A DNA stretch of 32,281 nucleotides from Sphingomonadales bacterium (GTDB lineage: Bacteria > Pseudomonadota > Alphaproteobacteria > Sphingomonadales > Govanellaceae). A model generated the notes under the pieces. The model was not told the DNA's origin, searched no databases, and worked only from the letters and a program-made list of their open reading frames with translations. The first letter of the stretch is position 1. Every line of letters begins with the position of its first letter. A program made the translations under genes and the position numbers. Positions 1 through 32,281 of the stretch are shown here, one piece after another. Location: assembly GCA_019455285.1 (NCBI GenBank), contig JACFMS010000010.1:89498-121778 (forward strand), in the 5' to 3' direction.

Positions 1-45
1 CGCCTCCGGCTGCCGCGAAGCAGGTACTATCGTCGGTTTTGACAT
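1..45 (-). CDS. 5' end of an unidentified gene running off the left edge
   Basis: On the minus strand an ATG at 45 opens a frame that stays open to the window edge (15 codons, beginning MSKPTIVPASRQ). A purine-rich ribosome-binding stretch (GGGAGAAGG) lies just upstream of the ATG. It starts 23 bp past the stop of the TonB receptor at 69, so it may be the next gene of the same transcript. Too little is visible to name a product. The start is inferred from the ribosome-binding site and spacing alone. Confidence 0.4.
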   Translation of the reverse strand, partial: MSKPTIVPASRQPEA

Positions 46-68
46 CGGCCTTCTCCCAATCTTGAACG

Positions 69-2342
69 TTAGAAATTAACCTGTAACGAAGCACCCCATT
101 CGCGCGGGCGACCAAATTTTGCCGTCGTAACCGCGGTGCCAAAGGGCGCCGTCTCTTCGCCGAACATCTTGTATTTCTTGTCCGTCAGATTCTGGACAAA
201 GAAGTGCAATTCCCATCTGCCGCTTTCCGGCGCAAGCACGGCGCGGCTGTTGACGATGGAATAACCTTTCTGATGTTCGCTCGGGAAGTTCGGCAGGAAG
301 AACTCGTGTGCGCTTTTGTAGAAATAGTCGCCACGCAATGCCAGCGTACCCCAATTTGACAGCGCAATCGTATACTGAGCGCCCAGCGCTACCGTCCATT
401 TGGGCGATTGCGGCAGTTTGGTATCGGGCCGGATGGTGATGATGGCGTTGGGGTCGACGTCTGTGATGTTGCTTTCGTTATAGCCGATGCCGATAAATAT
501 ATCGAGGTCATCCATGGGCCGCGCATAGCCTTCAATTTCCATGCCGTATATCTCGACAGAGGCGATATTACCGGTGGAAATCGCCAGGTTGCGCAAGGTA
601 TTACCTTGATAATCGGTATAATCATAGTAATAGCCGCTGACATTCAGCCTGACGCGGCGCTCCATCCACTCGGATTTCATGCCCAGCTCATAGGCCCAGA
701 TTTTTTCCGGATCAAAGCTGCCCGGAGGAAACGGCGTGAATTCACGGCCGTTGAAACCGCCGCTTCTAAAGCCGCGCGATGCCGAGACATAAACCATGGC
801 ATCGTCGTTGATGTGATATTCCAGACCGAATTTCGGCGATAGATTGTTCCAGCTATCGCTGGTTTCCGCTTCCGGCCGCACGTTGCCGATGGCAAACATG
901 CCGAAGGATGACGTGAGTTCCTTCTTCTCATGACTGTAGCGCAAGCCAACGGTGGCGCTGAATTTTTCGGTGATGGCGTAGTTCAATTGACCAAATCCCG
1001 CATAGCTGGTGGTCTTCTGGTCAAGTACGTTCTGGAAGTCGACGCCGCCGGTAACATCGGGAACAAAGTCATAGGGTCCGGGACCGGTGACAATGACCGG
1101 CTGGAACAGGATCGCGTGCTGATGCTCAAAAGCGTCTTCCTTGAAATAAAAGCCGCCGATGATCCACTTCAGCCTGTCATCCATCGCTTTGCCGGATAAA
1201 TGAATTTCCTGGCTGATCTGGTCCTGGTCGTACTCGTTATCCTGCTCGACTAGGGGATAGGGCGTGGAGTCAAAGTCGTACGCCATGTGGGCGCTCAGCG
1301 CTCGATAGGCGGTCAGCGATTTTAGCTGCACGCCGCCGAAATCCTTATTGATTTCCAGAGACGTGCCCCATACTTCACTGAAATCTTCGTCGGTGCGCGA
1401 CGATAGGCCGATATAGGGATTATCTTGAACCATATTTTCGTCAATGATCGGCAGACCTTGCGCCGCCAACGCCATGTTATAGAATACGACGCCGACGGAG
1501 CCCGGATCATCGATGTTAACATTGACCAACGTATCAAGACCCATATTACCCTTACGGCGGAAGGTGTCGGCGCGCAGAATGATGTCGAGAGTTTCGTCGG
1601 GCTGGAAGCGGATCTGGCCGCGCACGTAATCGTTGTTGACATCAGCGGCGTCAATGCCGCTGGGCAATAAAGTGCCGTAGCCATCGCGGTTCAAGGAAGC
1701 CGCGGTTATCCGCGCCGAGACCTTCTCGACGATCGGCAGGTTGATGGTGCCTTCCACATCGCGCCTGTCATAGCGCCCCACGGTGAAGCGTGCCCGACCT
1801 GACAACTCATCAGTGGGCTTGGGCGTGATGACCTGAATGGCGCCGCCCAAGGCATTGCGGCCAAACAGCGTGCCCTGCGGGCCGCGCAGAACCTCAACCC
1901 GCTCGATGTCAAAAAGATCAAGCGCCGATCCCGCCGTACGCGCCACGTAGACACCATCAACATAGATCGGCACGTTGGGTTCCTGGGTGGTGATGTAATC
2001 GAACTGGCCTACGCCACGCAAAAAGATCTGGGTGCCGGAATTGCCGCCCATGGGTGAAGCGGACATGGCGAGGTTCGGCACATTGAATGGCAGATCGGTG
2101 ATGTTGTAGATGCCGCGCCGCTCCATCTCCTTGGTGGTGATGGCGGCCACGGAAATTGGCACGTCTTGCAGACGCTCTTCAACCCGCTGGGCGGTAATGA
2201 GGACTTCTTCCAGTGCTCCCCGAGCAGGCGCCGGATCGGCCGACTCAGCGGCCATCGCCGCCGTGGCGCAGAGTAAAGTAATCGCCGTACCAGTCAAAAG
2301 ACCACGGCCATACACATCGACAAAACGGCTTGCCGTTTTCAT
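69..2342 (-). CDS. TonB-dependent outer-membrane receptor (first of four)
   Basis: About 757 residues. It is an outer-membrane beta-barrel with an N-terminal plug, importing a substrate using TonB energy. A signal peptide (hydrophobic run ending near ATAAMA-AES) is followed by a TonB-box-like segment (EEVLITAQR), then the plug with the conserved stretch RVEVLRGPQGTLFGRNALGG, and a long barrel ending in aromatic Phe (LQVNF), as outer-membrane proteins do. The frame is open from an ATG at 2354, but GGAGGG lies just upstream of the ATG at 2342, so MKTASRF is the better start. It lies 298 bp downstream of the SDR on the same strand, so it may be the last receptor of the oxygenase operon or have its own promoter. 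The ligand is unknown; aromatic or terpenoid compounds are as plausible as siderophores given the neighbours. Confidence 0.93.
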   Translation of the reverse strand: MKTASRFVDVYGRGLLTGTAITLLCATAAMAAESADPAPARGALEEVLITAQRVEERLQDVPISVAAITTKEMERRGIYNITDLPFNVPNLAMSASPMGGNSGTQIFLRGVGQFDYITTQEPNVPIYVDGVYVARTAGSALDLFDIERVEVLRGPQGTLFGRNALGGAIQVITPKPTDELSGRARFTVGRYDRRDVEGTINLPIVEKVSARITAASLNRDGYGTLLPSGIDAADVNNDYVRGQIRFQPDETLDIILRADTFRRKGNMGLDTLVNVNIDDPGSVGVVFYNMALAAQGLPIIDENMVQDNPYIGLSSRTDEDFSEVWGTSLEINKDFGGVQLKSLTAYRALSAHMAYDFDSTPYPLVEQDNEYDQDQISQEIHLSGKAMDDRLKWIIGGFYFKEDAFEHQHAILFQPVIVTGPGPYDFVPDVTGGVDFQNVLDQKTTSYAGFGQLNYAITEKFSATVGLRYSHEKKELTSSFGMFAIGNVRPEAETSDSWNNLSPKFGLEYHINDDAMVYVSASRGFRSGGFNGREFTPFPPGSFDPEKIWAYELGMKSEWMERRVRLNVSGYYYDYTDYQGNTLRNLAISTGNIASVEIYGMEIEGYARPMDDLDIFIGIGYNESNITDVDPNAIITIRPDTKLPQSPKWTVALGAQYTIALSNWGTLALRGDYFYKSAHEFFLPNFPSEHQKGYSIVNSRAVLAPESGRWELHFFVQNLTDKKYKMFGEETAPFGTAVTTAKFGRPREWGASLQVNF

Positions 2343-2640
2343 CCGTCCCTCCATCTAAAATTCTGTGACTAAAAGTTTTTTTAGCTTTTTTCAGTTTTTT
2401 AAGTTTTTATCCGCGAACATTTTGCGCGGCCGGTACGTCATTGGTACGGGATGGGGTCCGTTACGACAACGCCGTAAAAGGTGGGGGCTTTCAGAATGAT
2501 AGGTGGGGTATGGTGGGGTGCTTAGAAAACGTCAAGTCGCCATTGCGATTAAATCCCAAACAGCATGCCGGATTAGCAGCTAATGGCTTGATTTTGCTTG
2601 GAAAATATAAGTGAGAGCAAGGCCCGCGGCCGAAAATGCT
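2343..2640 (-). promoter_or_regulatory. Leader region with regularly spaced T-tracts before the TonB receptor
   Basis: This 298-bp gap between the SDR stop and the receptor start contains no convincing gene. Near the receptor start there are four T-tracts on the plus strand (2376-2382, 2386-2391, 2395-2400, 2404-2408) at about 9-bp intervals; in the minus-strand transcript these become A-rich repeats. They could bend DNA or act as an RNA-level binding region. A small dyad (TTACG at 2461-2465, CGTAA at 2473-2477) is also present. I see no lux-box-like dyad here, unlike the operon upstream. A promoter is inferred, not seen. Confidence 0.35.
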
Positions 2641-3390
2641 CTAAAGGCACGTCAGGGCATTATCCACATATAGCGTCGTGCCGGTCATCGAGGCGCAGCC
2701 GCCGCGGGCAAGGAATGCCGCCACCTCGGCGATCTCCTCCGGTTGCGCCAGATGCCGCGTTGGCGTCACCGCCAGCAAGGCTTCGCGATGAAGATCAAGA
2801 TACCCCTTGGCCGGCGGGGTTTCCACAAATCCGGGACAGATGGCGTTGGCGATGATATTCTGCGCCCCGTAATCCACCGCCACTGATTTCGTCAGCATCA
2901 CCACCCCGGCCTTGGCGGCGGAATAGGCATGAAGCGCCGGCGCCACCACGGAATGGCCCACCGATGCCATGTTGATGATGGCTCCGCCGCCGGATTGCAG
3001 CATCAGCGGCAGGGCGTATTTCATGCAAAGATAAACCCCCTTCAGGTTGACCGCGATCATCCGGTCAAAGTCTTCCTCGCTTAGTTCATGAAGCGGAACC
3101 TCCGACACTTTGGTGCCAACCAGACCGCCGGCGACATTGCACAGCACGTCCAGCCGGCCGAGCTGCTTGCGTACTTTCTCAAATACCGCCGCCACTTCCT
3201 TGGCCGAGGAGACATCGGCGCGCATGGCGTAAGCCCGCTTGCCCAATGCCGCCGCCGTCTTTTCCTCATTGCCGGAGACATCCACCACCACCACTTTGGC
3301 GCCTTCCTGATAAAGACGCTCGGCTATGGCCTTGCCGATGCCCGATCCCGCTCCGGTCACCAGGGCTACGGATTTCGTCAAGTCACGCAT
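2641..3390 (-). CDS. Short-chain dehydrogenase/reductase (classical SDR)
   Basis: 249 residues, the usual length of a classical SDR. Visible features: the nucleotide-binding glycine motif TGAGSGIG (residues 12-19), Asp37 at the end of the second beta strand favouring NAD over NADP, Asn115, and the catalytic Ser143, Tyr156 and Lys160 (YSAAK). The usual NNAG motif reads CNVAG. The start has GGAG 8 nt upstream. It lies 15 bp after the cyclase-family gene and is the last enzyme of the TonB receptor-oxygenase operon. A natural role is oxidation of an alcohol or of the cis-dihydrodiol made by the oxygenase, but that is inferred from context; SDR sequences alone do not give the substrate. Confidence 0.93.
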   Translation of the reverse strand: MRDLTKSVALVTGAGSGIGKAIAERLYQEGAKVVVVDVSGNEEKTAAALGKRAYAMRADVSSAKEVAAVFEKVRKQLGRLDVLCNVAGGLVGTKVSEVPLHELSEEDFDRMIAVNLKGVYLCMKYALPLMLQSGGGAIINMASVGHSVVAPALHAYSAAKAGVVMLTKSVAVDYGAQNIIANAICPGFVETPPAKGYLDLHREALLAVTPTRHLAQPEEIAEVAAFLARGGCASMTGTTLYVDNALTCL

Positions 3391-3405
3391 TATCTAAACT
3401 CCGTC

Positions 3406-4293
3406 TTAGATCACGGCAAAGGGATTGGCCACCATTTGCGTGGCGCCGTAGAGGCGTGGAAGTCCCAAGCAAAACATGAATTCATGGACGCGGTTTTTAT
3501 GCAGCTCCTCAAGCGTCAATAATTGCAAATGATAGACGCCATTCTGCGCCAGATTGAGCTGATGTCCCGGGGCGAATGTGGTGGGATCTTCGGCGGGATG
3601 AACTTCAGTTGTCGCCTGATCCGCGCCGATGATCACGACGCCGCAGTCGGCCAGATACTGCGCCGCTTCAAGTCCGACGCCAGGTGAGGAGCCAAGAAAT
3701 TTTTGGCCGTCAATCTCAATCATCTTGATCCAGCCGGTGCGCAGCACCACCACGTCGCCGGATTGGATTTCGACATTCTGCGCACTAGCGGTCGCCCTGA
3801 TATCATCCACCGTGATAACTTCGCCGCCCTGCATCATATCGACGCCCTTCCAGGCGGCAATGTCCAGCATCAGGCCGCGGGTGACAATAGGCGGCAACGC
3901 ATGGGTGCCGAATTTCTTCAAGCCGGCAAAATCGTAAAAGTCGTTGGCATGCGTGCCATTATAATAATAGTGATCGACGCCAACATGGCCTAAGCCATCC
4001 AGGTGCGTGCCCAGACCGCCCCATACAGAGAAGTACTCATCGTATCCCGTCACGCGATTGGCCCCCACCGGCGTCCCGGTAGCACTGATCGGCGCGACAA
4101 TATGGATTTCATAGCGCCGCAGCGTATACCCGGGCGTCTTCGGGGTAGCGATCAGCGCCATGGAATAAGTTTTGCCGGATCTCACCAATTTCGATGCCTG
4201 CACCATCTTCTGCGGCGTGATGAGATTGATAGCGCCCAGGGTGTCTTCCGGTCCGAAACGCGACGGTCGTACAGGGCATTGGCTCCCGGTCAT
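3406..4293 (-). CDS. Cyclase-family (kynurenine-formamidase-like) metal hydrolase
   Basis: About 295 residues. It belongs to the family of metal-dependent hydrolases that includes kynurenine formamidase and bacterial 'cyclase' proteins. The family motif HxGTHxDxPxH appears here as GLGTHLDGLGH: the first His is replaced by Gly, while the Thr-His-x-Asp and last His remain, as in the branch with GLGH rather than PLH. The frame is open from a GTG at 4308, but GAGGA lies 8 nt before the ATG at 4293, so MTGSQCP is the likelier start. It is placed between the oxygenase beta subunit (28 bp upstream) and the SDR (15 bp downstream). It may hydrolyse a lactone, amide or ring-cleavage product; the substrate cannot be read from the sequence. 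Confidence 0.85.
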   Translation of the reverse strand: MTGSQCPVRPSRFGPEDTLGAINLITPQKMVQASKLVRSGKTYSMALIATPKTPGYTLRRYEIHIVAPISATGTPVGANRVTGYDEYFSVWGGLGTHLDGLGHVGVDHYYYNGTHANDFYDFAGLKKFGTHALPPIVTRGLMLDIAAWKGVDMMQGGEVITVDDIRATASAQNVEIQSGDVVVLRTGWIKMIEIDGQKFLGSSPGVGLEAAQYLADCGVVIIGADQATTEVHPAEDPTTFAPGHQLNLAQNGVYHLQLLTLEELHKNRVHEFMFCLGLPRLYGATQMVANPFAVI

Positions 4294-4320
4294 ATTGTCT
4301 GTCCTCACTTAATATTACGG

Positions 4321-4818
4321 CTATAAAGGTATGGAAGAGAGATAAAAAGCTCCCTCACTGTCGATCAAGTCGATCCGTTTGGCATGAATGCGAAAGGCCT
4401 CGCCCTTTGGTCGCAAGGTGTAGCGAACCGCGCCAGCGTAAAGCGCGCGCGTCGGCTCCCCCGTCACCCGCATACGGAATTCGTGCACGATGAGATTGGC
4501 GCGAACCTGAACGTTGCCATCGCCATCGCGATCCTCATCTACCACCTGGATATTGCTGATGATGCGACAGGTGCGGGATGGCGGATGTTCGCTATAAGCA
4601 TTGGGAAGGCTGAGACGCTGGATGCGCGCTTCCATGAACGAGCGCTCTTCATCAAAATGCGCCATGCATTCTCCCCGCTCGGCAGCATCGGGAAGAACCG
4701 GCGCCCAGTAATGCGCGTCCTCGTCATAAAGCTCCAACCACTCATCAAAGCGCTTGTCGTCCAGCAAGGCTGCCTCGTGCGTCAGGAAATCTTCAATGCG
4801 GGATTTCAGGCCTGACAT
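4321..4818 (-). CDS. Aromatic-ring-hydroxylating oxygenase, beta (small) subunit
   Basis: 165 residues, typical of the non-catalytic small subunit of Rieske oxygenases (NTF2/SnoaL-like cone fold). The N-terminal half (EAALLDDKRFDEWLELY, then HYWAPV) and the C-terminal RIDLIDSEGA stretch match the family pattern. GGGAG lies 7 nt before the ATG at 4818. Its start overlaps the end of the alpha-subunit gene by 13 bp, which fits translational coupling and one-to-one production of the two subunits. It is expected to form an alpha3beta3 complex with the neighbouring alpha subunit, contributing structure rather than catalysis. Confidence 0.93.
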   Translation of the reverse strand: MSGLKSRIEDFLTHEAALLDDKRFDEWLELYDEDAHYWAPVLPDAAERGECMAHFDEERSFMEARIQRLSLPNAYSEHPPSRTCRIISNIQVVDEDRDGDGNVQVRANLIVHEFRMRVTGEPTRALYAGAVRYTLRPKGEAFRIHAKRIDLIDSEGAFYLSSIPL

Positions 4819-6110
4819 GGCGCATCTCCCGTCAGGAATTCAAGCCACACCCGGTACTGGTTGCGGATATATTCTTCGCTGGTGGCGGGCGGCGGCGCAT
4901 TGCGCCCTTCATCCGCCTCCTGGCGGTAGCCGCGCGCTACGTTGACCCAATCGGTCATTCCCCGTTCGTGCACCTGTTGCGCCCGTTCGTAAATTTCCAA
5001 ATCATCGGCCACCACCGGGGAAAAGCCGGAGGTGGCGATATTGCAGTAAAATACTGAATTACGCGTCACTTCCTCCGGCGCGCCTTTAAGGCGGAAGGCG
5101 TAGCCCCAAACCTCGGTTTCATTGACGCTTAACGGCCGCACCACCCGGATGGTGCACTGCGCGCCGTTGACGTTGGAGCTGGGATAAATCAGCATCAAGT
5201 GGCGGTCGGTTTTAAGGATCTCCTCGGCCCGGACCGCGCCATAAGCCTTGGCCAAGGCATGATAGTGGTCGCCCTTGGGAATTTCCTGATTGATAACGGA
5301 AATCAGCCCGGTGGCGTAGCTGTGCCCATAGCGGGTGATCCTGGATTGCAGCTTGGGCAGTACCGGCATCATTTTTGACGACCCGACCAACGACTTGGTT
5401 ACCGGATGCAGCTTGGCGGGATTGCTGACGGAATTAATCGCCGTCGCCGCCGAGGCATGAGCACCCATGGGATGCAAAATGTCATTGAGATTTTCAAACA
5501 TCATCTTCCAATTGGCGCGGTAGCGGTGGCCGATGGCGCCGGGAATGATTTCAATCTCACCCTCCGGTGAGCGGTCGATGATATCGTCAAAGCCGCTGCG
5601 GGCCTCACCCAGGTATGTCATCAGATCAACGCCGCCGGGTTTCAGCCTGGCGAAAATAAAGCCGCGGTAGCTTTCCACATCCTCAACCCGCGTCAAGTCG
5701 AACTCCGATTTAAGGCATTCCTGCGGATATTCCTCCGGGAAGGGCATGCCGAAAAACTTGCCTTTCAGCGTGAACGACCAGGCATGATAAGGACAGACGA
5801 TCCGTTTGGTGTTGCCGCGGGAATTGCCGCACAAGTGCGGCCCGCGATGAGGGCAGCGATTATGAAAGATGTTCACCTCGCCGTCATTATCCCGCATGAT
5901 GATGACATCCTGCGGCCCCAACCGAGTGGTGATATAGTCCCCCTTGTTCGGTATCTGGCTGACATGGCCGACATACATCCAGGCGCGGCTGAACAGGGTA
6001 TCCATTTCCAGATCGAATATGTCCGGATCGGTATAAATGTCGCGATGCACCCGATCCGGTTTGATCAGATCGGCGACATGTTTTTTTAAGGACTGATCTG
6101 GGGCCATCAT
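4806..6110 (-). CDS. Rieske aromatic-ring-hydroxylating oxygenase, alpha (catalytic) subunit
   Basis: 434 residues. It adds both atoms of O2 to an aromatic ring, or a single oxygen in monooxygenase members, using electrons relayed from NAD(P)H through a reductase and usually a ferredoxin. The Rieske 2Fe-2S ligands are visible as Cys86-x-His88 ... Cys106-x2-His109 with the canonical 17-residue gap. The mononuclear iron site shows Asp210 (electron bridge), His213 and His218 in ENLNDILHPMGAH; the third ligand is likely one Asp of the ADDLE stretch near the C terminus. The start ATG overlaps the upstream M19-like stop as ATGA (6107-6110), with GGAG 7 nt upstream. No ferredoxin or reductase gene is present in the window, so electron carriers must be encoded elsewhere. 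The substrate is unknown. Confidence 0.96.
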   Translation of the reverse strand: MMAPDQSLKKHVADLIKPDRVHRDIYTDPDIFDLEMDTLFSRAWMYVGHVSQIPNKGDYITTRLGPQDVIIMRDNDGEVNIFHNRCPHRGPHLCGNSRGNTKRIVCPYHAWSFTLKGKFFGMPFPEEYPQECLKSEFDLTRVEDVESYRGFIFARLKPGGVDLMTYLGEARSGFDDIIDRSPEGEIEIIPGAIGHRYRANWKMMFENLNDILHPMGAHASAATAINSVSNPAKLHPVTKSLVGSSKMMPVLPKLQSRITRYGHSYATGLISVINQEIPKGDHYHALAKAYGAVRAEEILKTDRHLMLIYPSSNVNGAQCTIRVVRPLSVNETEVWGYAFRLKGAPEEVTRNSVFYCNIATSGFSPVVADDLEIYERAQQVHERGMTDWVNVARGYRQEADEGRNAPPPATSEEYIRNQYRVWLEFLTGDAPCQA

Positions 6111-7192
6111 TGCTGCTCTCCAGCCAGAATATCGCGAAAGGCGCGGTTCAAATTTCCGCCTAAAATTTTGGCGGTATCAGTTTCGCTATAGCCGCGCCTC
6201 AAGAGCGCCGCGGCGACATTGAAGAAGCCGCGGGTATTGGAGACTTCCTTGATGTCCAGGCTGCGTTGCTTGCCGGGCGTTCGCAAGAATGGCGGCAGCG
6301 GCAGCATGTTTTGCGGCGGCAGCGCATCCCATCCCTGAATGGGGCCATCATGGCCGATGCCCACGTGGTCGATGCCGGCCACCTTCACCGCATGGGAAAT
6401 CTGGTCTATGTAATGCTCGATGGTGGTGGGGTCTTCTTCCGAGACCAGCACGCTCATGGGCGCGACGCAAAAGACGCCGCCGGTTTGGCCGATGGCGGCG
6501 ATCACCTCATCGCTTTCATTGCGCTCGCTCTGCCGAATGGCGCGGGTGTTGCCATGGGAAATGATGACGGGCTTCGTCGTGACCCGGCACACATCCTCGA
6601 TGGTTTCCTCATTGGCATGGGATAGATCGATGATCACGCCGAGCTTGTTCATGCGCGCCACCACCTGCTTGCCAAACTCAGTCAGCCCGCTGCCCTTCGG
6701 CTCGCGAAAGCCAGCGCCGATCATGCCCTGGAAGTCGGAAGTGAGGAGCGATAATCGCAAGCCCATGCGGTGGAGATAGTCAACGTCATCGACGCGGCGA
6801 AAATGATCGCAACTATGAGCGCCGAGGATAATGCCGAGCCGGCCAGTGGCCACGGCGCGGTCGATGTCCTCCGGGCGAGTGATGCGCATGAGATGGGCGT
6901 CCATCTCGGCGATTTTGGCATTCCAGGCGGCCGTGCGCCTCTCAACCTCGCTAAAAAAATCCGGGCCGAAGGCGGGGTAGAAGAAGTTACCGACATTAAG
7001 CCCGCTGCCTTCATAGGGTTTTAAATCAGCCACGCTGAGCTTTTCCGGCTCAAAGAGGATATTCAGTTCGTTGCCTTGGCCCCAGAGAAAGACGGCGGCG
7101 CTGCTGATCACCAGGCCATCTCGAACCAACTTTTCCGCCGCTTCGCCGATGGCCTGGGGAGTGTCTGATGACTTGTGGGGAGTCACCTTCAT
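6107..7192 (-). CDS. M19-like (membrane/renal dipeptidase family) amidohydrolase in the oxygenase operon
   Basis: 361 residues, matching the length and C-terminal half of peptidase family M19, a zinc amidohydrolase fold. His192 in IDLSHAN and His213 in ISHGN are spaced 21 residues apart as in renal dipeptidase (His198/His219); RNESDE and GIGHD correspond to the Arg230 and Asp288 regions. The N-terminal His-x-Asp pair is absent (DGLVISSAAV instead of DGHND), and the bridging Glu position reads ILGAHS. AGGA lies 8 nt before the ATG. The gene sits 15 bp after the TonB receptor and shares an ATGA overlap with the oxygenase alpha gene. Placement inside an aromatic-oxidation operon argues for hydrolysis of a pathway intermediate or conjugate rather than dipeptide turnover; this is inference. 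It is more divergent than the three tandem copies at 11500-15147. Confidence 0.87.
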   Translation of the reverse strand: MKVTPHKSSDTPQAIGEAAEKLVRDGLVISSAAVFLWGQGNELNILFEPEKLSVADLKPYEGSGLNVGNFFYPAFGPDFFSEVERRTAAWNAKIAEMDAHLMRITRPEDIDRAVATGRLGIILGAHSCDHFRRVDDVDYLHRMGLRLSLLTSDFQGMIGAGFREPKGSGLTEFGKQVVARMNKLGVIIDLSHANEETIEDVCRVTTKPVIISHGNTRAIRQSERNESDEVIAAIGQTGGVFCVAPMSVLVSEEDPTTIEHYIDQISHAVKVAGIDHVGIGHDGPIQGWDALPPQNMLPLPPFLRTPGKQRSLDIKEVSNTRGFFNVAAALLRRGYSETDTAKILGGNLNRAFRDILAGEQQ

Positions 7193-7207
7193 GAAAACGT
7201 CCTGACG

Positions 7208-9577
7208 TTAGAATTGGTACATCACGCTGGCGCCAAATTCCCTCGGTCTGCCAGCTTTCTGAACGTCGTAAAAGCCAAGGGTTGCCGATCCGTCAAGACC
7301 TGACGTGATGTAATCCTTGTTGGTCAGATTCTGACCGAACACCGCCAGCCGCCAATGTCCGGATTCATCCTCAAAGGTGATGCGTGCGTCGATCAGGCTG
7401 TAGCCATCCTGGGCGATGTTTTCCGAATTGGTGGCTTCGGGATAGAATTTGGAGCGGTAGGAATAATCACCGCGGAAGGTCAGCTTGCCCAGATTGGACA
7501 ACGGCACCGTGTATTGCGCCGCCAGATTGAGCGTCCATTTGGGCGAGCGCATGAACTCCGCATCTATGGAAATCGGCACGCCCGGGTCGAGTTCCTTGAA
7601 CTTCGTGCTCAAATAACCAACGCCGCCCGAGAGTTCAAAATTCTCCGCCGGCAGCGCCTGCATTTCCAGTTCAAAGCCCTGGGTTCTCGCCTTGGCGGCG
7701 TTATCCACCAGAACGGTCACGCTGCCGTTCGGATTGACGACGCCGACAGTCATCTGAATATCCGAATAGTCGTTATAGAAGACTGCGCCATTCAGCCTCA
7801 GGCGGCGATCAAGCCATTCCGATTTCACCCCTGCTTCATACGATAAGACTTTTTCCGGATCGAAGGAGGTGAAGGCCGCCGCGTCGAAGGAGCGCCCGTT
7901 GTATCCGCCGCTCTTGAAGCCATGCGCCACGGAGCCGTAGACCATGACATCGGGCGTAATGCGATACTCAAGCCCGGCCTTGGGCGAGGTGGACGACCAG
8001 GTATCCTTAAGGTTGGTATTGGGCGGAGCGATATTCGCGCCGCTGTTCACCCGCTGGCTGAGGACGGAGAGATAGTCTTTCGTCTCCCGGGTGTGACGGA
8101 TGCCCAGCGTTACGCTGAGCTCATCGGTCAGCGCGAAGCTGCCCTGGGCAAAAGCGGCGTAGCTGTCGATCTTGATCTTGTTGACAAACAGGAAATCTAG
8201 GTCAAAGCCGACGTTATAGGGGTTGCCGGCGCCGCCGAGGCACGGCGCCGGGAAAGGCGCGGGGCATACCACATTCGGCGCCAAGGGAATGACGGCGGCG
8301 GGCAATGCTTCCAGCGCGTTATAAAGGCCGCCGAACACCGTGCCGTTATTAATTTCCGTTGCCGACTCATGGAGATAATAGCCGCCCACCAACCAGTTCA
8401 GCCGATCGTTGAAAGACAGGCCGGAGACTTGCAGTTCCTGGCTGAACTGCTCCTGGTCAAGATCATAATCGGCGCCATTCAGCACCATCGGCGTGCCGTC
8501 GGCGTCGCGGCCGACAAAGCTGTCCATCGTGCGGTAGGCGGAAATGGATTTCACCGTGACCACCCCCGGCGACCAAGTGAGCGTCAAATTCCCGCCGTAA
8601 ATATCTTGATCCGAGCGGTTGGTGCCAGTTGCATAGCTGTCATACCGGCCTTCGGTGGTAAAATCCCCGGTGAGCGGCGTGCCGGCAGGTCCCCCCACCA
8701 GCATATTCCAAACGCCGGCGAACGCTGCGCCGGCGATATTGTTATAGGTCACCTTGACCGGTATGCCTTGGTCACGGTTGATGGTGAAATCAAAACCGAG
8801 ATCGGCGGTAAGGGTCTCGCTCAATTCAGCGCGCAGGCCTAAGCGGCCGGTGACATCCTCCACGCCGCCGGCTTCCGCAACCTTGGCGCCATCGGGATAG
8901 GACAGCCGCTTGCCGTATCCGCCCTTGTGCTTATAGGAAAACGCCGCCTTAGCCGCCACCTTATCGCCCAACGGACCGGACAGGTAGCCGCGAGCCTCGT
9001 ACCGTTCCCGCTCGCCGGCGATGACTTCCAGACGTCCGGTCGTCACCTTGCTGGGCGTGGTGGTGACGATGTTGAGCGCGCCGCCGATGGTGTTCTTACC
9101 AAACAGCGTGCCCTGGGGCCCGCGCAACACTTCGATGCGCTCGATATCCATCAGATCCATGATGCCGCCGGTGGAGCGGGCGACGTAGACGCCATCTATA
9201 TAGGTGCCGACGCCGGGATCAGTGGTGATGATAAAGTCGTAAGCACCGATGCCGCGGATGAAGATGGAGGCGGTGCTGGGGCTGGCGCTGTTGCCGGCGC
9301 CTAGGCCGATATCCAGATTGGGCACGTAGCGCGCAATCTGATCCAGGGCGTCAAGAGAGCGGTCCCTGATGCCGTCGGCGCTGAACGCGGTCACCGACAC
9401 CGGCGTTTCCTGCAGGCGTTCTTCCCGCTTGCGCGCCGTCACTAGAATTTCTTCCAGCGAGATGCCGGCATCGGCGCTCAGCGCCGGCGTTGCCGGATAA
9501 AGCGCGACGCCAGCCAGCGCGAACAACGCAACATCAGTAATATACCCACGGCGGCGATTCCGATTTATCTGTCTCAT
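7208..9577 (-). CDS. TonB-dependent outer-membrane receptor heading the oxygenase operon
   Basis: 789 residues with a signal sequence (hydrophobic run up to PALSA), a TonB-box-like LEEILVTARKR, a plug carrying RIEVLRGPQGTLFGKNTIGG, and a barrel ending in Phe (SVMYQF). GGGGAG sits 4 nt before the ATG. It is the first gene after the lux-type promoter at 9685-9728 and is followed after 15 bp by the M19-like gene, so it probably brings in the substrate of the pathway encoded downstream. The paired design (receptor plus catabolic enzymes in one transcript) is known from TonB-receptor-rich bacteria that use plant or xenobiotic compounds. The ligand is not deducible. Confidence 0.95.
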   Translation of the reverse strand: MRQINRNRRRGYITDVALFALAGVALYPATPALSADAGISLEEILVTARKREERLQETPVSVTAFSADGIRDRSLDALDQIARYVPNLDIGLGAGNSASPSTASIFIRGIGAYDFIITTDPGVGTYIDGVYVARSTGGIMDLMDIERIEVLRGPQGTLFGKNTIGGALNIVTTTPSKVTTGRLEVIAGERERYEARGYLSGPLGDKVAAKAAFSYKHKGGYGKRLSYPDGAKVAEAGGVEDVTGRLGLRAELSETLTADLGFDFTINRDQGIPVKVTYNNIAGAAFAGVWNMLVGGPAGTPLTGDFTTEGRYDSYATGTNRSDQDIYGGNLTLTWSPGVVTVKSISAYRTMDSFVGRDADGTPMVLNGADYDLDQEQFSQELQVSGLSFNDRLNWLVGGYYLHESATEINNGTVFGGLYNALEALPAAVIPLAPNVVCPAPFPAPCLGGAGNPYNVGFDLDFLFVNKIKIDSYAAFAQGSFALTDELSVTLGIRHTRETKDYLSVLSQRVNSGANIAPPNTNLKDTWSSTSPKAGLEYRITPDVMVYGSVAHGFKSGGYNGRSFDAAAFTSFDPEKVLSYEAGVKSEWLDRRLRLNGAVFYNDYSDIQMTVGVVNPNGSVTVLVDNAAKARTQGFELEMQALPAENFELSGGVGYLSTKFKELDPGVPISIDAEFMRSPKWTLNLAAQYTVPLSNLGKLTFRGDYSYRSKFYPEATNSENIAQDGYSLIDARITFEDESGHWRLAVFGQNLTNKDYITSGLDGSATLGFYDVQKAGRPREFGASVMYQF

Positions 9578-9684
9578 TGTTCTCCCCTATCTTGGTAGCT
9601 GGATTGTCCGAAGCTCGATTTATTGATTTTTTTAGGCATTGCCGACAGCGCGCATCTTATGGCCGCGTCGCTGCACTATAGTTC

Positions 9685-9728
9685 ATAGTACCCCAGAACC
9701 TGAGATATGCAGCTGTCAGTTTTGACAG
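9685..9728 (-). promoter_or_regulatory. Lux-type promoter (site A) of the TonB receptor-oxygenase operon
   Basis: A perfect 6-bp-arm dyad, CTGTCA-N4-TGACAG, lies at 9713-9728 and has the CTGT-N8-ACAG spacing of the classic lux box. Reading the minus strand, 22 nt separate the box from TACTAT (9690-9685), a -10-like hexamer. With the box centred near -42.5 this puts the start of transcription near 9678, about 100 nt before the receptor ATG. The same spacing recurs at sites C and D. The box lies 43 bp after the stop of luxR-1. Binding by a LuxR protein is inferred. Confidence 0.75.
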
Positions 9729-9771
9729 ATACGGGCCTGCTCTATGGTAGGAAGCTCACGAACAGAGCCGG

Positions 9772-10503
9772 TTAATGCACCGGCCCCAGGAGGCCAAGGT
9801 AGGATGCCCGGGCAATAGCATGAACACGATTGGTCGCCCCCAGCTTTTCACACACCTTGCCTAAATGGAATCGTACAGTGCGTTCCGACAAGCTCATAAT
9901 CGTGGCAATTTCATCCAGCGTCTTGCCATGGGCGGCCAGGGCCAGGCATTCATTCTCACGATCGGAGAGAGGATCGGCGACCAACTCCCTCGGCGTTACC
10001 TTCTTAATCAGGTCGGCCATGCAACGATGCGACAACGCCAGCAGGTGATTTTCATGATCCCTGTTGCGCTCCATCAACTCTTGGACAGGCAAATAGGAGG
10101 AAAATACGATATAGCCAAATCCTCCAAGCGCCGAGTGGACCGGGATAGATACCCCGGAACGCACGCCCAGCTCCTGCACGCAACGGTTAAACAAGCCGAT
10201 TTGCATAGCGCTGGAAGTTTTTCCAAGACCAACAATTAAATTCGGCTTGGTATCATATCCCCACCACACCGGCAGCGTGGTTTGCAAACAAGCCTGGTAC
10301 ACCGGGTCAAGCTTATACCATTCGTCATGCAGATAATGATCCTGCCACGACGGATCGATATTGGATTCCGTGGACATGCCGAGCATCGTTGGGCGCTGCA
10401 TCGCGCCATATCTATCCCGGGCCCGCGGCGCATAGACCATGCCTGCGCCCATGAAATCTTGTGTCGATCTTTGCTGATAAAGCGTTGAGAGTGCTTGTAT
10501 CAA
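9772..10503 (-). CDS. LuxR-family regulator with autoinducer-binding domain (luxR-1, no partner luxI seen)
   Basis: 243 residues. The N-terminal ligand domain carries the pocket residues of acyl-homoserine-lactone receptors at exact spacing: Trp53, Tyr57, Asp66-Pro67 and Trp81 correspond to TraR Trp57, Tyr61, Asp70-Pro71 and Trp85, and a Gly in RSGVSIPVH fits the Gly113 region. The C-terminal GerE/LuxR helix-turn-helix (LSDRENECLALAAHGKT to FHLGKVCEKLGA) ends the protein. The start is TTG with GGAG 7 nt upstream. It is strongly similar to luxR-2 (15308-16051), including a long identical block around DPVYQAC and WWGYDTKPNLIVGLGKTSS. It precedes its likely target promoter (site A) on the same strand and has lux-box-like site B upstream. 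It may sense a homoserine lactone or related compound made elsewhere or by neighbours. Confidence 0.94.
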   Translation of the reverse strand: MIQALSTLYQQRSTQDFMGAGMVYAPRARDRYGAMQRPTMLGMSTESNIDPSWQDHYLHDEWYKLDPVYQACLQTTLPVWWGYDTKPNLIVGLGKTSSAMQIGLFNRCVQELGVRSGVSIPVHSALGGFGYIVFSSYLPVQELMERNRDHENHLLALSHRCMADLIKKVTPRELVADPLSDRENECLALAAHGKTLDEIATIMSLSERTVRFHLGKVCEKLGATNRVHAIARASYLGLLGPVH

Positions 10504-10604
10504 GACACGTCTCCAATCACCTTGTGCACATTATTAGATTATGTTTGAGTTTAAAAAAATGCTCCCATAACTTCGTCGGAATGTCCATAACCCATCAGAG
10601 GTCG

Positions 10605-10620
10605 GTGTCAAAACTGACAG
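10605..10620. promoter_or_regulatory. Lux-box-like dyad (site B) in the luxR-1/SDR divergent promoter
   Basis: GTGTCA-AAAC-TGACAG lies between the divergent luxR-1 (start 10503) and SDR (start 10696) genes. Arms match in five of six positions. The 22-nt box-to-hexamer geometry of sites A, C and D is not found in either direction; in the SDR direction the nearest -10-like sequence (TATATG) begins 5 nt further away. The site could serve autoregulation of luxR-1, activation of the SDR, or both. Confidence 0.6.
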
Positions 10621-10695
10621 TTGCCCACAGTGTTCGATGCCCCCAGGTATATGCACATGACCATTATACGATCGCAATTCAGGGATAAATAATCG

Positions 10696-11466
10696 ATGAA
10701 AATCAAAGGGATAGGGGCTATTGTTACCGGTGCAGGCTCGGGCATGGGAATGGCCACGGCCAGGATGCTGGCGCAGGCCGGGGCGCGCGTCGCCTTCTTG
10801 GACATCAATGAAGTCGGCATCCGCGCCGCGGCCGCGGAAGCGGGCGGCATCGCCCTTCCCTGCAATGTCGCGGACCCCAAGAGCCTGGAGAACGCCATTG
10901 CCAACGCCATTTCGGCGGTGGGGCCGGCGCGCATCCTGGTGACCTGCGCCGGGGTGGGACGGATGGAGCCGCTGATCGGCAGGGATAACGCCGAAGCGTA
11001 TAGCCAAATGGTCGACACCGTCATGGTCAATCTCATCGGCACGCTCAATGCCGTGCGTCTGGTGGCCAATGATCTGGCGCGCCGGCCGCCGCTTGAAGAT
11101 GGATCGCGGGGCGCGATGATCATGGTGGCCTCCGGCGCAGCGTTCGATGGCGTGCCGCAATCCGTCCCCTACACGGCATCCAAGGGCGCGGTCGTCAGCA
11201 TGACCTTGGCGCTGGCGCGGGAGTTCGGCGACCTTGGCATCCGGGTCAACACCATCAGCCCCGGCGCTTTCGACACCCCCATGATCAAAGCCGCGCCGAA
11301 GGAAGCCTGGGACGCCATAAGGTCCACGACTCCCTATCCAAAACGGCCCGGCGTGCCAGAGGAATTTGCGGCTCTTGCTCTTCATATCTGCGAGAATGAA
11401 TTCATGAATGGCTCCGTGTTGCGCTTGGATGGCGCACACCGAACGGGTTATTTTTCCAATGGTTGA
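10696..11466 (+). CDS. Short-chain dehydrogenase/reductase, divergent from luxR-1
   Basis: 256 residues. The NAD(P)-binding motif TGAGSGMG (residues 11-18) is followed by Asp36 (FLDIN, NAD preference), Asn112, and the catalytic set Ser146, Tyr159 and Lys163 (YTASK). The usual NNAG reads TCAG. The general pattern is close to the 3-hydroxyacyl-CoA / 17-beta-hydroxysteroid dehydrogenase type 10-like branch, but I would not assign a substrate. The ribosome-binding site is weak (AGGG, 11 nt upstream). It is the only plus-strand gene in the left 20 kb; it faces luxR-1 across a lux-box-like dyad and converges on the first tandem M19-like gene, with a shared hairpin at its stop codon. Confidence 0.92.
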   Translation: MKIKGIGAIVTGAGSGMGMATARMLAQAGARVAFLDINEVGIRAAAAEAGGIALPCNVADPKSLENAIANAISAVGPARILVTCAGVGRMEPLIGRDNAEAYSQMVDTVMVNLIGTLNAVRLVANDLARRPPLEDGSRGAMIMVASGAAFDGVPQSVPYTASKGAVVSMTLALAREFGDLGIRVNTISPGAFDTPMIKAAPKEAWDAIRSTTPYPKRPGVPEEFAALALHICENEFMNGSVLRLDGAHRTGYFSNG

Positions 11467-11488
11467 GAGGGCGTAATCTTGCCCTCTC
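11465..11488. terminator. Hairpin between convergent SDR and M19-like genes
   Basis: GAGAGGGC (11465-11472) and GCCCTCTC (11481-11488) form a perfect 8-bp stem with an 8-nt loop. It overlaps the SDR stop codon and lies 11 bp before the M19-like stop on the other strand. The T-run is short, so termination efficiency is uncertain, but its place between converging genes fits a two-way terminator. Confidence 0.55.
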
Positions 11489-11499
11489 TTCCGTCATGC

Positions 11500-12603
11500 T
11501 CAGGCAATAAAGATTTCCTTGAAGGCGCGCACGAAATTGCCGCCTAGGATTCCGGAAATATCCTGATCGCTGTAGCCGCGGCGGATCAGTCCTTCCACCA
11601 AGACCCTCACTCGATCGTGGCCGCACAACTCGGGGATATCCATGCTGCGTTCGCGATTTAGATAGGATACCTGCCCGGTAACCCCTTTGACATTATTGCA
11701 TGGATCAAAGCCGATCATTGGCGTCTCAAGGCCCAAGCCCACATGCCGGGGACCAATCAGCTGGCATACATGATCGAAGTGATCAATCACATGTTCGACC
11801 GTTACCGGATCTTGAGGCCGCACCATGGGCCGCCAGTACATCAGCCCGATGACGCCGCCGGTTGCCGCCAACGCCTTCAACATCTCATCAGAATTATTGC
11901 GTGAGGAAGGACAAATCGCCGCAGCATTGCCGTGGGTGATCAGCACCGGCTTTGATGAGGCGTCCATGGTCTCGCGCCGGGTTTTCAGCCCACAGTGCGA
12001 CACATCCACCGCCATGCCGATACTGTTCATCCGCTCCACCACGGCGCGGCCGAAGCGACTGAGCCCAGCATCGCGATCATCGCCTTCATCGGTAGCCGTT
12101 CCTATCCGGCTCTGGGCAAAGCAGGTCAACAGCGCATGACGCAATCCCACTTCTGAATAGAGAAAATTAATGTCATCGAGCGTGCGGAAAATCGCGCTGG
12201 CATTATGGGTGCCCACGAGAAAGCCAATACGGCCGCTTTTCTGCGCCTTATCGAACGAATCTTTCCTGGTCAGCAGCATCATGTCATCGGCATGATCGGC
12301 GACAAAGGTGTTCCAGCGGCCAAATACATGCAGCGCTTCCTGCATTGGATTGGCGACTGGGCCCATATTGGAAAAATCAAGAAATGGCTGCGGCACCAGA
12401 ATGGCGTTGTATCCTTGTTTATGCCAATCATCGATCATGCTCTCCTGCAACGGCTCAAGGCCGGTGAAGTTCATGCGAATGCCGCCATCGACGTGGCTGA
12501 CGGTGGCTTCCGTGGCATTGAATACAAATGATTCCTCGACCAGCCTGGCGGCATGGTCCCAAGTCTTGCTGCTGTTATTGGCGGCTTTTGCTGTCCTAGT
12601 CAT
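11500..12603 (-). CDS. M19-like amidohydrolase, tandem copy 1
   Basis: 367 residues, peptidase M19 (renal/membrane dipeptidase) fold. The second-zinc histidines are present (His203 in VDVSHCG; LITHGN 21 residues on), as is the Arg region RNNSDE. Differences from true dipeptidases: no N-terminal His-x-Asp (FVFNATEA), Val in place of the bridging Glu (LVGTH), LTC in place of LTH, and GLGLE in place of GIGSD, so the Asp288 position is Glu. No signal peptide is evident, so it is probably cytoplasmic. GGGGA lies 7 nt before the ATG. It has its own lux-type promoter (site C) and ends against the convergent SDR. Compared with copies 2 and 3 it has small changes such as MYWRPMVRPQD. The substrate is unknown. 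Confidence 0.87.
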   Translation of the reverse strand: MTRTAKAANNSSKTWDHAARLVEESFVFNATEATVSHVDGGIRMNFTGLEPLQESMIDDWHKQGYNAILVPQPFLDFSNMGPVANPMQEALHVFGRWNTFVADHADDMMLLTRKDSFDKAQKSGRIGFLVGTHNASAIFRTLDDINFLYSEVGLRHALLTCFAQSRIGTATDEGDDRDAGLSRFGRAVVERMNSIGMAVDVSHCGLKTRRETMDASSKPVLITHGNAAAICPSSRNNSDEMLKALAATGGVIGLMYWRPMVRPQDPVTVEHVIDHFDHVCQLIGPRHVGLGLETPMIGFDPCNNVKGVTGQVSYLNRERSMDIPELCGHDRVRVLVEGLIRRGYSDQDISGILGGNFVRAFKEIFIA

Positions 12604-12650
12604 GATATTTCCCCGATATGTGTTAAGGGTCGAAGCTATTCACGCCGACG

Positions 12651-12694
12651 ATTCTAGAATGCAAAGGGCCTTCGGCAGCTGTCAGTTTCGACAA
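12651..12694 (-). promoter_or_regulatory. Lux-type promoter (site C) of M19 copy 1
   Basis: On the minus strand TTGTCG-AAAC-TGACAG (12694-12679) is followed by exactly 22 nt and then TAGAAT (12656-12651), five of six matches to the -10 consensus. The proximal half and following bases, TGACAGCTG, are identical to sites A and D; the distal half is degenerate (four of six). The predicted transcript start is near 12644, about 40 nt before the ATG at 12603. The geometry shared with sites A and D is the main evidence. Confidence 0.72.
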
Positions 12695-12753
12695 AAATGA
12701 AACAGTCAAGCCCGGATAAGAGGGAAAATTCAGCGACAAAAAAACGCAAAGTA

Positions 12754-12785
12754 GCACGGTGGTACGCTTGACTGTACCACCGTGC
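12754..12785 (-). terminator. Strong hairpin after M19 copy 2
   Basis: GCACGGTGGTAC (12754-12765) and GTACCACCGTGC (12774-12785) form a perfect 12-bp stem with an 8-nt loop. Read on the minus strand it lies about 110 bp after the stop of M19 copy 2 and is followed within about 10 nt by a run of seven T, so an intrinsic terminator separating copies 2-3 from the promoter of copy 1 is likely. An operator role cannot be excluded. Confidence 0.6.
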
Positions 12786-12895
12786 CAAATACCGCCCTGC
12801 TGGCGATCCTGACTATTATATTAAACGCTAGCGTATAAGGTCCAGGGTAAATCCTCTTGAAATGAAATCCTGTGTTGAACTTCCGTCAATCCCAA

Positions 12896-13999
12896 TCAAG
12901 CGACAAAGATTTCCTTAAAGACACGCACAAAATTACCGCCCAAGATTCCGGCTATGTCCTGATCGCTATAGCCGCGGCGAAGCAGTCCTTCCACCAGAGT
13001 CCGCACCCGATCAATGCCGCAAAGCTCGGGGATGTCCATACTGCGGACTTGCTTCAAGTATGACACTTGCCGCGCCGGACCCATGGAATTTTCGCAAGCG
13101 TCAAAGCCAACCATCGGTATCTCAAGACCCAGGCCGACATGCCGCGGCCCAATCAACTGGCAGACATGATCGAAGTGATCAAGCACATGCTCCACCGTTA
13201 CCGGGTCTTCCAACCGCACCATGGGCCGCCAGAACATCAGACCGATGACGCCGCCGGTAGCCGCCATTGCCTTCAACATCTCATCGGAATTATTGCGCGA
13301 GGTGGGGCAGATCGCGGCCGCATTGCCATGGGTGATCAGCACCGGCTTTGATGAGGCGTCCATGGTTTCACGGCGTGTTTTTAAACCGCAGTGCGAAACA
13401 TCTACCGCCATGCCAAGGCTATTCATGCGCTCCACCACGGCGCGGCCAAAGCGGGTCAAGCCGCCGTCGCGGCCGTCACCTTCATCAGCAGAGGTGCCGA
13501 TCCGATTTTGGCCGAAACAGGTTAAGAGCGCATGGCGCAAGCCCACTTCCGTATAGAAAAAGTTGATATCGTCCAACGTACGGAAAATTTCACCCGCGTT
13601 ATGGGTTCCCACCAGAAGGCCGATGCGGCCGCTTTTTTGCGCTTTGTCAAAGGACTCCCGCTTGGTCAATAGCATCATATCATCGGCATGGTCGGCAACG
13701 AAAGTGTTCCAGCGGCCGAAGACGCGCAAGGCCGCTTCCATGGTGTTCGCAACCGGGCCCATATTGGCCGGATCAAGAAAGCCTTGCGGTATGAGAATGG
13801 CGTTATAGCCCTCCTTGCGGTACTCATCGATCAGTCGGTTGGTCAAAGGCCCGCTGCCAGTAAAATCCATGATGTACTTGCCATTAATCTCATGGGCAGG
13901 GGCCTCCGTGGTATTGAACACGAATGACTGCTCAACCAGCCTGGCCGCATGGTCGCGTGTTTCATTCATGGTATCAGTAGTCGCCGCTGTCTTAGCCAT
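12896..13999 (-). CDS. M19-like amidohydrolase, tandem copy 2
   Basis: Same family and layout as its two neighbours. The frame extends up to an ATG at 14014, but AGGAAG lies 4 nt before the ATG at 13999, giving MAKTAATT and the same 367-residue length as copies 1 and 3. It shares VDVSHCG, LITHGN and RNNSDE, and the same missing His-x-Asp and Glu (LVGTHN). It lies 44 bp after copy 3 with no dyad or terminator between, so the two are probably co-transcribed from site D. C-terminal variation (VRVFKEIFVA, LLRRGY) and ENSMGPARQ near residue 300 distinguish it. Retention of three intact frames suggests selection for dosage or for slightly different substrates. Confidence 0.87.
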   Translation of the reverse strand: MAKTAATTDTMNETRDHAARLVEQSFVFNTTEAPAHEINGKYIMDFTGSGPLTNRLIDEYRKEGYNAILIPQGFLDPANMGPVANTMEAALRVFGRWNTFVADHADDMMLLTKRESFDKAQKSGRIGLLVGTHNAGEIFRTLDDINFFYTEVGLRHALLTCFGQNRIGTSADEGDGRDGGLTRFGRAVVERMNSLGMAVDVSHCGLKTRRETMDASSKPVLITHGNAAAICPTSRNNSDEMLKAMAATGGVIGLMFWRPMVRLEDPVTVEHVLDHFDHVCQLIGPRHVGLGLEIPMVGFDACENSMGPARQVSYLKQVRSMDIPELCGIDRVRTLVEGLLRRGYSDQDIAGILGGNFVRVFKEIFVA

Positions 14000-14043
14000 G
14001 GTACTTCCTATCATCTGTTAAGTGTTTGCACTGCGCCTAGTTT

Positions 14044-15147
14044 CTAGGCGACAAAGATTTCCTTGAAAGCGCGCACGAAATTACCGCCCAATATTCCGGC
14101 AATATCTTGATCGCTGTAGCCGCGGCGGATCAGCCCTTCCACCAAGGTCCGCACCCTGTCATGGCCGCATAACTCGGGAATATCCATGCTGCGAACTTGT
14201 TTTAAGTACGACACTTGCCGCGCCGGCGTCATGGTATTCTCGCAGTTATCAAAACCGACAACCGGCGTCTCGAAACCCAAGCCTACGTGTTGCGGGCCGA
14301 TCAGTTGACAGACATGATCGAAGTGATCAAGCAGGTGTTCGATCGTCACCGGATCCTCCAGCCGCACCATGGGCCGCCAGAACATCAAGCCTACGACGCC
14401 GCCCGTGGCCGCCATCGCCTTCAGCATTTCATCGGAGTTGTTGCGCGAAGAGGGGCAAATCGCCGCAGCATTGCCATGGGTGATCAATACCGGCTTCGAT
14501 GAGGTGTCTATGGCCTCGCGGCGCGTCCTAAGTCCGCAGTGGGATACATCCACCGCCATGCCGATGCTGTTCATGCGCTCCACCATGGCGCGGCCGAAAC
14601 GAGTCAGTCCGCCGTCGCGATCGTCGCCCTCGTCGACGGAAGTACCTACTCTATTTTGTCCAAAGCAAGTGAGCAGGGCATGGCGCAATCCCATTTCGGT
14701 ATAGAAAAAGTCTATATCATCCAGGGTGCGAAAAATTTCACCGGCGTGATGGGTTCCTACCAACAATCCGATGCGACTTGTCTGTTGCGCCCTATCAAAT
14801 GATTCACGCTTGGTCAACAGCATCATGTCATCAGCATGGTCAGCGACATAGGTATTCCAGCGGCCGAACACCCGCAAACACATCTCCCGCATGTTTGCGG
14901 CCGGACACATGTTGGAGGGGTCAAGAAATCCCTGCGGAATCAGGATCGCGTTATACCCTTGCTGACGCCACTCGTCGATCAGACGCTCCTCCAATGGCTC
15001 CAGTCCAACAAAATTTACCCTTGGTTTGCCGGAGGCGTAGCTGACGGATGCTTCCGTCGTGTTGAACACGAATGACTCTGCAACCAACCGCGCCGCATGT
15101 TCTCGCGCGTCACCTTCGTTGCTGCTTTTTACCGCCGTCTTGGCCAT
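14044..15147 (-). CDS. M19-like amidohydrolase, tandem copy 3 (promoter-proximal)
   Basis: 367 residues. His203 (VDVSHCG) and His224 (LITHGN) lie 21 apart, matching the second-zinc histidines of renal dipeptidase. The N-terminal His-x-Asp is missing (FVFNTTEA) and the bridging Glu position is Val (LVGTHH). The Asp288-equivalent stretch reads GLGFE. GGAGA lies 6 nt before the ATG. It is the first gene after luxR-2 and the lux-type promoter D, with copy 2 following after 44 bp. The N-terminal third (CPAANMREMCLRVFGRWNTYVADHADD) differs most from the other copies, so substrate-side specialisation is possible. Confidence 0.87.
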   Translation of the reverse strand: MAKTAVKSSNEGDAREHAARLVAESFVFNTTEASVSYASGKPRVNFVGLEPLEERLIDEWRQQGYNAILIPQGFLDPSNMCPAANMREMCLRVFGRWNTYVADHADDMMLLTKRESFDRAQQTSRIGLLVGTHHAGEIFRTLDDIDFFYTEMGLRHALLTCFGQNRVGTSVDEGDDRDGGLTRFGRAMVERMNSIGMAVDVSHCGLRTRREAIDTSSKPVLITHGNAAAICPSSRNNSDEMLKAMAATGGVVGLMFWRPMVRLEDPVTIEHLLDHFDHVCQLIGPQHVGLGFETPVVGFDNCENTMTPARQVSYLKQVRSMDIPELCGHDRVRTLVEGLIRRGYSDQDIAGILGGNFVRAFKEIFVA

Positions 15148-15228
15148 ATGATATCTCCGATATAATACTTAACTAGGTGATGTGCGCATTGCTCTTCCGG
15201 CTTTCTCATGCGCCATGCTTGCCAATCA

Positions 15229-15272
15229 ATTCTAAAGAACAATGCAGTATTCACAGCTGTCAAATCCGACAG
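15229..15272 (-). promoter_or_regulatory. Lux-type promoter (site D) of M19 copies 3 and 2
   Basis: The minus strand reads CTGTCG-GATT-TGACAG (15272-15257), then CTG, and after a total of 22 nt TAGAAT (15234-15229). Arms agree in five of six positions. The predicted start is near 15222, about 75 nt before the ATG at 15147. The box is 35 bp past the luxR-2 stop, mirroring the luxR-1/site A layout. A TTGACA embedded in the box is 23 nt from the hexamer, too far for an ordinary -35, which supports a lux-type activator-dependent promoter. Confidence 0.74.
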
Positions 15273-15307
15273 GCTGAATAGAATAAATAAAATAAACGAA
15301 ATAGAGC

Positions 15308-16051
15308 CTAGTGAATGGGTCCCAGCAGCCCGAGATAGGAAGCGCGAGCAATGGCGTGCGTACGGTTGACCGTGCCCAGCTTATCGCAAGCATTGCCCAG
15401 ATGGAACCGTACGGTGCGCTCGGAAAGATCGAGGATGACCGCGATATCTTCCAAAGTCTTGCCATGGGCCGCCAGCGTCAAACATTCTACTTCGCGCGCC
15501 GATAATGAAATTCCCACAGGCTTTGACACTTCGACATGATTAATGATCTTGGCAAAATAGCGATGCGCCAATGACATGATCTGGTCTTGATGGTGCTCGT
15601 TGCGGTCGAGAAGTTCTTGAATAGGTATGCAGGAGGGAAAAACGATATACCCGAAGCCGCCCAACGCGGAGTGGAGCGGGATCGATACGCCGGAACGGAC
15701 CCCCACTCTCTCGGCGCAGCTATGGAACAAGCTGACCTGGGCGGCGCTGGATGTCTTGCCAAGTCCCACAATCAAATTTGGCTTCGTGTCATATCCCCAC
15801 CATACCGGCAACGTCGTCGTCAGGCATGCCTGATAGACCGGATCGATTTTATAGTGCTCATGCTGGAGATAATAATCGCCCCACCAGGGAGCGAGCTCGC
15901 ATTGCGACGACATAGTAATCAGCGTTGGCCGCTGCATGGCGCCGGAGCGATCGCGGGCGCGAGGCGCGTAACTCAAGCAGGCGGCCTCGAAGTCGGGAAT
16001 GGCGACTTCCTCGTATAACGACGACAGGGATTCGGTTACAACGCCGCTCAC
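15308..16051 (-). CDS. LuxR-family regulator with autoinducer-binding domain (luxR-2, no partner luxI seen)
   Basis: 247 residues. Trp57, Tyr61, Asp70-Pro71 and Trp85 fall at the same residue numbers as the pocket residues of TraR. The C-terminal LuxR helix-turn-helix contains LSAREVECLTLAAHGKT and SERTVRFHLGNACDKLG. The start is GTG with GAGG 7 nt upstream; an ATG 5 bp further upstream runs straight into a stop and is not usable. It is a close paralog of luxR-1, most similar in DPVYQACL to GKTSSA, in the GGFGYIVF core and in the HTH; the N-terminal 20 residues and the linker differ. It precedes site D and the M19 pair on the same strand and has dyad E upstream. The ligand is unknown; conserved pocket residues favour a homoserine-lactone-like signal. 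Confidence 0.94.
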   Translation of the reverse strand: MSGVVTESLSSLYEEVAIPDFEAACLSYAPRARDRSGAMQRPTLITMSSQCELAPWWGDYYLQHEHYKIDPVYQACLTTTLPVWWGYDTKPNLIVGLGKTSSAAQVSLFHSCAERVGVRSGVSIPLHSALGGFGYIVFPSCIPIQELLDRNEHHQDQIMSLAHRYFAKIINHVEVSKPVGISLSAREVECLTLAAHGKTLEDIAVILDLSERTVRFHLGNACDKLGTVNRTHAIARASYLGLLGPIH

Positions 16052-16199
16052 TGCATGGCCTCATCCAGCTTATGCACGCCCACGCCCGGCGGGTCACCTA
16101 CAGTCCGTCAAGACGGTTGGCTCAGCATCAATTTTTCTCTAGCCGGCAGCAAAATGCTCACACAGCTTACCAGCATTGTCCAGATTTTATCCGGAACAA

Positions 16200-16215
16200 G
16201 TGTCAGAAGTGACAG
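16200..16215. promoter_or_regulatory. Lux-box-like dyad (site E) upstream of luxR-2
   Basis: GTGTCA-GAAG-TGACAG lies 148 bp upstream of the luxR-2 GTG, with five of six arm positions paired. Like site B upstream of luxR-1 it begins with GTGTCA, and neither has the 22-nt spaced hexamer. It probably serves autoregulation of luxR-2. The rest of the 229-bp gap to the CoA-ligase stop shows no gene. Confidence 0.58.
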
Positions 16216-16280
16216 GTGGGGCGTCCCCGACCCTAAATGGCAAATTTATATTATTATAGTTCAATAAGTTATATCTATCT

Positions 16281-18104
16281 TCAAGCGAGCTCGATCACAT
16301 CCCCGCCGCCGGCATAAAGCTCAGCGACCTTATCCGCCCGCCGCCGCAAGGTGGTGCGCTGGTTCAAATATCCCTTGTCGGTGGTCTCGCCGGCGTCAAT
16401 GTCCGGCGGCGTCGCCAGCAGCAGGAGGCGGGCAATCTGGGTGGAATTTCCCGTGTATTGCCGATTATAGACCGCCGCCTTTTCCCGCAAGGCGCGTTGC
16501 AGGTCTGGGTGTTTGAACACCTCGTCAATCGAGAGCTTCGCCTCATGATCACCGATGAGACTGCGGCAGGCCGCCACATTGGGGAACGCCAGAGCGCTCA
16601 AGTCGGCCTGATTTTCCCCGGCAATGGCCACGTCCAGCAGGAGCGGCGACAGGGCATTGACAAAAGCGGTGCGCACTGCGCCCACGTTAACCCAGGTTCC
16701 GGATTGCAATTTGAAATTCTCACTGATGCGGCCATGGAATTTCAGCCCAGCTTCCGGCGCATCGGGATTACGAAATATCACCGCATCGCCGGTGCAATAA
16801 AATCCTTCCTCATCGAAAGCCTTCTTTGTCGCCTCCGGATCCTCCAGATACCCCGATGTCACATTGGGGCCGCGCACGCGAACTTCCAGCCGCTCCTGAA
16901 CCGGCGCCAACTTGACCTCCACCCCCGGCACCGGCAGACCAATGACGCCGCTTTCGTTGACTAGAAAATAAGAGGACATCGCCAAGGGGCCGGTCTCCGT
17001 CGCGCCCCAGCCCGAGGTCATCGGCACCACGCGACCCAGAGTTTTTTGCGATACCGCCTCCAGGCGGTCCCAGGTGGTTTGCGGCAAGGCGGCAGCGCCG
17101 TAAAACATCAATTCAAGACGGGAGAAAAAGGTTGCCGCCAGCTTGCCGTCTTCTTCAAGAAACGGCAGCAGCGCCTCGTAGCCGGCGGGCACATTGAAAT
17201 AGATGGTAGAGGGGATCTCCTTCAAATTATCAACTGTGGTGCGGATAAGCGCCGGCGTCGGCTTACCGCCGTCGATGTAAAGGGTGCCGCCGTTGCGCAG
17301 CACCATGTTGAAATTATGATTGCCGCCGAAAGTATGGCTCCACGGCAGCCAATCCACCAAAATCGGCGGGCGGACCTCAACAAACGGCCAACTGCGCGCC
17401 AAGGATTGCTGGTTGGCACAAAACATGCGGTGGCTGCTGATGACACCTTTTGGATTTCCCGTCGATCCCGACGTGAACATGATTTTCGCCAAGGTATCCC
17501 CAGTGACGGCGTCATGCGCGCGCTTTACCCGATCGTCATTCCCGCGTGACACTAGGAGGTTAGAAAATTTCTCCCCACCGCCGCCGTCGCCGCTGACAAC
17601 CGGGATCTTGGCCTCGCCAATGGCCGCCAGCGCAGCGGCAAAGGGCGCGTGAGTCTCAACGTATATAAGCCCTGGCTTGACCAGATCGACGATATGGCGA
17701 AGCTTGGCGAAATCCTTGGACATCAAGCTATAGGCCGGCGACACCGGCACCGCGGGAATGCCCACATGCAGCGCCGCCAAGGTCAAGAGCGCATGATTGA
17801 TGCTGTTACCGGAAAGAATGGCGACCGGCCGCTCGGCGCTCAGCCCCAAGTCGAGAAGCACGCCAGCGAGAGCCAGCACAATATCCGCGGTTTCGCCATA
17901 AGTGAACCGCCGCCAGGACGCGGGCCCATCGCGTTCAGCCAGGTAGAGCCGTTCCGGGGCTTGCCGCTGCCAACGCAACAAATGCGCGGTCACGGCCTTC
18001 GGGTATTCGCCCAGCTCGACCCGCGAACGTATAATGCAGCCGCCGTCTTTACGCGGCGTCAATTCGATATCTACCGGTGCAAATAATCCTGCATCCTGAT
18101 GCAC
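16281..18104 (-). CDS. Feruloyl-CoA-synthetase-like AMP-forming acyl/aryl-CoA ligase
   Basis: 607 residues. Adenylate-forming enzymes activate a carboxylic acid with ATP to an acyl-AMP and then transfer it to CoA. The AMP-binding loop FTSGSTGNPKG is near residue 211, followed by FYGAAALP and the SGWGATETGP motif. The N-terminus (RKDGGCIIRSRVELGEYP), FNVPAGYEALLPFLEEDG, and the C-terminal FKLQSGTWVNVGAVR follow the pattern I know from feruloyl-CoA synthetases, which start hydroxycinnamate degradation. The start is GTG with AGGA 6 nt upstream. It is not obviously in one transcript with luxR-2 (229 bp away), and the M19-like gene upstream is 260 bp off. The companion enoyl-CoA hydratase/aldolase and vanillin dehydrogenase of a ferulate pathway are not in the window, so the acid used may differ. 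Confidence 0.85.
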   Translation of the reverse strand: MHQDAGLFAPVDIELTPRKDGGCIIRSRVELGEYPKAVTAHLLRWQRQAPERLYLAERDGPASWRRFTYGETADIVLALAGVLLDLGLSAERPVAILSGNSINHALLTLAALHVGIPAVPVSPAYSLMSKDFAKLRHIVDLVKPGLIYVETHAPFAAALAAIGEAKIPVVSGDGGGGEKFSNLLVSRGNDDRVKRAHDAVTGDTLAKIMFTSGSTGNPKGVISSHRMFCANQQSLARSWPFVEVRPPILVDWLPWSHTFGGNHNFNMVLRNGGTLYIDGGKPTPALIRTTVDNLKEIPSTIYFNVPAGYEALLPFLEEDGKLAATFFSRLELMFYGAAALPQTTWDRLEAVSQKTLGRVVPMTSGWGATETGPLAMSSYFLVNESGVIGLPVPGVEVKLAPVQERLEVRVRGPNVTSGYLEDPEATKKAFDEEGFYCTGDAVIFRNPDAPEAGLKFHGRISENFKLQSGTWVNVGAVRTAFVNALSPLLLDVAIAGENQADLSALAFPNVAACRSLIGDHEAKLSIDEVFKHPDLQRALREKAAVYNRQYTGNSTQIARLLLLATPPDIDAGETTDKGYLNQRTTLRRRADKVAELYAGGGDVIELA

Positions 18105-18364
18105 GTCAAATCCTCTCAGACCTCAATTTTTCCGGCGCAATATGCACTATATCGCACTATTAATATAGCGTGTTAAGAAGCCATGCCAAGTTGGCTATAG
18201 TGACAGGCGAGCAATACTGTTCGCAAGACCTGCCCGGAAATCACAAAATCAGTCTTAGTATTTTGAAAAATAACAATTTATTTTTAAAATTAGCGTGGAG
18301 CAACACAGCAACCCCATCGCTTTGGCTCCAGCCGCGCAATGCTGAACCCGATAACGCCCCCGCC

Positions 18365-19528
18365 CTACCCGCAAATGTCCGCAAAAACCCGCAGCGCATT
18401 TTCTCCCAAAATGCCGCGGATCTGTTCATCGGAATAGCCGCGTTTGACCAGGCCCCGCGAAATATTGGCTAGATCGCGATAATCCTCAAACCCCACCACA
18501 TGGTCGTCGGTATCAACCCGGTCCTCCGGTCGAAAGCCGATCTCGGCAAGCGAATCCTTCATCAGCGCCGCCATCATGCCGGGGGGCAATTGATAAGGCC
18601 AATCGGTGCCAAGCGACACATGCCGCCACCCCACGAGATTGGCAATATAATCGATATGCTCGAGGACGATCTCGATGGTCGGCGTGGGGGTGGACGATAT
18701 GAAAAAGGGAACCACCAGCACGCCAATGACACCGCCGGTATCGGCAATCGCCTTCAGGGCGTCGTCTGACTTGGCCCGGGCCACCGGACTGAGGGCTTTG
18801 GCGCAAGTATGATTGGCGTTTACCGGGCGTTTGGCCACCCGGCAGGCGTCCAATGTCGTCTCGTGCCCGCAGTGGCTGACGTCAACTATCAGACCCAATG
18901 CCTCGCAATGCCGCACCACCTCAACGCCAAACATGGAAAGGCCGGCATCCACCCGCTCGGTGCAGCCGACGCCGACATTATCCATGCGGTTGTAGGTCAG
19001 CATCAACGAGCGCAGCCCCTGGCCATAGGCACGGTCGATGGCGCTCAATTTGCGGGGAATGGGAACGGTCGGCTGCCAATGGCCGTATAGGGCGACGGCT
19101 CCGTCCTGTTTGGCCTGGCGAATTTCCGACGCGGTGGTAACCCGCCGCAGCCACGGCAAGGCATCGTACCGCTGCGCCATCTTTTCATAGATCTCGCAAT
19201 CAGGATCATTGCCCTCATAGACCGGCATGATATAGGTGCCGCAGGTAAGACCGGACTGGACGAACCAATCCCGCAACACATCAGATCGGCCAGATATCGC
19301 CATTTCATAGGGCCAGAACGAGGCAATGCAAAACGCGCTGAAGCCGGCGCCGGCCTTGGCCACCTCTTGCCGCATCTCGGCCAGCATGCCTTTTGGATAA
19401 GACGAGAAAATATTGGGGCCGCCGATGTCGGTAGACATCCAATCAAAAATGATGCTTTGACGGTGCAGCTTCAAAGCGCGAGCTTCCTCACTATCGCTCA
19501 GTCCGAACGGATATTGCCCGGGCTGCAT
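18365..19528 (-). CDS. M19-like amidohydrolase, divergent member
   Basis: About 387 residues from the ATG at 19528, which has AAGGAG 5 nt upstream; the frame is open 16 codons further to an ATG at 19576 with a poorer site. His219 (VDVSHCG) and His240 (ANHTC) are again 21 apart, and SLGTD preserves the Asp288 region. The N-terminal metal pair reads FDWMSTD rather than His-x-Asp, the bridging-Glu region reads ALYGHW, and the RN..D motif reads RAKSDD. LTYNRMDNVGVGCTE is typical of bacterial M19 branches. It differs clearly from the tandem copies and from the oxygenase-operon member. It follows the MFS gene on the same strand after about 75 bp, so an uptake/hydrolysis pairing is possible. The 260-bp gap to the CoA ligase holds no gene that I can support. 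Confidence 0.85.
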   Translation of the reverse strand: MQPGQYPFGLSDSEEARALKLHRQSIIFDWMSTDIGGPNIFSSYPKGMLAEMRQEVAKAGAGFSAFCIASFWPYEMAISGRSDVLRDWFVQSGLTCGTYIMPVYEGNDPDCEIYEKMAQRYDALPWLRRVTTASEIRQAKQDGAVALYGHWQPTVPIPRKLSAIDRAYGQGLRSLMLTYNRMDNVGVGCTERVDAGLSMFGVEVVRHCEALGLIVDVSHCGHETTLDACRVAKRPVNANHTCAKALSPVARAKSDDALKAIADTGGVIGVLVVPFFISSTPTPTIEIVLEHIDYIANLVGWRHVSLGTDWPYQLPPGMMAALMKDSLAEIGFRPEDRVDTDDHVVGFEDYRDLANISRGLVKRGYSDEQIRGILGENALRVFADICG

Positions 19529-19604
19529 GCCAACTCCTTCCGTTTCTCTGCGAAATAGCCCTACGAAAATGGCCACGGCTTGCTCACTCGTCTCAAGCCA
19601 ACTG

Positions 19605-20897
19605 TTAACTTACCATGCTGCCATCAACACGAGAAGCACACCGGCGGTATAAGCAGGCCGCCAAGACAGTCATTGGAATGCCGACCGTGGAAAGAGCCAA
19701 GCCGATGCTTGCCGGGTCTTTATAAATCGATTCTACGATCAGCGGCGGCAGCAGGGAGCCGATCCCAAGACCAACGATAATGTTCAGAAAGGCTGCTATC
19801 GAGATGCCGAAACCGCGCAGTTCGTTCGGCAGAATGTTTTGTAATGTTGTGATGCCGATCAGGCTGCTGCAGGTCGCTGAAAATTGCCAAAGGAAAAATA
19901 ATGTCAGCGCCAGGATGCCGGAATTCGCAAAGCCGACGGCCATCGTTAGCGTGCCAAAACCAACAGCCAAGGAAGCGGCCTTCAATAGGCCCTGCACCGA
20001 CCATCGCTTGATGATCCAGACAGACATCAGACCGCCGATCAATGTTCCCAGGATGGCCGCGGTGATGACAACGGTTCCCAGCGTGCCGCCGGCCTCACTC
20101 AAGCCAAAGTCGAAGCGCCGCGTAAGCAGCGTGGGCATCCACATCATCATGCCGAATTCCATGACGCTGACGGAGGCGATCGCGGCGTAAAGGGGTAGAA
20201 GCGTGGAACGGCGAGAGCGAACGCTATAATACATTCCCCGCAAGCTCTGCCCGGCGCCGCTGACCGCGCCGCGTCGGGTCGGCTCCGGAACGGTCCATAA
20301 CAGAACAATCAAGAGAATGCCGCTAAATCCCATAACAACCAGGGCCACCCGCCATGGGGTAAGCGCCTGTAAGAGTGGCCATGACTCAAAACCGCCGGTG
20401 GCGGCGATGGACAGTAAGCCGCCGCCGACGATAAATGCGCCACCGCCGCCAATGATCATCCCCATGTTAAAAAGACCAATGGCAAGGCCGCGGCGTTCCA
20501 ATGGGAACAGATCGGCGATCATGGAAATCACCGCCGGCGCCAGCGAGGCCTCGCCAATCCCGATGAACATCCGCGCTAGAAACAGTTCATTAAAGGAGCG
20601 CGCATAACCGCAGGCAATGGTTGCCAGACTCCAGATGACGACGCCGGCGATAACCAGATTTCGCCGCGACGTCCTGTCGGAAGCCCAGCCCAGTGGCAAG
20701 CTGGCCAGAGCATAAACCATGGCGAACGCCACGCCTTGCAACAAGCCAAGATCGGTATCACGCAAGAAAAGCTCGGTACGGATCGGATCAACCAGGAGTC
20801 CCAGAACCTGCCGGTCGGAGTAAGAGATGATGGCGGCCAGCACAAAAATCGTCATGGCCCACCAGGCCCGTGCAGTCACGCGAGAAGTTTGATGCAT
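19605..20897 (-). CDS. Major facilitator superfamily transporter
   Basis: About 430 residues with a run of roughly twelve hydrophobic helices, an inner-membrane secondary transporter. The loop LGWASDRTSRR between helices 2 and 3 is the MFS motif A (GxxxDrxxRR). SYSDRQVLGLLVDPIR at the end of helix 1 is typical of the branch often annotated as hexuronate or aromatic-acid/spinster-like carriers. The frame opens at an ATG at 20933; I prefer the ATG at 20897 (MHQTSR), which has AGG 6 nt upstream, but neither site is strong. It lies between the TonB receptor upstream and the M19-like gene downstream, all on one strand, so outer-membrane import, inner-membrane import and hydrolysis could act in series. 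The substrate is unknown. Confidence 0.9.
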   Translation of the reverse strand: MHQTSRVTARAWWAMTIFVLAAIISYSDRQVLGLLVDPIRTELFLRDTDLGLLQGVAFAMVYALASLPLGWASDRTSRRNLVIAGVVIWSLATIACGYARSFNELFLARMFIGIGEASLAPAVISMIADLFPLERRGLAIGLFNMGMIIGGGGAFIVGGGLLSIAATGGFESWPLLQALTPWRVALVVMGFSGILLIVLLWTVPEPTRRGAVSGAGQSLRGMYYSVRSRRSTLLPLYAAIASVSVMEFGMMMWMPTLLTRRFDFGLSEAGGTLGTVVITAAILGTLIGGLMSVWIIKRWSVQGLLKAASLAVGFGTLTMAVGFANSGILALTLFFLWQFSATCSSLIGITTLQNILPNELRGFGISIAAFLNIIVGLGIGSLLPPLIVESIYKDPASIGLALSTVGIPMTVLAACLYRRCASRVDGSMVS

Positions 20898-20954
20898 CGT
20901 CGGCCTGAATCCGGATATCCAGATGAACTTCATGCTGGGAAGGCGTAAATCCCG

Positions 20955-20989
20955 TGGACGCCTCCGGACATCAACTCCGGAGGCGTCCA
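20955..20989. other. Perfect 14-bp-stem hairpin between TonB receptor and MFS gene
   Basis: TGGACGCCTCCGGA (20955-20968) pairs fully with TCCGGAGGCGTCCA (20976-20989) around a 7-nt loop. It starts about 10 bp after the receptor stop on the minus strand. No T-run follows, so it is not a textbook terminator. It could stabilise the receptor mRNA, lower read-through into the MFS gene, or bind a regulator. Confidence 0.55.
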
Positions 20990-20999
20990 GCAGGTGATA

Positions 21000-23255
21000 C
21001 TAGTTCATGCTATAGCGGAGTATCAACATGAACATGCGGGGCGATGCCACCGTATATCTTGCGGCATCCGGCGGAACCGGCAATCCGCCGAAGTTGATGG
21101 CATGGACCTGGAACGAATTCGTCAGGTTCTGACCCTGGAGTTCCAGCTGGAAGGGGCCGTGTCCGATACCTAAGGCCGCGTTGACGTTGGTATAGGCATC
21201 ACGAATGGTGCGCGTGTCATCGGTCGTATAACTGGTCGGAGTGGAGCCCACGCGCTGCAGCCCTGCCCTCATGAACAGTTGCAAGTTATCTTTAATCTCG
21301 TGGGTGTAGTCGGCACCCACGGAGAAATTCGTTTTCGGCACATCAATCACTCTATCGCCGGCATTGACGCCGATCCCGATCACTTCCGGATTGATGGAGC
21401 GAATTTCAGCGTCGTTGTAGGAGAAGCTGGCGCGCAGCGCAAGGCCATCGACAGGTTTCAGCACGATCTCGCTCTCGATGCCGCGGACCCGCGCCTTGCC
21501 GATATTTGCGATAAAAGCGCCGCAGTCGGATCGCACCAGACCTTGTATCTTGTTCCAGTTTATTTGATAGATGGCGCTGTTGATGGACAGGACGCCCTCA
21601 AACAGCGTGGCCTTCTGACCGGTTTCGAAATTCCACACAGTATCGGAACCATAGCTGGGATTGTAGGCATCGCCGAAAAGACAGGCATCCGGCGGCGCGA
21701 TAAGCGCCGCGTTGCCGCCGCCCGCCCGGAAACCTTTTGAAGCTGACGCATAGATCATCGCGTCCTCATCGATCTTATACATGATGTTGGCGCGCGGATT
21801 GACCCCGCTCTGCTTGCTGGTGACCGTCGGGGTGAATGGACCCGCCAGGAGGCCGGTTTGAGTGATGGTGATGGTCTGCTTTAAATCATAGGCGCGCAGG
21901 CCGGCGGAGATGGAAACGCTGGGCGTCACCTCGTAGGTAAGATCAGCAAAGCCTGCGAATTGCCGATCCTTGATCGGGCTGTAATAGCCGATGATATCGC
22001 TGGTTGCGGGAATGCCGAACAGGTCTGCGAGGAAAGCGCCAAACTCTTCGCTTTCAACCACCTGATTGGTATCATTTGTGACCTTCTGGAAGAATCCGCC
22101 AACCAGCCAGCCCAAACGCTGCTCGCCAGACGAGGCAAGCCGCAGCTCCTGGCTCCAGCTTTCAAAATTCACCGGGAAATAATTCAACGTCTGAAGCTCG
22201 GGCACATCATCAGTCGTCCCCATGATGTCCGCATAAATCTTGGCGCTCAATGCCGAATAGTCTTCTATGCTGAGCGTGTCCCGATCCACATAGGATGAGG
22301 AAGAAATCAACTCGGCGAACCCTAAGTCCTTGCTGGCCAAAAGGTTGAGGATAACCATTTCATCGGTGTATTCCGGCGTGAACTGGTTAGCATAGGTATA
22401 TTTGTTGCGATTGCTGTCGCTTTGATTGTAACCGTCGACATTGGACTTCTGATAGATCACGGACGGCTGGAATTTCAGCGTCTCGCTGGGCTGCCAGGTT
22501 GCCGCCAACCGCAGGAATGTCCGCTCGTTGCGTCCATTCTCGTCATCAGTTACCGGATCGAATGCGGATGGCGCGAAATAATCCACGGGGAATACGGTCT
22601 TGGTATAGCCGGGGAATTTCTGATGGCTGACGCTGGCGCGAACGGCAAGGGTTTCGCCCACTGGCAGGTTGACCGCCGCCTTCGCGGCATAGCCCTCGCC
22701 GCCACCTTTTACGGTGCTGCCGGATGCTTCCGCCTTGAGCTGATGTTCACCCAGAACCGCCTGGTTTTGGATGATCCTGAGGGTGCCGCCAAGCGAGCTG
22801 GCGCCAAACAGCGTGCCCTGCGGGCCACGCAGCACTTCAACCCGCGATACGTCGAAGAAATCGGTATCCGAGGCGCTGGCGCGAGCATCCGTGCGAAAAT
22901 CCAGCGGCGTCTCATCAATGTAGACGGAAACTGTCGGCGCTAGATTATAGGAAGAAGTGACGCCGCGGATGGATACCGTGTTCTGTCCGGGTCCGGTTTG
23001 CACCAATGCCAGGCTCGGCGTCAGGCGCGCCAAATCCGCCGACCCCAAAACACCCATCGCCTGCAGGTCTGTCCCCGTCATGGCGGAAACAGCCAGCGGA
23101 ATATCGCCGAGGCTTTGGTCCCGCTTCTGCGCGGTAACGATGATCTCCTCAAAATCCGAAATCGCTGTCGTAGAGTCTGCCAGTGCTTGGGCCGGCATGG
23201 CCATCAATAACGGCAATGTCATGCAGCTGCGCGATATCTTATTCCAATGCATCAT
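21000..23255 (-). CDS. TonB-dependent outer-membrane receptor (third)
   Basis: 751 residues. A short signal peptide (to AMPAQALA) is followed by a TonB-box-like FEEIIVTAQKR, a plug with RVEVLRGPQGTLFGASSLGG, and a barrel; the C-terminus is LILRYSMN rather than ending in Phe or Trp, which is less usual. GGGGAG lies 6 nt before the ATG at 23255. It is followed on the same strand by the hairpin and MFS transporter, suggesting a paired outer/inner membrane import route. The sequence is clearly different from the other three receptors (for example STTAISDFEE and TRTIRDAYTNVNAALG), so these are not recent duplicates. Confidence 0.94.
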   Translation of the reverse strand: MMHWNKISRSCMTLPLLMAMPAQALADSTTAISDFEEIIVTAQKRDQSLGDIPLAVSAMTGTDLQAMGVLGSADLARLTPSLALVQTGPGQNTVSIRGVTSSYNLAPTVSVYIDETPLDFRTDARASASDTDFFDVSRVEVLRGPQGTLFGASSLGGTLRIIQNQAVLGEHQLKAEASGSTVKGGGEGYAAKAAVNLPVGETLAVRASVSHQKFPGYTKTVFPVDYFAPSAFDPVTDDENGRNERTFLRLAATWQPSETLKFQPSVIYQKSNVDGYNQSDSNRNKYTYANQFTPEYTDEMVILNLLASKDLGFAELISSSSYVDRDTLSIEDYSALSAKIYADIMGTTDDVPELQTLNYFPVNFESWSQELRLASSGEQRLGWLVGGFFQKVTNDTNQVVESEEFGAFLADLFGIPATSDIIGYYSPIKDRQFAGFADLTYEVTPSVSISAGLRAYDLKQTITITQTGLLAGPFTPTVTSKQSGVNPRANIMYKIDEDAMIYASASKGFRAGGGNAALIAPPDACLFGDAYNPSYGSDTVWNFETGQKATLFEGVLSINSAIYQINWNKIQGLVRSDCGAFIANIGKARVRGIESEIVLKPVDGLALRASFSYNDAEIRSINPEVIGIGVNAGDRVIDVPKTNFSVGADYTHEIKDNLQLFMRAGLQRVGSTPTSYTTDDTRTIRDAYTNVNAALGIGHGPFQLELQGQNLTNSFQVHAINFGGLPVPPDAARYTVASPRMFMLILRYSMN

Positions 23256-23282
23256 TTTTCACTCCCCATCGGTTGAACGTGT

Positions 23283-23612
23283 TTACGTTATTGGGCCATA
23301 AAGTCCCAGGCTCTGGTTTTGCCTGCCCGCTTCGCCGCCACGGCGGCAAACATCTCCGCCACCAAGCGGGCGGCCAAGGTGCTGGTAATGTGCGAACCGC
23401 CGTCCCATTCCGGTAGAATGCGCGGGTGCATGGCGGGTGGCCCCGCCGCGCAAGGTGGCAAGACCGTCAAACGGCATACCTAAAACCACCGCATCAAGAT
23501 CTTTGAGCGCCGGCGGCGGCTGGTGGGGCAGCCCCATGAAAGATGGAACATCGCCATAGATACGCGGCGCTTGTTCCGGATGTTCAATGACCCTTTTGAG
23601 CACTCGACCCAC
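23283..23612 (-). pseudogene. Remnant of a ureohydrolase (arginase/agmatinase) family gene
   Basis: A 109-codon frame starting with GTG at 23612 carries RIYGDVPSFMGLPHQ and DLDAVVLGMPFDGLATLRGGATR, which resemble the N-terminus of agmatinase-like proteins. After about 23432 the resemblance stops in this frame, and another frame (to 23288) gives GGSHITSTLAARLVAEMFAAVAAKRAG, which looks like a C-terminal helix of the same or a similar family. The metal-binding middle (the DAHxD-type motifs) is missing. An ATG at 23652 is out of frame with the GTG start by one base, so the 5' end may also be shifted. I read this as a gene with an internal deletion plus frame change. The family call for the C-terminal part is uncertain. 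Confidence 0.6.
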
Positions 23613-23679
23613 CTGACGACAAAACCGCAGTCAGGGTATCACTTCCGCTCATTGCTTTGTCACCAAAGGCTGGAAGGAC

Positions 23680-23855
23680 AATCTATTATTTTAGTACTAT
23701 TATCTAGAAAAATTAAATATTGTGGATATTTTCACTAGGTTATATTTTGCTGACGAGATTTGGGCAGTTTTCCGGACTACAAACCTATCTATAGATGGAA
23801 TAATATCTAAGATATTGAAATATCGTAGAATATACTATAAAATAACATTATATTA
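23680..23855. promoter_or_regulatory. AT-rich region with clustered dyads upstream of the Lrp gene
   Basis: Base composition drops sharply to AT-rich compared with both sides. Dyads seen: ATCTATAGAT (23787-23796), AATATC-TAA-GATATT (23802-23816) and GATATT-GA-AATATC (23811-23824). Lrp/AsnC proteins bind degenerate AT-rich dyads and usually regulate themselves, so this is a reasonable promoter/operator for the next gene, but no exact consensus or -35/-10 pair is asserted. Confidence 0.4.
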
Positions 23856-23924
23856 TTGGAATTAGGCCTCACCGCCGCCGCTTTCGGCCGCCGAGTCGCA
23901 GCAAAAGGGATTATCACTAGTCTA

Positions 23925-24371
23925 ATGGAGATTGATGATTATGATCGCCGGATCATAAAGGTCCTCGCCGCCGAGGGGCGCATCAGCAACCTCGATCTGG
24001 CCGAGCGCATCGGCTTATCCCCCACCCCCACCGCCCGGCGGGTCAAACGGCTGGAAGACGCCGGCATCATTCGCGGCTACTCGGCGGTTATCGATACGGC
24101 GAAGCTAGGCCAGGGATTTATCGTCATGGTGGCGGTACATTTCGACAATCACAATGCCGACATCTTCGAGGAATTCATCCGTCGCATCCGGCTGCGCCCG
24201 GAAGTGCTGGAAGCTTATATGATCACCGGTATTTATGAATGCATCTTGAGGGTCGCCACCCGGGATTTGCAGGATTACAGCGATTTTCAACGTCAGCATC
24301 TCCTCTCGATACCGCATGTCATCCGCGTCGACTCGATGTTCGTTCTGCAGAAAGTTAAGCCTGAAGTGTGA
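23925..24371 (+). CDS. Lrp/AsnC-family transcriptional regulator
   Basis: 148 residues from the ATG at 23925, the usual length of the family. The frame is open further upstream to a TTG at 23856, but family N-termini begin near DYDRRIIKVLAAEGR, so I take the ATG; its ribosome-binding site is poor. The N-terminal winged helix-turn-helix is seen in LDLAERIGLSPTPTARRVKRLEDAGIIRGY, followed by an alpha/beta RAM ligand domain (EAYMITGIYECILRV) that normally binds an amino acid or related small molecule. It stands alone between an AT-rich upstream region and a 574-bp gap. Targets are unknown; the TonB receptor at 21000 and the lost ureohydrolase are candidates by position only. Confidence 0.9.
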   Translation: MEIDDYDRRIIKVLAAEGRISNLDLAERIGLSPTPTARRVKRLEDAGIIRGYSAVIDTAKLGQGFIVMVAVHFDNHNADIFEEFIRRIRLRPEVLEAYMITGIYECILRVATRDLQDYSDFQRQHLLSIPHVIRVDSMFVLQKVKPEV

Positions 24372-24945
24372 GCTTGAGACTTTCCGACGGCACGATCTAT
24401 GTGATCAACCGACCTGCCGTGGAGATCATGACCGGCGTCAATCCATCAACCTGATCCTTATTTGCGGACTGTCGGTATAATTTCGCCGACGGTTCCATAT
24501 GGACTAGTCTGTCGGCATGCAGCCCTCGATGATCCGCAAATCAGTGCCTGAGGAGCCGAGGTTTGGTCCTTCGTATAGTCGTTTCTCGCGACATTGAGGC
24601 GACAGTGAAATCCTCGGGGGTGAACTTGATTGGATGTGCATACAGCGCAATAGCCCCATGTGTAGGCCCATCATCACAGATACACATAATGATGCGCAAA
24701 ACCCCCTGCGATATGAGATTGATCCCTGCGTTAGCGCATGCACAGGCGTATCGAATATGCATTCAGCGCCCACAGGGTATCACATCATATATGTCACGCT
24801 TATTCCAAGAATCTCTGGAAGCCTAAAAGATTGATCGAGCGCCCCGGGTTGCAATATATGGCCATTGCGCCTATCAATCATAGGATCACCCGCTCGCAGT
24901 GGGATATTACATATCCTACAACCATTATAGATAAGGAGAAGTATA
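24372..24945. other. 574-bp stretch without a supportable gene
   Basis: Several short frames exist on both strands, none with a good ribosome-binding site or a family I recognise. A minus-strand frame at about 24541-24762 has coding-like residues (ALYAHPIKFTPEDFTVASMS) but no partner or start, so it may be an old gene remnant. The last part (24890-24945) must hold the promoter and the AAGGAG ribosome-binding site of the methyltransferase. No hairpin or repeat stands out. Confidence 0.4.
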
Positions 24946-25884
24946 TTGTCTGAACAGATCGCACGCATTAATGAAAGCAAAGCAGTTTTTGACGACATAT
25001 ATGTGATGAGCGATCCTCGCTCTTATTTTTCTGTACTAGGGTCTCTCGATTATATGATCCCCGATGTGGCGGAACCGGTTATTCGCCAGATTCTCGCGGC
25101 AAGAGCGGCAAGATATGGTGATGACGCCACAGTGCTCGACGTGGGCTGCTCCTACGGCATAAACGCCGCCGTGCATCGCTTTCCGGTCAATTTCGCAAGT
25201 CTGCGCCAACGCTACGCGCGGCGCGAAATTATGGAGCTAGATACGGAAGAACTGGCGCAACTCGATCGCAACTTCTACGCGAGCTGGCCAGACATCGGAT
25301 CGGCCCGTTTCATCGGCCTGGATATTTCCGAGGCGGCGATCCGATATGCGAACGCCGTTGGCCTTCATGTGGATGGCGTGGCGGCAGATCTTGAGACCAG
25401 CGAGCTATTGGAGAAGGATGCTGCCGTGGTTGCGCCAGCCAGTCTGATATTGTCCACAGGCGCGGTCGGTTATGTGACAGACCGAACATATAGTAAGTTG
25501 CTTGATGCACTGGCCACGACGCCATGGGTGGTCTCGTTCGTACTGCGTATGTTTCCCTACGACGGTTTCATTGCTGCGTTTGCTGAACGGGGCATGGTGA
25601 CCGAGAAATTGTTGGGTGCGACCTTTATTCAGCGCCGTTTCCGCGATGAGCAAGAGTTCGAGCAGAGCATGTCGGTGCTTGCTTCTCGCGGTATCGAGAC
25701 GCAGGGCTTTGAGGCCGATGGCCTGTTCCAGGCCGAGCTCTTCTTATCGCGTCCCGAAGCTGACGCCCGGGCCGCACCTCTGGAAGAGATCGTCACCGTG
25801 TCCAGCGGGCGCTTCAATTCATTCGGCGCGCGCTTTGTACAGCTCGAAGAACCGGAAGGCATACGAACCGTGATAGAGGCTTAA
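24946..25884 (+). CDS. Class I SAM-dependent methyltransferase-like protein
   Basis: 312 residues. The SAM-binding motif I is VLDVGCSYG (from residue 63), with the acidic end of strand 2 in FIGLDISEAAIRYAN and a following DGVAADLE, consistent with a Rossmann-type methyltransferase. The region RFPVNFASLRQRYARREIMELDTEELAQL between motif I and strand 2 is longer than usual and may form a lid. The start is TTG, supported by AAGGAG 7 nt upstream. It stands alone, with gaps of 574 and 350 bp on its two sides. I do not recognise the subfamily. The substrate could be a small molecule or lipid; the sequence gives no direct hint. Confidence 0.8.
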   Translation: MSEQIARINESKAVFDDIYVMSDPRSYFSVLGSLDYMIPDVAEPVIRQILAARAARYGDDATVLDVGCSYGINAAVHRFPVNFASLRQRYARREIMELDTEELAQLDRNFYASWPDIGSARFIGLDISEAAIRYANAVGLHVDGVAADLETSELLEKDAAVVAPASLILSTGAVGYVTDRTYSKLLDALATTPWVVSFVLRMFPYDGFIAAFAERGMVTEKLLGATFIQRRFRDEQEFEQSMSVLASRGIETQGFEADGLFQAELFLSRPEADARAAPLEEIVTVSSGRFNSFGARFVQLEEPEGIRTVIEA

Positions 25885-26234
25885 GGACGGTAGTTGGACG
25901 TGTGATCCAATGGTCCATTCAGTCAGAGCCATCGAACTGGATTACATGTCCAAAAGCTTCGATGGCGACTTTTATGCTCAACTATGGACTATATAACATC
26001 ACCTTAAATGAAACTGTAAGCCGCGCCAGGTCGCCTAAAGTGACGGGCCGGCAAGGAAATGCGCGCATCCTGGTTTTGGGGGCTTGATGGCAGCAATAGG
26101 ATAAGCCGCTCTTGCACGGACTTCGTGCACCTACATTCCATGGGCTGGGAAGAGAAGGCACGTTCTATGCCTTGAAGCCATGGAGTAAATATTATAATAC
26201 TATATATATTTAGCAAGGCCTTGGAGTAACGCCA
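25885..26234. other. 350-bp gap between methyltransferase and TetR genes
   Basis: No supportable gene. A 61-codon frame (25902-26087) lacks a ribosome-binding site and family resemblance. A small hairpin TGCACG-GACTT-CGTGCA lies at 26113-26129 without a T-run. The final 50 bp before the TetR start are AT-rich (TATAATACTATATATATTTA), a likely promoter area. Confidence 0.4.
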
Positions 26235-26846
26235 TTGTCAGTTTGGGACCGTCAGAGACAAGCACGCAAAAAAGAAATCCTCAAAGCTGCGGAGTATTTA
26301 TTTGGCGAGGTCGGCTATTCGCAGACCACCATTGAAGCCATCGCAGAACGAGCAGGAGTTGGGATAGCCACCGTATACAAGTACTTTGGCAACAAGGCGC
26401 GAATTGTTGATGAGCTTATTTTGCCGGACTTGGAAAAAGTAGCGGCAAATGTGAAAAAGATCATATCCAATCCACCCAAAGACCCCGGTCTGGCCATGGC
26501 CGAGCTCGTGGATAAATATAGACTTTTGAAGGATAACTGGTCCAATCGTAAGCTGCTGAGGGCGTTTTCCTTAACCGGGGTTTGTACCGAGGAAGTGCTC
26601 AACGCCGTTGTGGAAAAGACAGATACGCAAGCACAGACTCACATTCGAGACCTTTTGCTTGTATTGCGGGCCAAAGGCAGAATTAGAGCCAATATCGATA
26701 TCGATGATCTGGCCATGATTGTTTTTTCCGTGCTAAATCAACATTATTTCACGTTCATCACCCATGATGATATTCCCACGGAAAAAATATTCGCCGACAT
26801 GGCGCGCCGGATACGGCTGCTGTTCGAGCCTTGGAAAGAGCTGTAA
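26235..26846 (+). CDS. TetR-family transcriptional regulator
   Basis: 203 residues, the normal size for TetR proteins. The N-terminal DNA-binding domain is clear: ILKAAEYLFGEVGYSQTTIEAIAERAGVGIATVYKYFGNKARIVDEL. The C-terminal part is a helical ligand/dimer domain with no recognisable subfamily. The start is TTG (SVWDRQRQ) with GGAG 8 nt upstream. It lies 146 bp before the TonB receptor on the same strand, with a perfect palindrome between them, so it is probably the local repressor of the receptor-amidase-lyase module. The inducer is unknown. Confidence 0.92.
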   Translation: MSVWDRQRQARKKEILKAAEYLFGEVGYSQTTIEAIAERAGVGIATVYKYFGNKARIVDELILPDLEKVAANVKKIISNPPKDPGLAMAELVDKYRLLKDNWSNRKLLRAFSLTGVCTEEVLNAVVEKTDTQAQTHIRDLLLVLRAKGRIRANIDIDDLAMIVFSVLNQHYFTFITHDDIPTEKIFADMARRIRLLFEPWKEL

Positions 26847-26874
26847 AATTTATTCTCTTGCTTAGTCCTCCGCA

Positions 26875-26910
26875 AAACCATATAGTGATTATACGATCAC
26901 TATATGGTTT
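26875..26910. promoter_or_regulatory. Perfect 15-bp-arm inverted repeat before the TonB receptor
   Basis: AAACCATATAGTGAT (26875-26889) and ATCACTATATGGTTT (26896-26910) are exact complements with a 6-nt centre. It is 28 bp past the TetR stop and 82 bp before the receptor ATG. There is no T-run after the stem, so an operator for the adjacent TetR protein is the better reading; a terminator for tetR is the alternative. Confidence 0.6.
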
Positions 26911-26992
26911 GTGATCAATTCACTTAAAATAACTGGCGCATTCTATGGGGTGCGCTGGCGGGGTTTTTTAGGAAAAAATCGGGAGGTTTTTC

Positions 26993-29209
26993 ATGTCTGG
27001 TCGTTTCTACGCGGGTCCGCGCAAGGCCCGTAAGGGGAGTGTTGCGCCAAATTACACCCTGGCTTTAATTGGCGGGATAGCCGCCGCTATGAGCCCCGCC
27101 AGCCATTCACTGGCCGCGGATTCCCTGGCGCTGGAAGAGATTATCGTCACCGCAGAGCGCAGAGAAGCCAGTCTGCAAAACGTGCCGATTGCCATTGCTG
27201 CTTTCACCGGTCAACAGTTGCAGAAATCGGGCCTGCAAACGACCATGGATTTACAAACGCGTACCCCCGGACTGGTGTTCTCCACCAATACCGCTCTGGG
27301 CCAGCCGTATATACGAGGCATCGGCACCGACATCATCAATGTCGGCACCGACCCCAGCATCGCGGTGCATATAGACGGCCACTACCAAACGCGGTCCACC
27401 GCCGCCGTGCAGGATTTTTTCGACGTCGAGCGGGTTGAGGTCGTAAAAGGCCCTCAGGGCACGCTTTATGGCCGCAACGCCAGCGGCGGCGCGATCAATA
27501 TTATAACCAACAGTCCGTCGAATGAGCTGGAAGCCGCCGGTGACATCAGCTACGGCAATTACGACAGAATAAGCGTCCATGGCATGGCCAACGTGCCCAT
27601 CCTGGATGATAAAGTCGCCTTGCGGGTAGCCGGATTTCGCACCAACCGCGACGGTTTTTCCTATGATGTGTTGCGCAATACCGATGTCGATGATGATGAT
27701 ATTTGGGCGGTGCGCGGCAAGCTCCGACTAGATCTTACCGAAACGGTTACGTTGACGCTCGGCGCTGATCATTCGGAAGTGCGCGGCGCGCGAAACGGCG
27801 CGCCTACGGTGGACCCGAATTCTCCCGCGCCGGCGCGCGACCTGTTTGGCGCCGCGGTCAACACGGACCCGCGCATCGTCCAGTACAATAATGATTTCTA
27901 TACCCATATAGACCATACCAATCTCAGCGCTCATCTGGAGTGGGATTTGGGGAGCGTTCTCCTGAAATCCATCACCGGCTACACCGATGCGAAAAACAAA
28001 ATAGAGCTTGATATCGACGCCACGGAAATCGACTTCGCGTGGGATAATGAAAATGAGGACATCAACGCCTTCACGCAAGAGCTGCAACTGTCGTCCAAAT
28101 CCGACGGCAAGCTGGAGTGGATTTTTGGCGCTTTCTACCTGCATGAAAAGGCAAAGCAACGATTCCATGTTTTCATCTCCCCCCTTGCGGCGGATTTGGA
28201 TTATCCGGTGGAGAATCGGGTGGATGCCTACGCTTTGTTCGGCCAGGCGTCATACCGCGTCACTGAGAATCTTCGTCTGACTGCCGGTCTGCGCTACAGC
28301 TATGAAAAGAAAAAGGGAGAGTTTCTCTACATCGTCACCGATCCGTTCGGTCTCTTGACCGGCGTACCGGGCGGCGGGGTATTCGTCTCTCAGTCCTCGC
28401 CCAAGGAAAGCTGGAAGGCGTGGACGCCTAAATTCGGCATCGACTACTTCATCAATGACGATGTGATGCTTTACGTCTCCGCCACCCGCGGCTTCAAGAG
28501 CGGCGGCTTCAACCTTCTGGGCAGCGGTGAAGAGTTCGATCCCGAATATATTTGGAGTTATGAAGGCGGCCTCAAATCCATGCTGTTTGACAAGCGCCTC
28601 AAGCTTAATCTGGCCGCTTTCTATTATGATTACACCAACCTCCAGGTCAACCGCTTCAACCCGGCAACCGGCGGCGCCACCACTTCCGTCACCAATGCGG
28701 CATCGGCTGAGGTCAAGGGAATAGAGGCCGAAGTACTGGCCCTCATCTCGGAAGGGCTGGAACTCGATATGTCAGTAGCGGTACTTGATGCCGAATATAA
28801 AACCTTCTTTACCGCCAACCCTGACGCCCCTGACCCCTTCACTGATCAGGACTTGTCGGGCAATACCCTGCCGCGTTCGCCAAAATTCTCCTTGGGCGCC
28901 GGTCTGCAATATACCCATGATCTGGCCAACTATGGCCGCCTTACCTTGCGCGGCGAAGCCAGGTATCAGTCGCATATCTGGTTCGATCAGTTCAACGCCG
29001 AGCATGTGGAAGAAGACAACTACACGCTGCTGAACGCGTTTCTCACTTTCGAGAGCCAGGATGATCGGTGGCGGGCCCAGATCTACGGCCGTAATTTGAC
29101 CGATAAGCTTTATCGCCAGAACGTCATTCGCGCCACATCGATTATCGGCACGCTGGATTTGTGGGCGGCCCCGCGCACCTATGGCATCGAGGTCGGCTTT
29201 AGGTATTGA
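26993..29209 (+). CDS. TonB-dependent outer-membrane receptor (fourth)
   Basis: 738 residues with a signal sequence (to ASHSLAAD), a TonB-box-like LEEIIVTAERR, a plug with RVEVVKGPQGTLYGRNASGG, and a barrel ending in EVGFRY. GGGAGG lies 6 nt before the ATG. It is the first structural gene of a plus-strand module with amidase and PLP enzyme, downstream of TetR and its presumed operator. The receptor likely imports the compound those two enzymes process. The ligand is unknown. Confidence 0.95.
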   Translation: MSGRFYAGPRKARKGSVAPNYTLALIGGIAAAMSPASHSLAADSLALEEIIVTAERREASLQNVPIAIAAFTGQQLQKSGLQTTMDLQTRTPGLVFSTNTALGQPYIRGIGTDIINVGTDPSIAVHIDGHYQTRSTAAVQDFFDVERVEVVKGPQGTLYGRNASGGAINIITNSPSNELEAAGDISYGNYDRISVHGMANVPILDDKVALRVAGFRTNRDGFSYDVLRNTDVDDDDIWAVRGKLRLDLTETVTLTLGADHSEVRGARNGAPTVDPNSPAPARDLFGAAVNTDPRIVQYNNDFYTHIDHTNLSAHLEWDLGSVLLKSITGYTDAKNKIELDIDATEIDFAWDNENEDINAFTQELQLSSKSDGKLEWIFGAFYLHEKAKQRFHVFISPLAADLDYPVENRVDAYALFGQASYRVTENLRLTAGLRYSYEKKKGEFLYIVTDPFGLLTGVPGGGVFVSQSSPKESWKAWTPKFGIDYFINDDVMLYVSATRGFKSGGFNLLGSGEEFDPEYIWSYEGGLKSMLFDKRLKLNLAAFYYDYTNLQVNRFNPATGGATTSVTNAASAEVKGIEAEVLALISEGLELDMSVAVLDAEYKTFFTANPDAPDPFTDQDLSGNTLPRSPKFSLGAGLQYTHDLANYGRLTLRGEARYQSHIWFDQFNAEHVEEDNYTLLNAFLTFESQDDRWRAQIYGRNLTDKLYRQNVIRATSIIGTLDLWAAPRTYGIEVGFRY

Positions 29210-29225
29210 CCAGAACAGTTATGTT

Positions 29226-29313
29226 GTCATTGCGAGGAGAGAAGTGACGAAGCAATCCAGAAAATAGCCGAGACAAGAAAAATATTGATTGCTTCGCTTA
29301 CGCTCGCAACGAC
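29226..29313. repeat. REP-like extragenic inverted repeat
   Basis: An imperfect palindrome: GTCATTGCGAGGAGAGAAG... to ...AGCAATC (29226-29257) and GATTGCTTCGC... to ...CGCTCGCAACGAC (29287-29313). The GTCATTGCGAGG / GAAGCAATCC form is a dispersed extragenic repeat I recognise from many bacterial genomes. It lies between the receptor and the amidase genes. It might act as an mRNA-stability or partial termination element. Confidence 0.7.
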
Positions 29314-29357
29314 GATAGGGGCCAATTTATGGCGCACGACTTCATAAGGATATAGCA

Positions 29358-30812
29358 ATGAAAATATCGGAATACGCCAAATACGACGGTCTCGGCCTGG
29401 TCGAGCTGGTCAAGGCGCGGCAGGTAAGCCCGCGCGAACTTGCCGAGACGTCGCTTGCCGCTATTGACAAACTTAATGGCGAGATCAACGCGGTGATCGG
29501 TAAGACTCCTGAGGAAATGGAGCGTACCTTGGGCCAAGGGCCATCCAGCGGAAGCTTTGAAGGCGTACCTTTTCTGATCAAGGATATCGGCGCGCATTAC
29601 GCCAATGTTCCCATGGAATGCGCCAGCAGGCTGTTTTCCGGCTATGCGTCTCCCCATGACAGCGAACTTGCCGCCAGATTCAAAAAATCCGGTTTGGTGT
29701 TGGTGGGGCGAAGCAATGCCCCGGAGTTCGGCGCCAGCATTTCCACGGAGCCCGTCAAAAATGGCCCCACGCGAAATCCCTGGAACCTCAAGCATATTGC
29801 CGGCGGCTCCAGCGGCGGGGCTGCCGCGGCGGTGGCGTCCGGCATGGTGCCGGTTGCCCATGCCAATGACGGCGGCGGCTCGATCCGCGTTCCTGCCTCT
29901 TGCTGCGGCGTTTTCGGCCTGAAACCCACCCGAGGCAGACAAACCTGGGGGCCTGATAACGATGAGTTCATGTTCGGCTTCGGATGTGAGCTTATCGTCA
30001 GCCGTTCGGTTCGTGACAGCGCCGCCATGCTGGATGCAACCGCGGGTCCGGATGTTGGCGAACGGCATATGCTACCTAAGCCGTCATTGTCTTTCTTGGA
30101 GGCTTCAAAGAGAGATCCGAAAAAATTGAGGATCGCCTTCTCTACGTCCTCGCCCCCCGGCGCGCCGGCGCTTCATGAAGATTGCAAACGTGCTATACTG
30201 AAAACAGCCAAATTGTGCGAAGACTTAGGGCATGAAGTTTTTGAAGCGGCGCCGGATATAACGCAGGAAGAATCATGCGCCGTATGGCGTGATGCCGCCG
30301 CCCCCTTCTTAGCTGCAGTAGTAAGAGAGTTTTGCCAGGCCACAGGGCGCAAGGTTGCCAAGGATAATTTTGAGGCCACCAGCCGAGCATTATATGAATA
30401 TGGCCTTCAGATGCGTGCGGTCGATCTGGTTGACGTATTGAATTTGATCAATGCGGTTAGCCGCAAGCTTGGAAAATTCTTTCAAAGCTATGATCTCTGG
30501 CTTACCTCCGTCATGACATCGCCACCGCCCAGGCTCGGCGTCCTCAACGCCAACGAAGAGGGATTGAGCGCCGATGGCTGGATCAAGAAAATCATGGATG
30601 TGGCGGCATTTTGCCCGATATTCAATATTTCCGGCCAGCCCGCCATGTCCGTACCCTTACACTGGACCGAAGACGGGCTTCCGGTAGGTGTCCAGTTCGC
30701 CGCCAGATTTGCCGAGGAGGAGACGCTCTTTGCTCTGGCAGGGCAATTGGAGCGAGCGCAACCCTGGATCAACCGCGTGCCGCCCCTCAGCGCGCTTTCT
30801 ACAGATAAATGA
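29358..30812 (+). CDS. Amidase-signature-family amidohydrolase
   Basis: 484 residues, the usual length. The amidase-signature Ser-cisSer-Lys triad is visible: Lys75 (FLIKDIGAH), Ser151 in the GGSSGG stretch, and nucleophile Ser175 (GGGSIRVPAS); the 76- and 24-residue spacings match the family (75 and 24 in fatty-acid amide hydrolase). It hydrolyses an amide to an acid and an amine or ammonia, and is probably cytoplasmic as no signal peptide is seen. AAGGA lies 7 nt before the ATG. It lies 148 bp after the TonB receptor, across the REP-like repeat, and 42 bp before the PLP enzyme. Substrate specificity cannot be told within this family. It is not a GatA subunit by context, since no gatB or gatC is present. 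Confidence 0.93.
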   Translation: MKISEYAKYDGLGLVELVKARQVSPRELAETSLAAIDKLNGEINAVIGKTPEEMERTLGQGPSSGSFEGVPFLIKDIGAHYANVPMECASRLFSGYASPHDSELAARFKKSGLVLVGRSNAPEFGASISTEPVKNGPTRNPWNLKHIAGGSSGGAAAAVASGMVPVAHANDGGGSIRVPASCCGVFGLKPTRGRQTWGPDNDEFMFGFGCELIVSRSVRDSAAMLDATAGPDVGERHMLPKPSLSFLEASKRDPKKLRIAFSTSSPPGAPALHEDCKRAILKTAKLCEDLGHEVFEAAPDITQEESCAVWRDAAAPFLAAVVREFCQATGRKVAKDNFEATSRALYEYGLQMRAVDLVDVLNLINAVSRKLGKFFQSYDLWLTSVMTSPPPRLGVLNANEEGLSADGWIKKIMDVAAFCPIFNISGQPAMSVPLHWTEDGLPVGVQFAARFAEEETLFALAGQLERAQPWINRVPPLSALSTDK

Positions 30813-30854
30813 AAAGTGATCCGCAGTTCTACTTACATATCATAGGATATCACC

Positions 30855-32135
30855 ATGGCTAATTTGTTGAGCGATACGTTCAAGTCTGACTATGTGCTGC
30901 CTAAGGTCGGCTGCTCACGGGAAAGCATAGACAAGAAATTGAAAGAAATTCTGGCAAAAGACCCTGAAGAGAAATTCGCCGCCATGGCTACGTACTGCCA
31001 TAAGGGGTCGCAGGATGTTCAGGACGTGCTTCTCCAGGCATTCAGCAAGGTATTTCAAAAAAATAATCTCATCACGGTAATGATGCCGGGCCAGAAGCAG
31101 ATTGAAGAAGAGCTGCTATCAATGTGCGCCAATCTGCTCTCGGGCGGAGTTGAAGGTGTTGTGGCCAATATATCCAGCGGCGGAACCGAGAGTATATTCA
31201 GCGGCGTTCATGCGGCGCGGGAATGGGCCAGGGAGAAGAAGCCGCACATTATCGAGCCGGAGTTTATCGCGCCTTATTCGGGTCATGCCACCCTCAACAA
31301 AGCGGGGCATTATCTCGGCATTAAAATTAAGCGCGTGCCGGTTGGAAAGGACTTTCGAGGCGACATTGCGGCGATCAGAAAGGCGATCGGACCCAATACC
31401 ATCGGCCTCTATGCCTCCGCGCCCAATTGGCCATATGGTACTTATGATCCAATTAGGGAATTCGGTCAGCTTGCGCTCGAACATGATCTCTGGCTGCATG
31501 TGGATGCTTGCGTCGGCGGATTCATTGCTCCCTTTGCAAAGAAACTTGGCTATAAAATTCCGGATTGGGATTTTTCCGTTCCCGGTGTCATGTCAATTTC
31601 CGCCGACTTGCATAAGCACGCGTACGCCATGAAACCAGCGTCAGTCATTGCCTGGCGCAGCATTGACTTGCTTAAATATCATTACGTCCGGGTCACGGAG
31701 TGGCCCACGATGGAATATGCATCGCAAGGTTTCGTCGGTTCTCGTTCTTCCGGGCCCGTGGCGGCTGCCTGGGCGCTGCTGCATTTTCTTGGCGAGGACG
31801 GCTATCTCGAATTTACCAAAAGAACGATGGAGAATAAGCGCCGCCTCATCGAGGGTATCGAGAAAATTCCCGGCTTGAAGATTATCGATAATGAGCTGTC
31901 GATATTGTGTTATGTGTCGCAGGATGAGGCGTTGCCGATATTGGCCATTCTCGGCGGTATGACGGCTTTGGGCTGGCTTCATTTCGGAACCATGGAACCG
32001 CCGATGATCCAGCTGATCTTGGACCCTCGCGCTGATCAATTCATCGATGCTTACTTGAAGGATTTGGCGCAGATCGCCGCCCGGGTCCGGGCCGGCGAAA
32101 CCTTCGATGAAGGCGAATTAAGATACGCGAATTAG
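30855..32135 (+). CDS. PLP-dependent lyase, sphingosine-1-phosphate-lyase/group II decarboxylase-like
   Basis: 426 residues, a fold-type I PLP enzyme. Features: SSGGTESI (phosphate-binding region), HVDACVGGF with the Asp that contacts the pyridine nitrogen, and SISADLHKHAYA with the Schiff-base Lys254. The SISADxHK pattern and the absence of a long N-terminal decarboxylase extension resemble sphingosine-1-phosphate lyases and related bacterial amine/amino-acid lyases more than DOPA decarboxylases. AGGA lies 7 nt before the ATG. It follows the amidase by 42 bp, so the two are likely co-transcribed: the amidase may release an amino compound which this enzyme then cleaves or decarboxylates. No sphingosine kinase is in view, so the true substrate may not be a sphingoid phosphate. 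Confidence 0.88.
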   Translation: MANLLSDTFKSDYVLPKVGCSRESIDKKLKEILAKDPEEKFAAMATYCHKGSQDVQDVLLQAFSKVFQKNNLITVMMPGQKQIEEELLSMCANLLSGGVEGVVANISSGGTESIFSGVHAAREWAREKKPHIIEPEFIAPYSGHATLNKAGHYLGIKIKRVPVGKDFRGDIAAIRKAIGPNTIGLYASAPNWPYGTYDPIREFGQLALEHDLWLHVDACVGGFIAPFAKKLGYKIPDWDFSVPGVMSISADLHKHAYAMKPASVIAWRSIDLLKYHYVRVTEWPTMEYASQGFVGSRSSGPVAAAWALLHFLGEDGYLEFTKRTMENKRRLIEGIEKIPGLKIIDNELSILCYVSQDEALPILAILGGMTALGWLHFGTMEPPMIQLILDPRADQFIDAYLKDLAQIAARVRAGETFDEGELRYAN

Positions 32136-32158
32136 CCGCTTCTCTTAACCAAACTAAG

Positions 32159-32206
32159 AAAAAACCGTTCGACCCCCTCGACAGGCTCGGGGCGAACGGT
32201 TTTTTT
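32159..32206. terminator. Strong bidirectional intrinsic terminator
   Basis: ACCGTTCG (32164-32171) and CGAACGGT (32193-32200) form the outer stem, with a second C4/G4 stem inside (32173-32176, 32189-32192). A run of A on the left and of seven T on the right (32200-32206) makes it a terminator in both directions. It lies 23 bp after the lyase stop. The core (TCGACAGGCTCGGGGCGAAC) resembles a dispersed hairpin often seen after genes in alphaproteobacteria. Confidence 0.85.
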
Positions 32207-32281
32207 ATCGCGCCACCGCCCACTACCCTGCTTGGCGCAAGGTTGTCGCCGACTTCTTAGGAGAATAGGTGGTAGCGGAGG

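Follow-up and report, generated by a model that had tools for sequence, protein, structure and literature searches.

Candidate LuxR solo operators at TonB-dependent receptor, oxygenase and M19-like genes of a Sphingomonadales bacterium

Five dyads surround two luxR genes

A 32,281-nucleotide stretch of DNA from a Sphingomonadales bacterium (the window) contains five lux-box-like dyads among two luxR genes, a TonB-dependent receptor (TBDR) gene, Rieske oxygenase genes and several M19-like genes (Table 1). The assignment of these dyads as local LuxR operators is well supported by the sequence comparisons described below. It is also probable that the LuxR proteins predicted to use them are LuxR solos, which would activate three promoters and would act in some other geometry at the luxR promoters.

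Table 1. Predicted dyads and genes of the locus, in window coordinates.
Feature	Position	Strand	Description
Dyad 1	9713..9728	-	CTGTCAAAACTGACAG (gene sense); precedes the TBDR-M19-Rieske-cyclase-SDR run; -10-like TACTAT begins 22 nt downstream
Dyad 2	10605..10620		GTGTCAAAACTGACAG; in the gap of the divergent luxR-1/SDR pair; neither side has a -10-like hexamer at 22 nt
Dyad 3	12679..12694	-	TTGTCGAAACTGACAG (gene sense); upstream of M19-1; TAGAAT begins 22 nt downstream
Dyad 4	15257..15272	-	CTGTCGGATTTGACAG (gene sense); upstream of M19-3/M19-2; TAGAAT begins 22 nt downstream
Dyad 5	16200..16215	-	CTGTCACTTCTGACAC (gene sense); upstream of luxR-2; TAAAAT at 10 nt, no good hexamer at 22
luxR-1	9772..10503	-	243 aa; Autoind_bind + GerE
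luxR-2	15308..16051	-	247 aa; Autoind_bind + GerE; 64% identity to luxR-1
SDR oxidoreductase	2641..3390	-	final gene of the TBDR gene run
Putative cyclase (PF04199)	3406..4308	-	TBDR gene run
Ring-hydroxylating oxygenase beta subunit	4321..4818	-	TBDR gene run
Rieske oxygenase alpha subunit	4806..6110	-	TBDR gene run
M19-4, M19-like	6107..7192	-	same gene run as TBDR
TBDR	7208..9577	-	first gene behind dyad 1
SDR oxidoreductase	10696..11466	+	divergent from luxR-1
M19-1, M19-like	11500..12603	-	gene behind dyad 3
M19-2, M19-like	12896..14014	-	29 bp behind M19-3
M19-3, M19-like	14044..15147	-	first gene behind dyad 4

A scan of the window with CTGTCA-N4-TGACAG recovered all five dyads named in the original prediction, with no mismatch at dyad 1, one at dyads 2, 4 and 5, and two at dyad 3. 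These five are the only copies in the window with up to two mismatches. When three are allowed there are 15 matches, the other 10 all with three, against a shuffle mean of 8.35 (3 of 100 shuffles reach as high). Because this total exceeds chance only modestly, the weight of the argument rests on the low-mismatch dyads. All five are indeed intergenic; by our gene list, 14.7% of positions 9685-16215 is intergenic. The dyads are of the CTGT-N8-ACAG type and lie in promoters, as lux boxes do. Dyads 1 and 4 have the exact outline, and the other three each differ at one outer base: dyads 2 and 5 start with GTGT and dyad 3 ends with ACAA.

Strong sites are concentrated at this locus and conserved in a second species

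The source genome is a draft of 3,302,424 bases in 57 contigs that is rated 100% complete, although no 16S gene was found in it. The pattern STGTCA-N5-GACA (STGTCANNNNNGACAN) occurs at seven distinct places in this genome, five of them within this 6.5 kb, and its reversed control at none. With up to one mismatch there are six places, four at this locus. With up to two there are 58, including five here, against 47 for the reversed control; the binomial odds that 5 of 58 places land in 6.5 kb are 1.2e-7. Two near-motif places lie inside long open frames (C37 and C13), another overlaps the 5' end of a TonB-receptor gene (C16) and a fourth overlaps an open-frame start and has a one-mismatch counterpart in the second species (C12).

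The genome of a second species of the same genus keeps all five dyads. Their core bases are identical at 60 of 60 positions, compared with 881 of 987 (89%) in the intergenic DNA outside the sites, and the two changes within dyads both fall in N4 spacers. Dyad 1 is identical in the two species, which is little informative because its surrounding gap is itself 99.5% identical. As a separate observation, the second genome holds 76 places with up to two mismatches against 33 for the control, an excess for which we have no explanation.

These patterns bear on whether the dyads are protein sites at all. Dyads 1 and 4 each follow the stop codon of a luxR gene, by 44 and 36 nt, a place that would suit a terminator, and such repeats might in principle form RNA hairpins or be chance palindromes. 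We regard this as scarcely credible, since the strong sites are nearly confined to one locus, the core is conserved with changes in the spacer only, the spacing to a -10-like hexamer is constant, and no T run follows the dyads when the sequence is inspected by eye.

Dyad position relative to predicted promoters

At six of seven structural-gene promoters, drawn from four genera, a -10-like hexamer begins exactly 22 nt past the dyad. Scored with -10 weights that we assumed, a hexamer of at least 4 bits is present at this offset in 6 of 7 promoters versus 3% per other offset (odds 8e-7 at an assumed 7%). Neither the degenerate motif nor the offset of 22 nt was defined in advance; both were chosen once the sites were known. 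Nor are all promoters independent, as M19-1 and M19-3 perhaps arose by duplication and genomes G071 and G074 belong to one genus. In genome G298 the hexamer begins at 23 instead; at the TBDR promoter a stronger hexamer lies at offset 32, and at the G010 promoter an equal one at 9.

An offset of 22 nt would place the dyad centre near -42.5, which is the position of the activator at the classic lux box. The original prediction treated the five dyads as one regulon. Judged from the predicted -10 hexamers, the activator geometry appears to be present at dyads 1, 3 and 4 but not at dyads 2 and 5, the luxR promoters, which together account for three promoter directions. The composite of dyad, 22 nt and TANNAT occurs exactly at three places in each of the two genomes, all at this locus, and with one mismatch it was found nowhere else in either; the four near-motif places C37, C13, C16 and C12 do not fit it at either stringency. 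With two mismatches there are 18 places against 5 control places in the source genome, and 16 against 7 in the second species.

Related luxR genes carry related dyads

A tree of 53 LuxR rows was built from 51 of the 59 loci L061-L119 and the two window proteins. In this tree the window proteins cluster at 96/86 with those of G298, G071, G074 and G010, genomes that represent three other genera. A CTRTCR-N4-YGAYAG dyad lies near luxR in all six rows of this cluster versus 2 of the 47 other rows. The tree omits L063 and L064 (own and second-species copies) as well as L081, L098, L099, L110, L113 and L118, and in these last six the dyad was not found. Simple shuffles of the loci, which total 664 kb when overlaps are included, predict 0.65 such dyads and 0.1 perfect ones; 12 distinct places were observed, 11 near luxR and 1 inside a luxR frame.

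The dyad occupies a luxR-TBDR gap in G298, G071 and G074 (two genera), and in G010 it lies upstream of a PhyH-luxR gene pair. Among 68 LuxR loci (the 59 above, 4 of 11 further non-own loci and 5 others), the only other luxR adjoining a TBDR gene is L082 of G048, which is divergent and has no dyad; this count is a lower bound because flanks reach at most 1.5 kb and only best matches were fetched.

Dyads of this sort are bound by many dimeric regulators, and the window also encodes an AsnC-type and a TetR-type regulator (at 23856 and 26235). An unrelated protein might recognize the TGTCA-N4-5-TGACA half-sites, with the luxR genes as passengers. This seems very unlikely to us, given that no regulator genes besides the luxR pair were found within the site-bearing stretch, that dyads also lie beside luxR in G298, G071, G074 and G010, and that -42.5 is a lux-type activator position. 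The proposal that the dyads are operators of the two LuxR proteins is supported by the confinement and conservation of the sites, by their position at three promoters and by the related dyads, although binding and activation are still what we infer.

The LuxR proteins appear to be solos

Both proteins pass the cut-offs of PF03472 and PF00196, the domains of quorum-sensing-type LuxR proteins, and they are the only two Autoind_bind proteins in the genome. W53, Y57, D66, P67, W81 and G117 of LuxR-1 align to LasR pocket residues, under a TraR-to-LasR mapping that we take to be correct. With E183, L187 and G193 they stand in invariant alignment columns and match the nine conserved residues of quorum-sensing LuxR proteins, listed in TraR numbering as W57, Y61, D70, P71, W85, G113, E178, L182 and G188 (extract of PMC10134790). 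In G071 and G074, W57 is replaced by Leu. A predicted model of LuxR-1 (mean pLDDT 58.6, from a 5-row alignment) was too weak for a fold search. LuxR matches in plasmid records have 28-35% identity among the 20 listed, and all 922 are below 60%.

A profile search of the 57-contig draft found no AHL synthase, and LuxR-1 and LuxR-2 accordingly are LuxR solos, that is, quorum-sensing LuxR proteins with no cognate LuxI detected in the genome. The sole Autoind_synth match passes no LuxI cut-off and proved to be a PEP-CTERM acyltransferase (exosort_acyl TIGR03694, 153.1 bits, cut-off 111.95). The original description of a quorum-type regulator is therefore not upheld.

True quorum sensing, in which AHL from an unrecognized or unassembled synthase would let cell density switch on the catabolic cluster, is unlikely in our estimation. 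It would fit the six AHL-receptor pocket residues, all present in both LuxR proteins, and the fact that the G071 and G074 genomes, whose LuxR proteins belong to the same group, encode Autoind_synth matches at other places (71 and 77 bits). It fits poorly with an assembly rated complete whose only match is exosort_acyl. The single match of the second species has the same score as that of the source genome (47.5 bits), the G010 match (34.2 bits) is exosort_acyl, and G298 has none.

M19-like proteins and a possible mechanism

The original prediction spoke of a gene-amplified hydrolase. Five M19-like proteins are present, but all five lack several metal ligands, making the hydrolase reading doubtful. 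We take the binuclear zinc ligands of M19 to be the His and Asp of HxD, a Glu and further His residues. By an N-terminal alignment that is weak, the HxD His is lost in all five and the Asp in four of five. The Glu is replaced by His in four and Gln in one, and the third His position is replaced in all five, whereas two His and one Arg are kept throughout.

If the LuxR solos act through these dyads, a ligand, probably a compound tied to the pathway substrate or else an outside signal, would bind LuxR. The liganded dimer would sit on a dyad centred near -42.5 and activate the promoters of the TBDR/M19/Rieske/cyclase/SDR genes, of M19-1 and of M19-3/M19-2. LuxR binding would follow a different geometry upstream of luxR-2 and between luxR-1 and SDR, where autoregulation would be the simplest role. 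In our preferred reading, the LuxR solos activate TonB-dependent uptake and catabolism and perhaps respond to a pathway-linked compound. A wider scenario is plausible, and we offer it tentatively: AHL-receptor-like LuxR solos of at least four genera may have left quorum sensing to become substrate-linked activators of neighbouring TBDR or oxygenase and catabolic genes, through co-diverging CTRTCR-N4-YGAYAG sites at -42.5, and here may have been duplicated and taken over a cluster of M19-like genes with degenerate metal sites.

For many LuxR solos neither a ligand nor a target is known. The sequence of this locus suggests an operator, a promoter geometry, targets and regulators together, which would reduce ligand screening to a simple reporter test. 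If the proposal is true, AHL-receptor-like proteins would serve as catabolic regulators coupled to TonB-dependent uptake. We found no luxR-dyad-TBDR module described in the extracts of the open-licence PMC literature consulted.

Comparison with known LuxR systems

The luxI promoter of Vibrio fischeri is the classic case of activation by LuxR at a lux box. The present locus shares with it the CTGT-N8-ACAG outline, a predicted centre near -42.5 and the GerE and autoinducer-binding domains. In contrast to that system, no luxI was found here, the proposed targets encode a TonB receptor and catabolic functions, and the inner arm is TCA/TGA.

Extracts of the published accounts permit comparison with several LuxR solos. 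Solos of the PipR/OryR/XccR type likewise have peptidase-like neighbours that are probably under LuxR control (PMC10134790, PMC4338825). The pockets of OryR, XccR, PsoR and NesR carry W57M and Y61W, and these solos are associated with pip genes (PMC4338825). Unlike them, the window proteins keep both residues (W53 and Y57 in LuxR-1) and do not fall in the OryR class of PAB LuxR solos; the adjoining peptidase-like genes are M19-like, and the other neighbours encode a TBDR and a Rieske oxygenase.

LesR of Lysobacter enzymogenes is a LuxR solo whose overexpression shifts the levels of nine TonB-dependent receptors; a gel shift failed for lack of purified LesR, and the effect may be indirect (PMC4886534). 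The link between a LuxR solo and TonB-dependent receptors is common to both systems, whereas a candidate operator and a luxR-TBDR linkage are seen here and in neither case appear in the extract of the LesR account (PMC4886534). Finally, LuxR-type control of degradation genes, to which we liken the present locus by description only, is represented by TeiR of Comamonas testosteroni (PMC8700777) and by a LuxR solo that regulates dibenzofuran degradation genes in Rhodococcus, known from a title cited in PMC13273656.

Lux-box-like dyads are clustered at the luxR locus

The lux-box-like dyads in the window are real. A scan with the consensus CTGTCA-N4-TGACAG yields 15 matches with three or fewer mismatches, compared with a shuffle mean of 8.35 (3 of 100 shuffles reach 15). 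With two or fewer mismatches, precisely five sites are recovered, at the coordinates given in the original prediction, which noticed no others in the remaining 25 kb. All five are intergenic, as stated there. The classic lux-box spacing also claimed there holds in part: the exact CTGT-N8-ACAG outline is present in two sites, but one outer base differs in the other three. The acyl-CoA synthetase gene at 16281-18104, whose 3' end adjoins dyad 5, has PRK12582 as its best NCBIfam match, slightly below cut-off (748 of 777 bits).

Dyads, M19-like genes and -10-like hexamers at the luxR locus and in genomes of other genera (G071, G074, G010, G298); TBDR, TonB-dependent receptor
Feature	Window position	Setting	Hexamer	Start (nt past dyad)
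Site 1	9713	intergenic, luxR-1/TonB receptor gap
Site 2	10605	intergenic, between divergent luxR-1 and SDR
Site 3	12679	intergenic, upstream of M19-1
Site 4	15257	intergenic, luxR-2/M19-3 gap
Site 5	16200	intergenic, upstream of luxR-2
M19-1 to M19-3	11500-15147	site-bearing stretch
M19-4	6107-7192	within probable TBDR-Rieske operon
M19-5	18365-19576
TBDR promoter			TACTAT	22, toward gene
M19-1 promoter			TAGAAT	22
M19-3 promoter			TAGAAT	22
G071 promoter			TAAGAT	22
G074 promoter			TAATAT	22
G010 promoter			TAAAAT	22
G298 promoter			TACGCT	23

The 3,302,424-base assembly containing the window (G000; window at G000:C15:89498-121778) was scanned in the same manner, with the pattern read backwards as a control. 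The sequence STGTCANNNNNGACAN occurs at seven distinct places, five of which are the dyads, and the control at none. Four of the six places with one or fewer mismatches to the consensus lie at this locus (binomial odds 2e-10), as do five of the 58 with two or fewer (control 47; odds 1e-7). Strong sites are therefore not randomly scattered, and two-mismatch matches elsewhere in the assembly are near background level. The 33.5 kb preceding the window (L007 and L043) contain no place with two or fewer mismatches. At that threshold, a second species of the genus (G001) has 76 places, in excess of the control (33). A dyad-like GTGTCAGTCATGACAA at G000:C16:80391 (L005, 6392), which extends across the beginning of a different TonB-receptor gene, is probably a chance match.

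The dyads are conserved and recur near related luxR genes

G001 carries the same cluster with 93.1% DNA identity across 23.4 kb (public record QEVO01000007.1) and retains all five sites. Core bases (12 per site) are identical at 60 of 60 positions and the four-base spacers at 18 of 20. Outside the sites, these intergenic stretches match at 881 of 987 positions (89.3%), a rate that gives odds of ~0.001 for full core identity. The site 1 gap is 99.5% identical throughout; when it is excluded, the core remains identical (48/48) against a background of 87.0% (odds 0.0013).

Searches for LuxR relatives used the window pair as queries against 99 relatives and 385 genomes from the class. A five-row profile, which already included the G298, G071 and G074 rows, was then run against 396 genomes from the order, 5 from the order of G298 and 398 from the phylum, these sets being overlapping. 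Queried by itself, the window pair gives its best matches outside the genus in G298 (1.7e-50), G074 (4.7e-35), G071 (3.3e-34) and G010 (1.6e-25, barely ahead of G008 at 1.1e-24). A TBDR gene directly follows luxR in G298, G071 and G074, and in each case a single dyad whose arms are perfectly palindromic lies between the two genes (gene sense: CTGTCGTTTTCGACAG in G298, CTATCGTTTGCGATAG in both G071 and G074). In G010, luxR is preceded at a distance of 6 bp by a PhyH-family dioxygenase gene, which itself has CTGTCATAAGTGACAG 84 bp upstream. A long inverted repeat resembling a small insertion element is visible by eye at L042, ~8188-8450 (tctgcgcttagatacggcc ... ggccgtatctaagcgcaga), in the interval that separates M19 from luxR in G071.

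A tree built from 53 LuxR rows groups the proteins of these four genomes with both window proteins (support 96/86); the G010 row (L065) is a long branch of unusual composition. A CTRTCR-N4-YGAYAG dyad is near all six grouped luxR genes (that of LuxR-2 is imperfect), versus 2 of 47 other rows. In those two distant loci, L101 (G852; 1459 and 2289) and L104 (G1109; 1343), the adjoining dyads are of the CTATCA-N4-TGATAG type, and in L101 they flank luxR on both sides. This recurrence and the fixed 22-nt promoter geometry are the main additions to the original prediction.

The regulators are LuxR solos

No Autoind_bind proteins other than LuxR-1 and LuxR-2 (64% identity) were found in G000. LuxR-1 residues W53, Y57, D66, P67, W81 and G117, all common to LuxR-2, align to LasR W60, Y64, D73, P74, W88 and G113. 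The W81-G117 stretch is ~10 residues longer than its LasR counterpart, and the ligand may differ accordingly from that of LasR. Leu replaces the first W of the pocket set in the G071 and G074 proteins.

The sole Autoind_synth match in G000 is an exosort_acyl protein (TIGR03694, above cut-off). The window pair are therefore LuxR solos with an unproven quorum role, and the earlier label of a quorum-type regulator is unsupported. This PEP-CTERM/exosortase-associated acyltransferase (G000:C57:113753-114229, L003) also passes the cut-off for Pfam Autoind_synth and might be misannotated as LuxI. G001 has one match of equal score, the G010 match is also exosort_acyl, and the G298 genome has none. Matches away from the luxR locus are present in G071 (71 bits; no model reached at the 1e-20 limit) and G074 (77 bits; resembling TraI, below the curated cut-off).

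None of the characterised LuxR solos tabulated in the review PMC10134790 adjoins a TonB receptor, M19 gene or Rieske oxygenase. In two other reports, Lysobacter LesR affects the abundance of TBDRs, directly or indirectly (PMC4886534), and Novosphingobium sp. HR1a lacking LuxR402 shows altered envelope proteins, TonB receptors among them (PMC10413115). No paper linking a LuxR solo, a TonB-dependent receptor and a lux box was found in open-licence PMC.

Putative target genes

The TBDR-M19-Rieske alpha-beta-cyclase-SDR genes are tightly packed and probably form a single operon. The acyl-CoA synthetase-M19-MFS-TBDR genes (16281-23255) have no upstream dyad with two or fewer mismatches in the window scan and are left out of the proposed regulon. 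Further along, a TonB receptor, an amidase and a PLP-dependent decarboxylase-like gene stand in tandem (26993-32135), also with no dyad at this threshold.

A gene-amplified hydrolase had been proposed. The window does hold five M19-like copies, but the hydrolase label is doubtful. The proteins were compared, at the metal ligands familiar for M19 enzymes, with the M19 protein adjoining the G071 luxR, which keeps every metal-site residue compared. None of the five window proteins retains the His of HxD, the bridging Glu or a third His, and the Asp of HxD is missing from four; two His and an Arg are kept in all. Activity is not to be assumed, and the five proteins possibly represent a non-peptidase M19 group.

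Predicted promoter geometry resembles that of a known lux box

With commonly known -10 weights, a hexamer scoring at least 4 bits is present at offset 22 from the dyad in six of seven promoters, versus 3% per offset elsewhere. The exact pattern TGTCR-N4-YGACAG-N22-TANNAT occurs at three places in G000 and three in G001, every one at this locus; with two or fewer mismatches, the counts are 18 (control 5) and 16 (control 7), respectively. At the TBDR promoter, TATAGT at offset 32 outscores the hexamer at 22, and at the G010 promoter one at offset 9 scores equally, so the -10 boxes of these two are uncertain.

No such hexamer is present at offset 22 in the luxR-1, SDR or luxR-2 directions. Toward luxR-2, TAAAAT at offset 10 would set the dyad between -35 and -10, which suggests autorepression.

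Judged from sequence, the dyads very probably act as LuxR operators, and at three promoters of catabolic genes their predicted placement is that of an activator site. If the predicted -10 hexamer spans -12 to -7, the midpoint of the dyad would be at -42.5, which is where the V. fischeri lux box is centred.
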